A DNA stretch of 64,000 nt from Zhongshania aquatica. Lineage in GTDB: Bacteria; Pseudomonadota; Gammaproteobacteria; Pseudomonadales; Spongiibacteraceae. Each line of letters opens with the position of its first letter. The first letter of the stretch is position 1. Made by a program: the position numbers and the translations under genes. The notes beneath the pieces were generated by a model. It was not told where the DNA came from, ran no database searches, and saw only the letters and a program-made list of their open reading frames with translations. The DNA is taken from positions 62,001 to 126,000 of the forward strand of contig NZ_JANZNQ010000009.1 of the NCBI RefSeq assembly GCF_027257955.1. The letters run 5' to 3'. Below are positions 1 through 64,000 of the stretch, one piece after another.

Positions 1-138
1 TGGTGAAATTTGCACTGCGCTTATTTAGCGTAATATAGCGACTATCGTGATCCATTATGTTTTTGTCGAAGTAATGTAATAGATGTGATTCGATTTGTGA
101 TCATATATCCGGTAGTTGAGCGCAATTAAGAGGTCGTG

Positions 139-2292
139 ATGATAAAGAAGATGGTGTTTTTAAGCCTGATTGCGGCCGCCGTTGTTGCCTTTTTTGCGCT
201 GGGTTTTAACCAATACCTCAGCCTTGAAGGGGTTAAGCAGCTACAAATAGATTTAGCCTCTTGGAGGGCCGATCGTCCTTTGATATTGGCCCTTATTTTG
301 TTTGTGTCTTATGTTCTTATCACCGCCTTGTCGCTGCCCGGTGCGGCGGTAATGACATTGTTGGTTGGCGCTATATTTGGCTTGGGCTGGGGGCTATTAA
401 TAGCGTCATTCGCGTCTAGTATTGGCGCCACACTGGCGTTTCTAATGACCAGATATGTATTGAGAGACACAATACAGGCTCGCTTTGGTGAACGCTTAAA
501 GGCGATTAACGAGGGCGTTGCGCGTGAGGGCAGTTTTTATCTTTTCAGCTTAAGGCTGGTGCCGCTATTCCCGTTCTTTCTAATCAACATGTTGATGGCG
601 TTAACGCCGTTAAAACTTAGACAATTTTATTGGGTGAGCCAGCTTGGCATGTTGCCCGGTACGCTAGTCTATGTGAATGCGGGAAGTCAGCTTAGCGAAC
701 TAACAAGCCTGTCAGGAATACTCTCTCCGTCCCTGTTGTTTTCCTTTGTGTTACTGGGTGTATTCCCCTTGGTAGCAAAGAAAATTCTCGGGTGGTTGCG
801 TGCGAAGCAAGCAAGCGCGAGGTGGTCGCGCCCTAAGAAATTTGATCGCAATCTTATCGTAATTGGTGGCGGCGCCGCGGGTTTAGTCAGTGCTTATATA
901 GCTGCGGCGGTGAAAGCCAAAGTCACTTTAATTGAAGCACATAAAATGGGTGGCGATTGCCTCAACTATGGCTGTGTGCCCAGTAAGGCATTGATCAAAA
1001 CCGCAAAGATCGCGGCTCAACAACGACATGGTGAGCGCTACGGTTTAAGTGCTTCTGAGCCACGTATCGACTTTCGCCGTATTATGGCTCGTATCCAAGA
1101 TGTGATTGCTCGCATAGAGCCCCACGACAGCGTTGAGCGATATACTGAACTCGGTGTTGAGGTATTGCAGGGCTATGGTCGCTTGATAGATCCGTGGACG
1201 GTTGAGATCACCTTGAATAGCGGTGAGGTTCAAAAGCTAACGGGCCGGGCCATTGTGATTGCTGCTGGTGCTGAGCCAGCAGTGCCTCCACTACCAGGTC
1301 TCGAAGACGTTGGCTATCTCACCAGCGATACCTTGTGGTCGGCGCTCGCTGAGGAAGAGTCAGCTCCAAAACGGTTATTGGTTTTGGGTGGTGGACCTAT
1401 AGGGTGTGAGTTAGCGCAAAGCTTTGCCCGCCTTGGTTCGTCGGTAACTCAATTAGAGATGCTGCCTCGAATAATGATCCGCGAAGATGAGGACGTAGCA
1501 GCTGCGGTCGCTGAGTCACTTAGCAGCGATGGTGTGAACATCATCACGGGTATGCGCGCTATTCGATGCGAGCGCAATGGTCAGCAGAAGCGTATGGTTG
1601 TATGCGACGCCAACGATGTAGAGCAAATTATCGAGTTCGATACCTTATTGTGTGCGGTGGGACGTAAGCCGCGTAGCAAAGGTTATGGATTAGAGAATCT
1701 GGATATTGATACATCAAAGCTTGAAGGCAACGACTACTTAGAAACACGCTTCCCTCATATTTTGCTGGCGGGCGATGTGGTTGGCCCGTATCAGTTTACT
1801 CATGTTGCCGCGCATCAGGCTTGGTATGCAGCGGTAAATGGCTTGTTTGGCGATTTCAAAAAATTTAAAGTCGATTACTCGCTCATTCCGCGTGTAACCT
1901 ATGTAGACCCAGAAGTGGCGCGGGTCGGATTAAGTGAGGCGGAGGCCATCGAACAAGATATCGCCTTTGAAGTTACTCGCTACGGTATAGATGATCTTGA
2001 TCGCGCTATTTGCGATAGCCAAGCAGAAGGCTTTATCAAGGTGCTTACTGTGCCGAATAAAGACCGTATTTTGGGGGTCACCATTGTCGGCGCTCAAGCT
2101 GGGGAGTTACTCGCGGAATATGTATTGGCGATGAAGCATGGTTTAGGATTGAAGAAAATACTTGCTACCATTCACAGTTACCCCAGTATGGCGGAGGCAA
2201 ATAAATATGTTGCCGGTGAATGGCAGAAAGCACATACGCCCCAATGGGCCTTGCTATGGTTGACAAAATTTCATACATGGCGACGAGGATAG
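139..2292 (+). CDS. VTT/TVP38 membrane domain fused to dihydrolipoamide-dehydrogenase-like FAD oxidoreductase
   Basis: This is a two-part protein of 717 residues. The first ~235 residues are hydrophobic with several membrane segments and resemble the TVP38/TMEM64 (VTT, SNARE-associated) family. From residue ~238 it is a class-I pyridine nucleotide-disulfide oxidoreductase: FAD motif GGGAAG near 241, redox-active pair GGDCLNYGCVPSK near 274/279, NAD(P)H motif GGGPIGCE near 417, second FAD motif near 542 and a C-terminal HSYPSMAE carrying the His and Glu typical of Lpd-type enzymes. It has no N-terminal metal-binding domain and no C-terminal Cys pair, so it is not a true mercuric reductase. An AAGAGG site precedes both a GTG at 136 and the ATG at 139; the ATG is preferred on spacing. 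It leads a tight operon with a DUF547 protein and two glycosyltransferases. The substrate is unknown; a membrane-tethered redox function is inferred. Confidence 0.9.
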   Translation: MIKKMVFLSLIAAAVVAFFALGFNQYLSLEGVKQLQIDLASWRADRPLILALILFVSYVLITALSLPGAAVMTLLVGAIFGLGWGLLIASFASSIGATLAFLMTRYVLRDTIQARFGERLKAINEGVAREGSFYLFSLRLVPLFPFFLINMLMALTPLKLRQFYWVSQLGMLPGTLVYVNAGSQLSELTSLSGILSPSLLFSFVLLGVFPLVAKKILGWLRAKQASARWSRPKKFDRNLIVIGGGAAGLVSAYIAAAVKAKVTLIEAHKMGGDCLNYGCVPSKALIKTAKIAAQQRHGERYGLSASEPRIDFRRIMARIQDVIARIEPHDSVERYTELGVEVLQGYGRLIDPWTVEITLNSGEVQKLTGRAIVIAAGAEPAVPPLPGLEDVGYLTSDTLWSALAEEESAPKRLLVLGGGPIGCELAQSFARLGSSVTQLEMLPRIMIREDEDVAAAVAESLSSDGVNIITGMRAIRCERNGQQKRMVVCDANDVEQIIEFDTLLCAVGRKPRSKGYGLENLDIDTSKLEGNDYLETRFPHILLAGDVVGPYQFTHVAAHQAWYAAVNGLFGDFKKFKVDYSLIPRVTYVDPEVARVGLSEAEAIEQDIAFEVTRYGIDDLDRAICDSQAEGFIKVLTVPNKDRILGVTIVGAQAGELLAEYVLAMKHGLGLKKILATIHSYPSMAEANKYVAGEWQKAHTPQWALLWLTKFHTWRRG

Positions 2293-2299
2293 AATAAGA

Positions 2300-3157
2300 A
2301 TGTTAAACAGAATAAAAAATAATTTCTGCGGCGTAGTTGTCGGCGTATTTTTACTGTTTGCGGCGCTACCGTCCTTTGCACAGGGATTTTCTCATCAGTT
2401 ATGGGAACGATTACTGCAGCAACACGTTGTTATGATTAAAGACGGACAGGCTAGCCGTGTTGACTACGCGGCTATGAAAAATGATCGCAAAACTTTACAA
2501 GCCTACTTAACGGCCTTGTCGGCGGTACCTGTAGCGACTTTCGACTCCTGGAAAAAAGACGAACAGCTCGCATTTTTAATCAACGCCTATAATGCGTGGA
2601 CTATCGAGTTTGTGTTAACCGAATACCCTGATATTGATTCGATAAAAGACCTTGGTAGCCTATTTAGTTCACCGTGGAAAAAGGAGTTTATTTCCTTGCT
2701 TGGTGAAACCCGAAGTCTCGATAATATTGAACACGATCTTATTCGCGGATCGGGTCGCTATGATGAAGGCCGTATTCACTTTGCCGTTAACTGCGCCAGC
2801 ATTGGCTGCCCGGCATTACTCAATCACGCTTACACTGCGGCTAAACTAGATTCCCAGTTAGACCTAGTAACGCGGAACTTCTTAAGTGATCGCAGTCGTA
2901 ATTATTTTCTTAATGGTGAGTTGCATATTTCACCCATATTTAAATGGTACAAGGAAGATTTCGAGAAGGGCTGGGGCGGTATTCATTCAGTATCAGAATT
3001 CTTAACAAAGTATGTTGATGAATTAGGTTTGGAAGTGAGAGGAATAAGTATTGTCGTCAACGGTGTGCCTGTTACGACACGCCTAAAAAACGGTACGTTG
3101 GGCATCGCATACACCGATTATGATTGGCAGTTAAATGACCAGCGCAGCGAAGACTAA
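2300..3157 (+). CDS. DUF547 domain-containing exported protein
   Basis: The 285-residue product begins with a Sec signal peptide (hydrophobic stretch ending near FAQG, residues ~10-29) and is predicted to be periplasmic. The body matches the DUF547 family as I recognise it: an INAYNAWTIEFV stretch, then LDNIEHDLIR and an HFAVNCASIGCPAL segment holding conserved His and Cys residues. The biochemical function of DUF547 is not established. It starts 7 bp after the flavoprotein stop and overlaps the next gene by 23 bp, so translational coupling is likely. DUF547 genes often accompany the same flavoprotein and glycosyltransferase genes, which suggests a shared pathway, but that is inference. Confidence 0.85.
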   Translation: MLNRIKNNFCGVVVGVFLLFAALPSFAQGFSHQLWERLLQQHVVMIKDGQASRVDYAAMKNDRKTLQAYLTALSAVPVATFDSWKKDEQLAFLINAYNAWTIEFVLTEYPDIDSIKDLGSLFSSPWKKEFISLLGETRSLDNIEHDLIRGSGRYDEGRIHFAVNCASIGCPALLNHAYTAAKLDSQLDLVTRNFLSDRSRNYFLNGELHISPIFKWYKEDFEKGWGGIHSVSEFLTKYVDELGLEVRGISIVVNGVPVTTRLKNGTLGIAYTDYDWQLNDQRSED

Positions 3158-3836
3158 ACCCGCACTTTCGGTCGTTGTTCCGGTGCTGAATGAGGCTGCG
3201 GGTCTTGCCTCCAAAATTGAGAGTTTAGGCGCTCACTGCCAGAGCTCAATACATCATATTGACGTTTTATTTGTCGACGGTGGTAGCCACGATAATTCAG
3301 TCGCAATAATTACTGGGCACGGCTATTCCTGCATCAACTCTGACAAGGGCAGAGCGAAGCAGATGAATGCCGGTGCGGCACAAGCGAATGCAGATTACCT
3401 TTTATTTTTGCATGCTGACAGCGAGGTGCCGAATGGCGGATTAGATGAGGTAATAAATACCTTACATGATCACCAATGGGGTCGTTTTGATATTCGTGTT
3501 AGCGGTAAGGCGAAGATGTTTGCCGTTATTTCATTTTTTATAAATTGGCGCTCGCGTTTGACGGGTATTGCCACGGGCGATCAGGGCATCTTCGTGCGGA
3601 AATCCTTGTTTAATAAAATAGGTGGTTTTGCAGATCAGCCCTTGATGGAAGATATCGATTTATCTACCAAACTCGGCAAGGTATCGGCACCCAGATGTTT
3701 GCGTTCTAAGATAATAACGTCGGGGCGCCGTTGGCAGCAGAGAGGGATATGGAAAACGATCTTCCTAATGTGGCGGCTGCGTTTTATGTATTGGTTTGGT
3801 GTGTCTCCGCTCCGATTAGCTAAATATTATGAATAG
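3135..3836 (+). CDS. Family 2 glycosyltransferase, rSAM/selenodomain-associated transferase 2 type (TIGR04283-like)
   Basis: The 233-residue protein has a GT-A nucleotide-sugar-transferase fold signature: SVVVPVLNEA at the N-terminus, VDGGSHDNS near 47, the metal-binding-like LHADSE near 92 and GDQGIFVRK near 148. Length and motifs fit the TIGR04283 family, often annotated as arsenosugar-biosynthesis-associated glycosyltransferase because it co-occurs with the radical SAM protein ArsS. No arsS or arsM lies in this window, so that role is not shown here. The start overlaps the DUF547 stop and the end overlaps the next gene by 8 bp, so the genes look translationally coupled. Confidence 0.87.
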   Translation: MTSAAKTKPALSVVVPVLNEAAGLASKIESLGAHCQSSIHHIDVLFVDGGSHDNSVAIITGHGYSCINSDKGRAKQMNAGAAQANADYLLFLHADSEVPNGGLDEVINTLHDHQWGRFDIRVSGKAKMFAVISFFINWRSRLTGIATGDQGIFVRKSLFNKIGGFADQPLMEDIDLSTKLGKVSAPRCLRSKIITSGRRWQQRGIWKTIFLMWRLRFMYWFGVSPLRLAKYYE

Positions 3837-4521
3837 TTCGACTTCAGAATTTTCACCCCCGTCAACGTCGATATTGCGGATAGGTATACAAATTATTGCC
3901 AAGGCGCCCGCCGCAGGTTTAGCAAAAACCCGTTTAATTCCTGCATTGGGTGCTCATGGCGCCGCCGCGTTAGCCAAAAAAATGCTATTAAAAATACTGA
4001 GCGATTGTGCACTCCTTTGTACTAGTATTCGTCGCGATTTTGAATTTACTACTACCCTATGGATGACGCCGTCGCCAGAATCACCTCTTTGGCACAGTGT
4101 TGCAATTCCTGATGGCATAGCGAAATGCGCTCAGCTTGGCGAAGATTTGGGCGCGCGAATGGCGAATGCCGCTGCAACTCAGCTGCAATGTCAGGATGCC
4201 GTGATTATAGTGGGTAGTGATTGCCCAGAAATTAACTCATCGGTTTTAGTGTGGGCTGCCGAAATATTAAAAAAACATGACGCCTGCTTGGCGCCAAGTG
4301 CTGATGGTGGTTACGCGCTAATCGGATTGCGACGCCATGATGCGCGCGTGTTTGACGAAATTCCCTGGAGCACTCACATAGTCGCCGAACTAACTCGTCA
4401 GCGATTTGCAGAGTGTGGGTTTAGCTACGCAGAATATAGTACGGTTCATGATATAGATGAGGTGGAGGATCTTGCCTATCTCCCAGCAGATTGGCAGGAG
4501 TCCGTGCTGGCTTCTTTTTAA
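3829..4521 (+). CDS. DUF2064 glycosyltransferase, rSAM/selenodomain-associated transferase 1 type (TIGR04282-like)
   Basis: The 230-residue protein resembles the TIGR04282/DUF2064 family, nucleotidyl- or glycosyltransferases with a CofC/MobA-like Rossmann core. Visible signatures are QIIAKAPAAGLAKTRL near residue 20, IIVGSDCPEI near 125 and APSADGGYALIGL near 155. It overlaps the preceding family 2 glycosyltransferase; the two families are commonly adjacent and are named as a pair. The acceptor and donor are unknown. The sequence shows no signal peptide, so a cytoplasmic enzyme is expected. Confidence 0.87.
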   Translation: MNSSTSEFSPPSTSILRIGIQIIAKAPAAGLAKTRLIPALGAHGAAALAKKMLLKILSDCALLCTSIRRDFEFTTTLWMTPSPESPLWHSVAIPDGIAKCAQLGEDLGARMANAAATQLQCQDAVIIVGSDCPEINSSVLVWAAEILKKHDACLAPSADGGYALIGLRRHDARVFDEIPWSTHIVAELTRQRFAECGFSYAEYSTVHDIDEVEDLAYLPADWQESVLASF

Positions 4522-4549
4522 TACGTAAAACGATAATTTAGGAATAGCA

Positions 4550-5080
4550 ATGAATGCACAAGGGCGACTGATAGCTCGCTTTTTAGATAATCTTCCTCCC
4601 GGTAAATTGGAGTGGATCGGATTGCGTCCTGCGCGCAAGGAGCCCATGGTTTCGGTAGCGAAGACGATTGCAATTGCCGACCGCGGTTTGCAGGGAGATC
4701 GTCGTTTAGAGGGTAGCAAAGGTTCTGCGCGACAGGTGAGTATCATCAGTGTTGAATTCATTCGTGCCATTGCCGATAACCTCGGTATAGATAATATTCC
4801 CGCAAACATCTTGAGGCGTAACCTGCTGGTGTCGGGCGTTAATTTAAATGCCTTGCGTCATCAGTATTTTCAAATTGGCAGCGCGGTTTTTCAGGCGACA
4901 GCGCAATGTCATCCGTGCTCGCGTATGGAGGCTGCACTCGGTAAGGGCGGTCTTGTGGCAATGCTGGGCTACGGTGGTTTGTGTGCAAAGATAGTGGAGT
5001 CTGGCGAAATTAAATGCGGCGACGAACTGGTATATATGCCGCCTAATAGTTATCAAGAGCGTCAGTTAAGTCTGTATTAG
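4550..5080 (+). CDS. MOSC domain-containing protein
   Basis: The 176-residue protein is a stand-alone MOSC domain (molybdenum cofactor sulfurase C-terminal domain), a family that handles sulfur or binds molybdopterin. Key features are the GLQGDRR motif near residue 44, RQVSIIS near 62, RRNLLVSG near 88 and CHPCSRME near 122, which carries the conserved Cys. An AGGAA ribosome-binding site lies 5 bp before the ATG. It follows the glycosyltransferase by 28 bp and probably ends that operon. Its last 38 bp overlap the 3' end of the convergent esterase gene. Whether it serves this operon or general molybdoenzyme metabolism cannot be told from sequence. Confidence 0.88.
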   Translation: MNAQGRLIARFLDNLPPGKLEWIGLRPARKEPMVSVAKTIAIADRGLQGDRRLEGSKGSARQVSIISVEFIRAIADNLGIDNIPANILRRNLLVSGVNLNALRHQYFQIGSAVFQATAQCHPCSRMEAALGKGGLVAMLGYGGLCAKIVESGEIKCGDELVYMPPNSYQERQLSLY

Positions 5081-6092
5081 AACCCAGCTCTGCATCGTTG
5101 TTTGGCGTATTTTTATTTTTGATTTGCCGCGCAAAAAAAGCCCAAATTTCTTCTGGGCCATTTATCTCTATACTACTGGCACCCAAAATACGTGGTGGTC
5201 TAAATACTGGTTGCGGAATGGTATGGCCGCCGTCGGTAATGGTATATAGAATGACTTCAGGACGTTTATCGTCACGCCACCGGTAGTATTTAGTTGCGGT
5301 GGGATCATTCCTTTGAACGTTGGGGAAGTGCTTAATTTCACTAGGCGCGCCGTGGTATCCCGCTTTGTGGGCGAAGTACTCTGCACTCGCGACGGAGGAT
5401 AAAACCTGACCGCGATCGCCAAAGCCAAATAAGGTGACCTGGCCGCCGTAGTAAGGGTTTATTGGATCTTCAGTACCGTTCATGATTAATACCGGAACCG
5501 CCGCGCCGCTATCTGTGCAGGCTAGATTCTCTGGTGTCGGGAGGCTTGCGCTTATCGCCGCAATAGCTGCAACACTGTTGGGACTCTCCATAGCAAAACG
5601 AAATCCTAAATGGCCTCCGTTCGAATAACCTGCAATAAAGGTTTTGGCTGTGTCGCTTCCTAAGCGCTGATGAAATTCGCTAATGAGTGTGCTTATAAAT
5701 TTTATGTCGTTTATGTTTTCTTTACGTGCAGGGTAGCTCGCTGTAGCTCGACAATCATTCCAGTTGTTCTTGTAACCTGCGGGATACACGAGAATAAAGC
5801 TGTGCTCATCGGCAAGGCGTTCAAATTCATAAGCGGTGAACTTGCGAATGTCGTTTACTGATTGCAGCGAGCCATGCAATATAAAAACCAAGGCAGGATC
5901 ATCGCCAATATTGGCGGGCACATAAAATGTATAGTGTCGCTCTCTGCCGTCTATCGAAATACTGCCTTCGTGCAACTTGCTGCTTAAGTTTGGATGTGGC
6001 GGTGCAGGGCTATAGCCGTAGTAGCCATAGAGTGATCCGCCCACAATTGCGAGGCAAAGTATAGCCAATAAAATGTAGCGAGTTCTGCGCAC
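5043..6092 (-). CDS. Polyhydroxybutyrate-depolymerase-like alpha/beta hydrolase (LpqC type)
   Basis: The 349-residue protein begins with a hydrophobic signal or anchor segment (residues ~5-25) and is predicted to be exported. The catalytic triad is visible: nucleophile serine in AGYSNGGH (near 155), aspartate in NGTEDPINPY (near 215) and histidine in TDGGHTIP (near 297). The oxyanion region FILHGS lies near residue 70. This pattern matches the feruloyl-esterase/PHB-depolymerase-like (COG3509) family; the true substrate is uncertain. The start codon is GTG with only a weak upstream purine stretch. The 3' end overlaps the convergent MOSC gene by 38 bp, so the two transcripts are antisense to each other there. 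Confidence 0.87.
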   Translation of the reverse strand: MRRTRYILLAILCLAIVGGSLYGYYGYSPAPPHPNLSSKLHEGSISIDGRERHYTFYVPANIGDDPALVFILHGSLQSVNDIRKFTAYEFERLADEHSFILVYPAGYKNNWNDCRATASYPARKENINDIKFISTLISEFHQRLGSDTAKTFIAGYSNGGHLGFRFAMESPNSVAAIAAISASLPTPENLACTDSGAAVPVLIMNGTEDPINPYYGGQVTLFGFGDRGQVLSSVASAEYFAHKAGYHGAPSEIKHFPNVQRNDPTATKYYRWRDDKRPEVILYTITDGGHTIPQPVFRPPRILGASSIEINGPEEIWAFFARQIKNKNTPNNDAELGSNTDLTDALDNY

Positions 6093-6203
6093 AGGGTGCT
6101 TCTTTGTTGTTAGTGTATGAATTCAAATATCGTTATTATTGATGTGTTTCCGTATTCGAGTATACAGGTCTGTCGGCAAAATCGCGTCGGTCTGGGTATA
6201 TGC

Positions 6204-7406
6204 CTAATAATAATATTCCAAGCCTAGTTCAATATAGCTGTCTCTGCGTAATGAGTAGATAGGGTCTTGATTGCTTTCACTGTGAAAGTGGTAGGCCTCG
6301 ACAGTGATGCGGGTGCTGTCACCAAGCCGTGTACTGGCTTCGACGAAGGCATTCCGACTTTGCTGATCGTCTGCATCTTGGCTGTATCCGAAGAGCAATT
6401 CGCTGGATGCGATATCATTGAGGCTGAGGCGGGCACCAACAAATATGTCATTTTGAAAGGGCGCTGCGCTGAGTCTGGGTCTGGAGTCGTAGGAGTATTC
6501 AAGCAACAAGCCTAGGTCCCAATACAGGCTATTTATACCGGTTAGTGTGTATTCAAAGCCTGCTGTGGTCGCGGCGTAGTCCTCTGCTATTGAGTGACCA
6601 ATTCCGCGCCGGTATATGGCTTCTACCTTCCATAGCCAATCACCGCTCACATATTGTAGGTCCAGACCGCTCTGTTCTATGAGTGCGTAGTAGGGTGCCA
6701 AATAGGCATCCGTTGCCGTTATTTGGGGAATGTACAGCGGATCGCGAGAGGTGCCCTGAAACCATGACAGCCCCACGTTCCAGTCGCCAAGGTAGTGACT
6801 CCAGCGCAGCGCGTAGTCGATATGCTCGTCTTCCTTATCTGATTGGTACTGCTCTTTGTCGCTAAGCGTGATGGGTATTGAGCGCAGGCGGCCCTCTTCG
6901 CCGACAAAGTCGCGGCTGCGGAAGCCGGGTAAAACAAATACGTCGACTACGCCCCAATCCTGAATGCTGGCATAGTGAATCATCGGCTGGCCGAGCTTAT
7001 CCTCACCGTCGGGTGCTTCCACTGCGTCGGTTTGATTAATAATGTCTACCAGATGCTGTGATTCGGTGGCGCCCCAGAAAATAGTATTTATGCCGACACT
7101 GAGTTCCCAGTTGCTGCCAACGTGCTGCCAATATAGCTCTCGTATATCAGCGTGGCTGCGCTCGTCGTCTTGGCTGTCGTAGCGGAAGAAGGCCTTTATA
7201 TTGAAACTATCTTCACCGTCATTCCACTGCTGATACCACTCGGGGGCGAGAATGCCAGACAGAGTTTCGGAGCCCTGCGCGGGGTCGACGGCGGTGCTTG
7301 GAAAGGCCCGCGCTTGAACGCCGACATAACCAAGAAATTCCGCATGGCTTAGCGATGGAATGAGGCTTGCCAATAATGCGCCGGCACACAGTTTTACTTT
7401 TATCAT
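6204..7406 (-). CDS. Outer-membrane beta-barrel protein (DUF1302-like), partner of a LolA-like protein and an MMPL exporter
   Basis: The 400-residue product has a Sec signal peptide ending near SHAEF and alternating aromatic beta-strand segments throughout, finishing in LGLEYYY with the C-terminal aromatic residue typical of BAM-inserted barrels. It is probably an outer-membrane protein. It lies 11 bp downstream of a LolA-like gene on the same strand, and both are divergent from an MMPL exporter. Barrel, LolA-like carrier and RND pump together resemble an envelope lipid-export set. The cargo is unknown. The DUF1302-type assignment is by general resemblance and context, so it is less certain than the barrel call. 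Confidence 0.75.
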   Translation of the reverse strand: MIKVKLCAGALLASLIPSLSHAEFLGYVGVQARAFPSTAVDPAQGSETLSGILAPEWYQQWNDGEDSFNIKAFFRYDSQDDERSHADIRELYWQHVGSNWELSVGINTIFWGATESQHLVDIINQTDAVEAPDGEDKLGQPMIHYASIQDWGVVDVFVLPGFRSRDFVGEEGRLRSIPITLSDKEQYQSDKEDEHIDYALRWSHYLGDWNVGLSWFQGTSRDPLYIPQITATDAYLAPYYALIEQSGLDLQYVSGDWLWKVEAIYRRGIGHSIAEDYAATTAGFEYTLTGINSLYWDLGLLLEYSYDSRPRLSAAPFQNDIFVGARLSLNDIASSELLFGYSQDADDQQSRNAFVEASTRLGDSTRITVEAYHFHSESNQDPIYSLRRDSYIELGLEYYY

Positions 7407-7417
7407 CTTGGCCTACA

Positions 7418-8221
7418 TTACCGTGCGCGTTTGAGGCTGTTTTCAGTAAAGTCTTGTTCGTCTAAACCGCTGCGGAACTGGTAGTTACGCAGAAATACCT
7501 CGGTGCTTTTACCGTTGCGCTCATTCACCATGGTTTGCTTTGCTGGCCGCCAGAACTTGTCTAAGTGCAGTTGGTAGTCGCTCAGAGTTAAGGTCTTTAA
7601 CACGCTCTCTTTACGATCATAGAATTCAATTTTTAGAGCGCGATAGTGGACTTGATCTATCCAGACAATTTCGCGGCTATAGCCTGAGTATTTGTCGCGG
7701 GGAATGATTTCGACCACATAACATAATTCCCCGTTTACCTCTTCGTCACGCAGCCAGCGGTAGTCGTATTCCTCCACCTCAAAGGAACTAAGGTCTTCGT
7801 AAGAGAACTCGCTGCCCATAAACGGTCCAGATTTGTTTTTAGAGGCAATACGCTTAACACGCTTTAATGCGGGTAAATACAGCCATTGGTCGTCGTCGGC
7901 ATTGTTGTGGGTAAAACTCAGGAATGCGGTGCCTTTAACGTCATTTGGGCTGTCGAAGATGGTCATTGACTTGTCGCCATCATCTTGCACCTCTAAAGCG
8001 AGGACTCGCATTTCTCGGCGGGTTTCTCTACCGCCACGGGTGTGCAGAACCATTTCCATTTCGGCACTGCTGTCTACCCAGCCGCGATCTCGGCTTTTCA
8101 TTTCTGTCGCGATCGCTAATCCCTTTTCTTGCGCATTTTCGAGAGAGTCAGCGGTAGCTGCGTTTGCGGCACATAAAAATAGCAGGCACAGAATGCCGGT
8201 AGGGAGGAATTTGATACTCAC
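7418..8221 (-). CDS. Outer membrane lipoprotein-sorting (LolA-like) periplasmic protein
   Basis: The 267-residue protein has a signal peptide ending near ANAAT and a LolA/LolB-like fold family pattern (the outer membrane lipoprotein-sorting family of about 250 residues found beside MMPL pumps). Recognisable stretches are the DQWLYLPALKRVKRI segment and the following GPFMGSEFSYEDLS, both typical of that family, and VWIDQVHYRALKIEFYDR. It likely carries a hydrophobic cargo across the periplasm. The start is GTG, with a GGAG ribosome-binding site 8 bp upstream. It is cotranscribed with the downstream barrel gene and divergent from the MMPL pump at 8449. Confidence 0.85.
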   Translation of the reverse strand: MSIKFLPTGILCLLFLCAANAATADSLENAQEKGLAIATEMKSRDRGWVDSSAEMEMVLHTRGGRETRREMRVLALEVQDDGDKSMTIFDSPNDVKGTAFLSFTHNNADDDQWLYLPALKRVKRIASKNKSGPFMGSEFSYEDLSSFEVEEYDYRWLRDEEVNGELCYVVEIIPRDKYSGYSREIVWIDQVHYRALKIEFYDRKESVLKTLTLSDYQLHLDKFWRPAKQTMVNERNGKSTEVFLRNYQFRSGLDEQDFTENSLKRAR

Positions 8222-8448
8222 GTGGAAAGCTCCAGAGTGTTAATTATTACTTAATGTTAATGATTATTGTTTGTGGCTAATGAACTCAGCATAATCGTTC
8301 CACAAATAACACGTTCTTGTCTACACGTCCTGAATTAATCGATTTAGCTCGCTTCACTACAGTGCTTTAGGAGCGATGTCGGCTTGGTTTGCAAACGTGA
8401 TTTGTTTTTTTACTTGGAAAAATAATTATAAATCGGAGCTGTATACCC
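8222..8448. promoter_or_regulatory. Divergent promoter region between LolA-like/barrel operon and MMPL pump
   Basis: This AT-rich 227-bp stretch separates two divergently transcribed units that appear to belong to one export system. It must hold both promoters, but I cannot pick unambiguous -35/-10 pairs. A GGAG sequence about 10 bp before 8449 is the likely ribosome-binding site of the pump gene. Confidence 0.5.
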
Positions 8449-10878
8449 ATGTCGGTTCAGGGGAATAAATTTGTTGATAAGGTAGATGCGGTATTTGGTT
8501 CTATAGCTAATTGGGCGGTAAATCATCGTTTCCTCGTACTGCTCCTATCCCTGTCTATGCTTGGCTTGGGCGTGTTCTTTGCGGGTAAAGTGCAAAGCGA
8601 CAATAGCTTGGATGCCTATTTTGATAAGAGTGATCCGGTCTATGTTGCCTATACGGAATATCTTGACGAATTCCTGTCGGACGAAGTGGCCTATATTATT
8701 TACCGCGTACCAGATCGTCCCTATGGCCCATTCAATTACGAGGCGATGGGGCAGATAGCGAAGCTTGCTCAGGCATTTGAAGATGAAGTGCCCTATGTGC
8801 GAGATGTTATTAGTCTACCTACCGTCGAATTTATTCGCGCCGACGGTGATTCTATAAATGTCGATGAGCTAATGCTGGATTTACCCGCAGATCAAGACGC
8901 GCTTTTAAAACTGCGCGACGAGGTGCTAAGTCGTCCCCTATATGTCGATTACCTCATTAACAAGAAAGCCGATTACGCCGCCATTATTTTAGAAATGGAA
9001 CGCAGTAGTGTTGATCCCCTCGAAGATATTATTTACGACGAAGCGAAAGGAAATGAGCTGGAGAACCTCTACCCGCAGGTCAGCGATAATAAGCTGAGGG
9101 AAATATTGGCTCGGCCCGAATACGCAGGTATCGACTTTTTTATTACTGGCGATGTGCCGATGAACTCCGCATACAACCATATATTTATGGAAGACGCGGC
9201 GATTGGAACATTGGTAACCTTAGTGTTGTTGGCAGTACTGTCTTTTCTGCTATTTCGTGTCAGCTTGCTTGGTCTATTCGGGCCATTGGCGGTGGTGGTG
9301 CTCAGTATCGTTATGGTAATGGGCATGATGGGCGCGTTTGGCTGGGTGCTGGGTTTATTTTTCGGTATTGTGCCCACCTTGCTGTGCGCGGTGGGTGTTG
9401 CCCAGTCTGTCCATATTTTATTGGAATTTCAGCGCGCCTTCGCTGAGACCGGTGATCGTAAAACGTCGGTAAAAATAGCGATATCGAAAGTAGGTGGCGC
9501 CTGTCTACTTGCGTCGGTCACAACGGCGGTGGGCTTTTTGGTGATGACCGTCTCGCAATTAAAAGTTCTGAGCGAAATGGCCTTGTACGCTGCGTCTGGG
9601 GTCATGTTTACGTTCATCTTGTCGATGACCTTATTGGTGGTGGCGCTGTCCTTCGGAAAGTCGTCTCCGGTAAATCCCGATAAAAAGCATCGGCCCGCTG
9701 TCCAGCCGGCGATTCTTTGGTTTGTTGAGCGCTGCATCTCAATTAATTTGAATCATCCCAAAACGTTACTGGGTTTGGGTGCATCAATTTTAGTCATCTT
9801 CTTAGTCGGCTTGAGTCAGGTAAAGGTTGATTTTAATTTTCTCGAAGACTTTAAGCCCCATACCGAATGGCGTCAGCACACGGAGCTTGCCGAGAACGTG
9901 ATGGGTGGTATTTTGAATGTGACCTATGTCATTGATACCGACGAAGCTGAAGGTATTAAGAACCCTGAGGTATTGCACGCAATTGATCGCATTCAACAGT
10001 TTGCTGAGTCCCAGCCCTTAGTTAAAAAGACCTATTCAGTTGTCGATATCCAAAAAGACCTTAACCGCAGCTTTCATGGTGATGATCCCCAGTGGTACCG
10101 CCTACCCGAAGACCGCAACTTAACGGCGCAGTATTTCTTAGTCTATGAAATATCCGGTGGAGAGGAACTGCAGGAATTCGTAGGCCAAAATTACAGTCGT
10201 ACCGTTTTGGAAATGCGCGTAGAAATGAGCGGCTCCTCAGAGATTACTAAGTTGCTGGCGACGATAGATGACTATATCGAGAAAAATCCGATTCCTGGTG
10301 CGAGCGTGCGTAAAACCGGGATTGGTCTAATGTGGGTGAAAATGGGTGAGTATATTTCCGACACACAACTCTTTGGCTACAGTCTGCTCTTTGTAATGGT
10401 CACCGGTTTCCTCTGTTTAGCTTTCGGCTCGTTTAAAGTTGGTTTGCTGGCGATGATTCCTAACCTTGCCCCGGTTATTGTCGTTTTGGGCTTAATGGGC
10501 TGGCTCGGCGTGCATCTCGATTATATGAAGTTGTTGCTGGCCACAATTGCTATTGGTATCGCCGTTGATGACACCTTGCATTTGGTTATTCGGTTCAGAC
10601 GCTGCTTTATGAATTCCGGTAGCTACCGTGCAGCCTTGGCTGACTCCATGCGCGACGTTGGGCCCGCGCTGGTGATTACGACACTTATTCTACTTGGTGC
10701 CTTCTCGTGCTATCTATTATCTCAACTAGAAATTATTTCTAGTTTCGGAGTTTTACTCAGTGTCGCAATTTGCGTGGCATTGTTGGCGGACATGCTGTTT
10801 ATGCCGGCGCTATTGTTAATTACCAAGCCCTTCGGCCCCGAGTTTACGCCTGAGCGGAATACTAGCTCTGTGGCTTGA
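8449..10878 (+). CDS. MMPL/RND family exporter (HpnN-like)
   Basis: The 809-residue inner-membrane protein has the duplicated RND architecture: a TM helix (~27-50), a periplasmic domain, five further helices (~245-400), then a second TM helix, periplasmic domain and helix bundle ending near residue 795. GIAVDDTLHLVIRF in the second bundle is the conserved acidic proton-relay region seen in MMPL/patched-like pumps. The family exports hydrophobic molecules such as hopanoids, lipids or pigments. The adjacent divergent LolA-like and barrel genes suggest that cargo is passed across the periplasm. Cargo identity is not deducible from sequence. Confidence 0.9.
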   Translation: MSVQGNKFVDKVDAVFGSIANWAVNHRFLVLLLSLSMLGLGVFFAGKVQSDNSLDAYFDKSDPVYVAYTEYLDEFLSDEVAYIIYRVPDRPYGPFNYEAMGQIAKLAQAFEDEVPYVRDVISLPTVEFIRADGDSINVDELMLDLPADQDALLKLRDEVLSRPLYVDYLINKKADYAAIILEMERSSVDPLEDIIYDEAKGNELENLYPQVSDNKLREILARPEYAGIDFFITGDVPMNSAYNHIFMEDAAIGTLVTLVLLAVLSFLLFRVSLLGLFGPLAVVVLSIVMVMGMMGAFGWVLGLFFGIVPTLLCAVGVAQSVHILLEFQRAFAETGDRKTSVKIAISKVGGACLLASVTTAVGFLVMTVSQLKVLSEMALYAASGVMFTFILSMTLLVVALSFGKSSPVNPDKKHRPAVQPAILWFVERCISINLNHPKTLLGLGASILVIFLVGLSQVKVDFNFLEDFKPHTEWRQHTELAENVMGGILNVTYVIDTDEAEGIKNPEVLHAIDRIQQFAESQPLVKKTYSVVDIQKDLNRSFHGDDPQWYRLPEDRNLTAQYFLVYEISGGEELQEFVGQNYSRTVLEMRVEMSGSSEITKLLATIDDYIEKNPIPGASVRKTGIGLMWVKMGEYISDTQLFGYSLLFVMVTGFLCLAFGSFKVGLLAMIPNLAPVIVVLGLMGWLGVHLDYMKLLLATIAIGIAVDDTLHLVIRFRRCFMNSGSYRAALADSMRDVGPALVITTLILLGAFSCYLLSQLEIISSFGVLLSVAICVALLADMLFMPALLLITKPFGPEFTPERNTSSVA

Positions 10879-10979
10879 TACCTAAAACGCGAGGGTGGAT
10901 TGCATGCGACTCACACTGTGTGCGTAAGTTGATTCACTCTAAACTGGCTACACCTTAGTGGGTTTTTCTACAGCCTCAA

Positions 10980-11159
10980 CGCTTCTGTAAGGAGCATAAT
11001 TTACAACCGAGTATGAGTCGACGGGGTAACTGTTTGGACAACGCCGTCGTAGAGTCCTTCTTCCGTAGCCTGAAAAAGGAGCGAATTAAAAAACGAATCT
11101 ACAAAATTTGCGATATGTCGCGCAACGATGTGTTTGAGTAGTTCGATTATGACTTTACG
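10980..11159 (+). pseudogene. Remnant of IS3-family transposase (OrfB, integrase catalytic end)
   Basis: Conceptual translation in the frame of the ATG at 11013 reads [16 protein letters not shown], then [18 protein letters not shown] and further DMSRNDVFE before a stop at 11139-11141. This closely resembles the C-terminal DDE/rve region of IS3-family transposases: the [18 protein letters not shown] block holds the final catalytic Glu, and DVFEY is followed by the usual YN-like segment. After the first stop, similarity fades into FDYDF and then several stops. The N-terminal part of the transposase is absent and no terminal repeats are visible. It is a decayed fragment within an otherwise gene-free 375-bp gap. 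Confidence 0.85.
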
Positions 11160-11253
11160 TAAATGAGTTAGTAGCGCAACCGTGATAAGTTTTAGTGCTG
11201 GCTTTCTTGCTAGTACACTTTGCCTAAACCATAATATTAGATCTGCATTAATC

Positions 11254-12237
11254 CTATTTCCATTTTCGTCGATATTGTGATGGGCTTAGTGCAGTTTCCC
11301 TGGCAAATATTCTGCGAAAATAACTCGAATCTTGGTAGCCGACGTCACTTGCAATTTGTTCAATACTGTCGTCGCTGTTCACTAGCCGTGTTTTAGCCGC
11401 GTCGATGCGTAGCATTTGTATATACGCAATCACTGTCATGCAGGTGTGCTGTTTAAAGCGTCTTTTGAATGTGCGCTCAGGGAGGGCGCTTTGCTGAACA
11501 ACTTTCTCTACGGGTAAGGAGGCAGCCAAATTAGCTTGAAGCCAAGACTGGGCTTTGGCGACTTCATTGTCTGACGTCGTGATCTGCAAATTGCAGTGCG
11601 AATAGGCGCCCTGGTTAGAGTCATGATTGTCGATCAAGAACAGGCGCCGAGTCTCTTCGGCCACGCGCTCGTTTGTCGTACTTTTTATGATGTGAAGAAT
11701 TAGATCTTGCCAGCTGGCATTGGCGCCGGCAGTCGTTAGGCGTGCATCACTATTCACAACCAGCACAGCGTTGTTTTTAAATTGCACATTGGCAAAGCGC
11801 TGCTGAAATAGCTCGCTAAAGGCCCAATGTGTTGTCGCAGGCAAGCCCTTTAGCAAGCCGGTTTCGGCCAATACAAAGGCGCCAGTACACGCTGAGCACA
11901 GCATGGCGCCGTCCCTGTGTTGCTGGTTAAGCCAGTTGCTTGCCAGTGATACGCTGGCGGGTAACTCGCCGTCTGGCATGATGAATATAGACGGTACATA
12001 AACAACATCTGTCGGGCCGGCTTGGTCGAGGGTTTTTTGGGGATGAATCGTTAAGCCGCCAGCAAAGCACAATGGTTCGCGTGTACTTGAAATCAGCTCT
12101 ACGTCAAACAAGGTTTGAGGCTCGGTGCCCATCAATAGCGGCCAGAGAGAACCTGCAGTTGAAAGTAGATCTAGGGGGCCGGTCAACGTGGAAAGCATGG
12201 TCTCGGGTAGCAATAAAATTTGTACGCGGATTGGCAT
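11254..12237 (-). CDS. GlxA family transcriptional regulator (DJ-1/PfpI domain plus AraC-type HTH)
   Basis: The 327-residue protein has an N-terminal DJ-1/PfpI-like domain (residues ~1-190, with the LCSACTGAFVLAETGLL nucleophile-elbow region near 115) and a C-terminal AraC/XylS DNA-binding domain (~230-327, two HTH motifs including FKRRFKQHT and IASDVGYQDSSYFRRIF). This combination defines GlxA/FtrA-type regulators, which often respond to small nitrogenous or osmolyte ligands. It is divergent from the MAPEG gene at 12364 and may control it; that is inference. No catalytic role is proposed for its DJ-1 domain. Confidence 0.9.
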   Translation of the reverse strand: MPIRVQILLLPETMLSTLTGPLDLLSTAGSLWPLLMGTEPQTLFDVELISSTREPLCFAGGLTIHPQKTLDQAGPTDVVYVPSIFIMPDGELPASVSLASNWLNQQHRDGAMLCSACTGAFVLAETGLLKGLPATTHWAFSELFQQRFANVQFKNNAVLVVNSDARLTTAGANASWQDLILHIIKSTTNERVAEETRRLFLIDNHDSNQGAYSHCNLQITTSDNEVAKAQSWLQANLAASLPVEKVVQQSALPERTFKRRFKQHTCMTVIAYIQMLRIDAAKTRLVNSDDSIEQIASDVGYQDSSYFRRIFARETALSPSQYRRKWK

Positions 12238-12363
12238 ATTAGAACCGTTATTTGTTTTCTGGCATCTTATCTGAGTTTTCGAATCGGCGTAACCTGATGC
12301 TGATTTTATTGAATCTTAGTGGCACACTGCGCCATAAATTTACGCACAATCGGAGAGAATAAG

Positions 12364-12780
12364 ATGACTACATCCCTAATGGCGATGGCTGGCTATATTG
12401 GCTGGGTATTACTATTGTATTTTGTTGTGATTGCCTATCGCGGCTTTATGGTAATGAGCGCGCAACGTAAGGCTGACGCTTGGACCCGCGGACGTGAGTT
12501 ACAAGACAGTCAGTCGGTAAAGCGTATAGGCGATGCGCTTAGCAATAGTTTAGAAACAGTGCCCTTGTTCGTTGGTGTTATTTTGCTTGCTCACGTTAGC
12601 GATCAGTCCGCGGTCACCGACGGGCTGGCCCCAATCTATGTTGGTGCGCGGGTGGTGCAGTCGGTGTCACATATTATTTCAATTCATCATTTGATGATTT
12701 TCCTAGTGCGTTTCCCTGCGTTTCTAGTGCAGGTGGGCTTATTGGCGTGGTGGTCGCTCGCACTAACTGGTTTAATTTAA
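12364..12780 (+). CDS. MAPEG family membrane protein
   Basis: From the ATG at 12364 the product is 138 residues with about four hydrophobic segments (~5-25, ~60-80, ~88-105, ~118-138). It resembles bacterial MAPEG (membrane-associated eicosanoid/glutathione metabolism) proteins. A GGAGAG ribosome-binding site sits 6 bp before this ATG, which favours it over the in-frame GTG at 12319. It is divergent from the GlxA-type regulator and followed by an intrinsic terminator, so it is probably a single-gene transcript. Glutathione transferase or peroxidase activity is only a family-level possibility. Confidence 0.82.
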   Translation: MTTSLMAMAGYIGWVLLLYFVVIAYRGFMVMSAQRKADAWTRGRELQDSQSVKRIGDALSNSLETVPLFVGVILLAHVSDQSAVTDGLAPIYVGARVVQSVSHIISIHHLMIFLVRFPAFLVQVGLLAWWSLALTGLI

Positions 12781-12815
12781 GCTCTATAGGCGATACACAT
12801 AGCGTTTGAAATTGG

Positions 12816-12846
12816 CCCGTGATGGAGGAGTCTGTCGCGGGTTTTT
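12816..12846 (+). terminator. Intrinsic terminator after MAPEG gene
   Basis: A 7-bp stem CCCGTGA/TCGCGGG (one G-U wobble, 12-nt loop) is followed by TTTTT, about 35 bp after the MAPEG stop codon. Confidence 0.7.
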
Positions 12847-12867
12847 GATTATCAGGCCTGTGGGCAT

Positions 12868-13056
12868 TTACTTATCAGCTTTTTTTGCATTGTCATCAAG
12901 GAAATAACTACTGAATAAAGGGGTTAGGCCATCACCGCTGCCCCATAGTGCTTTTGCGCGACTGCCTAAGGCTACACGGGTAGCCTCGCCGATAACTAAA
13001 TGCGCAATGGCAGCCCTGAATTCCTCAGGATTTTGCGTTTTTTGACTGCCAGCCAT
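12868..13056 (-). CDS. Small hypothetical protein downstream of MMPL pump
   Basis: This 62-residue open frame lies 21 bp after the MMPL gene on the same strand and ends in an Asp/Lys-rich tail (DDNAKKADK). I do not recognise a family. It has no clear ribosome-binding site and no signal peptide. It could be a short accessory gene, a fragment of a larger decayed gene, or chance. The position just past a pump gene is the main reason to list it. Confidence 0.35.
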   Translation of the reverse strand: MAGSQKTQNPEEFRAAIAHLVIGEATRVALGSRAKALWGSGDGLTPLFSSYFLDDNAKKADK

Positions 13057-13077
13057 TACCGATGTCTAGCACGCAAG

Positions 13078-15504
13078 CTAATTGGTGACCTCATCGGGGG
13101 TGTCAGTTGTATTATCACGAACATTACCGCGTACAAATTTGTGTAATAGCACTGGTAGTAAAGTCATGTCGGCGACCAGTGCGATGATAATCGCTAAACC
13201 GGTGAGTAAACCAAATAATACGCTGGGTACAAAGTCTGAAAAGCCGAGCAGTGCAAAACCGATAGCGATAATAATCGAGGTGTAAATTAAGGCGTAGCCC
13301 ACACTTTGGTGGCTGCGCTCCACTGCTTTTTCTGCGGTATTGGTTTTCAGTTCCAGTAAGTAGCGGTGGATGTAATGGATGGTGTCATCTACTGCAATCC
13401 CCATTGCGATGGCTGCGATGGTCATGGTCATAAAGTCTAGTGGAATGTCACACCAACCCATAACACCCAAGATCGCAATAGCGGAAATAATATTGGGTAT
13501 AATGGCAATGACGGCAATTTTAGCCGATTTAAATATCAAGAAAAAAGCAATTCCTAGGGCAATAAAGACCGCGCCTAGGGTTAGTATTTGCGAGGTGAAT
13601 AATTGTTCCAGCATAGCTTGATAAAGCACAAATAAATTACTTAGCTGGTAGTTTTCTGCTGGAATACCTAAGTCCTGAATTTTCTTGTTAATCTCAGCCA
13701 GCATGGCGCCACGGTCTAGATTTTTGGTGCTGTCTTTAATTCTGGCGCTGATCCGAAGCTGGGTTGGGGGTTCGATTAAAAAGCTATTGAGTAGGTCTTC
13801 GCGAATACTTTTGTCTAAGGTCCAATAAATTGCTGTTAGTTCGTACTCTGTTAGAGGTTTGTTGTTATTGATTTGCTTTGCGAGCTGGGTGAAGTTGAAT
13901 ACCGATAGCCGCGTTCCCATCGCCTCGAATTCACCAAGTGCTTTTTGTATTCTCTGAACGTTGTGAATATCGCGGGCATGGAGGACGAGATTGTTATACG
14001 GGGTGGGTGCCTCTGGTGGCGTATAGATAATATCAAGGGGGGTAGACCCACCAAATTCCTTGTCGATAAAACTTAGTTCCTTGTGTACCTCGGTATCGCT
14101 GGCAAAGTAATTAATAAAACTGTTTTCAACGTCAAGGCGAAGTGATCCAAAAATACTGGCGATAAAAAAGACGGCGCTAAACGCCATAATCGCTGAGCTA
14201 TTTCTAATACATGTTCGCTGAACCCAGTGAACCGGCTTTAACAGTATGAAGTTATTGCTAGGCGATTCTTCTCGGGAAAATAGCAGTAGTAAGGCTGGAA
14301 AGAGAAGTAGGGTGCATAAGATGGATACCGCCATGGCAATAATCATCATCAAGCCAAACGCTTTGACTGGCTCAATTTCACTGAGTAGCAAGGATGCAAA
14401 GCCGAATGAGGTCGTAAAGCCTGCAAAGAAGCACGGGGCGATTTTACTTTTTAAGGTGAGGAGTACTAGCTCCTGCTGTGACATTTCCGGGTTGTTCTGT
14501 ATATCTTCGCGGTACTGCACAATGAGATGGATAACAATAGCGAGGCTGAGTATTAGCTGTAGTGAGATAAAATTAGATGAAATAACGGTGGCCTTGAGTC
14601 CAATTAAGCCAAAGGCGCCAATAGTAATGAATAGACAGCTGGCACAACATGTAATCGTAATAATTACCCAGCTAATACGGCGAAATACAGCGAAAATCAG
14701 CAAACAAATAGCGAGTCCAATGGCGCTGCCAAACACAGCTAAATCATGTTGAATAATATTAATTAGTTGGTAGCCAAGAACATGTGCGCCACCTAAGTAG
14801 AGGTCGGCTTCGTCGCTGTAGTCGTTAGTGATTTTACGTAATTGTTCAATTTCTTTGTTGCGGGTTTCTCTCAATCTTTTTTCTAATGGGGCGGCCTTTG
14901 CTTTTAATTCATTTAGTGTTTCTTTGTCTTCGTTCGACAGCGGTCCGTCTAATAGCTTTGATTGGATGGCAAGAATGTCTGCGTCGATATTTTGTAAAAA
15001 TATACTGGTTTTGAATAGGACTTGGATGCCGCTGGCGGTTTGCTCGTGATTGATGAGAAGGCCGTCGTAGATTGGATGGTCTTTGAAGATGCGACGTAAC
15101 TCAGATGCCGAGAGTTGCAGATTTTCTTGGGTGAAATCGCTTGGGTTCATCTCCGTGCTGAGCCCCTGACTTGCCTTGGACAGTAATGGAACATTCATTA
15201 CCGAGCGCACGGATTTTACGCGATTAAGTCGCTTAATTTTTTGACTAATTTCTGAGATATTGGCTTGGCTTTTCGCAGAGAAGATATCCCCATCTTTGGG
15301 GTGATAGGCAATAATTAGAAACTCTTCCGGTGAAAACGCCTGATTTACTTTCTGGCTCTTTATAAACTCGAGATTGTTTTCAGATATTAATGTGTCTGTC
15401 GATGCGTTTATTTCAAAGCTTCTGCTGTGCCATCCGAAGAAAATCACGAGTAAAGCGAAGATTAGCAAAATGATTTTGTGGCGTTTAATGAGTGCTTCAA
15501 GCAT
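13078..15504 (-). CDS. MMPL/RND family exporter, paired with MlaA-like protein
   Basis: The 808-residue pump has two repeats of TM helix, periplasmic domain and helix bundle. GIAVDDTIHYIHRY in the second bundle is the conserved acidic motif. A predicted coiled-coil-like charged stretch lies at ~195-235 in the first periplasmic domain. It is a paralogue of the pump at 29647: both share the NSILDVPLL/SVMNVPLL-type stretch, the SPIYKSLL/HPIYDGLL-type stretch and a GG(S/T)(T/I)PLDII segment. It lies 14 bp after the MlaA-like gene in the same operon, which suggests lipid movement between membranes. An AGGA lies about 11 bp before the ATG. Confidence 0.9.
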   Translation of the reverse strand: MLEALIKRHKIILLIFALLVIFFGWHSRSFEINASTDTLISENNLEFIKSQKVNQAFSPEEFLIIAYHPKDGDIFSAKSQANISEISQKIKRLNRVKSVRSVMNVPLLSKASQGLSTEMNPSDFTQENLQLSASELRRIFKDHPIYDGLLINHEQTASGIQVLFKTSIFLQNIDADILAIQSKLLDGPLSNEDKETLNELKAKAAPLEKRLRETRNKEIEQLRKITNDYSDEADLYLGGAHVLGYQLINIIQHDLAVFGSAIGLAICLLIFAVFRRISWVIITITCCASCLFITIGAFGLIGLKATVISSNFISLQLILSLAIVIHLIVQYREDIQNNPEMSQQELVLLTLKSKIAPCFFAGFTTSFGFASLLLSEIEPVKAFGLMMIIAMAVSILCTLLLFPALLLLFSREESPSNNFILLKPVHWVQRTCIRNSSAIMAFSAVFFIASIFGSLRLDVENSFINYFASDTEVHKELSFIDKEFGGSTPLDIIYTPPEAPTPYNNLVLHARDIHNVQRIQKALGEFEAMGTRLSVFNFTQLAKQINNNKPLTEYELTAIYWTLDKSIREDLLNSFLIEPPTQLRISARIKDSTKNLDRGAMLAEINKKIQDLGIPAENYQLSNLFVLYQAMLEQLFTSQILTLGAVFIALGIAFFLIFKSAKIAVIAIIPNIISAIAILGVMGWCDIPLDFMTMTIAAIAMGIAVDDTIHYIHRYLLELKTNTAEKAVERSHQSVGYALIYTSIIIAIGFALLGFSDFVPSVLFGLLTGLAIIIALVADMTLLPVLLHKFVRGNVRDNTTDTPDEVTN

Positions 15505-15518
15505 GAACGACGTTCCTA

Positions 15519-16379
15519 TTATTGTTGTATTGGTTTGCTTGGTGATTCCTCATGTTTAAATTCCTGATCTCGCAATATTCCTTGCAGGTACATATTGCGG
15601 AAAAATAGGTAGGGATCTTTGCTTTTTGCGTGGAGGGTTTCGTAGCTCTCGGCCTTCGGTGCAAATTCTTGTTCGGCATCTGCTGCCATAATCAAACTGG
15701 TGTCTGGCTGTTCGGTGATGTGGGGGATGGGGTTTAGGAAATAGTCTGCCACCACGCCAGTGCCGCTGCGCAAGTCAGATGGCCCGATAAACGGAAGGAC
15801 TAGGTAGGTGCCGTATCCACTGCCGTATTCGGCTAAGGTGTCTGAAAATCCAGTTTCGTCTTTTGGTAAATCAAACCATGCTTTGGCTGGGTCAAAAATA
15901 CCGGCAATCCCTATGGTGGTGTTTACTAAAAAGCGTGCGGTTGTCTTGCCTGCTTTTGCTGGCTTCCATTGCAGAAGTTGGTTAATGATGGTGATGGGGG
16001 CTTTGATGTTCGAGAAGACGTTGCTGACGCCGGTTCTGACGGGCTTAGGTGCAATGTAGTTGTAGGTTTTGGCAACGGGAATGAGTACGTATCGATAACT
16101 GATGTCATTGAACGCAAACATCGCGCGATTAAAACCCATCAGTGGGTCGTTGAATTCCTCTTCTTGATAGCTGACGACGGTGATTTCGTCTACATCTAGG
16201 TCGCTTGGTATTTCAGTGTGGTGTTTGGAATTGTTGGTGTTACTGGTTTCAGTGAGGTCGTTCGCTGCGAATGCGGTGACGCTGAATAGTAATGCGCTAG
16301 TCAATAACAGCCACAACGCGGGCTTTTGCCGGTGGCCGCGCTGCGATGTGTTGGTGGAAATCTGGCGGAAAAAAGGCAT
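15519..16379 (-). CDS. mlaA: MlaA/VacJ family phospholipid-trafficking protein without a lipobox
   Basis: The 286-residue protein has the VacJ/MlaA core: DPLMGFNRAMFAFND near residue 77, PVRTGVSNVFSNIKAPI, NTTIGIAGIFDPA and GFSDTLAEYGSGYGTYLVLPFIGPS. MlaA is normally an outer-membrane lipoprotein that extracts phospholipids from the outer leaflet. Here the N-terminus has a hydrophobic segment ending SVTAFAAND, which reads as a signal-peptidase-I site with no Cys nearby, so lipidation is not expected. An AGGTG site lies 6 bp before the ATG. It is the first gene of an operon with an MMPL pump rather than with mlaBCDEF. A role in a pump-driven lipid pathway is inferred. Confidence 0.88.
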   Translation of the reverse strand: MPFFRQISTNTSQRGHRQKPALWLLLTSALLFSVTAFAANDLTETSNTNNSKHHTEIPSDLDVDEITVVSYQEEEFNDPLMGFNRAMFAFNDISYRYVLIPVAKTYNYIAPKPVRTGVSNVFSNIKAPITIINQLLQWKPAKAGKTTARFLVNTTIGIAGIFDPAKAWFDLPKDETGFSDTLAEYGSGYGTYLVLPFIGPSDLRSGTGVVADYFLNPIPHITEQPDTSLIMAADAEQEFAPKAESYETLHAKSKDPYLFFRNMYLQGILRDQEFKHEESPSKPIQQ

Positions 16380-16486
16380 CCATTCACCTAGGTTGTTGGG
16401 GTTTGCTAGCTAAGTACGAATGCCAGCGCCAGAATTTAGAATGGTGATGTTGCTAATCGTTCCGTGTTTTCGATTTGCTTGTGATT

Positions 16487-17287
16487 TCAGCCGCTTTGGC
16501 CTTTATCTTTACCGTGACGGCCAAGGCCTTTAGTGAAGTCTTTGGCGCCGGCTACGGTTTCGCCGCTTGACAGGGTTTCCATGCCCAGGGAGAACTCGTT
16601 TCTAATTGCGTCAGCTTCGCTCATTCCCCATTGCTGGTAGGCACTTTGCCGGTCGTTTCTTAAACATTGCTGTGGAAACGCGGCTATTTGCTGCGCAAGT
16701 TGTTCCGCGCTCGCTTGGAGGTTTTCTGGAGTAACGACCCGGTTGGCTAGGCCCATTGCAAGCGCCTCTGCTGCGGCTACTGGGCGCCCGGTCAGGATCA
16801 TATCCATAGCGCGACTCATACCAATTAAGCGTGGTAGGCGCACCGTACCGCCGTCTATTAGTGGTACGCCAAAGCGGCGGCAGAATACGCCGAATACAGT
16901 GCGTTCGGTAGCAATGCGCATATCGCACCACAGGGCGAGCTCTAGGCCGCCAGCAACGCAGTAGCCGTCGATAGCGGCGATAACAGGTTTACTCAAACAC
17001 ATCCGGCTCGGCCCCATCGGGCCAATGCCGTCATCGCTAAGAGGGTTTCGACGGGATGGGTCCTCACTGGCAACGGCTTTTAAATCTGCACCCGCACAAA
17101 AGTTATCTTCCGCGCCCTGTAGAATGGCCACAGACAACTCTGGGGCTGCGTCAAAATCGCTAAAGGCCTTGGCGAGTAGCTGTGCTGTTTGGCCGTCTAC
17201 GGCATTTCGTGCATGGGGTCGATTTATGCATACCCAGAGCAGGGGCGGGCGACGCTCTGTTGTTATTGTTGTGGGTACAGTTGTCAT
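16487..17287 (-). CDS. Enoyl-CoA hydratase/isomerase (crotonase) family protein
   Basis: From the ATG at 17287 the protein has 266 residues, standard for a crotonase. The oxyanion-hole segments GAEDNFCAGADL and IAAIDGYCVAGGLELALWCD are present, followed by GVFCRRFGVPLIDGGTVRLPR and TGRPVAAAEALAMGLAN. A GGGGA ribosome-binding site just upstream favours this start over the longer frame to 17338. The exact reaction (hydration, isomerisation or other acyl-CoA chemistry) is not determined by sequence. It is divergent from a TetR-family regulator that probably controls it. Confidence 0.88.
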   Translation of the reverse strand: MTTVPTTITTERRPPLLWVCINRPHARNAVDGQTAQLLAKAFSDFDAAPELSVAILQGAEDNFCAGADLKAVASEDPSRRNPLSDDGIGPMGPSRMCLSKPVIAAIDGYCVAGGLELALWCDMRIATERTVFGVFCRRFGVPLIDGGTVRLPRLIGMSRAMDMILTGRPVAAAEALAMGLANRVVTPENLQASAEQLAQQIAAFPQQCLRNDRQSAYQQWGMSEADAIRNEFSLGMETLSSGETVAGAKDFTKGLGRHGKDKGQSG

Positions 17288-17530
17288 GTTGTTTCCCCGC
17301 TTGCTTAGTGTTTTTATTTCACTGCTAGTGTGGCACATTTTTTAGTGGTCACGCCTTAGGTAGATATTTTATGCTTAGGAGTCTGCCGCGTACTTTTGAA
17401 ATTTTCGTCGTTTTATCTCATCTTAATGGGATTTTGCGCCGTATAGTGGCGTTTACGTTAGCTGTTAAAAACGGACTTTTTCGCCGACAACAATAATTTT
17501 GCTGTATCGGTGATTTTGAGGAATAGATGG

Positions 17531-18127
17531 ATGGCCAGACCCCGAGTTAGGGAGAAAATATTAGATGCCGCGTACGAGTTGCTGCAAAGCGAGGGTATTG
17601 CGGTGATGACGACGCGGCGCATCGCAGAGTGTGCTGGTACGACAGAAGCAAGTGTGTTCAATAATTTTGGTGACAAGGCGGGTTTACTTTATGCCTTAGT
17701 CGGCGAACGTCTACCTGAGGTGCAGGCAGTAAAAGCTGCTGTTAATGCAGACCCTCAGGATGATATCGGCATGTGGCTGCAAGATGTCTATCAGAAGGCG
17801 CAATTGTTTTACACAGCTATTATTCCACTGACCTCATCGCTGTGGGGAAGGGAAGAATACACAGCCAGTACGATGGGAGAAAAACGTCATCCTTTGCACG
17901 ATATGGTAGTGGCACGCTTTGTAGAGTTTCAGGGCATGGGTGTTTTAGCAAAGTCGGCGGATACGGAGGCCTTGGCTACGGCTATTTTGGGCGCCGCGCT
18001 GCACAATGGGTTTAATTTTGTAGCTCATGGCTATGTAGCCTTGAGTGATGGGGGCTCGGATAAGCCGGGCCGCATGGTGACAAGTTTATTGCCGCTGTTT
18101 GCTGCGGATGCTAAGGCGGTGTTTTAA
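17531..18127 (+). CDS. TetR/AcrR family transcriptional regulator
   Basis: The 198-residue protein begins with a TetR HTH domain: ILDAAYELLQSEGIAVMTT followed by RRIAECAGTTEASVFNNFG and DKAGLLYALV (residues ~8-55). The C-terminal ligand-binding domain is family-variable. The ATG at 17531 has GAGGAA 7 bp upstream and is preferred over an in-frame GTG at 17510. It is divergent from the crotonase gene with a 243-bp gap, a usual arrangement for a local repressor. No strong operator palindrome stood out in the gap. Confidence 0.88.
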   Translation: MARPRVREKILDAAYELLQSEGIAVMTTRRIAECAGTTEASVFNNFGDKAGLLYALVGERLPEVQAVKAAVNADPQDDIGMWLQDVYQKAQLFYTAIIPLTSSLWGREEYTASTMGEKRHPLHDMVVARFVEFQGMGVLAKSADTEALATAILGAALHNGFNFVAHGYVALSDGGSDKPGRMVTSLLPLFAADAKAVF

Positions 18128-18288
18128 CACAGGCGGGCTTGGTGCCTCGGTTAGCACTGTGTGGACGTTGAATTATATTGCGAGTGAGTTAAATGGCGTG
18201 GCGATGTCATCGCGTTCTAGTGATATTTTCCTAAATATCTCCATAAGTTTCGAAGTGCTTAGGCGTTTTTAAGGTAGGCGAATAGCGG

Positions 18289-18320
18289 AAAAAAGCCGGC
18301 ACCACAGATGTGGTGGCCGG
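18289..18320 (-). terminator. Intrinsic terminator of the nirBD operon
   Basis: On the minus strand an 11-bp stem (CCGGC plus the ACCACA/TGTGGT arm, one bulged base) is followed by six T residues. It lies 53 bp beyond the nirD stop and would end that transcript. Confidence 0.75.
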
Positions 18321-18372
18321 ACGAGGGGGAGACTAAGTTTAAACCCGCCGCGGGGCGTCGTTGTATTCTGGT

Positions 18373-18696
18373 TTAATGGGCAATGCGAATCTGTACCGAA
18401 TTGCCTTCGGTGCGGGCTTCATAGCAGGCTATAGATACGCTGTCGTCTTCGAGGCATTGGCCTGCTTCAAGACTGAAATGCTGCTTATAAATTGGTGATG
18501 CTACAACTAAGGTGCCTTTAATGCTGCAGATTATGCCTCTGGAAAGGACGTTGGCATTGCTAAACGGATCCTTATTGGCGAGTGCATAAATTGTATCGTC
18601 AACGCGGAATACGGCCACTTGCATTTCCTCAATTAAAGCGGCAACACCTGTGTTGGGCAGTATGTCATCGATACTGCAAACGGTTGTCCATGACAT
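18373..18696 (-). CDS. nirD: Assimilatory nitrite reductase (NAD(P)H) small subunit
   Basis: The 107-residue protein has a Rieske-like fold pattern (QVAVFRVDDTIYAL, then ASPIYKQHFSLEAGQCLED) but lacks the Cys-His ligands of true Rieske proteins, as is normal for NirD. It partners NirB in the six-electron reduction of nitrite to ammonium in the cytoplasm. It follows nirB by 73 bp on the same strand, with an AGGA site before the ATG, and is followed by an intrinsic terminator. Confidence 0.92.
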   Translation of the reverse strand: MSWTTVCSIDDILPNTGVAALIEEMQVAVFRVDDTIYALANKDPFSNANVLSRGIICSIKGTLVVASPIYKQHFSLEAGQCLEDDSVSIACYEARTEGNSVQIRIAH

Positions 18697-18769
18697 TGGG
18701 TAGTCCTCATATAAATTCGGTGCTGATCAACAATAATTATGTGCCGATCAGCGTGTTGATTAAGCGTGT

Positions 18770-21316
18770 TTAAGCAACGGCGATTAAATCGGAATCGGCA
18801 ATTTTCTCTGCCTCAGTCGCGGGGCGAATTTGACCGCGCTCCTGAATAAATACGATTTCTTTGTCGCTCTTGTCGGCATTCACAAAGCTGCGGAATTGCT
18901 TAACTTTCTCTGGGTTTTCAATAGTGGTTTTCCATTCGCATTGGTAGGTGTCTACCACGTGTGCCATTTCCGCATCTAGGTCGGCGCAAATTCCCAGTGA
19001 GTCGTCGATGATGACTTTGCGAAGATAATCTAGGCCACCTTCTAAATTCTCCATCCATACCGAGGTACGCTGTAGGCGGTCGGCGGTGCGCACATAAAAC
19101 ATCAGGAAGCGATCGATATATTTGACCATGGTGTCGGTATCTATATCTGATGCAAACAGGTCCGCGTGCCGTGGTTTCATACCGCCATTGCCACATAGGT
19201 ACAGGTTCCAGCCTTTTTCGGTGGCGATGACACCGACGTCTTTGCTCTGTGCTTCCGCGCACTCCCGTGTGCAACCCGATACCGCCATTTTCAGTTTGTG
19301 GGGGGAGCGCAGGCCTTTATAGCGATTTTCTAAGTCTATCGCTTTGCCCACGCTGTCTTGCACGCCGTAGCGGCACCATGTAGAGCCGACACAGGATTTT
19401 ACTGTGCGTAGCGACTTACCGTAGGCGTGACCAGATTCAAAACCGGCACTTATGAGCTCTTCCCAAATGCGTGGTAGTTGGTCGAGGGTGGCGCCGAATA
19501 GATCAACGCGCTGGCCTCCGGTAATTTTGGTGTAAAGATTGTATTTTTTTGCCACTTGGCCAACGGCAATTAAGCCGTCGGGGGTGACCTCGCCGCCCGC
19601 CATGCGCGGTACGACTGAATAAGTGCCGTTCTTTTGCATATTGGCTAAGAAGCGGTCGTTGGTGTCTTGTAGCGCAGCGTGCTTGGGTTCGAGTATGTAG
19701 TCATTCCAGCAGGAGGCAAGTATAGACGCTGCTGTAGGTTTGCAAATTTCGCAGCCGTGGCCACTGCCGTGCTTTTCCAATAACTCATCGAATGATTTAA
19801 TCTCGCCAACGCGAACCAAATGATAAATTTCTTGGCGAGTGTAAGGGAAGTGCTCGCAGAGATCGGTGTTGACCTCAACGCCCATTTTGGTGAGCTCTGC
19901 GTTCAACACTTGGCCAACCAGCGCAGTACAGCCGCCGCAGGTAGTGGCCGCCTTAGTGCAGGCTTTTAAATCGCCAACGGTCATTGCGCCGTCTTGTACG
20001 GCAGCACAAAGATCACCTTTGCTAACGTTGTTACAAGAACAGATTTGAGCGACGTCGGGTAGTGCGTCTACGCCAAGGCCAACTCCTGCGCTGCCGTCTA
20101 ACGCAGGTAAAATCATGCTTTCTGGGTGTTCAGGTAGCTCGATTTTGTTAAGGGCAAACTGCAGCAGGGTGCCGTAGTCGTTTGCTTCACCAATTAATAC
20201 TGCACCCAATAAATGCTGTCCGTCTTCGGTGACGACAATCTTTTTATACACTTCGGCTTTTTCGTCGATAAAGGTGTAGCACTTGGCGCCGGGGGTGCTG
20301 GCGTGGGCATCACCGATTGAGGCGACATCAACACCCATAAGTTTGAGCTTGGTGCTCATGTCAGCGCCGGTGAAGGTTTTTTCGCTGCTACCTATTACGT
20401 GGTCGGCCGCGGCGCGGGCCATATCCCAACCTGGCGCGATAAGGCCGTAAATGCGACCGCCCCATAAAGCACATTCGCCAATGGCATAAATTGCTGGATC
20501 AGATGTTTGGCAGTTGTCGTTGATAACAATGCCGCCACGTTCTCCCACCTCCAAGTCACTTTGCCGGGCTAGTGCGTCTTGTGGGCGAATACCGGCGGAG
20601 AATACAAGTATGTCGGTTTCTAGTTCTGCGCCATCGGCAAATTGCAGTTTATGAATGCAATCGTTGCCATCAATAATTTGCTGGGTGTTTTTCTGGGTGT
20701 GAACAGACACACCCAAATCTTCAATCTTTCTGCGCAGCAGGGCACCGCCACCTTCATCTACTTGCACCGCCATCAGGCGCGGTGCAAATTCAATAACGTG
20801 GGTTTTTAGGCCGAGGTCTTTTATTGCCTTAGCGGCTTCTAAACCCAATAGGCCGCCGCCTACGACTGCGCCGACTTTAGCGTTTTTTGCCGCTGCGGTG
20901 ATTGCTTCTAGATCTTCTATGGTGCGGTATACAAAGCAGTTTTGGCGGTCGTGACCCGGTACCGGTGGCACAAATGGGAAGGAACCAGTAGATAAGATGA
21001 GTTTGTCGTAGGCGTATTTTTCGCCTTTGTCGGTGGTGGCTACTTTATTCGCGCGATCAATTTCGGTGACTTTCTCGTTACTCAGCGCCGTGATGTTGTT
21101 ATTACTATAAAAGCCTTCTTTCACCATATTAAGAGAGTCGGCTTCGCGGGTTTCAAACCAAGCGGTTAAGTGAACGCGGTCGTAAGCTGGGCGGGGTTCT
21201 TCGCCGATGACCGTGATGTCGAATTGATCGGACTGACCGCTCTCGACTATGGATTCGATAAATTGGTGGCCAACGGGACCGTTACCAACAATAAGCAGGC
21301 GTTGTTTGTCAGTCAT
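18770..21316 (-). CDS. nirB: Assimilatory nitrite reductase (NAD(P)H) large subunit
   Basis: The 848-residue protein has the full NirB order: an FAD/NAD(P)H oxidoreductase domain (VGNGPVGHQF at the N-terminus, GGGLLGLEAAK near 153), a BFD-like [2Fe-2S] region (CSCNNVSKGDLC near 424 and CGGCTALV near 460), then the ferredoxin-like half domain and the siroheme/[4Fe-4S] domain with CVGSTWCRYG near 642 and GCTRECAEAQ near 682. It reduces nitrite to ammonium with NirD. AAGGA precedes the ATG by 7 bp. A sigma-54-type promoter lies about 80 bp upstream (21398-21413), and the gene is divergent from nasA. Confidence 0.95.
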   Translation of the reverse strand: MTDKQRLLIVGNGPVGHQFIESIVESGQSDQFDITVIGEEPRPAYDRVHLTAWFETREADSLNMVKEGFYSNNNITALSNEKVTEIDRANKVATTDKGEKYAYDKLILSTGSFPFVPPVPGHDRQNCFVYRTIEDLEAITAAAKNAKVGAVVGGGLLGLEAAKAIKDLGLKTHVIEFAPRLMAVQVDEGGGALLRRKIEDLGVSVHTQKNTQQIIDGNDCIHKLQFADGAELETDILVFSAGIRPQDALARQSDLEVGERGGIVINDNCQTSDPAIYAIGECALWGGRIYGLIAPGWDMARAAADHVIGSSEKTFTGADMSTKLKLMGVDVASIGDAHASTPGAKCYTFIDEKAEVYKKIVVTEDGQHLLGAVLIGEANDYGTLLQFALNKIELPEHPESMILPALDGSAGVGLGVDALPDVAQICSCNNVSKGDLCAAVQDGAMTVGDLKACTKAATTCGGCTALVGQVLNAELTKMGVEVNTDLCEHFPYTRQEIYHLVRVGEIKSFDELLEKHGSGHGCEICKPTAASILASCWNDYILEPKHAALQDTNDRFLANMQKNGTYSVVPRMAGGEVTPDGLIAVGQVAKKYNLYTKITGGQRVDLFGATLDQLPRIWEELISAGFESGHAYGKSLRTVKSCVGSTWCRYGVQDSVGKAIDLENRYKGLRSPHKLKMAVSGCTRECAEAQSKDVGVIATEKGWNLYLCGNGGMKPRHADLFASDIDTDTMVKYIDRFLMFYVRTADRLQRTSVWMENLEGGLDYLRKVIIDDSLGICADLDAEMAHVVDTYQCEWKTTIENPEKVKQFRSFVNADKSDKEIVFIQERGQIRPATEAEKIADSDLIAVA

Positions 21317-21397
21317 CTTTACATCCTTTAATACATACTCATGCGTTGGCCGCTGGCCGTCGCTGTTTTAGGTGCTCATGCAATCTAAAAGGTTATT

Positions 21398-21413
21398 AGC
21401 AAAAGCTATGCCA
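21398..21413 (-). promoter_or_regulatory. Putative sigma-54 promoter for nirBD
   Basis: On the minus strand this reads TGGCATAGCTTTTGCT: the -24 GG and -12 GC elements are separated by exactly 10 bp and flanked by the consensus TGGCA and TTGCT bases. The predicted transcript would start about 60-70 bp before the nirB ATG. Confidence 0.7.
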
Positions 21414-21465
21414 TGGCATGGTTGAGCATTTAAGTCGTTGATTTTATTGGGTCTTCTTGTGTTTG

Positions 21466-21482
21466 TGCGCTTTGTTGGGGCG
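21466..21482. promoter_or_regulatory. Weak NtrC-like dyad in the nirB-nasA gap
   Basis: TGCGCTTTGTTGGGGCG has the 5-7-5 layout of an NtrC site (TGCAC-N7-GTGCA) with a good left and a poor right half. A second GC-rich dyad at 21528-21546 has spacing two bases too long. An activator site is expected between two sigma-54 promoters, but this identification is tentative. Confidence 0.3.
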
Positions 21483-21678
21483 ATTTCGAAAGAAAAATCC
21501 TTGGGTGGTCGGGGCGTGTTGGGGCGCTGCGCATTGTTATGGTGCGATCTGGGTGTTGAGATCTATCTCTTGGGGTGATTCATTCTGGTGCGTTTTGGCA
21601 AATTTGATTTTAATTTATACTAATAAGGTTATTTAAAACAATGGCTTATGTTTTGTTGATTAATGCGAAAAATTAGTT

Positions 21679-21694
21679 TGGCATAGGGATTGCC
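21679..21694 (+). promoter_or_regulatory. Putative sigma-54 promoter for nasA and the phosphatase-kinase gene
   Basis: TGGCATAGGGATTGCC has GG and GC separated by exactly 10 bp with TGGCA and TTGC consensus bases. Transcription would start near 21705, leaving a leader of about 30 nt before the nasA ATG, too short for a NasR-type attenuator. Confidence 0.75.
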
Positions 21695-21736
21695 CCTGGG
21701 TCTGCAGATACCTTTGTGACCTTTTAGGAGCCGTTG

Positions 21737-23209
21737 ATGTCCTCTTCAACCTTAAATGTGCTTGATCTCAAGCAAGATAAGATTCGCTTGTTGCACTTAA
21801 GTTGGTTTGCGTTCTTTCTGACTTTTGTTGTGTGGTTTAACTTTGCGCCGATGCTGTCGGCTATCAAAGAAGCCTTTGATCTGAGTACTCAGCAGGTTAA
21901 AGCGCTCATGATTTTGAACGTGGCGCTAACAATACCGGCGCGGGTGATTGTTGGTATGTTGGTGGACCGCTTCGGCCCACGTATTGTTTTTAGTGCCTTG
22001 CTTGTTTCCGGTGGTCTGGTGTGCGTCGCTTTTGCGATGGCAAATAGCTATGAAATGATCGCCCTGTTGCGATTTTTAATGGGCTTTATTGGCGCTGGTT
22101 TTGTTATCGGTATTCGCCTGGTTGGTGAGTGGTTTCCCGCGCGTCAAGTAGGTTTGGCTGAGGGCGTTTACGGTGGCTGGGGTAACTTCGGTTCCGCCGC
22201 CGCGGCAATGAGCCTGCCGACCTTGGCATTGTATTTTGGTGGCGATGACGGTTGGCGCTACGCAATCGCAAGCACGGGTTTGCTGGCGTTTCTCTACGGC
22301 TTTTTCTTCTACTGGCGCGCTCGCAATACGCCAAAAGGGTCAACTTACTTTAAGCCTAAGAAATCCGGTGGCTTGGTAGTGAGCAGTAAGCGCGACTTGA
22401 TCTTTTACATTGTCATGTGTGTGCCCATGTACCTTGCCTTGGCCGTGCTGACTTGGAAGTTGTCGCCGGTGAATTTGGGATTGCTCAGCGAATTTGCCTC
22501 TGTCGCGCTATATGTGGTGTTAGCGGTTTTGTTTGTGGTGCAGGTCAGCCAAATTTTGCGGGTGAATAGTGATGTGATTAATAATGTTGCTATTCCGTCA
22601 ATGCAGCAGTACAAGTTCAAGCAGGTGGCCATTCTTAATGTTGCGTATTTTGTAACCTTTGGGTCTGAGTTGGCGGTGGTTTCTATGCTGCCCCTGTTCT
22701 TTATGGACACGTTTACCTTGAGCGCGGTTGAGGCCGGTTTGTTGGCGTCAGGTTTTGCGTTTATGAATTTGGCGGCGCGTCCCGGTGGCGGTTACTTGTC
22801 TGATAAATTTGGTCGTCGTAAATCGTTGTCTATTTTGGTTGCAGGCTTAGCTGTGGGTTATATGGTGTTGAGTCAGATCGAATCGGCTTGGCCCGTTTGG
22901 TTGGCTGTGATTGCAACTATGTGCTGTTCTTTCTTTGTTCAGGCGGGCGAGGGTGCAGTATTTGCGATAGTGCCCTTAGTTAAGCGCAGCATGACTGGCC
23001 AAATTGCAGGCATGACAGGGGCTTACGGTAATGTCGGTGCGGTGATTTTCTTAACGGTGTTGTCGTTTGTGAGTAATGCAAACTTCTTTATGGTTATTGC
23101 GGCCTGTGCGGCGGTGGTGTTTGTGGCGGTGCAATTTCTCGAGGAGCCACAGGGACATACTGCAGAGTTACATGATGACGGTAGTGTTGCGCTGATTGAA
23201 GTAGGCTAA
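21737..23209 (+). CDS. nasA: Nitrate/nitrite MFS transporter (NarK/NasA type)
   Basis: The 490-residue protein has about twelve membrane helices and the nitrate-porter signatures of the NNP family: [14 protein letters not shown] in TM1, [11 protein letters not shown] in the loop, [19 protein letters not shown] in TM4-5, and the glycine-rich [16 protein letters not shown] and [16 protein letters not shown] that bind anion. Import of nitrate and/or nitrite for assimilation is expected, given divergent nirBD. An insertion of two extra hydrophobic stretches near residues 225-275 between the halves is visible. The ATG at 21737 has AGGAG 6 bp upstream. Confidence 0.93.
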
Positions 23210-23245
23210 AGTGCGACCTAGCCTTTAGTTTTTGGAATCCCTCCG

Positions 23246-24964
23246 ATGCATTTCGATGGCGGTTTAAAATTGTCCATTGCCCAGCACAGTAGTGCTGGGC
23301 AAAAGGCGGTTAACGAAGATAGTCTTGGTATTCGGGTGCCAGAAGATCAGCAAATTACCACAAAAGGCGCGGTGGCCGTTATTGCCGATGGTGTGTCGGC
23401 GGCAGAGGCGGGGAAAGAAGCTGCGGAAACCTGTGTGACAAGTTTCTTAAGTGATTACTACTCTACGCCAGATTCATGGTCTGTTAAGCGCTCTGCGCAG
23501 CAAATTCTAAATGCCCTTAATCGCTGGCTGTATGGTCGGGGTCAGCATTATTTGCAGGCTGAAAAAGGCTATGTGTCTACATTAAGCATCGCCATCTTTA
23601 AGTCTCAAACGGCGCATTTATTCCATGTCGGTGATAGCCGAATTTATCGTTTGAGAGATGGCTTTCTCGAGCAGCTTACCCGTGATCACGCAATGCCTAT
23701 TGGCCGTGGGCGGTCTTACCTGACCCGCGCAATGGGTCTAGATATTAATTTAGACGTCGATTATCGCGCAGTTGACGTTGCTATAAATGATATTTTTTTA
23801 TTGACGACAGACGGTATTCACGACGTTCTTAGCAGTTCGCGAATGCAGGCGCTAATTAGTGAATGTGCTGGGGATCTTCAGGCGGCTAGCCAGCTTTTAA
23901 TAGAGGGGGCCTTGGCCGCGGGCAGCGACGACAATTTGAGTTGTCAGTTGTTACTAGTTGATGCCCTGCCCTTGGAAGATGCTGGTGATGTATATAGAAA
24001 GTTAACGGCGTTGTCTTTTCCTCCCCTCCTAAGTGCGGGGATGGTGGTAGATGGTTTGGTTATTGAAGAAGAGATCCATGCCAGTCCCCGCAGTCAGCTC
24101 TATAAAGTATTTGATGCAACCGCAAATTGTCACTATGTGATGAAAACTCCGTCGGCAAATTTTAACGATGATCCTGCCTATATAGAGCGCTTTATTTTAG
24201 AAAGTTGGATCGGTCGGCGTATTCAAAGTGACTACGTCATTGATGTTATTGAGCCGCCAAACGCGCCAAGTTGTTTATATTATTTGTCTGCGTATTCGCC
24301 GGGATTAACGCTCAGGCAGTGGATGACAAAAAATCAAAAGCCCGCGACGAAATCGATGCTAGATATCATTGTGCCTGTAGCGAAAGGGCTGCAAGCAATG
24401 CACAGGCGAGACACATATCATCAAGATATAAAGCCTGACAATATTCTGGTGGGAGACGATGGCGGGATTAAGATTATCGACTTCGGCTCTTGTTATGTTG
24501 CTGGCTTGGCGGAGATAGCTGTTCCGATAGAGCGTGATAGGGTGCTAGGGACCGCGCAATACTCGGCTCCGGAACACGTGCTAGGTCGGCGATCGAGTAG
24601 TAAGGCAGACCAGTTTTCGCTGGCCGTTATTGTTTTCGAGATGCTTACCGGTCAGCAGCCTTATCAGGGTCGATTGCAAAACTGCACAACGACCGCTGCG
24701 TTTTCTCGGTTGGAGTACGTTTCGGCTTGTCATTACAATCCGCACGTTCCTCTGTGGTTAGATGCTACATTAAGTCGCGCCCTAAGTATTAGCCCTGAAC
24801 TGCGCTATAACGATGTATCAGAATTCGTGTATGACCTAGAGCATCCGAATCCGGAGTTCATGAAAAATGAATTTCAGCCCTTGTTCACACGCAATCCGTT
24901 GCGTACGTGGCAGGCAATCTCCCTCTTCCTATTGGTGTGTTTGCTGTGGAGCTTGCAGCGTTAA
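23246..24964 (+). CDS. PP2C-type phosphatase / Ser-Thr kinase fusion, membrane-anchored
   Basis: The 572-residue protein joins an N-terminal PP2C phosphatase (VIADGVSAAEAGKEA near 46, HVGDSRIYRLRDG near 128, TTDGIHDV near 189, GSDDNLSC near 228) to a C-terminal Hanks-type kinase (~270-535: YVMKTPS lysine, YHQDIKPDNIL catalytic loop near 392, IDFGS near 412, GTAQYSAPEH activation segment). The catalytic loop has His-Gln-Asp in place of His-Arg-Asp. A single TM helix (~550-568) ends the protein, leaving both domains cytoplasmic. It starts 36 bp after nasA and is almost certainly in its operon. Fusions of this kind are known beside nitrate transporters in Pseudomonas-like genomes; their targets are not established. 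Control of transport or reduction by phosphorylation is inferred. Confidence 0.92.
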   Translation: MHFDGGLKLSIAQHSSAGQKAVNEDSLGIRVPEDQQITTKGAVAVIADGVSAAEAGKEAAETCVTSFLSDYYSTPDSWSVKRSAQQILNALNRWLYGRGQHYLQAEKGYVSTLSIAIFKSQTAHLFHVGDSRIYRLRDGFLEQLTRDHAMPIGRGRSYLTRAMGLDINLDVDYRAVDVAINDIFLLTTDGIHDVLSSSRMQALISECAGDLQAASQLLIEGALAAGSDDNLSCQLLLVDALPLEDAGDVYRKLTALSFPPLLSAGMVVDGLVIEEEIHASPRSQLYKVFDATANCHYVMKTPSANFNDDPAYIERFILESWIGRRIQSDYVIDVIEPPNAPSCLYYLSAYSPGLTLRQWMTKNQKPATKSMLDIIVPVAKGLQAMHRRDTYHQDIKPDNILVGDDGGIKIIDFGSCYVAGLAEIAVPIERDRVLGTAQYSAPEHVLGRRSSSKADQFSLAVIVFEMLTGQQPYQGRLQNCTTTAAFSRLEYVSACHYNPHVPLWLDATLSRALSISPELRYNDVSEFVYDLEHPNPEFMKNEFQPLFTRNPLRTWQAISLFLLVCLLWSLQR

Positions 24965-25104
24965 GCGATCACATTTATCGAGATCATATTTCGTAAATTA
25001 AATAAAAATTATCGGTAGTTAGATGTTGTTGAATTCCCATTGTTTACCATATAAATAACTATGCATTATGTCGGTGCGATATATTTTGCGTAATTTTTTG
25101 TTTG

Positions 25105-25121
25105 TGCGCTAGTTTGGTGCT
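25105..25121. promoter_or_regulatory. NtrC-like enhancer dyad upstream of the porin gene
   Basis: TGCGCTAGTTTGGTGCT matches the NtrC consensus TGCACYWWWDTRGTGCA at 14 of 17 positions with correct half-site spacing. It lies about 150 bp upstream of the sigma-54-like promoter at 25257, the usual distance. A further GGTGC half-site lies directly adjacent. Confidence 0.5.
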
Positions 25122-25256
25122 GGTGCGCTTTTTTATGAATCTTATTGATCTTGTGCTGATGGATTTTTTGGTGCGTTTTTTTGTTTTTATAATTTTTAAG
25201 ATTTTAACTTTATGAAAAATAACGATTTATAATAATTTTTTTATTTTCGAAAGTTT

Positions 25257-25272
25257 TGGCGTTGTCCTTGCT
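25257..25272 (+). promoter_or_regulatory. Putative sigma-54 promoter for the porin gene
   Basis: TGGCGTTGTCCTTGCT has GG and GC exactly 10 bp apart with the TGGC and TTGCT consensus bases. Transcription would start near 25283, about 80 bp before the porin start codon. The rest of the 398-bp gap from 24965 is AT-rich, with no gene seen. Confidence 0.65.
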
Positions 25273-25362
25273 AAAGGTAGTTTGTGAATGTGTTTCGTTC
25301 AGAAAATATTGCAGTGCTACTTAAGTTAAGGGCGTTAATGCCTAAATTTTCGGAGATATGTT

Positions 25363-26610
25363 TTGAATATTATTAAATTTCCTTGGTTGGCTTTTTTTAT
25401 GTGTGCAATTTTCGCCGCGCAAAATTCCTATTCCGCTGAATCTCTTGGCGAAGCCTTTAGCAAAGGTGAAGCGCATTTGAATATGCGTTTGCGATATGAG
25501 TCCATGACAGAGGATATGCCGAGTGGTGAAAACACCGGTAGAGCTGTAACGCTTAGAACGCGTTTAAATTTTAAGACTGACGCTTATCAGGGTTTTACTG
25601 GTTTTATCGAAATGGATGACGTAAGTAATTTCGCAGGTAGTTCCAACGATAGTGTCAATGGCAATGTGTCTGAGCCATTAATTGCGGATCCTGTTGGCAC
25701 CGAAGTTAACCAAGTCTTTTTAGCGTATAAAAATTGGGATATCGAATTTAAATACGGTCGTCAGCGTTTAACCTTGGATAATCATCGATTTGTTGGTCAT
25801 GTTGGCTGGCGTCAAAATGAGCAGACATATGATGCGTTTACCCTTGCAAATAGCAGTGTAGAAAACTTAAAGATAACTTACGCGCATATTTCAAATGTGA
25901 ATCGTATTTTTGGCGAAGCGAGTCCCGTCGGTGATACCGAAATGGACTCCCATATACTTAATGCTAATTACACCTTCCCGGCTGGCAGTTTGACCGGCTA
26001 CGCCTATCTACTAGAAACCGATGATAATTTTGCTGGCTTTAAGCGCATGGATACCGATACCTACGGTTTACGTTGGCAGGGGCAGGCGGGCGTCGTTTCT
26101 TATAACCTTGAATATGCCACGCAGGAAAGTGCAGGCGATAACCCAGCAGATTACACTGCTGATTACATGTTAGCTGAGGCAAATATTAATGTTGCGCCGA
26201 TTGTCATTGGGCTTGGTTACGAAGTCTTAAGTGCCGACGACGATGGCTTTTTTATTACTCCCTTGGCAACCTTGTTTAAATTTCAAGGTTGGACAGATAA
26301 CTTCCTTAACAAGGGTCTAGGTAATATTAGTGAAGGTATAAACGACGCCTATGTGACGTTGTCCGGCGCCGCTTTCGGAATGAATTGGCAAGTAGCCTAC
26401 CACGATTTTACCCCAGACCAAGATAATGCGACCGGCGGCGATGACCTTGGTACGGAGTTTGGTGGCTTTATTGGCAAAAGCTGGGGCCCATATTCTGCGG
26501 AGTTGCGTTACGCAAGTTACCGCGCTGGTGATTCTAAGCCATTTAATGGCGGTGGTTTGATCTTGGTTGATACCCAAAAAGTGTGGTTAACCTTTAACAT
26601 TAATTATTAA
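25363..26610 (+). CDS. Alginate-export-family outer-membrane porin (nitrogen-regulated?)
   Basis: The 415-residue product has a signal peptide ending near SYSAES and the pattern of a monomeric beta-barrel of the alginate_exp (AlgE-like) family: LRYESMTEDMP, LRTRLNFKT near the N-terminus, KYGRQRLTLDNHRFVG near 125 and a final strand TFNINY ending in an aromatic residue. The start is TTG with GGAG 7 bp upstream; an ATG at 25358 in another frame is followed at once by TTT TGA. It lies 0.4 kb after the nasA operon behind its own sigma-54-like promoter and an NtrC-like site. I infer an outer-membrane channel for nitrate or another nitrogen source rather than alginate. No alginate genes are nearby. 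Confidence 0.8.
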   Translation: MNIIKFPWLAFFMCAIFAAQNSYSAESLGEAFSKGEAHLNMRLRYESMTEDMPSGENTGRAVTLRTRLNFKTDAYQGFTGFIEMDDVSNFAGSSNDSVNGNVSEPLIADPVGTEVNQVFLAYKNWDIEFKYGRQRLTLDNHRFVGHVGWRQNEQTYDAFTLANSSVENLKITYAHISNVNRIFGEASPVGDTEMDSHILNANYTFPAGSLTGYAYLLETDDNFAGFKRMDTDTYGLRWQGQAGVVSYNLEYATQESAGDNPADYTADYMLAEANINVAPIVIGLGYEVLSADDDGFFITPLATLFKFQGWTDNFLNKGLGNISEGINDAYVTLSGAAFGMNWQVAYHDFTPDQDNATGGDDLGTEFGGFIGKSWGPYSAELRYASYRAGDSKPFNGGGLILVDTQKVWLTFNINY

Positions 26611-26701
26611 TTTTTCTGAGTAACTAAAGCTGATTTCGTTAGCATATAGCTAGCGTGACAGTGATGGATTATTAGTAGAATTGTTGATTTGGAGAGTCAA
26701 A

Positions 26702-26754
26702 ACGGAGTTGGTTTGCTGTTCTTATTTCATCGATGAACAGCAAGCTAACTCCGT
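26702..26754. repeat. Long inverted repeat between convergent genes
   Basis: The arms ACGGAGTTGGTTTGCTGTTC and GAACAGCAAGCTAACTCCGT are complementary except for two mismatches, with a 13-nt loop. The repeat sits between the porin and a convergent small-protein gene. There is no T-tract, so it may be a factor-assisted or bidirectional 3'-end hairpin. Confidence 0.6.
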
Positions 26755-26773
26755 AAAGCGCGATTGCTAGGAA

Positions 26774-27169
26774 CTAAAAAATCCCACCTTCTACTGCGCC
26801 GCCTATCAACGGTATTGATGCCGTTTCCGTGAGATTAAGAATCACAGGTGTAAGGCCACCTAGTTGCAGAGTTGCGCCATTGTCAGTTAGCCCGTCAACT
26901 GCAGTAATCAACACGTCTAAGCCTTGTACAGGGAGAGGCAGTGCGGTATTGAGTGTGGTGTTTAGTAGGTCGCTGGCCATGGACGCTACGCTGCCAATAA
27001 GTTCATTTTCGGCGGAAAGACCGCTTACAACTGGTAGAAGTGATTGGCTTGCAATTCCTGTTACCGAAGGGAGTAGGCCTCCTACTAGTCCTTCGGATCC
27101 AACTTGTGAGTGAGCAGTGCTCGCTATAGATAGGGCAGTGCTTATTAGAATTATTTTCAAGGGGTTCAT
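26774..27169 (-). CDS. Small secreted protein of unknown function
   Basis: From the ATG at 27169 (GGAG 6 bp upstream) the product is 131 residues, with a clear signal peptide MNPLKIILISTALSIAS followed by TAHSQ. The mature part is rich in Leu, Gly, Ser and Thr, with no Cys and few charges, and repeats of the type GGLLPSV, SLLPVVSGL and GGLTPVILN. I do not recognise a family. It could be a surface or matrix-associated protein. It converges on the porin gene across the inverted repeat at 26702-26754. Confidence 0.65.
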   Translation of the reverse strand: MNPLKIILISTALSIASTAHSQVGSEGLVGGLLPSVTGIASQSLLPVVSGLSAENELIGSVASMASDLLNTTLNTALPLPVQGLDVLITAVDGLTDNGATLQLGGLTPVILNLTETASIPLIGGAVEGGIF

Positions 27170-27573
27170 GTCAGCTCCAAGTGTAAAAAATGTCGATGTA
27201 TCAATTACGTCGTAAATAGCTAAGTGGTTTATCGATTGATATTGTTGTGTGCTGAAGGGTATCTGCATGTGTATTGATGAGCAATTAGCGCGGTCACGTT
27301 TTGGGACTTAGCGCGCATTTGTGCTAGTGGTGTGGCGAATGATCCGTGCAGTAGTTGGTGTCGGTTTGTAAATCTAGCCGAGTTCAGCGCTGGTGTCTCG
27401 GCCACGCCCATCCGTTTGTCGTTTTGCGGTCTACGCGGATGACCGATTTGCCGCTGGCTGACCTTGTCTATGTAAAATTACAGTTGCTCGCAGCTCTTCT
27501 TGCGTTTGCGTAGAGCTGGCGCGATAGCGGTGATACCATGCCACACAGAATTTTTCGTGTGGCGTTTTCATTT
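27170..27573. other. Gene-free stretch before mpl
   Basis: This 404-bp gap separates the divergent small secreted protein gene and mpl. Apart from the hairpin at 27540-27563 I see no gene, repeat or convincing promoter pair. Confidence 0.5.
27540..27563 (+). promoter_or_regulatory. Hairpin just upstream of mpl start
   Basis: A perfect 7-bp stem GCCACAC/GTGTGGC with a 10-nt A/T-rich loop ends 10 bp before the mpl ATG at 27574, where no good ribosome-binding site is seen. It may affect mpl translation, or may be the terminator of an unseen short transcript. Confidence 0.4.
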
Positions 27574-28953
27574 ATGCATCTCCATATATTAGGTATTTGC
27601 GGTACGTTTATGGGTGGCTTGGCTATTCTCGCTCGGGAATTAGGCCATACGGTTACTGGCTCAGATGCCAATGTGTATCCACCCATGAGTACGCAGCTTG
27701 AGGCTCAGGGTATAACCCTAATGGAAGGTTATGATCCGGCTCATTTATCCCCTGAGCCAGATTTAGTGGTCATCGGTAACGCGATGTCACGGGGTAATCC
27801 TGCGGTAGAGCATGTGTTAAACCGTGGTATTCCCTATACTTCTGGGCCGCAGTGGTTGAGTGATCATGTGTTGCAGAGTCGCTGGGTTTTGGCGTGCGCG
27901 GGTACTCACGGTAAGACCACCACAAGCAGTATGTTGGCGTGGGTGCTTGAAGACTGTGGCTTTCAGCCGGGATTTTTGATTGGCGGTGTGCCTGGGGATT
28001 TTGGGTTATCTGCTCGCCTTGGCGGCTCTGACTTTTTCGTCATTGAAGCTGATGAGTACGATAGCGCCTTTTTCGATAAGCGTTCTAAATTTGTTCACTA
28101 CCGTCCTTATACTGCCATTCTCAATAATCTTGAATTTGACCATGCGGATATTTTTGATGACTTGGGGGCGATTCAGCGTCAGTTCCATCATTTGGTTCGC
28201 ACTATTCCGGCAATAGGACGCATTGTTGTACCTGCGGATGAGCCGGCGCTTGATGCTGTGTTAGCGATGGGGTGTTGGAGTGAAGTCGAGCGGGTAAGCA
28301 GTTGCCGAGATAAGTCTGCCGAGTGGCAGGCCGACGTGCATAGTGATGATTTTTCTAGCTTCGACGTGCTATATCGTGGCGTGGTGCAGGGGCAGGTGAA
28401 CTGGACGCATAGCGGCGAGCACAATGTGAATAACGCGCTTGCGGCACTTGCGGCGGCGCACCATATCGGCGTTCAGCCGAAAGATGGCATTTCCGCACTC
28501 TGCCAGTTTGGTGGCGTTAAACGGCGCATGGAGTTGCTCGGAACGGTTGCCGGTATTTCTGTTTATGATGATTTCGCGCATCACCCTACGGCAATTGCGA
28601 CAACCCTTGAGGGTTTGCGCGGGCGGGTCGATAGTGGTCGAATTGTCGCCTTGATTGAACCGCGGTCTAATACTATGCGTATGGGGGTGTATAAAGATCG
28701 ACTAGCGCCCGCCACGGCTTGTGCAGACGAGGTTATTTGGTATCAACCCCCAGGCTTGGACTGGTCTTTAGATTCCGTGATTGAGGGAAGCCCGACACCG
28801 GCTAGATTAAGTACTGATCTCGACTTAAGTGTTCGTGAATTGGCAGATTCCTTAAACGATGGTGATCATTTGGTCATAATGAGTAATGGTGGCTTCGCCG
28901 GTGTGCACCAGCGAATAATGGCGGCATTGAAGGCGCGCTGGGAGACAACGTAA
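27574..28953 (+). CDS. mpl: UDP-N-acetylmuramate:L-alanyl-gamma-D-glutamyl-meso-diaminopimelate ligase
   Basis: The 459-residue Mur-ligase-family enzyme recycles murein tripeptide by joining it to UDP-MurNAc. It begins [17 protein letters not shown], the typical Mpl N-terminus, which fixes the start at 27574 rather than the longer frame from 27538. The ATP-binding loop [13 protein letters not shown], the [19 protein letters not shown] segment and [10 protein letters not shown] are all present. The stop overlaps the ubiX start codon (TAATGA), so the two genes are coupled. Confidence 0.95.
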
Positions 28954-29552
28954 TGAAAGCCGTGACCTTGGCGATGACAGGCGCGTCTGGTGCGCAGTAT
29001 GGTCTTCGCTTACTAGAGTGTTTGCTCAATGCCGGCTGCGAAGTGCATTTTATGATCTCGAAGGCCGCGCTGTTAGTCGTTGCAACGGAGATGGATGAGC
29101 CTTTGCCAGCGCGCCCCAGCGCCTTGTTGCGTCATTTGTGCGAGCGTTTTTCGGTGACCCCAGAACAACTTAAAGTTCATGGTCCAGAAGATTGGATGGC
29201 GCCGGTAGCTTCGGGAAGTGGAGCGCCTTCGTCTATGGTAGTGTGTCCGGCGAGTACGGGAACCTTGTCTGCTATTGCCTGTGGTGCCAGTAATAATTTA
29301 ATTGAACGCGCGGCGGATGTTGCGCTCAAAGAGCGTCGCCAATTGATTTTGGTGCCAAGGGAAATGCCGCTATCGGCCATTCACTTGCAGCATATGCTGA
29401 GTTTGACGCAGATGGGGGCGACGATTATGCCCGCGTCGCCGGGATTTTATCGGCAACCCCAAAGCGTGGCAGACTTAGTTGATTTTGTTGTGGCGCGTAT
29501 TCTTGATCATCTTGGTGTGGCGCAGACCCTAGTACCGCGCTGGGGTGAGTAG
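28953..29552 (+). CDS. ubiX: Flavin prenyltransferase UbiX
   Basis: The 199-residue protein makes the prenylated-FMN cofactor used by UbiD decarboxylases in ubiquinone synthesis. It has the family's [16 protein letters not shown] nucleotide-binding start, [24 protein letters not shown] near 89 and [18 protein letters not shown] near 137. Length is normal. It overlaps the mpl stop. No ubiD gene is seen nearby. Confidence 0.95.
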
Positions 29553-29646
29553 ATCGAAGGTTATTTTACCGCTTGGGCGGATAGTGTATTACGAAAAGAA
29601 CCGGTTGCAATTACGCCGGCAATAATTGATTTCTTGAGGGTTTGGC

Positions 29647-32175
29647 ATGGGTGCGGCGCTGTTTTCATTGTATCAACGCGTGGTGTTAAAGAACGCATTT
29701 TGGGTGATGGCCTTGTTACTGCTGGGTGTCGGCTTTTTGGCGACATATATCCCCACACTGAAGTTGGATGCCTCTGCGGATGCTCTCGTACTCGAGGGCG
29801 ATACGTCACTGGAATACTATCGCGAAATTAGTAAGCGCTACGGCTCGGAAGACTTCTTATTGGTTACCTACCAGCCTAAAGGTGACCTTTTCGCACCGGA
29901 ACAGTTGAAAACGCTGGATGAATTGCGTGGTCGCATGGCGGCGCTGCCTAATGTTTCCTCAGTAAATTCGATTCTGGATGTTCCCCTACTACAAAGCCCA
30001 AGGGTGTCACTGAGTCAGGTCACCGCGGGTGATATACCGACACTCCGAACGCCGGGAATTGATATTGAGTTAGTAAAAAAAGAGCTGGCGAATAGCCCGA
30101 TTTATAAATCTTTGCTGACCAGTGTTGACGGCTCCACTACGGCGATACAGGTAAATTTGAAGCGTGATGAACGCTACTTTGAATTACTCAACGCGCGTGA
30201 CGCGCTGCGTGAAAAAGCGACTAAGGAAACGATTAATAGTGCCGAAAGAGCCGAGCTTGCTGAGTTAGAAACAACATTTGCAGATTACACCAGCGAGGCC
30301 CACGAAAGGCAGGCGGAATTGGTCGCGCAGGCTAGGGATATCGTGAAGGACTATCGCGGCGACGCTACCGTGTTCTTGGGCGGTGTGCCGATGATCGCTG
30401 TGGACATGATCGACTTTGTAAAAAGCGATTTGCGGGTGTTTGGTACCGGTATTTTGTTGTTTATTATCGCGTTATTGGTGGTGATCTTCCGGAGCTGGCG
30501 ATGGGTCTTGTTACCCCTGGCGACCTGCGTGCTAACCGTGACGTTTATGTTGGGTTTGCTGAGTTTTCTCGATTGGCGTTTGACGGTTATTTCCGCGAAT
30601 TTTGTTGCCCTGTTATTAATTATTACGCTTTCGATCACCATACATTTGGTGGTGCGCTTTCGCGAGTATGCGTCTGCGCAGCCAGATGCAGATCAATTCA
30701 CCCTAATCTCTGAAACAGTGGGTGTAATGATACGCCCCTGTGTTTACACGTCATTGACCACCTTGGTGGCTTTTGGATCTTTGGTCGTGAGTGGTATTCG
30801 GCCGGTGATCGATTTTGGTTGGATGATGGCAATTGGCGTTCTCGCGGCTTTGGCGATGACCTTTATTGTATTGCCCTGTGTGTTGATGCTGATGAAGCCG
30901 CGGGAAGAAAAACTCAGCAAGGATAACTCAGCTGCCTTAACCCACTACTTTGCGGCAGCTGCCGAGCATTACGGTAAAACTATTTTGGTGGTTTCCTTTG
31001 GCTTGTTGGCACTGAGTGTGTGGGGAATTACGCAGTTAAAAGTTGAAAATCGCTTTATCGATTACTTCCATGATACGACCGAAATATATCAGGGTATGGA
31101 GACCATCGATTCTGAATTGGGTGGCACAATCCCGCTAGATATTATTCTCGATCTGCCAAAAGCCAAGCCTGCCGCGGCTATGCCTGCTGCCGCCGACAAT
31201 GAATTTAGTAATGATTTTGCCGATGACTTCAGCGATGACTTCGGTGATGATTTTGGCAGTGATGATAACGCAGCATCACAGAGCGAATGGTTTACCGTGG
31301 CGGGTATGAAACGTATTCAGTCTGTTCACGATTACATCGATAGCCTACCTGAGACTGGCAAAGTGCTGTCATTGGCAACATTCTACGATGTTATGCAGAT
31401 CGTGATGGGCAATGTCGATGATTTGCAATTAGCGTTGGCACAGCGTTCGCTGCCAGAGTCGATAACCTCAATTTTGGTTGATCCGTATTTATCAGCTGAT
31501 GTTGATCAGGTGCGCATCAGTGTGCGGGTTAAGGAAACTAGCCGTACCTTGCATCGTCAGCAGTTGTTATTGGATATTCGTGCGCATCTAATCGATGAGC
31601 TGGGTTTTGAGCCAGATCAGGTTCATCTTACCGGCATGCTGGTGCTTTATAACAATATGCTGCAAAGCTTGTTTACCTCGCAAATCATGACGTTGAGCGC
31701 GGTATTTGTGGCTATTCTCGCTATGTTTGTGGTGCTTTTCCGCTCGTTGAGTTTGGCCTTGATCGCCTTGACGCCAAATCTGTTGGCGGCGGGTGCGGTG
31801 CTCGGCGGGATGGGCTTGGCGGGTATTCCGCTTGATATGATGACCATTACGATTGCAGCGATTACCGTTGGTATTGGTGTGGATGACACCATTCACTATG
31901 TTCATCGTTTTAAAGAAGAATTTGCCCATGACCGAAATTATCTGGCGGCGATGTATCGCAGTCATGCCAGTATTGGTAAGGCAATGTATTACACCTCGGT
32001 GATTATTGTCTTTGGTTTCTCCATCTTGGCACTGTCTAATTTTACACCCAGTATTTACTTCGGTTTGCTGACCGGGCTTGCGATGGTAGCGGCATTGCTC
32101 GGCGCTATGCTCTTACTGCCTAAGTTGATTTTGCTGATTAAACCTCTGGGGCCAGAGGCGGGAGACAAGGCCTAA
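29647..32175 (+). CDS. MMPL/RND family exporter with acidic repeat insert
   Basis: The 842-residue pump has two TM-periplasmic-helix-bundle repeats; GIGVDDTIHYVHRF marks the second bundle. It resembles the pump at 13078 (shared FLLVTYQPKGDLF/FLIIAYHPKDGDIF-type segment) but carries an extra acidic stretch at residues ~519-545 in the second periplasmic domain. A GAGGG ribosome-binding site lies about 6 bp before the ATG. It follows ubiX by 94 bp and overlaps the next gene by one base. The cargo is unknown; lipid or other hydrophobic molecules are the family norm. Confidence 0.9.
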   Translation: MGAALFSLYQRVVLKNAFWVMALLLLGVGFLATYIPTLKLDASADALVLEGDTSLEYYREISKRYGSEDFLLVTYQPKGDLFAPEQLKTLDELRGRMAALPNVSSVNSILDVPLLQSPRVSLSQVTAGDIPTLRTPGIDIELVKKELANSPIYKSLLTSVDGSTTAIQVNLKRDERYFELLNARDALREKATKETINSAERAELAELETTFADYTSEAHERQAELVAQARDIVKDYRGDATVFLGGVPMIAVDMIDFVKSDLRVFGTGILLFIIALLVVIFRSWRWVLLPLATCVLTVTFMLGLLSFLDWRLTVISANFVALLLIITLSITIHLVVRFREYASAQPDADQFTLISETVGVMIRPCVYTSLTTLVAFGSLVVSGIRPVIDFGWMMAIGVLAALAMTFIVLPCVLMLMKPREEKLSKDNSAALTHYFAAAAEHYGKTILVVSFGLLALSVWGITQLKVENRFIDYFHDTTEIYQGMETIDSELGGTIPLDIILDLPKAKPAAAMPAAADNEFSNDFADDFSDDFGDDFGSDDNAASQSEWFTVAGMKRIQSVHDYIDSLPETGKVLSLATFYDVMQIVMGNVDDLQLALAQRSLPESITSILVDPYLSADVDQVRISVRVKETSRTLHRQQLLLDIRAHLIDELGFEPDQVHLTGMLVLYNNMLQSLFTSQIMTLSAVFVAILAMFVVLFRSLSLALIALTPNLLAAGAVLGGMGLAGIPLDMMTITIAAITVGIGVDDTIHYVHRFKEEFAHDRNYLAAMYRSHASIGKAMYYTSVIIVFGFSILALSNFTPSIYFGLLTGLAMVAALLGAMLLLPKLILLIKPLGPEAGDKA
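31210..31263 (+). repeat. 12-bp-period tandem repeat encoding Asp-Asp-Phe-rich insert
   Basis: Degenerate 12-bp units of the form GAT GAC TTC GGT encode the repeats DFAD, DFSD, DFGD and DFGS inside the third MMPL pump. The stretch is absent from the paralogue at 13078. It is probably a flexible or metal-binding acidic loop on the periplasmic side. Confidence 0.75.
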
Positions 32176-32792
32176 TGCCTGAGGTCACGCCCGGCGAGCG
32201 TAAGGAATTTCCGTTTTTTCCGCTGCGCTCGGTGCTTTTTCCCGGTGGTCGCATGGGTTTGCGGATCTTTGAGCGTCGCTATTTGGATATGGTGCGCGAC
32301 ACCTTGCGCGCACAAGATAGTTTTGGGATTGTGTGGTTGCCAGAGGGCGGTAAAGAGGTGCTGTCTCCTGGCGAACGGCCATCGACGCTGGCGCTAATTG
32401 GTACTGAGGCGCGAATTGCTGACTGGGATCAATTGCCAGACGGCTTGTTGGGTGTGGTTGTCGAGGGTGGTCGTCGTTTTAGAATTAATCAGGCAGGGCA
32501 AGCAGATAGCGGTTTATATCTGGGCGATATTGCGTGGTTGCCTGAGCGTGAAGATCAACCTTTGCCGGCGCGCAGTGAAGAATTGCACGATATGTTGCTT
32601 CAGTTGGGAGAGCATCCCCATGTTCAGCGCCTAGGCATGACAATGGATATCGATGAGGCGGGTGCCCTCGCCAATCGATTAGCTCAGATCCTCCCATTGC
32701 CAGCAGAGCAAGCCTATCAACTGCTGAGTATTGACGAGCCCTTGCTTCGTTTAAATGCGCTTCACGATGTTCTCGACAGCCTCGCTAGCTAG
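32175..32792 (+). CDS. LON peptidase N-terminal (substrate-binding) domain protein
   Basis: The 205-residue protein matches the stand-alone Lon substrate-binding domain (PUA-like, COG2802): FPLRSVLFPGGRMGLRIFERRYLDMV at the N-terminus region, then FGIVWLPEGG and GVVVEGGRRFRI. No ATPase or protease domain is present. Its ATG overlaps the MMPL stop codon (TAATG), so it is coupled to that gene. Its precise role is unknown. Confidence 0.9.
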   Translation: MPEVTPGERKEFPFFPLRSVLFPGGRMGLRIFERRYLDMVRDTLRAQDSFGIVWLPEGGKEVLSPGERPSTLALIGTEARIADWDQLPDGLLGVVVEGGRRFRINQAGQADSGLYLGDIAWLPEREDQPLPARSEELHDMLLQLGEHPHVQRLGMTMDIDEAGALANRLAQILPLPAEQAYQLLSIDEPLLRLNALHDVLDSLAS

Positions 32793-32984
32793 GCTTAGCG
32801 CGACATACATATATTGTCGATAGTGAGACCATTTCCAATCCGCTATACTAGTCCTCTTTTTTTATGCGCGGCGCAGGTTTTTGCGTTGCAGCTTGTTGTC
32901 TTGCAGATTGCTGCTGAGATGATATCGGTTATTTAACCTCGCTGTTTTTTGTTGAAGAGTGCGGCGAGGAGTGCGGGGAAGACT

Positions 32985-34247
32985 ATGTCGGTGGACATTA
33001 AGCAATACATGAGTCAGTTGGGGCGCCAAGCTCGGCAAGCGTCGCGGGCGGTTGCTGCCGCTGATAGCGGTGTAAAAAATAGTGCCCTGCTCGCCATGGC
33101 GGCGTCGGTGGACGCACATCGCGTTGAAATTCTTGCCGCCAATGCAAAGGATCTTATCGCTGGCGAAGCTAACGGCTTGGAGCCAGCGTTGATGGATCGA
33201 TTGGCTCTCGATGCCAAGGGCATCGACGGAATTATTGAAGGTTTACAACAGGTTGCTGCGTTGGCAGATCCGGTTGGCGCTATTACGGATATGAATTATC
33301 GGCCTAGTGGTATTCAAGTCGGCAAAATGCGTGTGCCGCTGGGTGTCATTGGCATCATTTATGAGTCTCGGCCCAACGTCACCTTAGAAGCGGCCAGTTT
33401 ATGTTTGAAGTCAGGCAACGCGGCCATTTTGCGTGGCGGTTCCGAGGCTATTCATTCTAATCAGGCTTTGGCTGCGTGTATTCGCGAAGGTTTAGCGGCG
33501 GCCGGACTGCCGGAAACCGCGGTTCAAGTATTGGAAACAACGGATCGAGCCGCAGTAGGTGAGTTAATTACCATGCCAGAGTTCGTCGATGTGGTAGTAC
33601 CACGCGGCGGTAAAGGGCTTATTGAGCGCATCGCTCGTGATGCCACGGTAACAGTGATCAAGCATTTAGATGGTATTTGTCATGTGTATATCGACGATGC
33701 AGCTGACGCCGACAAGGCATTTGCGATTGCATTAAATGCGAAAACTCATCGCTACGGTACCTGCAATACCATGGAAACCCTTTTGATCGCTGAAAGCCGA
33801 GCAGAAGAGCTGTTACCTAGAATCGCCGACGCCATGATTGAGAAGGGTGTTGAACTACGCGGTTGTCCGCGTACTCGGCAGGTGTTGATGGGGGCTGCCG
33901 ATGCGACGGATGAAGATTGGGCGACGGAGTATCTCGCACCGATTTTGTCGATTCGTGTGGTGTCGGGTTTAGACGAGGCGATGGATCATATCTCTCATTA
34001 CAGCTCGGGTCACACCGAATCTATTGTGACTGAAAATTACACCACGGGCCGTCGTTTTCTGCGTGAAGTGGATTCCAGTTCGGTAATGATCAACGCGTCA
34101 ACTCGCTTCGCCGACGGTTTTGAATATGGTCTGGGTGCCGAAATTGGTATTTCAACGGATAAAATTCACGCCCGTGGCCCTGTTGGTTTAGAGGGTCTGA
34201 CCTCGCAGAAATATATTGTGCTGGGCGACGGCCATATCCGTGGCTAA
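32985..34247 (+). CDS. proA: Gamma-glutamyl phosphate reductase
   Basis: The 420-residue NADPH-dependent enzyme makes glutamate-5-semialdehyde in proline synthesis. Family marks are [17 protein letters not shown] near 113, the catalytic-Cys segment [15 protein letters not shown] near 250 and [16 protein letters not shown] at the C-terminus. A GGGGAAG ribosome-binding site supports the ATG at 32985 over the longer frame from 32949. Its stop codon is directly followed by the nadD ATG, starting the 33-44 kb housekeeping run. No proB lies in the window. Confidence 0.95.
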
Positions 34248-34925
34248 ATGACAGAGTTGTCGCAACAAACATCAGGGATTAATGGCATAGAGAGTTCTGT
34301 CGCAATTTTCGGCGGTACATTCGACCCTGTGCATAATGGTCATCTGCGCTCAGCAATTGAGATTAAAGAAGCCCTTGGTGTAGATGAACTGAGGCTAATG
34401 CCTAGCCATAGACCGCCCCTGCGCGGTGAGCCGGGAGCCGAGAGCCGCCAGCGTTTGGCAATGGTAAGCGCGGCGATACGGGATGAGTTTGGTATACGAG
34501 TTGATGACCGCGAGTTATTGCGCGATGGGCCATCCTATACGGTGGACACGCTGCGTGATTTGCGCGCTGAGTTAGGGGCCGCGGTGTCATTAACAGTGGT
34601 AATGGGCAGCGATGCGTACAATAAATTGCATCGCTGGCAGGATTGGCGGTCGCTATTTGGTTTGGCGAATGTGTTGCTATTACATCGCGCGGATTACCCT
34701 TTAGCGGCGGATTCGTCGGTAAACGAATTTGTATCTGCACGGCGTGTTTTGAGCGCGAGAGCACTGACGGCGATGAGCGCCGGTGGTTTTTTTGAGTTAG
34801 GTCTAATTCAGTTGCCAATTTCGGCGACGGATATTAGACAACGGCTGGCCTCCGGTAGGTCGATTAGATACCTTGTTCCCGACGTCGTCGCGGACTATAT
34901 CGCTGAACACGGTTTATATACTTAG
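34248..34925 (+). CDS. nadD: Nicotinate-nucleotide adenylyltransferase
   Basis: The 225-residue protein adenylates nicotinate mononucleotide in NAD synthesis. It has the nucleotidyltransferase motif GGTFDPVHNGHLRSA near residue 20, the RPPLRGEPGA segment and the C-terminal ISATDIRQRL signature. It begins immediately after the proA stop with no gap. It carries a short N-terminal extension of about 18 residues before the usual start of homology. Confidence 0.93.
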   Translation: MTELSQQTSGINGIESSVAIFGGTFDPVHNGHLRSAIEIKEALGVDELRLMPSHRPPLRGEPGAESRQRLAMVSAAIRDEFGIRVDDRELLRDGPSYTVDTLRDLRAELGAAVSLTVVMGSDAYNKLHRWQDWRSLFGLANVLLLHRADYPLAADSSVNEFVSARRVLSARALTAMSAGGFFELGLIQLPISATDIRQRLASGRSIRYLVPDVVADYIAEHGLYT

Positions 34926-34950
34926 TGAAAGACATAGGAACTCCTGTTTG

Positions 34951-35295
34951 ATGGATGCTGAACAACTTAAAAAGCTAGTTATTGACTCGCTTGAAGATGT
35001 AAAAGGTCGCGAAATTGTGGCTTTGGATATACGTGAAATGAGCGGCGTAACTGATTTTATGGTGGTGTGCAGCGGCACGTCTAATCGCCATGTGAAATCA
35101 CTGGCTCACAATGTCTGGGTTGAAGTAAAAAAACGTGGCATCGTGCCTTTAGGTATGGAAGGCGAAGATACCGGCGACTGGGTGTTGGTTGATCTAGGTG
35201 ATGTGGTTGTTCACGTTATGCTCCCTGAAGCGCGTTTGTTCTACGATCTTGAGCGTCTATGGCAAGTACCCGTGCCGGGAAGCGATGAGGATTAG
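34951..35295 (+). CDS. rsfS: Ribosome silencing factor
   Basis: From the ATG at 34951 the 114-residue protein matches RsfS/Iojap, which binds uL14 and blocks subunit joining when nutrients are scarce. Typical blocks are [34 protein letters not shown] and the [18 protein letters not shown] stretch. The longer frame from 34873 overlaps nadD and is rejected. It overlaps rlmH by 11 bp, the usual rsfS-rlmH arrangement. Confidence 0.95.
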
Positions 35296-35752
35296 TCTGA
35301 TTTGCATCGGCACTAAAATGCCGAGCTGGGTTGAAGAAGGGGTTGCGGAATACCGTAAGCGCCTTCCGTCGGAAATTAATTTCGAGATTAAAGAATTACC
35401 CCTGCCTAAACGGGGCAAGAATACTGATATTCGCCGCGCTATTGCTCAAGAGGGAGAGGCGATGACGGCGGCGATTCCAGCGGGTGACAGAGTGATCGCC
35501 CTTGACGTACTTGGCAAAGCAGTCAGTACAGAAGGGCTGTCTGAGGCTTTGCGCAGTTGGCAGATGGATGGCGACAATATAAGTATTTTAGTGGGTGGCC
35601 CAGATGGCTTAAGCGCGTCTTGCTTAGCGCTGGCAAAGCAGAAATGGTCGCTGTCAGCGATGACTTTACCGCATCCTTTGGTGCGGGTGATTTTCGCAGA
35701 GCAGTTGTATCGCGCATGGACTATTCTCAATAACCATCCCTATCATCGCTAA
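35285..35752 (+). CDS. rlmH: 23S rRNA pseudouridine1915 N3-methyltransferase
   Basis: The 155-residue SPOUT methyltransferase begins [16 protein letters not shown], as RlmH does, which sets the start at 35285 inside the end of rsf[11 protein letters not shown] near 103 is the SAM-binding knot, and the C-terminus ends NNHPYHR as in the family. It modifies helix 69 of 23S rRNA in assembled ribosomes. Confidence 0.95.
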
Positions 35753-35764
35753 TGGCTGAGTAAT

Positions 35765-37669
35765 ATGACGCGACGCCAGCAGCTTAAAAATACCTTCCAT
35801 GAACGTCGTGTTTATCGTCATCGCGTTACTGTATCGATCTTAATTCTGTTGACGATGACGACGATTGTTGTCGCGCGATACTCGCAGTTACAAATTTCAG
35901 ATTACGATATTTATAAGACCCAGTCTGATCGCAACAGAATCCAATTATTGCCAATTGCGCCAAAGCGCGGACTTATTTTTGATCGTAATGGCATGTTGTT
36001 GGCTGAGAATATTCCAAGCTATACCCTGACAGTGGTTAAAGAGCGGGTGCAGTCCTTGGACGACACCTTGGCGATTATTAATGAAATTATTCCCCTAAGT
36101 GATGACGATATTGAGCAATTTCGTAAACGCTTAAGCCGTCGCCGTCCCTATGAAGCTGTGCCCTTAAAATTTCGTGTTAGCGATGAAGATATCGCTAAAT
36201 TGGCGGTCAATCGCCACCGCGTTCCTGGCGTAGAGATCGACGCTCAGTTGGTACGTCATTACCCAGAGGGCGAGCTATTTGCCCACATGTTGGGGTATGT
36301 TGGCCGTATTGGTGAGCGCGAAGTCGATGTAATTGATCCGGTAAATTACAGCGGCACTCACTATATCGGCAAAATTGGGCTGGAAAAATATTATGAAGAA
36401 TTACTGCACGGTACGGTCGGTTACCAAAACGTAGAAAGTAATGCGCATGGTCGTATTTTGCGTGTCTTAGAGCGGCATGACCCCTTGCCCGGTGGCGACA
36501 TCAAGCTGAATGTAGATGCCTATGTCCAGCGGGTTGCTTATGACGCACTTGAAGGGCAGCGGGGCGCCATCGTGGCGATGGATCCCCATACAGGTGGCGT
36601 GATTGCCATGGTGAGTGCGCCGGGTTATGACACTAATCTATTTGTAAATGGCATCAGTTCAACTGACTACAACGCCTTGCAAAACGACCCTGATCTTCCT
36701 TTGTACAACCGTACCCTGCAGGGCCAGTATCCACCGGCTTCAACAATTAAGCCGATTTGGGGGTTGGCAGGGTTGCATTACGGCGTGATAACACCGACGA
36801 CTAGAATTTATGACCCCGGTTGGTTTAGTTTGCCTGATGATAGCCGCAGATATCGCGATTGGAAGCGGGGTGGTCACGGTTCGTCAATAAATTTAGAGGA
36901 TGCGGTAGTTGAATCCTGCGATGTGTATTTTTATGAGCTTGCCTACAAGCTCGGTATAGATCGGTTGCATAATTTTGGTATTCGCTTTGGCCTCGGTAAT
37001 GCCACCGGAATTGACAATACCAATGAGCGCTCGGGTTTAATGCCGTCCCGCGAGTGGAAAGAACAGAGTCGCGGTGGACATTGGTATCCTGGCGAGACGA
37101 TTAATGTCGGCATTGGTCAAGGTTTCATGCTTGCAACACCATTACAGCTAGCGGTGGCGACCTCGGTGATTGCTTCGCGCGGTGAGTTGCGCGCGCCGCG
37201 TTTATTGGCGTCGGTGGGGGATGTACCAGTAGTTGCTCCCTTGATGGGTAAGATGGAAGATGTCTCGAGTGCCAATTGGGATGCGATTACTCGGTCTATG
37301 GAACAAGTGGTAAATAGCGCGCGTGGCACAGGTAGGGGTTTGAAGGCAGGGTTGACTTACCGGATGGCGGCGAAGAGCGGTACTGCGCAGGTTGTGGGCA
37401 TTGCGGCTGGCGAAAAATACGATTCGAGTGCGCTGCACGCTCGCAATCGAGATCACGCCCTGTTCATTGCCTTTGCGCCGGCCGATGATCCGAAAATTGC
37501 CGTTGCGGTTGTTATAGAAAATGGCGAACATGGCGGAAGCGTAGCGGGCCCTGCGGCGCGGAAAGTGATAGATGCTTATTTGCTAGGTAAGCCAAAAGAT
37601 AGTGTTCCCGAGACTGAAAATAGCCAAGACGCAGTAGCCGCCTTAGCTGGAGCGGAAAACCATGAATAA
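35765..37669 (+). CDS. mrdA: Penicillin-binding protein 2 (elongasome transpeptidase)
   Basis: The 634-residue PBP2 has an N-terminal TM anchor (~20-40), a dimerisation/pedestal domain (QLLPIAPKRGLIFDRNG near 60) and a transpeptidase domain with PPASTIKPIW (Ser nucleophile near 326), ESCDVYF (SxN) and AAKSGTAQVVG (KSGT near 538). It crosslinks peptidoglycan in the elongasome with RodA. The end overlaps rodA by 8 bp. Confidence 0.96.
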   Translation: MTRRQQLKNTFHERRVYRHRVTVSILILLTMTTIVVARYSQLQISDYDIYKTQSDRNRIQLLPIAPKRGLIFDRNGMLLAENIPSYTLTVVKERVQSLDDTLAIINEIIPLSDDDIEQFRKRLSRRRPYEAVPLKFRVSDEDIAKLAVNRHRVPGVEIDAQLVRHYPEGELFAHMLGYVGRIGEREVDVIDPVNYSGTHYIGKIGLEKYYEELLHGTVGYQNVESNAHGRILRVLERHDPLPGGDIKLNVDAYVQRVAYDALEGQRGAIVAMDPHTGGVIAMVSAPGYDTNLFVNGISSTDYNALQNDPDLPLYNRTLQGQYPPASTIKPIWGLAGLHYGVITPTTRIYDPGWFSLPDDSRRYRDWKRGGHGSSINLEDAVVESCDVYFYELAYKLGIDRLHNFGIRFGLGNATGIDNTNERSGLMPSREWKEQSRGGHWYPGETINVGIGQGFMLATPLQLAVATSVIASRGELRAPRLLASVGDVPVVAPLMGKMEDVSSANWDAITRSMEQVVNSARGTGRGLKAGLTYRMAAKSGTAQVVGIAAGEKYDSSALHARNRDHALFIAFAPADDPKIAVAVVIENGEHGGSVAGPAARKVIDAYLLGKPKDSVPETENSQDAVAALAGAENHE

Positions 37670-38807
37670 TTCTGATTTTCTGCGGCAAATGCCGGGCGAT
37701 AGCCGGAGTATGGGCAACCAGCGCAGTATTAGTCAGCGTTTGCGAATTGATATTCCCCTGTTAATACTCCTGCTGATATTAAGCGGCGTCGGCTTGGCGG
37801 TACTTTATAGTGCCAGTGATGGCAGCATGGCTGCGGTATTGCGGCAGGGGCGTTTTCTGTCGGTGGCCTTTGTTGTCATGATTTTAGTCGCCCAGCTCCA
37901 TCCAGAGCAATTACAGCGCTGGGCTCCCTTCGCCTATATTGGTGTGCTACTTCTTTTGCTGGCAGTCGACTTTGTTGGTGTGGGTGCCAAAGGTGCCCAG
38001 CGTTGGCTTGGTGTCGGCGGTTTCCGTTTTCAACCCTCTGAATTGGCAAAATTAGTTTTACCGATGGCGGTGGCTTGGTATCTGTCGATACATCCCTTAC
38101 CACCAGGGTTTAGGCATACCTTAATCAGTTTGTTGCTTATTTTTCTACCTACAATATTGATTGTAATGCAGCCTGATCTGGGTACGTCGATATTGATCGC
38201 GACATCCGGTATTTTCGTCTTGTTTTTGTCGGGTATTAGCTGGACTTTCATCGCCTCTTGCATGGGACTGCTCGCGTTAATGGCGTATCCCATGTGGGAA
38301 TTTGTGCTCCATGATTATCAGCGTCAGCGTATTTTGACCCTACTTAATCCTGAGCTCGACAAACTAGGTGCTGGCTGGAATATCATTCAATCAAAGACTG
38401 CAATCGGTTCCGGCGGCTTTGAGGGTAAGGGCTGGATGCTCGGCACTCAATCACATTTGGACTTTTTGCCTGAAAGTCACACCGATTTTATCATCGCAGT
38501 TTTGGCTGAGGAATTCGGCCTAAGAGGCGTGTTGCTGTTACTGTTACTCTATGGCTTGATTATTAGTCGGGGCTTGTGGATTGCCTCGCAGGCAAAACAT
38601 TGCTTCGGACGCCTTTTAGGCGGGAGTATTATTCTTACTTTCTTTGTCTATGTATTTGTAAACATGGGCATGGTGTCAGGTTTATTGCCAGTGGTGGGAG
38701 TTCCCCTGCCGTTGGTGAGTCAAGGCGGAACCTCTCTGGTCAGCTTATTGGTAGGGTTTGGTGTTTTGATGGGTATTTGCGCTGATGAGCGATTGGTGCA
38801 TCAATAA
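37662..38807 (+). CDS. mrdB: Rod shape-determining SEDS glycosyltransferase RodA
   Basis: The 381-residue SEDS-family polytopic protein polymerises lipid II with PBP2. Family segments are GAQRWLGVGGFRFQPSELAK near 110, FLPESHTDFIIAVLAEEFG near 268 and GLLPVVGVPLPLVSQGGTS near 343. A cytoplasmic N-terminal extension of about 30 residues precedes TM1. It overlaps mrdA upstream and mltB downstream (TAATG), so the wall genes look translationally coupled. Confidence 0.95.
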   Translation: MNNSDFLRQMPGDSRSMGNQRSISQRLRIDIPLLILLLILSGVGLAVLYSASDGSMAAVLRQGRFLSVAFVVMILVAQLHPEQLQRWAPFAYIGVLLLLLAVDFVGVGAKGAQRWLGVGGFRFQPSELAKLVLPMAVAWYLSIHPLPPGFRHTLISLLLIFLPTILIVMQPDLGTSILIATSGIFVLFLSGISWTFIASCMGLLALMAYPMWEFVLHDYQRQRILTLLNPELDKLGAGWNIIQSKTAIGSGGFEGKGWMLGTQSHLDFLPESHTDFIIAVLAEEFGLRGVLLLLLLYGLIISRGLWIASQAKHCFGRLLGGSIILTFFVYVFVNMGMVSGLLPVVGVPLPLVSQGGTSLVSLLVGFGVLMGICADERLVHQ

Positions 38808-39841
38808 TGATAGGACACAACGTGAAAAAACAAAATAAGCAAAGACAGGTCATTAAAAAGTTAGTTGGCGGAGCAGTTGTTGCGTTGATGGTATCGGTCA
38901 CGGCACACGCCGACTATAGTCATCATCCTGGTTCGGAAGCGTTTGTTAACACCATGGTCGAAAAGCATAATTTTGATCGTGAGTGGGTAATGGCGATTTT
39001 GAAACAAGCAGAACCAAAGCAATCTATATTAGATGCGATGTCACGACCTGCCGAGTCGGTTATGACCTGGGGGCGCTACCGTAATATTTTCATCCAAGAT
39101 TCCCGCGTTGCTCAAGGTGTTGAATTTTGGAATGAACATAAAGAAGAGCTAGCGCGGGCTGAAAAGGAATACGGCGTTCCGGCATCGATGATTGTCGGTA
39201 TTATTGGTGTAGAGACTCGCTTTGGTCGCAATAAAGGCAGCTACCGAGTAGTTGATGCGCTGGCGACGCTGGGTTTTGATTTTCCCCGTCGCGGAACTTT
39301 TTTTCTGGGTCAGTTAGAAGAATACATGTTGATGGTGCGCGAACAGGGACTTGAGCCTTTTAGTCTAAAAGGCTCATATGCTGGCGCTATGGGGTTCGGG
39401 CAGTTTATTCCAAGTAGCTATCGTGCCTATGCGGTTGATTTTGACGGCAACGGTCAAATTGATATTGTGAATAGCTCAGTGGACGCTATCGGCAGCGTGG
39501 CGAATTACTTTAAACGCCATGGTTGGCGCTATGGTGAGCCGGTTGTTTCCGGCGCAGTAATAAAGAAAGGTGTTGATGAAAGCTTGTTCAATGCAGGTCT
39601 GAAACCAGAGAAAACTCTTGCTGAATTAAGTAAGGCAGGAATAGACGCCGATCATGCGTTCGCGCCGAGTTTAAAAGCGACAGCAATGAAGTTAGATGGT
39701 GAAAGTGGCGATGAGTACTGGATCGGTTTGCAAAACTTTTATGTTATTACTCGCTATAACCATAGTGCGATGTATGCGATGGCGGCGTATCAGCTAAGCC
39801 AGTTAATCGCTGCGCAAATGCATGAGGCGTCATCATCTTGA
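38807..39841 (+). CDS. mltB: Lytic murein transglycosylase B
   Basis: The 344-residue GH103 enzyme cleaves peptidoglycan glycan strands with 1,6-anhydro product formation. The catalytic Glu lies in GIIGVETRFGRNKGSYRV (near 124), and the GAMGFGQFIPSSYRAYAVDFDG segment is typical. The N-terminus has a signal sequence ending TAHADYS with no lipobox Cys, so it is predicted to be soluble, unlike lipidated E. coli MltB. An in-frame GTG at 38822 with AGGA upstream is an alternative start. It overlaps rlpA by 4 bp. Confidence 0.93.
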   Translation: MIGHNVKKQNKQRQVIKKLVGGAVVALMVSVTAHADYSHHPGSEAFVNTMVEKHNFDREWVMAILKQAEPKQSILDAMSRPAESVMTWGRYRNIFIQDSRVAQGVEFWNEHKEELARAEKEYGVPASMIVGIIGVETRFGRNKGSYRVVDALATLGFDFPRRGTFFLGQLEEYMLMVREQGLEPFSLKGSYAGAMGFGQFIPSSYRAYAVDFDGNGQIDIVNSSVDAIGSVANYFKRHGWRYGEPVVSGAVIKKGVDESLFNAGLKPEKTLAELSKAGIDADHAFAPSLKATAMKLDGESGDEYWIGLQNFYVITRYNHSAMYAMAAYQLSQLIAAQMHEASSS

Positions 39842-40698
39842 GATCTAGAGCACTTGTCTTACTGACAATGTTGGCTGTAGCTGCGTGCGCGCCGCTACAG
39901 CAAGTTGATTCAGAAAAGAAAGATAGTACCGTCACTAGCAAGCCGCCAGTGACCAGTCAGGGCAGCTCTCGTTATCAATTAGATAAGGACGGCGCACCAC
40001 TGCAGAAGTTAGATCCCAATAGTATTATGGATGCCGAGCCGCGTCATGAGGTATTGCGTGTTGCCGGGAATATTAGCCCCTATATTGTTAATGGCCAAGA
40101 ATATCAGCTAATTGAACAATATCGCGGCTACAAAGAACGGGGCATCGCATCGTGGTACGGGACTAAATTTCATGGTCACGCTACGTCGAATGGCGAAACC
40201 TATAGCCTTTATGAAATGAGTGCCGCTCATCGTACTTTGCCAATTCCAGTTTATGTCAAAGTGACTAATCTGGATAATGGCCGCACCGCGGTGGTACGAG
40301 TGAACGACCGTGGGCCATTTCATTCAGAGCGGATTATAGATCTCTCATATGCCGCCGCCGTGAAGCTAGGATACGCAGACCGGGGCACCGCACGGGTGGA
40401 AATTGAGGTCATTGACACGGATAATACCTACGCGTCCTCAAGTACAGATGCTGCGCGTTATTATTTGCAGGTAGCTGCGTTCACTCAGTTAGACTCGGCG
40501 AATGCGTTACAGCGGCAGTTAAGTGCGGGTCTTAGCTACCCGGTAATGATTGCGTCTAGCGGCGCACATGGATCGGCGATGCATCGTGTCAGAGTAGGGC
40601 CGTTCGTCGATTATTCGTCAGCACAGGCTGCGAAAAAGATACTACAACAACAATGGTCCGGCGAATCACATTTAGTGGTCGAAGCCGGTGACTCCTGA
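39838..40698 (+). CDS. rlpA: Septal ring lytic transglycosylase RlpA family lipoprotein
   Basis: The 286-residue protein has a lipobox (LAVAACAP, Cys near 18), a double-psi beta-barrel domain (ERGIASWYGTKFHGHATSNGE near 100, then VRVNDRGPFHSERIIDLS) and a C-terminal SPOR domain (YYLQVAAFTQLDSANALQRQ from ~210) that binds denuded glycan at the septum. The start codon is TTG, overlapping the mltB stop (TTGA), so coupled translation is likely. Confidence 0.94.
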   Translation: MRSRALVLLTMLAVAACAPLQQVDSEKKDSTVTSKPPVTSQGSSRYQLDKDGAPLQKLDPNSIMDAEPRHEVLRVAGNISPYIVNGQEYQLIEQYRGYKERGIASWYGTKFHGHATSNGETYSLYEMSAAHRTLPIPVYVKVTNLDNGRTAVVRVNDRGPFHSERIIDLSYAAAVKLGYADRGTARVEIEVIDTDNTYASSSTDAARYYLQVAAFTQLDSANALQRQLSAGLSYPVMIASSGAHGSAMHRVRVGPFVDYSSAQAAKKILQQQWSGESHLVVEAGDS

Positions 40699-40724
40699 AG
40701 TTAACGAGAGCAGATAAGGGTCTT

Positions 40725-41888
40725 ATGTTTAAGCACGTGTTTGCAGCCTTTGCGGCAACAATAGTAATGTCGTCTACTGCTATGGCTCAGCCAGATTTGG
40801 TTCCGGCAGCACCTAGCGTAGCGGCGTCGGCCTATTTTTTGATGGACGCGAATAGCGGAAAGGTGTTGATTGAACACAACGCAGATGAACGCCTACCGCC
40901 AGCAAGTTTAACCAAGTTAATGACAAGCTATGTGCTGTCTTATGAGCTTGAACGCGGCCAAGTCAGCAATGAAGACATGGTGACGATAAGCAAGAATGCC
41001 TGGGCTCAAAACCCTATTTTTAACGGTTCATCGTTAATGTGGATTGAGGTCGGCAAACAGGTTCCACTTGGCGAATTACACAAGGGTGTTGTTATCTCTT
41101 CCGGTAATGACGCCAGCGTTGCAGTTGCCGAACATATTGCCGGTAGCGAAGACGCGTTTGCGGGCATGATGAATCAGCATGCGGCTATGCTGGGAATGAC
41201 AAATAGCCATTTCGTGAACTCTCACGGTTTACCGGACCCAGAACACTACACGTCGGCTCGCGACCTAGCAATTTTGGCGAAAGCGATTATTGCCTACAAA
41301 AATGAATATGCCCTCTATAGTGAACACGACTTTGTGTTCAATAATATTAAGCAAAGTAACCGCAATGGCTTGCTGTGGAGCGATCCGAGTGTAGATGGCT
41401 TGAAGACTGGCCACACCACAACGGCTGGGTACTGCCTAGTGACCTCGGCGAAGCGCGAAGGTATGCGATTAATTTCGGTGGTGATGGGGACGAGTAGTAC
41501 GCAAGCTCGCGAGCGTGAAACACAAAAATTATTGTCTTATGGCTTCCGCTATTTTGAGACTCATCAGCTCTATGCAGCGGGTACTGAACTGACCCGTTCG
41601 AAAGTGTGGAAAGGTGATAGCGAGGAAGTGAGCCTTGGTGTGCAAAAAGATGTGTATATCACTATCCCGCGTGGGAAAAGCGATGCTTTGGATGCCCAGC
41701 TTAACGTGGATGAAGTCCTAATTGCGCCTATCACTGCAGATCAGGAACACGGTGAGTTAGTGGTAAGTTTGGCGGGTGAAGAAAAACTTCGTGTGCCGCT
41801 GGTTGCCTTGCAGGCCGTCGAAGAGGGCGGTATTTTGAAACGCCTTTGGGACAGTATCGTACTGTTTTTTGTTAACCTAGTTTCTTGA
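40725..41888 (+). CDS. dacA: D-alanyl-D-alanine carboxypeptidase (PBP5/6 type)
   Basis: The 387-residue protein trims the terminal D-Ala from muropeptides. It has a signal peptide ending SSTAMAQ and the motifs PPASLTKLM (SxxK near 65), SSGNDASV (SGN near 128) and GLKTGHTTTAGY (KTG near 230). The C-terminal amphipathic helix LKRLWDSIVLFFVNLVS would anchor it to the outer face of the inner membrane. It is followed by a strong hairpin and then ybeD. Confidence 0.95.
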   Translation: MFKHVFAAFAATIVMSSTAMAQPDLVPAAPSVAASAYFLMDANSGKVLIEHNADERLPPASLTKLMTSYVLSYELERGQVSNEDMVTISKNAWAQNPIFNGSSLMWIEVGKQVPLGELHKGVVISSGNDASVAVAEHIAGSEDAFAGMMNQHAAMLGMTNSHFVNSHGLPDPEHYTSARDLAILAKAIIAYKNEYALYSEHDFVFNNIKQSNRNGLLWSDPSVDGLKTGHTTTAGYCLVTSAKREGMRLISVVMGTSSTQARERETQKLLSYGFRYFETHQLYAAGTELTRSKVWKGDSEEVSLGVQKDVYITIPRGKSDALDAQLNVDEVLIAPITADQEHGELVVSLAGEEKLRVPLVALQAVEEGGILKRLWDSIVLFFVNLVS

Positions 41889-41900
41889 TCTACTGAAGAT

Positions 41901-41919
41901 GCGCGCTTATAAAGCGCGC
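41901..41919 (+). promoter_or_regulatory. Perfect GC-rich hairpin between dacA and ybeD
   Basis: GCGCGCTT and AAGCGCGC form a perfect 8-bp stem with a 3-nt loop, ending 10 bp before the ybeD ATG. No T-tract follows. It could partly separate dacA from the lipoate genes, stabilise mRNA ends or mask ybeD initiation. Confidence 0.6.
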
Positions 41920-41929
41920 GAGTTATCTT

Positions 41930-42229
41930 ATGAATAAATTTACAATGACTGAAACTAGCGATGCTGAAGGTGGCGCGCCAAAGCTTGAGTTTCCGTGTGA
42001 GTATCCAATCAAAGTTATTGGCGTGACTGGGCAAAACCTCCGTCACCGGGTTGTTGAAATCATGCGTATTCATGCCGGTGAAATTGATGAACTGCTGATT
42101 ACTGAGCGTGAAAGCAGCGAAGGCCGATTTTTATCTGTGACCGTAGTTATTACCGCAACAGGTAAGCCGCAGCTAGATACGATATTTGCCGAATTAAAGG
42201 CAACGGGCATTGTTAAGATGGTACTTTAA
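41930..42229 (+). CDS. ybeD: DUF493 family protein YbeD
   Basis: The 99-residue protein matches the YbeD/DUF493 family with an ACT-like fold: [17 protein letters not shown], then [22 protein letters not shown]. The ATG at 41930 and another at 41945 are both possible starts; homology begins after either. The order dacA-ybeD-lipB-lipA is the one found in many gammaproteobacteria, including E. coli apart from an extra gene. Its stop overlaps lipB (TAATG). The function is unknown. Confidence 0.92.
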
Positions 42230-42909
42230 TGAGTCGCCCCGATACGCTTTGGCTGCGTAAGCTTGGTCGGCAACCGTATGAGCCAGTATGGCGCGCTATG
42301 CAAAGTTATACTGATGTGCGGAATGCTGATAGCGCCGATGAGTTGTGGTTTTTAGAGCACGACGCAGTGTTTACTCAGGGGCAGGCCGGCAAGGCAGAGC
42401 ATATTCTCATGCCGGGTAGTATTCCGGTTGTGCAGGTCGATCGCGGTGGACAGGTCACCTATCATGGGCCGGGCCAGTTAGTAGGTTACGTCTTGGTCGA
42501 TTTGCGTCGCTTGGGCGTTGGTATTCGCGAGTTGGTAACGGCGATAGAGAATAGCATCGTCGCGGTGCTGGCAAGGCTGAACATTGACGCACATCCTAGG
42601 CCAGATGCTCCCGGCGTGTATGTGGAAAACGGAGCGAAAATTGCGCAACTTGGTTTGCGTGTCCGTCGTGGTAGTACATTCCATGGCCTGAGTTTAAATA
42701 TCGATATGGATCTCAGTGTTTTTGATCGTATTAATCCCTGCGGCCATAGGGGCTTGGAGGTGACGGATATTCGTCATCAGAATGAGGCGGAGCTGCGGTC
42801 TCAAAACGAACTTACAATGATGCTTAGCGAAGAATTAGCGAAGCGATTAGGCTATTCACATTGTCGTGATGTGAGTGAGCACATTTTGCCGGTAACGGGG
42901 AATTCATGA
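42229..42909 (+). CDS. lipB: Octanoyl-[ACP]:protein N-octanoyltransferase
   Basis: The 226-residue enzyme transfers octanoate from ACP to lipoyl domains. Hallmarks are [20 protein letters not shown] near 64-83 and the catalytic Lys/Cys parts [21 protein letters not shown] near 137 and INPCGHRG near 167. It overlaps ybeD and lipA by 1 and 4 bp. Confidence 0.95.
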
Positions 42910-43937
42910 AGTCAGAAAATGGTAATACTACGGGTAGCGCTGCAGATAGTTCTGCAAAAGGTGCGGTGGGTGTGATTTCTAAAGCGGCCTCCAAAAAAGT
43001 GGTTCAAGGCGAAAAGCTGCGCGGTGCGGAGAAAGTCGCGCGCATACCAATCAAGGTCATTCCTACAGTTGAGTTGCCTGCCAAGCCTGCTTGGATTCGG
43101 GTCAAAATGTCTACTGGCCCCGAAGTTAGCCGTATTAAGAGTATATTACGTAAGCATAAATTGGCGTCGGTGTGTGAGGAAGCCGCTTGCCCAAATTTGG
43201 GGGAGTGTTTCAGCGGCGGTACCGCGACTTTTATGATTATGGGCGAAATTTGTACGCGTCGTTGCCCGTTTTGCGATGTTGCCCATGGCCGCCCGAATGC
43301 GTTGGATGAAAGCGAGCCACGCGAGTTAGCAGAAGCTATCGCGGAAATGAAATTGAAGTATGTTGTGGTGACCTCGGTAGATCGTGACGATCTACGTGAT
43401 GGTGGTGCGCAACATTTTGCTGATTGCATCAGAGAAACCCGTGCTCGCAGCCCGGAAATTCGTATCGAAGTTTTAGTCCCTGATTTCCGCGGCAGAATGG
43501 ATATCGCACTGGATATTTTAGAGAAAGAAGCCCCTGACGTGTTTAATCACAATCTTGAGTCGGTGCCGAGCTTATACAAAAAAATTCGTCCGGGTTCTGA
43601 CTACCAGTGGTCGTTAGATTTACTCAAAAAGTACAAAGAGCGACGTCCAGATGTGTTGACTAAGTCGGGCTTGATGTTAGGTTTGGGTGAAACCGCAGAT
43701 GAGCTAATTCAGGTGATGAAAGATATGCGGGCCCATGATATCGATATGATTACCATGGGACAGTATTTACAGCCTAGCCGCGATCATTTGGCGGTTGAGC
43801 GGTTTGTGACGCCGGAAGAGTTCGATGAGTTTGGACGTATTGCGAAAGAGCTTGGTTTTAAAAGCGTTGCTAGCGGCCCGCTGGTGCGCTCGTCGTACCA
43901 TGCTGACAAACAAGTGGATTTAAGTTTACTCAAATAA
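42906..43937 (+). CDS. lipA: Lipoyl synthase
   Basis: The 343-residue radical SAM enzyme inserts two sulfur atoms into the octanoyl chain. The auxiliary-cluster Cys triplet is [12 protein letters not shown] near 89 and the radical SAM motif is CTRRCPFC near 115. The C-terminal RSSYHADKQ holds the conserved serine ligand. The N-terminal ~35 residues are a low-complexity Ser/Ala/Lys extension. It ends the housekeeping run; a hairpin follows at 43969. Confidence 0.96.
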
Positions 43938-43968
43938 GTACAAAATTATATATTCGCAATAATGATCA

Positions 43969-43997
43969 TGGCGCGTGGCAAGAGCGTTTGCGCGCCA
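43969..43997. terminator. Hairpin after lipA (no T-tract)
   Basis: TGGCGCG and CGCGCCA form a 7-bp stem with a 15-nt loop, 31 bp after the lipA stop. The lack of a T-run makes intrinsic termination uncertain; it may protect the 3' end. Confidence 0.4.
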
Positions 43998-44107
43998 GAA
44001 AACTCTCAGAATTAACTATTTCTAAATAATCACATTTTGCGAAAGTAGACTTAGCGATATCTAGTTAGCACTCTATAAGTATTGCCTTTAAGTGAGCGAC
44101 AGCTTTT

Positions 44108-44833
44108 ATGCCTGAAGAAACTCAAACGCCGCTAATTCTTATTAGTGGTGCGTCGCAGGGTATTGGCGCGGCTATTGCGGAGTGTTTTGCCAACGCAGAT
44201 TTTCCTGTTCGTTTGGCCCTTATTGCCCGAAATGAGATTGAGCTTGAAAAGGTCAAAGCGCGCTGTGGCGGGGCTACGGATGTGCAAAGCTACGTCGTTG
44301 ATGTAAGTGATGAACAGCAAGTACAGGACTTTTCAGCGACGCTAGATAGTGAGTTGGGCGATGTCAGTGTGTTGATTAATAATGCCGGTGCCTGGCATGG
44401 CGCAGCTATTCAAGACATGTCGGTTGCGGATTTTGATCGCATTATTGCCGTTAACCTGCGGAGCACGTTTTTGCTGAGTCGCATGGTACTGCCGAGTATG
44501 TTGCGCCGGCAATTTGGTGATATTTTTAACATGTCATCAACGGCAGGATTTGAAGGGTACGCTGGTGTGTCGGCCTATTGCGCGGCCAAACATGGTGTGA
44601 ACGGATTTACTAAAGCGCTGAGAGAAGAGGTTCGGGGGAAAGGAATTCGAGTATCCTGTGTGTCTCCCGGCCCGACTTATTCGCCATCGTGGCGGGCAAG
44701 CGGCGTTGCTAAAGAACAATTGATGCCTGCGGAAGATGTTGCTAGAGCATTTGTAGATATTTACCGCATGGATCGTAATGTAGTGATAGAAGATATTGTT
44801 TTGCGACCACAGTGCGGACATATCACCAGTTAA
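44108..44833 (+). CDS. Short-chain dehydrogenase/reductase (SDR)
   Basis: The 241-residue protein has the classical SDR layout: LISGASQGIGAAIAECF nucleotide-binding motif near 12, NNAGAW near 90, catalytic Ser in MSSTAGFEG near 140 and the YCAAK catalytic pair near 157. The PGPTYSP segment follows. The substrate cannot be inferred; the family acts on many alcohols and ketones. It converges with the queuosine precursor transporter with only 4 bp between stops. Confidence 0.9.
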   Translation: MPEETQTPLILISGASQGIGAAIAECFANADFPVRLALIARNEIELEKVKARCGGATDVQSYVVDVSDEQQVQDFSATLDSELGDVSVLINNAGAWHGAAIQDMSVADFDRIIAVNLRSTFLLSRMVLPSMLRRQFGDIFNMSSTAGFEGYAGVSAYCAAKHGVNGFTKALREEVRGKGIRVSCVSPGPTYSPSWRASGVAKEQLMPAEDVARAFVDIYRMDRNVVIEDIVLRPQCGHITS

Positions 44834-44837
44834 TTTA

Positions 44838-45647
44838 TTAATCGAGCAGGGCGTCGTGTTTCATGGCTGTTGCTGTACTTTCGCCAAGATAGCCTTCAAT
44901 CAAGTAATGCACCAAATAAATTAGCGGTGTCATCAAAACGGCCATTAAAAATTTGTAGATATAATTTACTACACCAATCGCTAAGACGAGTTGTAAGCTC
45001 CAGTCTGCACCGATGTAAAACGCAATAAATAGAACAACAAAGCTATCAATAAATTGGCTAACCAGTGTGGATCCGGTTGCTCTAAGCCATATCATGCGCT
45101 CCCCCGTTATTTTTTTTACATGCTGGAAGACGGTGATGTCAATTATCTGGCCAACTAAAAATGCGACTAGCGAGCCGATAATAATCCAAAGACCTTGTCC
45201 AAAAACTAATCCAAAGGCCGCGTCATAATTCCCAACTTGGCTACGTAGCAGGGCTTGTTCTTCGAGAGGAAGGTTTGGGTTTATATGCGATTGTGGCCAA
45301 AAGTCTGCAGGGGTGAGATGTATGCCCACAAAAACCATCGCGAAGGCGTAGACGATAAGTCCTGCGGTTAGATAGGACAGCAAGCGAACGCCACGCTTTC
45401 CATAGTATTCGTTAATTAAGTCGGTTAGCACGAACACAAAGGGCCAAAGTAGGACCCCTGTGGTTAAATTAAACGATAGGCCATCTATACCAAATACACT
45501 GAAATTTAGAGGGCTAATGCCTATGCTGTGCTCTAAGGAAAATATCTTGACCCCGATTAATTCCGCGAGCACGGCATTGGCAACAAAGAAACCGCCAAGC
45601 AGAATAAAAAGTCGGGTAGCTTTGTTGCTAAGCACGGTTTTCTGCAT
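44838..45647 (-). CDS. yhhQ: Queuosine precursor transporter (YhhQ/VUT family)
   Basis: From the ATG at 45647 the 269-residue protein has about six membrane helices and the YhhQ/COG1738 signatures: VWPFVFVLTDLINEYYGKRG-type segment, VAFLVGQIIDITVFQHVKK and LRATGSTLVSQFIDSFVVLF. YhhQ imports preQ0/preQ1 for queuosine tRNA modification. GGAGA lies 5 bp before this ATG, which favours it over the frame start at 45677. It follows nadC on the same strand; a possible pseudoknot lies in the leader. A loop insertion near residues 105-135 is a little longer than I expect. Confidence 0.9.
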   Translation of the reverse strand: MQKTVLSNKATRLFILLGGFFVANAVLAELIGVKIFSLEHSIGISPLNFSVFGIDGLSFNLTTGVLLWPFVFVLTDLINEYYGKRGVRLLSYLTAGLIVYAFAMVFVGIHLTPADFWPQSHINPNLPLEEQALLRSQVGNYDAAFGLVFGQGLWIIIGSLVAFLVGQIIDITVFQHVKKITGERMIWLRATGSTLVSQFIDSFVVLFIAFYIGADWSLQLVLAIGVVNYIYKFLMAVLMTPLIYLVHYLIEGYLGESTATAMKHDALLD

Positions 45648-45699
45648 TGGATTCTCCGGTGATCGCTTATGAAACATGGCCTATTGGCTTCTGTTTCTG

Positions 45700-45740
45700 C
45701 AATTTTTAACGCTTGCGCCGGGTAGTTAAATCGGGCCGGC
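45700..45740 (-). ncRNA. Candidate pseudoknot leader upstream of the queuosine precursor transporter
   Basis: On the minus strand a GCCGG/CCGGC stem encloses a 14-nt loop containing UUUAAC, and the A-rich tail carries its exact complement GUUAAA. This is an H-type pseudoknot layout, as in preQ1 riboswitches. The base pattern does not match the preQ1-I consensus as I know it, so this is a structural candidate only. Confidence 0.25.
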
Positions 45741-45770
45741 AGTGATCATTTGGCGTGATATTTACTTTGT

Positions 45771-46610
45771 TTAGATAAAGCGCATCGATAAATCGATAGC
45801 CTGCGCATGTTTAGTGAGTGCGCCAATTGAAATAAAGTCCACACCGGTTTCCGCAATTGCCGCTAAGGTTTGCATGCTTACATTGCCTGAGGCTTCCAGC
45901 CGTGCACGGCCTGCGGTAATAGCAACGCCTTTACGCATGTCCTCTAGGGAGAAATTGTCGAGCATAATAATGTCGGCATTGCCGCTTAGCGCGATGTCTA
46001 GCTCGGCCAGGTTTTCAACTTCTACTTCAATCGGTTTCAGTGGTGCAATATTGCGTGCCGTTTCAATCGCTGCAGTAATCCCACCGCAGGCGGCGATGTG
46101 GTTTTCTTTTATCAGAAAGGCGTCGTACAAACCAATTCTATGATTGTGACAAGCCCCGCAGGTAACCGCGTATTTCTGTGCTGTTCGTAAGCCAGGTATG
46201 GTTTTTCGGGTATCTAGTAGTCTTACATTGGTATGAGCAACCAAGTCTGCGTAGTGCTTGCAGATGGTTGCAGTACCGGAAAGCAGTTGTAGAAAGTTTA
46301 GCGCAGTGCGCTCTCCGGTGAGAAGTGAGCGGGCTGGGCCACTTAACTCGAATAAGGCGGTATCTGCGGAAACACTATCTCCATCGGCAACATGCCACGT
46401 AATTGTGACGGAGTTATCAATTTGTTGAAAAACTTCATTGACCCAGTTCACCCCGCAAATGACGGCTGATTCACGGGTAATGATACGTGCTGTGGCGGTG
46501 TGCTCGGGTGGGATAAGTTGCGCTGTAATATCGCCGCTACCAATGTCTTCAGCTAGTGCGAAACGCACGGTTTCCGTGATGTCGCGTTGTAGGGCGTCTG
46601 AAAATTGCAT
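45771..46610 (-). CDS. nadC: Nicotinate-nucleotide pyrophosphorylase (carboxylating)
   Basis: The 279-residue quinolinate phosphoribosyltransferase catalyses NaMN formation in de novo NAD synthesis. Typical segments are [54 protein letters not shown] and [21 protein letters not shown]. Length is standard. It is divergent from the DUF1631 gene. nadA and nadB are not in the window, although nadD is at 34248. Confidence 0.95.
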
Positions 46611-46730
46611 CGTGATGTTCCAAGCATTTTAATGATAATAATGAGTGGCAAGTATTCTACCAGTACCGACTGAAATGTGCGCGAATTATGCTTTGTAATA
46701 AAGGGGCATAAGTAGTTTTAGCGATGGTTG

Positions 46731-46752
46731 TATACTTACTATTTAAAGTATA
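46731..46752. promoter_or_regulatory. Inverted repeat in the nadC / DUF1631 divergent gap
   Basis: TATACTT-N8-AAGTATA forms a 7-bp dyad between two divergent genes. It may be an operator or two face-to-face -10 elements, since TATACT and its complement resemble -10 boxes on both strands. No regulator can be named. Confidence 0.4.
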
Positions 46753-46859
46753 ACTATAACTCGCTTGGCCTTAGTACTGAGTTAGGCTAAATTACTCTAG
46801 TGTTGCGAACCCGTATGAAGGTTTCATCGCGCTAATGTAGCAATAAATAGTTGGATTAT

Positions 46860-49268
46860 ATGACTGATCAGTCTTCAAAGGTGGTGAATTTACATTCGCG
46901 GCGCGAGCCGGGACTGTCTTCTGCGCCGCTGCCAGAAGCGCTGGTCGCGATTCGTGACAAGTCACATAGCTTTTTACAGAGCCGTATTGCGGTATTTCTG
47001 GATGAAGTTGATGACACTTTATTTGAGTTAGCTGACGAGGCGAGTAACGCCCGTGAACAGCATTTATACTTTGATGCAATGCGGGAGATTAGGGTTAACC
47101 GCGAGAATATTGAAAAGTGTTTTTCGGAAACATTTCTCAATGCTTTTGCCGCGCTAGCATCAGGCAGTAAAGCTGGCTCTGCGCTTGAGCGTGGTCAGGC
47201 CAAATTGAAGTTGTTGGAATCTGAGGCCCTTGAAGAGCTTGTTGCGCTGGAAGGTATGGCGAATAAAGCAGAGCGGCGTTTTCTGCACGAAGTATGGATT
47301 TTATGTACTGCGTGGCAGCAGGTCGTTAGCGGTCCAGTCGTTGCTGCAAAAGAATTACCGATGGGACCGGCTAAAATTGCCGCGGCCATGGGGGTCGCGT
47401 GCCAAACCTTAGATATCGATATTAAAGCTAAGTTGGTACTGTTTAAGTTATTTGATAAGAGTGTGATAGCGACGTTTGGTGATTTATACCAAATAGTAGT
47501 TCCAGTGCTTGATGCGCAGGGATTGCCATTAGAGCAGCTAGAGAAAAAGTCCGCTAAGAATGCTGATGCTCATAAAGAGAGTGCCTCGGATAAAGACGCA
47601 ACCTCTCAAGCCTCGCAAAGTCAAAATGCATCGATAGATATTCCCCGAGCCGCTGAGCTAGTTACCCGTTTATTTGATGCTTTAGATAATTTACTAGGTA
47701 AAGCTGCAACTAATCAAACTGGCCCAAAAACAGCGATTTCTAAGCCCTCATTTATGGTCGCTTTGCAGGAAATGCAGAACGAGCAGTATGCCCAGTTCAA
47801 TATAAAAATTCCCGTAGATGGTGGCGTTCAAACTGATTTTACTCTAATGGGACAAAAGTTAGTCGCGCGCTTACAACAAGTGAATTGGGTGTCGAATACG
47901 GATATATCGGCGCTGTCTTTTCAGCGTGATCAAGACACCATTAATTTTGTCGGCGCGTTGTTTCAATTTATTCTTGATGGCGATGGTATTGCGGAGTCAT
48001 TGAAAGGACTGATCGCGCGATTGCAAATACCTGTTTTGAAAATGGCGATGTTAGATAAGGGCTTCTTTAGTCACGACGAGCATCCCGCACGTAAATTACT
48101 TAGTGCCTTAGTCAGCGCAGGTATTGGCTGGTCACCGGTGGCGGGACTAGATAAAGATCCCCTTTATAAGAAGACCGAAGAAGTCGTTATGCGGGTTTTA
48201 CGCGACTTTGGCGTCGATACTCAGGTTTTTGTTGATGCCTACGAAGATTTCTCGGCGTTCAGTGAAAAAGCAAAGCGCCGAGCCGAGTTAGTTGCTCGCC
48301 GCACCATTGATGCTGAAGATGGCAAGGCCTCTGCTGAAAATGCACGGATGTATATTGCCGCTATATTAGAAAGTAAATTGGGTGGGGTAGATTGTCCACC
48401 TGTTGTCACTAAGATTTTACAGCTGGGTTGGAGTAAGGTTTTATTTTTAAGCTATATACAGCACGGCAAGGACAGCGAACGTTTCAGTGATGATGCGGGT
48501 TTGATTGAGCGCTTGTTGTGGAGTGTTTTACCATCTGATGATTCAGGCCATCGCAACGAGCTTATTTCTGCGCTCCCCGTCTTAGTGGAAACACTTCGAT
48601 TAGGCTTTACGCGTGTTTCCTTAAATACTTTCGAAACCGATCGCTGGTTTGATCAGCTTGAGCGTTTGCATCTTGCTAAATTGAGTCGAAAAGCGACTGT
48701 TCAAGCTTCTGCATTGAGCGATGAGACGGATATCGCAAGCGAATCGGGCGAGGGTCTAGGTGTTGATTCTTCTGCCAATGGTAGTGACATTGACCCAGTG
48801 ATGTTGAAATCTGGGGCTAGTTTAGTGAGCTCTGATGATGCTGAGCTGGCTGGCTTGGATGCTTCATTGGCAGCAAGCTTGGATGATGAGAGAGATAAGA
48901 CGTTACCGGTGCATTCTATGCCGTTGATGCCGCAGGTGCCTGCCAAAGCTACGGTATCTGAAACCAGCAAGCCTGAGCTGGAGCAACTTGTCAGTCGAAT
49001 TCAAACCTTGCGAGTGGGGAATTGGGTCGATTTTCGTCAAGATGATGGCCGAATGCTACGCTGCCGTTTAGCAGCAGTGATAAATGGCATTGGCAAATAT
49101 ATTTTTGTCAATCGCTCGGGCATTAAGGTCGCAGAGCTTAATCGTGACGAGCTCGAAGCGGCGCTAATTGAGCAAAAAGTACTGTTGATTGATGATGACC
49201 GCATGTTTGATCGTGCTTTAGAGTCGGTGATCAGCAATTTGCGTGATATGAAAGACAAGCCCCTCTAA
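46860..49268 (+). CDS. DUF1631 family protein
   Basis: The 802-residue protein resembles the DUF1631 family of large cytoplasmic proteins, common in gamma- and betaproteobacteria. It is mostly helical and charged, with no signal peptide or membrane segment. Its last ~110 residues (RVGNWVDFRQDDGRMLRCRL, then GKYIFVNRSGIKVAELNRDEL) look like a small beta domain of PilZ type. A low-complexity Ser/Asp/Ala linker lies near 620-700. The ATG at 46860 is preferred over the TTG at 46851, but the ribosome-binding site is weak. It is divergent from nadC. The function is unknown. Confidence 0.85.
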   Translation: MTDQSSKVVNLHSRREPGLSSAPLPEALVAIRDKSHSFLQSRIAVFLDEVDDTLFELADEASNAREQHLYFDAMREIRVNRENIEKCFSETFLNAFAALASGSKAGSALERGQAKLKLLESEALEELVALEGMANKAERRFLHEVWILCTAWQQVVSGPVVAAKELPMGPAKIAAAMGVACQTLDIDIKAKLVLFKLFDKSVIATFGDLYQIVVPVLDAQGLPLEQLEKKSAKNADAHKESASDKDATSQASQSQNASIDIPRAAELVTRLFDALDNLLGKAATNQTGPKTAISKPSFMVALQEMQNEQYAQFNIKIPVDGGVQTDFTLMGQKLVARLQQVNWVSNTDISALSFQRDQDTINFVGALFQFILDGDGIAESLKGLIARLQIPVLKMAMLDKGFFSHDEHPARKLLSALVSAGIGWSPVAGLDKDPLYKKTEEVVMRVLRDFGVDTQVFVDAYEDFSAFSEKAKRRAELVARRTIDAEDGKASAENARMYIAAILESKLGGVDCPPVVTKILQLGWSKVLFLSYIQHGKDSERFSDDAGLIERLLWSVLPSDDSGHRNELISALPVLVETLRLGFTRVSLNTFETDRWFDQLERLHLAKLSRKATVQASALSDETDIASESGEGLGVDSSANGSDIDPVMLKSGASLVSSDDAELAGLDASLAASLDDERDKTLPVHSMPLMPQVPAKATVSETSKPELEQLVSRIQTLRVGNWVDFRQDDGRMLRCRLAAVINGIGKYIFVNRSGIKVAELNRDELEAALIEQKVLLIDDDRMFDRALESVISNLRDMKDKPL

Positions 49269-49308
49269 GTTTCTCCTCTTGTTGTTTTAAACCACACTTG
49301 ACTTTGTG

Positions 49309-49331
49309 CCAAATATCCTTTGGTATTTTTA
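49309..49331 (+). terminator. Weak intrinsic terminator after DUF1631 gene
   Basis: CCAAA and TTTGG form a 5-bp stem with a 5-nt loop, followed by a T-rich TATTTTTA. The short A/T-rich stem makes it weak. Confidence 0.35.
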
Positions 49332-49339
49332 TTTGCCCG

Positions 49340-49891
49340 TTAACAAGGTCCTCCAGCACTCACCCACGCTTGTAAAGCTTTGACAAAATCCGGTTGGCTC
49401 AGCGGTGGTGTTGTACGATTGCCGCCGGGAGTCCAGCCCCACAGTACTAATTCGTCCTCGCTCATGTGAAGAAATAAGTCCTGTAAACTGCGATTTCCGT
49501 TTTTGCTAGTATCTTTTAACACGAGGCATAGCTCGCGGGCATTTAATCCCTCCCAACCCATACTTAAGGGTGCTAAGCCCCAGTGCGGCGCGCCAGGAAC
49601 AGCGCCATCGATGACATTTTCATCCTGATGGCAGGCAGAGCATTGCAAGGTTGGTGCACCGTGGTTGTCCGCACCTCTAACAACTAATTGTGCATGGCGA
49701 CGGCGTTCGTCTCCTTGTCGAGGGAAATCTGTAATAGTGTGGCAGTTCATGCATCTAGGGTGGGTTAATACCTCGTACAGTGGCTGGAACAGTGGTGATT
49801 GCGCATGTACATTTTGTGTAGTTAAGCTTGCGGCTCCGATAATAGTGAATGCTAGTACTAGGCGAGCACGGTGTGCAAAATTGAGTTTCAT
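49340..49891 (-). CDS. Exported diheme c-type cytochrome
   Basis: The 183-residue protein has a signal peptide ending NVHAQS and two c-heme sites, CMNCH near residue 47 and CSACH near 81. It lies 13 bp after iorB on the same strand, so it is very likely the electron acceptor of that molybdoenzyme, passing electrons from substrate oxidation to the respiratory chain. The C-terminal part after ~100 (EDELVLWGWTPGGNR, TPPLSQPDFVKALQAWVSAGG) is typical of small cytochromes linked to Ior-type hydroxylases. Confidence 0.88.
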   Translation of the reverse strand: MKLNFAHRARLVLAFTIIGAASLTTQNVHAQSPLFQPLYEVLTHPRCMNCHTITDFPRQGDERRRHAQLVVRGADNHGAPTLQCSACHQDENVIDGAVPGAPHWGLAPLSMGWEGLNARELCLVLKDTSKNGNRSLQDLFLHMSEDELVLWGWTPGGNRTTPPLSQPDFVKALQAWVSAGGPC

Positions 49892-49904
49892 GGTGGCTCC
49901 CTAA

Positions 49905-52127
49905 TTATACTATTTTGAAATTGCTGTGGGTGAGCGGCAGCTCGCGAATACGTTCCCCTGTGGCGGCGAAGATTGCGTTAGCGAGTGCGGGTCCCACGCA
50001 AGGGACACCGAGTTCACCGACTCCACCTACTGGGTTGCCGCTATCGACAATGATGGTCTCGATAATCGGCGTCTGATACATGCGAAGCACTGGATAATCG
50101 TCAAAATTACTTTGCTGTACAACTCCGTCCTCGAGCAGTATCTCGCCGAATAAGATGCTGGATAAGGCAAATATGACAGCCGATTCGACTTGCGCCTTCA
50201 CTAAATCTGGATTTACCGCAGTACCGCAATCGACGGCGCTGACCACGCGGTGCACGGTTAGCTCTCTTGATGCTGATATCGAGACTTCTACGACCTGAGC
50301 TACAAAGCTATTCCAGTGACCCATCACCGAGATGCCTTGGCTTATCCCTGTGCCGCTGAATCCCCAGTTTGCGGCCTCTGCGACTGCGTCAAGAACAGCG
50401 AGGTGGCGTGGTTTTTCGGTCAGTAAATCGCGTCTAAAGTTATAGGGGTTTTTGTTAACGCGAAGAGCGAGTTCATCAATAAATGTTTCCTGTGCGAAGA
50501 CATCAGTGAATTTATTTACTGAACGCATCCACAGTGCCGGCATGGCGAGGTTGACAGTGAGATGTGCGTCCATAAAAACGTTGTCGATTTTGTAGGGCAT
50601 GCCGGTTTCAAAATCGGTCAGTTCTTTTAGCGGGGGTAAAGTGAAGTCTGCCACGCTGTCTAGGAGATTCTCGGCATAGAGTAAGGCGGTAACATCTTGG
50701 GTGACCGAACGATGGGTCCACGCGCTGATATTGTTCGCGCTATCTATGGATGCAGACACCCTGACCGCTGCAGCAGGCCGATAGAATCCGCCCTTCATAT
50801 CATCTTCTCGAGTCCAGATAACCTTAACCGGTTGCCGTAAGGATTTGGCTACTGCGCATGCATCGCGAACATAGTCCGCTAGGGGATTGCCTCGTCTTCC
50901 AAATCCACCGCCCGAGGGCATGACATGGAAGTTTATTTGCCCAGGTGGGAGGCCAAGGATCAGCCCTGCAAAAATTTTATCCAAGCTGGCAGATTGAGTG
51001 CCTGTCCATATTTCTGCGCTGCTTCCGTCGTAATCAACCACGACATTCAGCGGTTCCATTGCCGCATGGGCCATAAATGGAAAATAGTAGTCCGCGCTTA
51101 AGGTTTGGCTGGCCAATGTTTGAGCCGCCAATACCAGACCGTCATTGCGGATGGGTACGCCGGGTATGTTGAGTCTGAGGTTGTAGGCAGTGCGTTGTGT
51201 CGCTGAGTCAGTTCTGCCGGCAAGGAGTTCGTTCCACTGAACGACCAAGGCTTTACGTCCTTGTTCTGCGGCCCAAAAATCATCGGCAACTACGGCCACA
51301 CCGTTAAGGATAGTATGCACACTGCGCACGCCCGGCACGGCTAATGCGGCGTTGTCATCCACGTTCAGCGCTTGCCCGTTGAACCTGGGTGGACGAGCAA
51401 TAACAGCGGTGAGCATGTTTGGAATATCGACATCCATTCCGTATTTAAAACTGCCATTTGTCTTTTTTACTGCATCTAAACGTTGTGGCGATGTACCGAT
51501 AATGCGATAGCTTGCTGGGTCTTTTAATGTTGGGTTGCTCGGTACGTTTTCCAGAGCAGCGGCGCTTGATAGCTCGCCATAGCTGGCGCTGCGTCCGCCG
51601 ACATCGTCGATAACGTGACTAGCTTCGGTCCTTAGACTAGAGGGACTGACATCCCAGCGTTTTGCAGCAGCGTTAATCAGCATTTGGCGAACCGTCGCAC
51701 CAACACGGCGTTGGCCTTCAAAGTAGCCGCGAATGGCGGAGCTAGCCACAGTAAACTGAAGTAAGTTTTGGAAGTAGGGGTTGTTGAATTTGATGGCAAC
51801 TGGCGATAGCTCTGAAGTTACCTTACTCCAGTCTGCGTCTAATTCTTCGGCGACAATCATAGGGATTGCCGTTAGCGCACCCTGGCCAATTTCTGCCGCG
51901 CCTACCAAAATAGTAATTTGATTATCTGTGCTGATACGCATAAATTCGCCCACTTGAATCACGTCAGCTGGCGTTGATGGTGTGCCAGCATTGTCGTCGG
52001 GCGAGTTGTTTGCGCCGCTGTTCCCAGATGAACTGGAACCGCCACCACAGGCGACCAGAAGGCCGCCGCCCGCCAAGACACTAACGCGAATAAAGTGGCG
52101 ACGAGATAAAGTACTTAAGTCAGTCAT
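49905..52127 (-). CDS. iorB: Isoquinoline 1-oxidoreductase-type molybdopterin-binding large subunit
   Basis: The 740-residue xanthine-oxidase-family subunit has a twin-arginine signal (SRRHFIRVSVLAGGGLLVACGG) in which a Cys near residue 27 suggests a Tat-exported lipoprotein. Mo-cofactor binding segments include MPSGGGFGRRGNPLADYV near 393 and the active-site Glu region GGVGELGVPCVGPALANAI near 710. It hydroxylates N-heterocycles or oxidises aldehydes in relatives; the substrate here is unknown. It follows iorA by 11 bp and precedes the cytochrome. The modBC transporter genes 2 kb away would supply molybdate. Confidence 0.92.
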   Translation of the reverse strand: MTDLSTLSRRHFIRVSVLAGGGLLVACGGGSSSSGNSGANNSPDDNAGTPSTPADVIQVGEFMRISTDNQITILVGAAEIGQGALTAIPMIVAEELDADWSKVTSELSPVAIKFNNPYFQNLLQFTVASSAIRGYFEGQRRVGATVRQMLINAAAKRWDVSPSSLRTEASHVIDDVGGRSASYGELSSAAALENVPSNPTLKDPASYRIIGTSPQRLDAVKKTNGSFKYGMDVDIPNMLTAVIARPPRFNGQALNVDDNAALAVPGVRSVHTILNGVAVVADDFWAAEQGRKALVVQWNELLAGRTDSATQRTAYNLRLNIPGVPIRNDGLVLAAQTLASQTLSADYYFPFMAHAAMEPLNVVVDYDGSSAEIWTGTQSASLDKIFAGLILGLPPGQINFHVMPSGGGFGRRGNPLADYVRDACAVAKSLRQPVKVIWTREDDMKGGFYRPAAAVRVSASIDSANNISAWTHRSVTQDVTALLYAENLLDSVADFTLPPLKELTDFETGMPYKIDNVFMDAHLTVNLAMPALWMRSVNKFTDVFAQETFIDELALRVNKNPYNFRRDLLTEKPRHLAVLDAVAEAANWGFSGTGISQGISVMGHWNSFVAQVVEVSISASRELTVHRVVSAVDCGTAVNPDLVKAQVESAVIFALSSILFGEILLEDGVVQQSNFDDYPVLRMYQTPIIETIIVDSGNPVGGVGELGVPCVGPALANAIFAATGERIRELPLTHSNFKIV

Positions 52128-52138
52128 TACGGCAACCT

Positions 52139-52597
52139 CTATAGCTGTTCAGTGGCGATTTTATGGATGGCCTTGCGTATACGAGGATAGGTGCCGCAAC
52201 GACAAATATTGCCTGACATTGCTTTGTCTATGTCTTGGTCGGTGGGTGAGGGATTGTCAATTAAGAGTGCGGTGGCAGCCATAATTTGCCCTGATTGGCA
52301 GTAGCCGCACTGAGGAACATTGAGTTCCTGCCATGCTTGCTGGACAAGATTGCCGATGTGCTCATTGCTGATATCTTCGATGGTGCGAATATCTTTGTCG
52401 CCAACTGCTTTGATTGGCATTACGCATGAGCGCGTTGGTTGACCGTCAACGTATACCGTGCACGAGCCACATAGTGCTTGGCCGCAGCCAAACTTGGTGC
52501 CGGTCAGCTTTAGGTTTTCTCTGAGGACCCATAATAGGGGCTTGTCTTCTACAGCGTCGACAGTGCGTGCAACACCGTTCACTCGGATGTTAAACAT
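52139..52597 (-). CDS. iorA: Isoquinoline 1-oxidoreductase-type [2Fe-2S] small subunit
   Basis: The 152-residue protein has the two [2Fe-2S] clusters of the xanthine-oxidase family: plant-type CGQALCGSC near 40-48 with Cys near 60, and helical-domain CGYCQSGQ near 99 and [12 protein letters not shown] near 131. It has no signal peptide and probably rides out through the Tat pathway with IorB. An AGGAG lies upstream of the ATG. It is the first gene of iorA-iorB-cytochrome. Confidence 0.94.
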
Positions 52598-52899
52598 GTA
52601 GGCTCCTGCACTCTTAAGCGAGCGTTTTATTTTTTGATTTGCTAAACATCAATCGTGTCTAACAGCCAAGCATAGCCGAAAGATTTGTTTAATTTGGGTG
52701 GTGAAAAATACGTCGGTGCGAGTTTGCCTCGCGCAATTATTTATTGGTCTTATAACGACGATCAGAAAATAACTAATCGCTGGCTATTTCTACGGTTTTT
52801 AAATCATATCAGATGTGATACGTGTAAACACTGGGGGTGGATCACCGTTTTTAAATTTACATAAATAATGTTTTGGGGTAGCGCGGTGGCGCGCGAATG
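52598..52899. other. Gene-free gap upstream of iorA
   Basis: This 302-bp AT-rich stretch must hold the iorA promoter (reading left). I see no small gene, repeat or clear promoter pair; an imperfect ATCATATC-AGAT-GTGATA dyad near 52800 is the only mark. Confidence 0.4.
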
Positions 52900-53889
52900 C
52901 TAGTAAGGCATTCGCAAAGGAGCTTCTTGCATAAGTGAGAGCTGCTCCCGCAATTGCAGTATGTGCTCACCCCAATAACGTTCGGTATTAAACCAGGGGA
53001 AGGCCTTAGGGAACGCTGGATCCTGCCAGCGTCGCGCTAGCCATGCTGCATGGTGCATTATTCGTAAACTGCGGAGTGCCTCGATGAGGCCCAATTCACT
53101 GGGCGAAAAGTCGTAAAACTCTTGGTATCCTTCTACTAGCTCCATGATGGCGCGCTGTTGAGTATCTTGCTCGCCAGACAGAAACATCCATAAATCTTGA
53201 ATGGCGGGTGCCATGCGGCTGTCGTCAAAATCTACCAGCCACGTTTCGTCATTACGTGACAATATGTTGCCTACGTGGCCGTCGCCGTGGGTGCGAATGT
53301 ACTTCGGCGCCACCAGCGTGAAACGTTTCCTAACAAGTTGCAGCAGATCTTCACTGGTGGTCTCGTAGGACTCTTGTAGATTGTTAGGAATTACGTTGAT
53401 GAGTATGTCGTGGCGACTGCTATCGCCGAAACTAGCAACGTCTAGTTTTGGGCGGAATTGATACTCCATGCTTGCGCCGACTAAATGTAGGCGGCCAAAA
53501 AGACGGCCAAGTTGGAATAGGTTGTCCATGTCATCTAAGGCTGGCGCGTGTCCGCCTCGGCGGGGGTAGATGGCAAATCGATAACCCTCAAAATGGAAAA
53601 GGCTGTCGTCGGCCTTATTTCTCCATGGTGGAATGACGGGAATGTCAGTGTCGGCTAATTGCTGAGTGAATTGGTGTTCTTCAAGTATTTGCTCGTCACT
53701 CCAACGTTCGGGACGGTAAAACTTCACGACCACGGGTTCTTTATCTTCGAGTCCAAATTGGTAAACGCGGTTTTCATAACTGTTTAATGCGAATACTCTG
53801 AGGTCGCTTGTATAGCCAAGACTTTCTACCGCGTCGATAACGCGATCAGGGTTGAGATTGGCAAAATCTACTTGTTCGGTTGTACTCAT
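52900..53889 (-). CDS. srkA: Stress response kinase A (SrkA/YihE/RdoA)
   Basis: The 329-residue protein matches the SrkA family of APH-like Ser/Thr kinases. The phosphate-binding Lys lies in PVVVKFYRPERWS near 74, the catalytic loop is THGDGHVGNIL near 198 and the Mg-binding segment is LVDFDDSRMAPAIQDLW near 217. In E. coli it limits stress-induced cell death and follows yihD/precedes dsbA. Here it overlaps modC by 4 bp (ATGA), an unusual neighbour, so it would be cotranscribed with molybdate uptake. Confidence 0.93.
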   Translation of the reverse strand: MSTTEQVDFANLNPDRVIDAVESLGYTSDLRVFALNSYENRVYQFGLEDKEPVVVKFYRPERWSDEQILEEHQFTQQLADTDIPVIPPWRNKADDSLFHFEGYRFAIYPRRGGHAPALDDMDNLFQLGRLFGRLHLVGASMEYQFRPKLDVASFGDSSRHDILINVIPNNLQESYETTSEDLLQLVRKRFTLVAPKYIRTHGDGHVGNILSRNDETWLVDFDDSRMAPAIQDLWMFLSGEQDTQQRAIMELVEGYQEFYDFSPSELGLIEALRSLRIMHHAAWLARRWQDPAFPKAFPWFNTERYWGEHILQLREQLSLMQEAPLRMPY

Positions 53890-54983
53890 GATGCATTCCC
53901 GTATTCATTAATTAAGGCGACGGTTTTAATTTGCGCAAAGACACTCTGGCCTTCTTGCAGTTGCAGGCGGTCGCAGGATTTACGGGTAATACGCGCCAGT
54001 AAATAGTGTTCGTTCAGTCGTAAGCGAACGGTGAGTTGGGTGTTTAACGATGATGCGGATTGTTGCTCGATTGTATCTATCTCACAGGGAAGTATGTTCA
54101 AAATGCTGCTGTGTAGTGGCGGATCTAGGCTAATACTGACATCGCGGGCAGCGACAAACAGGCGCACTGTTTGGCCTCTCTGGGCAGATATTTTATTGAT
54201 GCTGAGCCGGTGATCGGTATCGATCGACAGGGTGCTGAGCTGATAGTCAGGGTCATGCTCGCGCAATATTGCATTGATCACCGCACCGGCGCCCTGTTGA
54301 TGGCTGAGCGGGAGGTCGAGACGTGTACTTAGCGTGATGAGGTCTCCTTCAGCCACTAGCTGGCCTTGGTCTAGCAAAACAACGTGATCGGCAAGTCGGC
54401 TAATTTCATGAAAGCTGTGGCTGACATACAAAACTGGGATGGCTAAATGGTTAGGCAAGTTTTGCAACACGGCTATCATTTCCTCGCGCGCGCTGTCGTG
54501 CAAACCGGTCAGCGGTTCATCCATTAATAGTAACTGCGGGTGACGAAGCAGGGCGCGGGCAATGGCAACTCGTTTACGCTCGCCTCCAGAAAGCTTGTTT
54601 ACTGACCGTTTTAGCAATGTTGTGATGTTTAGCCAGGTGCAGACTTCGTCGACGGATGGCCCGGTAGTGTTGAATTGACGTTTGCTCGCGTAATTCAGGT
54701 TCCCTGCAACGGTAAGATGGGGAAATAAATTGGCTTCTTGAAAGACGAGACCAATTCCGCGCTCTTCTGTTCTTACAAAGCGTCGTTCGGTCTGCCAATC
54801 TTGTCCGGTAAATTGCACCATCCCTTTTGGCGCTGTATCTAGGCCAGCTATACAGCGAAGTAAACTGGTTTTTCCACTGCCGCTAGGGCCGCAGATAGCG
54901 GTAATGCCAGCAGATGGGAGAGCGGCATCAACATCTAAACTGAAGTCACCCCGTTTTAAATGGAGGGAGAGAAGCAGGCTCAT
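53886..54983 (-). CDS. modC: Molybdate ABC transporter ATP-binding protein
   Basis: The 365-residue ATPase has Walker A GPSGSGKTSLLRC near 33, signature LSGGERKRVAIARAL near 132, Walker B LLLMDEPLTGL near 152 and a C-terminal TOBE/Mop domain (~290-365) that senses molybdate. It powers ModB. It overlaps modB and srkA by 4 bp each, so the three are one translational unit. Confidence 0.95.
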   Translation of the reverse strand: MSLLLSLHLKRGDFSLDVDAALPSAGITAICGPSGSGKTSLLRCIAGLDTAPKGMVQFTGQDWQTERRFVRTEERGIGLVFQEANLFPHLTVAGNLNYASKRQFNTTGPSVDEVCTWLNITTLLKRSVNKLSGGERKRVAIARALLRHPQLLLMDEPLTGLHDSAREEMIAVLQNLPNHLAIPVLYVSHSFHEISRLADHVVLLDQGQLVAEGDLITLSTRLDLPLSHQQGAGAVINAILREHDPDYQLSTLSIDTDHRLSINKISAQRGQTVRLFVAARDVSISLDPPLHSSILNILPCEIDTIEQQSASSLNTQLTVRLRLNEHYLLARITRKSCDRLQLQEGQSVFAQIKTVALINEYGNAS

Positions 54984-55681
54984 TTTGTGGCCCCATTGCT
55001 CTTCAAGGATGGTGTAATGCCACGATATCCGTTCACTAAATACACAAGGCTCAGCACGACTAAAGAAAAAGTGATTAGTCCACCAGCCAACCAGTGAGCC
55101 GTCTCGTATTGCAGAGACTCGACGCGTTCATACAGTGCAATTGAGAGCACTTGCGTGCGGCCTGGTATATTGCCGCCAATCATTAATACCACGCCAAACT
55201 CACCTACAGTGTGGGCAAATCCCAGCGTGCTAGCCACTAAGAAATTATTTCTACAAAGGGGTAGCACAAGGCTAAAAAAACGATCGATTGGGCCGGCGCC
55301 CAGGCTGGCAGCGGTGTCGAGCAAGGGGCTGTGTAGTTGCTGAAAGCCATTTTGCAACGGCTGGACAACAAAGGGCAGCGAATACAATACAGATGCAATG
55401 ACTAGTGCGCTGAAGCTAAAAGCGAGTGTGCCACCGGTTAGCCATTGCCAAAATTGGGCGACAGCTGAATCTGGCGCAAAGGCGATGAGTAAATAAAAGC
55501 CGAGAACGGTCGGTGGTAGCACCAGTGGTAAGGCGATTATCGCTTCTAAAATGGGTTTGATTCGAATGTGTGTCTTGGCTAGCCACCACGCTAGCGGCGT
55601 ACCAATTGCTAAAAGAATAACAGTGGTTAACGTCGCAAGTTTAATTGTTAGGCCAATAGCCAGCCAGTCATTATGGCTCAC
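54980..55681 (-). CDS. modB: Molybdate ABC transporter permease
   Basis: The 233-residue permease has about five membrane helices and the family's cytoplasmic coupling segment AASLGAGPIDRFFSLVLPL near 143, followed by GEFGVVLMIGGNIPGRTQ. The start codon is GTG and its ribosome-binding site is weak. The usual modA gene upstream is absent: comF lies 85 bp upstream on the same strand. Confidence 0.94.
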   Translation of the reverse strand: MSHNDWLAIGLTIKLATLTTVILLAIGTPLAWWLAKTHIRIKPILEAIIALPLVLPPTVLGFYLLIAFAPDSAVAQFWQWLTGGTLAFSFSALVIASVLYSLPFVVQPLQNGFQQLHSPLLDTAASLGAGPIDRFFSLVLPLCRNNFLVASTLGFAHTVGEFGVVLMIGGNIPGRTQVLSIALYERVESLQYETAHWLAGGLITFSLVVLSLVYLVNGYRGITPSLKSNGATK

Positions 55682-55766
55682 GTGAATGCTCGTAGATTGC
55701 AGTGTGGAGAGAATCGGCCTTGCATCGAGATGTCCCCCCTACGTGGTGTTGTCTGCGGATTCAAAT

Positions 55767-56486
55767 TTATGGCGTGCGAGCAAGGCACCAAATGTCGATA
55801 CGTGCTGCGCCATTGCGGGCCAGTATAGCGGCCATAGTGTTGGCTGTCGCGGTCGTCGTAACGACATCATCTACGATCACTAGGTGCTTGCCTTTAATAT
55901 CAACGTCTGCCAAAAACCTAAATGCACGCTGCAAATTCTTGCGGCGTGCCGCTGCACTTAAGCCCTGTTGTGAGTGGGTGGCGCGGGGGTGGCTGATTGC
56001 GTGTAGGACGTTAATGTCTAGTGCTTTTCCTAAATCGTTGGCGAGTACAAGTGATTGGTTGAATCCGCGAAATAGGCGGCGTCGCCAGTGGATTGGAACG
56101 GGTATAAGTGCATCGGGTTTTGTGCCGAGTTGAGCTTGGCATCGTTGTAACCACAGTTCTGCGAGTACCGAGCCATGGTGCATTTTCCTTTGGTGTTTAA
56201 AACCGGTAATGAGTCTATCAACTGGAAAATCGTAGCGAAGTGCGGTGATGCAGGAGTGAAACGCCGGTGGTTTACGAAGGCACTTGCCGCATTGGGCGTG
56301 CTGATGATTATCGGGTAAGGGGAGCGCGCAGCGTATACAGCAGTTTCCGAGCCACGGCAGGCTCTTTTCGCAGCTAAGACAAAGGTCTAGCTCACGCATG
56401 CTGGGGCTTTGGCACAAAATGCAGCGACCGGGAATAAGAGCAAAAGTGAGTTTTTGGACGTAGCTCTTTCTAAATCTGTTAACCAT
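55767..56486 (-). CDS. comF: ComF family amidophosphoribosyltransferase-like protein
   Basis: The 239-residue protein has an N-terminal zinc-finger-like Cys set (CILCQSPS, CLSCEKSLPWLGNCCIRC, CGKCLRKPP) and a C-terminal phosphoribosyltransferase fold with VDIKGKHLVIVDDVVTTTAT, the PRPP-binding motif. ComF proteins act in DNA uptake in competent bacteria. AAGGA 5 bp upstream favours the ATG at 56486 over 56492. Its start codon region overlaps the BirA-type operator of the divergent biotin operon. Confidence 0.92.
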   Translation of the reverse strand: MVNRFRKSYVQKLTFALIPGRCILCQSPSMRELDLCLSCEKSLPWLGNCCIRCALPLPDNHQHAQCGKCLRKPPAFHSCITALRYDFPVDRLITGFKHQRKMHHGSVLAELWLQRCQAQLGTKPDALIPVPIHWRRRLFRGFNQSLVLANDLGKALDINVLHAISHPRATHSQQGLSAAARRKNLQRAFRFLADVDIKGKHLVIVDDVVTTTATANTMAAILARNGAARIDIWCLARTP

Positions 56487-56508
56487 AAGCATCCTTGCAG
56501 GTTGACAG
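56476..56508. promoter_or_regulatory. BirA (biotin repressor) operator
   Basis: The dyad CTGTTAACC-N15-GGTTGACAG closely matches BirA operators (E. coli halves TTGTAAACC and GGTTTACAA). It overlaps the -35 box of the bioB promoter on one side and the comF start codon on the other, so biotin-bound BirA could repress both directions. Confidence 0.85.
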
Positions 56509-56529
56509 CTTGCTATAAGCCTTTATCAT
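56502..56529 (+). promoter_or_regulatory. Sigma-70 promoter of bioB
   Basis: A perfect -35 TTGACA at 56502-56507 is followed after 16 bp by TATCAT at 56524-56529, a 5-of-6 match to the -10. The -35 lies inside the right half of the BirA operator. The transcript would start near 56536, about 35 nt before the bioB ATG. Confidence 0.75.
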
Positions 56530-56570
56530 TGGCGTATTGAAATAACCCCATTATTACCGTGGACTTTATC

Positions 56571-57629
56571 ATGACAAGCGCTTCTTTAACGACAATTCGT
56601 ACCGACTGGACCAGTGAAGAGGTTCAGGCATTATTTGCCCAACCCTTTAATGATTTGTTGTTTCAAGCGCAAACCGTGCACCGCGCAAATTTTGATCCCA
56701 ACACAGTCCAAGTTAGTACCTTATTGTCAATTAAGACTGGAGCCTGCCCAGAGGATTGCAAATATTGCCCCCAGAGTAATCGTTACGATACGGGGCTGGA
56801 AAAAGAAAAATTAATGGAAGTGGAGAAGGTGTTGGCTGAGGCTCGCGCTGCTAAAGCGTCTGGCACAACGCGTTTTTGTATGGGCGCTGCATGGCGTTCG
56901 CCGAAAAAGAAAGATATGCCCTACGTGACCGCGATGGTGAAAGGCGTAAAAGAATTAGGCCTTGAAACCTGCATGACTCTGGGTATGTTAACCGGCGAAC
57001 AGGCCGCTGAGCTTGCCGATGCGGGGCTGGATTATTACAACCACAATTTAGATACCTCACCCGAGTTTTACGGTGACATTATTACCACGCGTACCTATCA
57101 AGATCGACTGGGAACATTGGCGAATGTTCGCGACGCCGGTATTAAAGTCTGCAGCGGTGGTATTGTGGGCATGGGCGAGTCAATTAAAGACCGCGCTGGT
57201 TTGCTGTTGCAGTTAGCTAATTTGCCAGTACAACCTGAGAGTGTGCCCATTAATATGCTGGTGAAAGTTGAAGGCACGCCAATGGCCGATGTCGCAGACT
57301 TAGATCATTTTGATTTTATCCGCACCATTGCGGTTGCGCGGATTATGATGCCCCAGTCGCACGTGCGGTTATCTGCTGGCCGTGAATCTATGAATGAAGA
57401 AATGCATGCTCTCGCTTATTTTGCAGGCGCGAATTCGATCTTCTATGGTGAAAAACTACTCACAACTCCAAATCCCAGGGCCAATAAAGATATGGAGCTG
57501 TTTAGTCGCTTAGGAATTAAGCCGGAAGAGCGTCATGTCGATCATGATGACGAAGCTCAAAGTGAGGCGTTGTTAGGTGCTGTTGAGCAGGCTCAGAATG
57601 ATCGCTACTTTTACGACGCCACGGCCTAA
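56571..57629 (+). CDS. bioB: Biotin synthase
   Basis: The 352-residue radical SAM enzyme inserts sulfur into dethiobiotin. The CPEDCKYC cluster motif lies near residue 60, and [13 protein letters not shown] and [22 protein letters not shown] are family segments. The ATG at 56571 is preferred over the in-frame GTG at 56559. It heads the bioB-bioF-bioHC operon. Confidence 0.96.
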
Positions 57630-57649
57630 TATTCGGCAGTAAACTAATC

Positions 57650-58840
57650 ATGATAAATGATGTTCTGCAGCGTCGGCTGGCGGAGCGCCATGAACAATCC
57701 CGCTATCGACGTCGGCGAGTATTGGCGTCGGCGCAGGGCCCGAGGGTGGTTGTTGATGGGCGTGAATTATTACTGTTTTGCAGCAACGATTATCTCGGAT
57801 TGGCGAATCATCCGCAGCTTATTAACGCGATGCAAAATGCTGCTCAGGAATTCGGTGTTGGGGGTGGTGCCTCGCATTTGGTCTGCGGACATTCCTTGGT
57901 GCATCATCGATTAGAAGAGCGGCTTGCTGAGGTAACGGGTAGAGATCGCGCTTTATTGTTCTCGACTGGTTATATGGCGAACCTAGGCACTGTCACCGCA
58001 TTGATTGGTAAGGGCGACCACATATTAGAAGATCGCTTAAATCACGCATCTCTGCTCGATGCAGGTCTCTTGAGTGGGGCTAAATTTCAGCGCTTTCATC
58101 ATAACGATATGGCCGACCTCGAACGTCGTTTGCAATCGCTACCTATTGAAGGGAAGCGTTTAATTGTAGTCGACGCGGTTTTTAGTATGGATGGTGATAT
58201 TGCTTCTTTGGGGGAGCTGTCGGCTTTAGCGACAAAATACAATGCAACGCTTATGGCCGATGACGCACATGGTTTTGGTGTTCTCGGGGCCACTGGTGGG
58301 GGTTGTGGTGAGTTGTTCGGTTTGGGGCAGGAGCAGTTGCCTATTTTAATGGGAACCCTTGGCAAGGGTATTGGTAGTTTCGGGGCATTTGTAGCTGGCA
58401 GTGATACCTTAATTGAGAGTCTTATCCAATTTGCGCGGCCCTATATTTATACCACCGCAATGCCGCCAGCGGTGGCCGCAGCGACGCTGGCGAGCCTCGA
58501 TTTACTCACTACAGAGTCTTGGCGCCGCGATCATTTGCGGGATTTGATTGCACAGTTTCGTTTGGGGGCAGCGCAATTAAACTTGCCGCTAATGATCTCA
58601 AATACTGCTATTCAACCTTTACTCGTCGGTGATGAATCACTTGCCATGATGATTAGTGAAAGTTTAGAGGCAGAAGGTGTGCTGGTATCTGCAATTCGCC
58701 CGCCTACGGTCGCGGTCGGACAATCTCGTCTTCGCATCACCCTAAGCGCAGCTCATTCGTATCAAGATATTGACGCCTTACTGGGTGCGTTGTCTCGCGT
58801 TGTTCCTGCTGAGCTGCGCTCTGCTTCGCAGGCATTATGA
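57650..58840 (+). CDS. bioF: 8-amino-7-oxononanoate synthase
   Basis: The 396-residue PLP enzyme condenses pimeloyl-ACP with alanine. [10 protein letters not shown] holds the PLP-ring Asp/His and [12 protein letters not shown] the PLP-binding Lys near 238; [20 protein letters not shown] is typical of BioF. It starts 20 bp after bioB and overlaps the fused bioHC gene by 4 bp (ATGA). Confidence 0.95.
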
Positions 58841-60417
58841 CAGCTATTTTTCGCGAGTATTTAGCGGCCTACCGAGGTGATGCTACTGAGTTGGTATTAC
58901 TTCACGGCTGGGCTAGCGACTCTGAAATTTGGCGAAGTGTTATTCCTGCCTTGCGTAAACATTTTCATATTACCTTAATTGATCTGCCAGGCTTTGGCCG
59001 TAGCGCAGGGTGTCCTAGTGACACTAGTGCAGAGGAAATCATTGAACAACTATTAACCATGTTGCCAGCGTCCGCTATATATTGCGGCTGGTCTTTGGGA
59101 GGTATGTTTGCCACTGCTATTGCCGCGAATCATCCTGAGCGGGTTGTCGGTTTGATTACTGTGGCGACCAATGCGGTATTTGTGGCAGATGAAAAATGGC
59201 TTTCCGCGATGCCTCAGCATGACTTCTCGGCATTTCAGGCCTCCATCGAAAAAAATGCGACAAAAGGTTTGCGCCGCTTTAATTTGCTACAGTTGCACGG
59301 TGATAAGCGCGCAGATAATGTGCAGGCAGTGTTGAGCAATCGAAATGTTTCAACAAGGTCATGTGATTTGCTTCAAGGTTTGGCGTGGTTAGTTGGTATT
59401 GATAACCGAGATGCTTTGCACGCAATTGTCTGTCCAGTTTTGCATGTTCTAGGCGCTGAGGATGTCATTACGCCAAGCGGCGTCGCTGAGCAGCTGAATT
59501 CAGCTTATCCCAATCATGAGTGCGCAATTTTCTCTGGCTGCGGCCATATACCGTTTTTGTCATCGCCGAGTGAGTTTATTTCAACCGTCGTAAATTTTGC
59601 GACGTCGCGGTGTTTAATCAAAGAAACACAGTCTTATTTGCTGGATAAAGGGAATATTGGCCGCTCATTTAGTCGAGCCGCAGCTAGTTATAATGAGGCT
59701 GCAGTGGTGCAGCGTCGAATAGCTGATCGTCTAATAACGTTGTTGCCTTCGTCTTCAAGCGCGCCATTGATGGATTTGGGGTGTGGTACTGGATACAGTC
59801 TGGGCGCACTGCGGCAATATCTGGGTGATGGCGAGATAATTGCTGCGGATATTGCACCAGGGATGTTGTCGTATGCCAAAAATCATTATGTGGATGTAGC
59901 ATGTTCATGGCTATGTGGTGATGCTGAAGATTTGCCGCTAGCAGATAATAGCGTTGGGCAAATTTTTTCCAGTTTGGCGCTGCAGTGGTGCGAGAATTTA
60001 CCCGCACCGTATGCTGAAATTGAGCGGGTACTAAAACCTGGCGGAATCGCTGTTTTAGCAACATTGGGTCCAGGCACTTTATTTGAGCTTCGCGAAGCAT
60101 GGCGGAAGGTAGACGGCTACTCACATGTGAACAAATTTCCAGCGAGAGAAGAAGTGCGGTCTGCTATTCAATATGCTGGTCTCCATATTGACGAATGGCA
60201 GGAAGATACAGAGTTGATGGAGTATGAGCGTTTGTCGGATCTAACCCGTGAGCTGAAAAGCATCGGTGCTCATAATGTAAACAGTGGCAGACCCAGCGGT
60301 TTAACTGGCCGCAAACGAATTCAATCTTTAACAATAGAGTATGAGCATTTTAGGACGCATAACGGTTTGTTGCCTGCGAGTTATCAGGTCTGGTATCTGA
60401 GGTGTCGAAAGGCTTGA
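58837..60417 (+). CDS. bioHC: Fused pimeloyl-ACP methyl ester esterase (BioH) and malonyl-ACP O-methyltransferase (BioC)
   Basis: This 526-residue protein joins two biotin enzymes. Residues ~1-255 are a BioH alpha/beta hydrolase: [12 protein letters not shown], nucleophile in [10 protein letters not shown] near 88, and a late His in [11 protein letters not shown] near 231. From ~265 it is Bio[20 protein letters not shown] motif [15 protein letters not shown] near 310 and [10 protein letters not shown] near 380. BioC methylates malonyl-ACP to prime pimelate synthesis and BioH removes the methyl at the end, so the fusion joins the entry and exit steps. No frameshift is seen at the junction. bioD and bioA are not downstream. 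Confidence 0.94.
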
Positions 60418-60952
60418 GCAATATTGCTCCATTTTTAGAATCATAAGGGTGCAATAGCATTATTTTGGTGCGAAAATATGATCTTCGTAGTATGGTGTGG
60501 GGCAATTTTATTCCTGTAGTCGGCCGCTTTTGTCGAGAAATAAGATGCAGCAGTTGTTGTCTTGGCTATTGGCGTGAATTTTGCTTATTTGCGCTTAATT
60601 GCGAAGTTTAATTTAAATGCCATCAAACACATGTATTGTTGGCCAAAATCTGTCAGTAAGTGTTAGACGATAACCGATTTCGTTCGTTCTGCGTAAGGTG
60701 GCGGGGCATTTAGTAAAAGGAAAACCTTGAAACTAGTGCCTTCGCTGGTTAATGTGCTCGCATTACTTAATTTGTGTGGTAGTACCGTTCAATGTGGTTG
60801 TCAATGGTGCACGCTGATGACAAAATATTTTGCGGTATAGAGATTGAATGTTTGGGAGGAGTCTTTTAGGCTTGTTCCACAAAAGGGGTGGGCAGCATTT
60901 TTGCTGTCAAAGCTGGCAATAATCTGTCTTAGAAATGGAAATGGAGTTTAAT
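60418..60952. other. 535-bp gap between biotin operon and exopolysaccharide-type genes
   Basis: The gap holds a sigma-54-like sequence at 60570-60585 and a possible tiny reading frame at 60727-60840 (TTG start, AGGA upstream, 37 codons, several Cys), which I do not call as a gene. No terminator after bioHC is clear. Confidence 0.5.
60570..60585 (+). promoter_or_regulatory. Sigma-54-like promoter upstream of lipoprotein/YjbH genes
   Basis: TGGCGTGAATTTTGCT has GG and GC exactly 10 bp apart plus TGGC and TTGCT consensus bases. It is 368 bp before the lipoprotein start, so the leader would be long. One or two such matches are expected by chance in a window of this size. Confidence 0.4.
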
Positions 60953-61864
60953 ATGAAAATGTTTAATAGTATGCGGCTTAGGTTGCTTGCGGCAGGGATA
61001 TTGTCAGCAAGTTTATTGGTTGGTTGTGGCAGCGATAGCTCGCCAAATGCGAACACGCCTACAGTGACAAATGGCAGTCTTACAGCTGCTTTGGGTGCGT
61101 TGTCGGGCGCGACCTGTGTTGTAAGAAACGCTGCGGCAACAGCTCTCACTACAGTGACAACAAGCGCAGATGGTACCATCGCACTTGATTTAGAAACTAC
61201 AGATGGAGATTTCCCGCTGATTGTGTCTTGTACTGGCGGTAGTTATTTCGATGAAGCAAATCCAGACGCAGCAGCGTTTACGCCAAACACGGCAACGATA
61301 AAATCTATCGTTCCTAATTTGGCGACGCTTACTTCAGTCGGTAATAATTTAGCTGTTACAACTTTAACTGACTTGGCGGTTGAGCTTTATAATAGCCTTC
61401 CTGCTGGTAACAAGACTGTAGAGACTGCTCTCGCATCTTTAAATGAGATTGTGAGAGTTCTTGCTCCTGCTTTAGGTGCAAATGGTGGTGGTGTTAATAT
61501 TCTTGCAGCGCCAACTCCAGTATCTTCAGGTACGTCTGTTGTGCCTAACTCTCCTGCTGGTCTGTATGCCTCATACTTGGCAGGTTTGGCTCAGATTGCG
61601 AAGGATAAGGGTGTTTCTCCTGGTACGCTTGGCGCTCAGCTAGCTGCTAGTGTTGCGGCGGGTACAGCTATTGATCCAGTAGTTGTTAATAATTTGGTTG
61701 CTAAAACAACTACATTTGCGACAGCTAAAAATCCTGCGTTAGGCACGACCGCTGGTACAGGTACAACTGGCGCAGGTGGTGCTGCAGTTAAGCCTACTCC
61801 TACTACAGGTACTGGCGCGACTGGTGGTACCGGTGGTACTGGTGCTGGCGGAACTGGTGGTTAA
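60953..61864 (+). CDS. Lipoprotein with Gly/Thr-rich C-terminal tail
   Basis: From the ATG at 60953 (GGAG 6 bp upstream) the product is 303 residues. The lipobox LLVGC puts the lipidated Cys at 25. The mature part is rich in Ala, Thr, Val and Asn with few charges (segments such as TLTSVGNNLAVTTLTDLAVELYN in its middle), and the last ~40 residues are nearly only Gly, Thr, Ala and Pro. I do not recognise a family. Placed directly before a YjbH gene, it may play the part of the small Gly/Thr-tailed YjbE of the enterobacterial yjbEFGH operon; that is inference from position and composition, not homology. Confidence 0.8.
   Translation: MKMFNSMRLRLLAAGILSASLLVGCGSDSSPNANTPTVTNGSLTAALGALSGATCVVRNAAATALTTVTTSADGTIALDLETTDGDFPLIVSCTGGSYFDEANPDAAAFTPNTATIKSIVPNLATLTSVGNNLAVTTLTDLAVELYNSLPAGNKTVETALASLNEIVRVLAPALGANGGGVNILAAPTPVSSGTSVVPNSPAGLYASYLAGLAQIAKDKGVSPGTLGAQLAASVAAGTAIDPVVVNNLVAKTTTFATAKNPALGTTAGTGTTGAGGAAVKPTPTTGTGATGGTGGTGAGGTGG
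61741..61861 (+). repeat. Low-complexity GGT/ACT-rich tail coding region
   Basis: The 3' end of the lipoprotein gene is built of imperfect GGTACTGG/GGTGGTAC-type units encoding Gly-Thr-Gly runs. Such DNA is prone to slippage, so tail length may vary among strains. Confidence 0.6.
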
Positions 61865-61886
61865 TATTCGCTAGTTCAGTAAATTT

Positions 61887-61918
61887 AAAAGGGCGGCTAA
61901 GCAGTCGCCCTTTTTTTT
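61887..61918 (+). terminator. Intrinsic terminator between lipoprotein and yjbH
   Basis: An 8-bp stem GGGCGGCT/AGTCGCCC (one G-U, 4-nt loop), extendable by A-T pairs, is followed by eight T residues. It would make yjbH expression depend on read-through or on a separate promoter in the 63 bp before it. Confidence 0.85.
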
Positions 61919-61981
61919 ATCCGTATATAATGCATTTACGAATTTAATTCTTATAGCCTGCAAAATTAAAAGAGGTGTTCA

Positions 61982-64000
61982 TTGAAAAGGGATATTTTAG
62001 CTTCGTTCTTGTTGCTTGCATTGCCAGTCTCGGCGCTGGCTCAGGGAAATATGAACATGCAGGGTATGAGTGGCTTACTTAATGTCCCCGACGCCTCTGT
62101 TTTGGAATACGGTACTGCGTTAGTCGCATGGGATAATCAAATCGATGGGCGTTTTTCGCGGAATCGTAAATTAAATGACCAAGGTAACGACATCAATCTT
62201 GGCGCAGGTATTTTTCCGCATATTGAAATTGTAGGGAGAAATGTGACCGGCAGAACCACCACCAGTGGTTCTGATTTGTCATTTGATGTTAAGGTACAGT
62301 TACCTTGGGAGCTGCTGCACGGTGTGTCATTCGCCTTAGGCGAGCAGGATTTCGGTGGTTCAGTTAATGAATACGATACTAAATATGCGGTAACAACCTG
62401 GCAATATGGCAAGTTTCGTTCTACTTTAGGTTACGGACAATACGATGGTCGTGCTGGGCAAACTTTACGTTTAGATGGAGTTTTTGGCGGTGTTGAATAT
62501 GCTGCTACGGATTGGTTGAGTGTGTTGTTTGAAGATGATGGGCATTCACAAAACACTGGTGTGCGATTGTCTACTCCTGATTACTTATTGCCCGAGGGCT
62601 GGAAGGCGTCGATGCTTTGGATGCTGTCTGGCGAAGAAGGCGTGGACGGTCGAAATGATTGGTATGGTTTTAATGTAAAGATACCGCTTGGGCAAAAATA
62701 CGAGAGAGCTTTACCGTCTCAACGGGCGCGTATTGCGGTTGCGCCGAGACATGTTGAGATTCTAGAAGAGCAATATGGTTTAGATCCTGAGCTTGAAAAG
62801 AACCCTTTGCTATATCCGCCAAATTCTAATATCCAAGATCCAAATATCCGCGCTCGTATTGAGAACGAGGCTCAACTGAAGCGTGAGTTTAACGCGTCTA
62901 ATTTGGAAAAAGTTCGCGTTCAGCGCTATGGGCGTGAGTGGATTATCGCCTTTGAAAATTTAAGTTATAACAACAACGTTATTGATGGCTTGGCTGTGGC
63001 GATTGGTGTTGCAGCGTCAATTTTGCCCGAGGGTGATCGCTTCTATTTACAGCTTGAAAAGTACGGTATTCCCGTTTTTGGTCTCGGTGGTGAAGTGGGT
63101 GCTTGGGATGCGTTCATGAATGGCCGTGGTGGCTTGCCAGAGTCGGTGATGATTGCAGCTCCCACAAATAAATTGCGTCGTCGCAGTGGCGACGGTGGAT
63201 TTGTTAAATCAACGTTCAATGATGTTAAGGATTACCTCGCGTTTCGCCCAACGGTAATGATCAAGCCAATCCTTTCGTCGACTTTGGGTACAGAGTTTGG
63301 TGTATTTGATTATTCGTTAGCTGCAAGAGCCGATGTTGTTGTTCCTTTGTGGCAAGGTGCGGCGTTTAATATCTCAAAGGACTGGTCTGTTCAAGAAACC
63401 GATGATTTCACAAAAGATGGAATATTCGGCGGTGTATTTCGAGGGCAGAGAATCCCTGATGGTGTCAAAGATCGCGTTATAAGCCAAACAGTTCGTTTGG
63501 GACGTGGTTTTACAACGATGCTTTCCTATGGTCGATTTTTTAATGTCAATGACGGCGTGTCGCTCGAAAGTCGCTGGGAGCCGGGTGATGGTAGGAACCG
63601 TTTCCGTGTGATTTTGACGGATTTTGAAGATAAATATGATCCGCGTATTACTCGCAATGCGCGCTTGGCATCATGGCGTTATTTTTTCCAAAGTACGAAT
63701 AGTGAGGTCAATATCACTGCGGGTGAATTTTATAGCGAAGATTCCGGCTATAAAATTGATTTTACCCAGCACATCGGTGATACACGCTTACACCTGATCT
63801 ATAAAAAGTCAGAGGGCAATAACTTCGCTGGTATTGGTTTCACAATACCGTTAACACCGCGCAAGGATGTCGGTCGGTTTGCCGGGGTGCAGTTAACGGG
63901 TACGCCAAGCTGGCGCTACGATATTAATACAATTCTGGGTGAGCAGGGCAACCGTTTGGTGTTTGGTCCCAATGTTATTCCAACGGAGTTCTTCAATTTA
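61982..64000 (+). CDS. yjbH: YjbH-type outer-membrane protein of exopolysaccharide systems (partial, runs off the window)
   Basis: The frame is open for 673 codons to the window end. It starts with TTG at 61982, with GAGGTG 4 bp upstream, giving the signal peptide MKRDILASFLLLALPV ending near SALAQG. The mature start MQGMSGLLNVPDASVLEYGTAL-type segment is the YjbH hallmark (GxxGLxNxPxAxVLxxG). Later parts read as repeated beta strands (FRSTLGYGQYDGR, GGVEYAATDWLSV), in line with its barrel and synteny with polysaccharide export. YjbH serves secretion of an extracellular polysaccharide in E. coli. The C-terminus is missing here. Confidence 0.85.
   Translation, partial: MKRDILASFLLLALPVSALAQGNMNMQGMSGLLNVPDASVLEYGTALVAWDNQIDGRFSRNRKLNDQGNDINLGAGIFPHIEIVGRNVTGRTTTSGSDLSFDVKVQLPWELLHGVSFALGEQDFGGSVNEYDTKYAVTTWQYGKFRSTLGYGQYDGRAGQTLRLDGVFGGVEYAATDWLSVLFEDDGHSQNTGVRLSTPDYLLPEGWKASMLWMLSGEEGVDGRNDWYGFNVKIPLGQKYERALPSQRARIAVAPRHVEILEEQYGLDPELEKNPLLYPPNSNIQDPNIRARIENEAQLKREFNASNLEKVRVQRYGREWIIAFENLSYNNNVIDGLAVAIGVAASILPEGDRFYLQLEKYGIPVFGLGGEVGAWDAFMNGRGGLPESVMIAAPTNKLRRRSGDGGFVKSTFNDVKDYLAFRPTVMIKPILSSTLGTEFGVFDYSLAARADVVVPLWQGAAFNISKDWSVQETDDFTKDGIFGGVFRGQRIPDGVKDRVISQTVRLGRGFTTMLSYGRFFNVNDGVSLESRWEPGDGRNRFRVILTDFEDKYDPRITRNARLASWRYFFQSTNSEVNITAGEFYSEDSGYKIDFTQHIGDTRLHLIYKKSEGNNFAGIGFTIPLTPRKDVGRFAGVQLTGTPSWRYDINTILGEQGNRLVFGPNVIPTEFFNL

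Follow-up and report, generated by a model that had tools for sequence, protein, structure and literature searches.

A predicted NtrC/sigma-54-controlled porin for nitrate/nitrite uptake beside the nirBD and nasA genes of Zhongshania aquatica

Much is known about the nitrate carriers of the inner membrane and about assimilatory reductases; in Pseudomonas, a kinase gene adjoins nasA. Outer-membrane permeability could limit uptake at low nitrate, and a dedicated porin would therefore bear on the competition for nitrate in the sea. OpdQ, an OprD-family porin of Pseudomonas aeruginosa, is induced by nitrate through NarXL (PMC4694141), and the table of the NtrC regulon of Burkholderia cenocepacia contains several outer-membrane porins (PMC5491218). 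One porin of the latter organism, BCAL3473, is called amine-transporting in the title of PMC10117139, and antitermination has been reported for the nirBD operon of P. aeruginosa (title of Romeo et al. 2012, cited in PMC7801951). The induction of OpdQ and the NtrC-regulon porins of B. cenocepacia are partial precedents for the locus described here; an outer-membrane porin for nitrate assimilation was not proposed in the titles and abstract openings among the matches listed, which were drawn mostly from non-subscription literature.

The locus lies on a stretch of 64,000 nucleotides of Z. aquatica DNA that was analysed as a whole and is referred to as the window. The genes nirD and nirB are divergent from nasA, which is followed by a gene encoding a PP2C/Ser-Thr-kinase fusion and then by the porin gene:

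18373..18696, minus strand: nirD, assimilatory NADH nitrite reductase small subunit, 107 aa (TIGR02378 121 bits, cut-off 74.65; PF13806)
18770..21316, minus strand: nirB, assimilatory NADH nitrite reductase large subunit, 848 aa (TIGR02374 1140.6 bits, cut-off 578.35)
21734..23209, plus strand: nasA, NarK-family nitrate/nitrite MFS transporter (TIGR00886 316.5 bits, cut-off 311.7)
23246..24964, plus strand: PP2C phosphatase / Ser-Thr protein kinase fusion, 572 aa (PF13672, PF00069)
25363..26610, plus strand: porin, 415 aa, Alginate_exp-related, with a signal-peptide-like N-terminus (PF13372 34.9 bits, cut-off 25.2)

The nasA gene probably starts at the ATG at 21737 rather than at the called start. 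The fusion gene between nasA and the porin gene had no place in the finding of the initial annotation; its cluster (c3) was present in 18 of the 41 sequences examined. Gene calls and family searches revealed no nitrate reductase gene in the cluster of the window. An Rfam search of positions 12000-34000 gave 0 matches at gathering scores and thus lends no support to a known antitermination leader.

The initial annotation had placed GG-N10-GC promoters before nirB, nasA and the porin gene, and all three agree letter for letter with the DNA:

21398-21413, minus strand: sigma-54-type promoter of nirBD (TGGCATAGCTTTTGCT), the top-scoring sigma-54-like position of the window
21679-21694, plus strand: sigma-54-type promoter of nasA (TGGCATAGGGATTGCC)
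25257-25272, plus strand: sigma-54-type promoter of the porin gene (TGGCGTTGTCCTTGCT), with a predicted start site near 25283

These promoter-like sites are correctly oriented and begin 97, 55 and 106 bp, respectively, before the called starts of their genes. Because bare GG-N10-GC occurs 544 times on the two strands of the 64-kb window, this geometry alone is uninformative and was dropped as evidence. The possibility that sigma-54-like letters arose by chance in AT-rich intergenic DNA, beside an accidental neighbourhood of genes, draws on that same number, and also on a search of the window for TGGCACG-N4-TTGCW with up to three mismatches, which gave no excess (106 found versus 115.6 expected). 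The more restrictive pattern TGGC-N7-TTGC[CT] occurs six times in the 64 kb when both strands are taken, and three of these occurrences are the sites before nirB, nasA and the porin gene; genome-wide (4.49 Mb) it was found 229 times versus 61 for a reversed control pattern. By a position-weight score whose weights were approximated from the general consensus, the numbers of positions scoring as high, out of 127,970 in the window, were 1 for the nirB site, 4 for the nasA site and 16 for the porin site. The porin site reached 12.1 bits, as compared with 10.9 and 13.5 for the 90th and 95th percentiles of the best upstream sites of 292 other genes. It is thus moderate by itself, and its weight comes from conservation. 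For the partner genes, a site of at least 14 bits was present before 15 of the 21 nirB-cluster genes scored, the nirB of the window included. Of 17 other nasA-cluster genes, eight had such a site, located at -37 to -141; the remaining nine had none, and in some of them the start calls may be over-long. The genome itself encodes a sigma-54 factor (rpoN on contig C19; PF04552, 235 bits).

Conservation of the porin promoter is pronounced. In all eight aligned Zhongshania genomes TGGY-N7-TTGCT is invariant about 106 bp before the porin start, while the flanking sequences diverge. In a larger set of 16 porins, consisting of 15 from the genus Zhongshania (genome G006 being missing, since an overlapping ORF on the opposite strand had been picked there) and one from another genus of the family, TGGC-N7-TTGC[ACT] was found within 400 bp upstream in 15 cases, whereas 0.31 were expected and at most 3 were obtained in 300 shuffles; the sole exception has TGGT in place of TGGC. 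Retention of the full motif at this level renders the chance explanation extraordinarily improbable. In two genomes, G017 and G016, the porin gene and nasA are on separate contigs, and the site is nevertheless kept, in exact form in G017 and with TGGT in G016, from which it seems that shared sigma-54 control persists beyond physical linkage. Outside the genus the site is also enriched. It precedes 10 of 64 porin ORFs of the named loci, as compared with 0.48 expected, and these include the unlinked loci L112, L114, L119, L120 and L129; two of the 64 belong to Zhongshania, and ORFs had been dropped if their start could not be anchored clearly or if little DNA was available before it. The placement of the window in this genus agrees with the named relatives, which include two Zhongshania loci at 75-79% identity. 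At loci where nrtABC precedes the porin gene a sigma-54 site is often located before nrtA: of the 23 nrtA genes for which 200 bp or more of upstream DNA was available, 12 scored 12 bits or more, versus 0.62 expected from shuffling and 12 of 300 other genes.

Sites resembling NtrC binding sites were scored as 17-mers, out of 22, against the general consensus and from sequence only. The following were found:

25105-25121, plus strand: NtrC-like dyad (TGCGCTAGTTTGGTGCT), 19/22, with a second TGGTGC directly after it at 25121-25126
25062-25078, plus strand: second NtrC-like dyad (TGCATTATGTCGGTGCG), 18/22, one of three scoring at least 18 on the plus strand of the window
21530-21546, plus strand: weak, possibly NtrC-like dyad in the nirB-nasA intergenic region (CGCATTGTTATGGTGCG), 17/22

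The dyad at 25105-25121 had already been reported by the initial annotation. It is located 152 bp before the porin promoter and is the top 17-mer on the plus strand of the window, and the TGGTGC that follows its own half-site is invariant in the eight aligned Zhongshania genomes. The site at 25062-25078 is absent from that annotation. The dyad at 21530-21546 is suggestive only, with 12 equal or better on the plus strand of the window. Among the 27 porins that have a sigma-54-like site, upstream NtrC-like dyads were enriched over shuffles (mean 17.2 versus 14.2), and ntrC is encoded in the genome (contig C52; TIGR01818 748.9 bits, cut-off 558.6). Together with the presence of rpoN and the conservation of the promoter amid diverging flanks, these sequence data argue for the proposed assignment of the porin gene to a sigma-54 nitrogen regulon.

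If the porin serves nitrate or nitrite uptake, it would be expected to accompany the nas genes in relatives, a check that had been suggested for the locus. Among 57 relatives the porin was found in 35, nasA in 34 and both in 28 (Fisher p 1e-4; outside the genus p 0.003), although these genomes are related and the p-values given here therefore overstate independence. Two of the 18 genus genomes (G005 and G007) have nasA and no porin match, indicating that the porin is not essential. A second panel comprised 232 gammaproteobacterial genomes with a completeness of 90% or more, 56 of which contain the porin subfamily. At least one of nrtB, nirB and narK was present in 51 of these 56 versus 78 of the 176 others (p 9e-11), and nrtB alone in 28 of 56 versus 30 of 176. 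The association extends to physical linkage, as 34 of 61 porin genes are located within 20 kb of nrtB, nirB or narK, where about 1.9 would be expected; for the remainder, under the thresholds used, 22 had a partner only elsewhere in the genome and five had no partner. Matches left out of this panel were nrtB below 150 bits, nirB below the family cut-off and NarK below about 249 bits. One NarK match of 150.7 bits (G194, contig C16) is included in the 34, and with a uniform NarK threshold the count becomes 33; the genome counts are unaffected, as G194 has another NarK match. A single nrtB match of 150.2 bits in G141 was left out, and G141 is counted as a genome regardless. An accidental neighbourhood is ruled out by linkage of this extent. 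As a control we used the other PF13372 (Alginate_exp) members of the same genomes, of which 2 of 26 were linked (p 1.5e-5); the two, in G073 and G174, were counted by eye. In another control genome, G159, an ABC permease of 126 bits, under the nrtB threshold, is located about 6 kb away. Both co-occurrence and physical linkage are strong, and the proposal of the initial annotation has passed the check on relatives that it had itself suggested.

The neighbourhoods were also inspected in 80 named loci, in 77 of which a porin ORF was called. Thresholds for assimilatory linkage were reached at 39 loci and, within the DNA fetched, not at the other 41. In 19 of the 80 the porin gene comes directly after nrtC and has the same orientation. 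Neighbours were named by family search for 98 of the 139 neighbour proteins listed, using the first 25 of 437 families among the matches listed. In the representative cluster L038 family searches identified a PF13379 substrate-binding protein, a permease, an ATPase and an ANTAR protein, and neighbours of these types at other loci were recognised by homology. The NasT-like regulator of the relatives consists of a response regulator and an ANTAR domain. In a tree of the porins linkage is spread throughout, with 14 changes of label, which points to an association that is old or was repeatedly formed. Two labels of this tree were set by hand: L106 as linked (nasA 17 kb away in G008) and L107 as linked (in G017 nasA is on another contig).

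Several loci carry genes of respiration or denitrification. In Ferrimonas (L135 and L138) a napA gene scoring over its cut-off terminates about 0.5 kb ahead of the porin match. At the Kordiimonas locus L180 the porin gene comes after narG, narH, narJ and narI, all four of which passed the cut-off of one model or more; it has the same orientation as these genes and is separated from them by two short ones. A Verrucomicrobia MAG (L174) encodes, two genes ahead of the porin, a protein whose copper nitrite reductase domain (nirK-type) is over cut-off. All four belong to the 41 loci under the assimilatory thresholds. In addition, G040 (L045) has NarK-family genes close by, together with a sensor kinase that resembles NarX/NarQ and scores below curated cut-offs. 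These neighbours indicate that the porin family is not confined to nitrogen assimilation and that what its loci have in common is nitrate/nitrite rather than assimilation itself. They would be accounted for if the subfamily as a whole provided nitrate/nitrite porins for respiration as well as assimilation, with the NtrC-controlled assimilatory context of Zhongshania being one of several; the NarXL-mediated induction of OpdQ described in PMC4694141 fits with this. Set against it, most linked loci bear assimilatory markers (nrtABC, NasT-like genes, full-length nirB), and respiratory genes were named at four loci only, the neighbours having been scanned at part of the loci. We therefore entertain this broader reading tentatively; it is compatible with the assignment that we prefer for the porin of the window, uptake of nitrate/nitrite under nitrogen control.

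The Pfam name of the protein would instead imply export of alginate or another polysaccharide. The porin does reach the gathering score of PF13372 (34.9 versus 25.2 bits) and is the only such match in its genome at E 0.001, but the match covers only residues 39-255, about half of its length. An AlphaFold2 model (mean pLDDT 86.9, pTM 0.84) forms a barrel of 18 strands, as do the outer-membrane barrels of Occ/OprD porins, and the predicted fold is slightly closer to these uptake porins than to AlgE. The protein does not belong to the OprD-type profiles: Pfam at E 0.001 gave Alginate_exp only, and NF033923 (Opr family porin) scored 22.9 bits, far under its cut-off of 150. A search of solved structures with the single porin sequence gave nothing at E 1, and a profile search found a structure named 'Major outer membrane protein' (10ac, E 2e-5, N-terminal part). 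A viral capsid chain obtained in the profile search at E 0.36 was taken as chance. Since in addition no alginate gene was present among the neighbours named by family search, a role as polysaccharide exporter is highly improbable. The suggestion of the initial annotation that the porin is an entry route for nitrate/nitrite and not an alginate exporter is thus supported by the strong linkage, by the low linkage of other Alginate_exp members and by the fold. The pore itself gives no clear sign of ion preference. On average the inward strand residues are near neutral (K+R 15.9, D+E 13.8; 11 and 15 in the protein of the window) and the whole porin is acidic (34.5 versus 51.1), and anion selectivity is therefore not evident. 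When sides were assigned by hydrophobicity, the conserved inward residues R44, R65, R67, R382 and K406 fell on the neighbouring strands 1, 2, 17 and 18, and conserved acidic residues (E46, E83, D85, E287, D328 and E365) were likewise assigned inward.

With a nitrite reductase and a NarK-type carrier and no nitrate reductase in the cluster of the window, the question arises which substrate would enter. No NasC over the NCBIfam cut-off was found in the genome. The best candidate, on contig C19, is a molybdoenzyme of 727 aa encoded next to a 615-aa fusion of Fe-S and membrane-anchor parts. Matches of like score and length (open frames of 727-766 aa) occur in 17 of the 18 genus genomes, that is, in all but G006. 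The latter has no nasA match; it encodes a NasC-like enzyme of 887 aa, with a NIT-ANTAR regulator close by, and its porin gene lies beside nrtABC. The 727-aa enzyme scored below cut-off both for Fdh-alpha (586 bits, cut-off 666) and for NasC (512 bits, cut-off 1100). It shares the catalytic motif LCMASA with the enzyme of G006, and the 727/615 pair has homologues, at 72% and 60% identity, that are located as a pair between nasA and nirBD in G026, in a cluster that also contains a NasT-like gene, nrtABC and the porin gene. For these two reasons, and applying the rule that distinguishes Cys-Met from Cys-His in the molybdoenzyme motif, formate dehydrogenase was set aside in favour of nitrate reductase. 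The pair is a plausible nitrate reductase of the genome, and nitrate assimilation is likely to take place. No matching sigma-54 site was found in the candidate reductase region, taken as the match plus 1.5 kb on each side.

These data also bear on whether the porin, while being a member of the NtrC/sigma-54 regulon, mainly passes another small anion or an organic nitrogen source, as a general nitrogen-starvation porin would, or, in a milder form of this proposal, nitrite only. The missing NasC and the composition of the cluster in the window speak for it, as do the many loci where the porin gene is not beside nitrate genes (41 of 80 under the assimilatory thresholds) and the precedent of NtrC-dependent porins for other nitrogen sources in B. 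cenocepacia (PMC5491218). Opposed to it are the plausible reductase pair, the porin genes directly following nrtABC-type genes in 19 loci, the strong enrichment with nrtB alone and the fact that some otherwise unlinked porins adjoin narGHJI, napA or nirK. Taken together, another main substrate is unlikely, and uptake of nitrate and/or nitrite remains the preferred reading.

The porins of Zhongshania are of two types, whose clades (8 and 7 rows) stand on opposite sides of the tree. Porins of both clades adjoin mpl or lie within two small ORFs of it in 14 of 15 loci, and sigma-54 sites are present for both types. One porin thus seems to have been replaced by the other without loss of the regulated position. 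Two divergent porins in one regulated position fit with selection acting on the slot rather than on the exact protein.

Overall, we consider it probable that the porin of the window is an NtrC/sigma-54-controlled nitrate/nitrite uptake porin, the nitrogen-limitation regulon's own outer-membrane channel; both the regulation and the passage of nitrate/nitrite through the pore are what we infer from the promoters, the gene neighbourhoods and the fold. According to this model, when nitrogen is short, NtrC bound upstream would activate sigma-54 polymerase at the promoters of the porin gene, of nasA and of nirBD. The 18-strand porin would then let nitrate and/or nitrite diffuse into the periplasm, and inward carriage would be by NasA, of the NarK type, here and by NrtABC in many relatives. 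A nitrate reductase would convert nitrate to nitrite, and NirBD would convert the nitrite to ammonium. Members of this porin family in some distant relatives seem to support the respiratory reduction of nitrate/nitrite.

Many Gammaproteobacteria have relatives of the porin, as do some genomes of Alphaproteobacteria and of other groups. We lean, by a small degree, towards the wider view that this Alginate_exp-related subfamily consists of dedicated outer-membrane channels for nitrate/nitrite, a widespread class that has escaped recognition. The subfamily would supply the outer-membrane step still missing from bacterial nitrate use, controlled by NtrC/sigma-54 where nitrate is a nitrogen source and located next to respiratory reductases where nitrate acts as electron acceptor, under selection so strong that divergent versions replaced each other at the same slot. 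With a dedicated nitrate porin, a biological role could be assigned to many proteins now named Alginate_exp.

In comparison with known systems, the nearest solved folds to the model include the Occ/OprD porins BenF-like (3jty), OccK9/OpdG (4ft6), OccAB3 (5dl7) and OpdQ (3t24). Identity in those alignments is only 11-16%, and the porin of the window differs from them in its NtrC/sigma-54-type promoter and in its linkage to assimilatory genes. With AlgE it shares the match to Alginate_exp, but in fold it stands slightly farther from AlgE than from the Occ/OprD group. The BCAL3473-type porins of B. cenocepacia resemble it as outer-membrane porins within an NtrC nitrogen regulon, predicted in the case of the window; a difference is that BCAL3473 is called amine-transporting. 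Finally, the nas/nir loci of pseudomonads (nirBD, nasA, NasT) resemble the window in combining nirBD with a NarK-type nasA, a NasT-like gene being present in relatives of the window, whereas the window differs from them in its sigma-54-type promoters.

Further genes around nasA and the porin within the window include the following:

23246-24964, PP2C/Ser-Thr-kinase fusion, between nasA and the porin gene
26774-27268, 164-aa ORF, between the porin gene and mpl
13078-15504, large membrane protein of 808 aa, on one side of the nas region
29647-32175, large membrane protein of 842 aa, on the other side

The cluster of the kinase fusion was present in 18 of the 41 sequences examined. In locus L032, from another Zhongshania genome, the kinase gene and the porin are separated by a gene module (8687-17218) with the order TPR, TolQ/ExbB-like, TolR-like and AgmX/PglI-C-terminal-domain. 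These family names were assigned in L032 only; the same sequence clusters recur in L034, L035, L036, L049, L050 and L051, all from other Zhongshania genomes. At this position the window genome lacks the module. In some Zhongshania genomes a block encoding DUF3034, PepSY-TM and amicyanin/plastocyanin-like proteins adjoins the porin (L032:18661-19893; L033:32-2816).

The 164-aa ORF gave no Pfam or NCBIfam matches, and its cluster (c19) comprises five sequences among those examined, the window's own included. The two large membrane proteins are homologous, falling in one sequence cluster, and by their appearance are exporter-like.

Outside the window, the same genome encodes a candidate nitrate reductase pair (region L228:4643-8786, minus strand):

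contig C19:232656-234722, Nas/Nap-like molybdoenzyme of 727 aa

Its gene is adjoined by one for a DmsB/DmsC-like fusion of Fe-S protein and membrane anchor, and a homologous pair is present in the nas cluster of a relative (G026). The pair is possibly a quinol-linked assimilatory nitrate reductase that substitutes for NasC.

Porins of the same family also occur doubled, in tandem or in one nrtABC cluster (L058:6082-9019 in relative G027; L038/L039 in G026). Elsewhere the porin has respiratory or denitrification genes as neighbours:

L180:3-9212, Kordiimonas, next to narGHJI
L135 and L138:5036-7519, Ferrimonas, next to napA
L174:4069-6447, Verrucomicrobia MAG, next to a copper nitrite reductase domain protein

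These neighbours hint that the porin has a role in nitrate/nitrite respiration as well.
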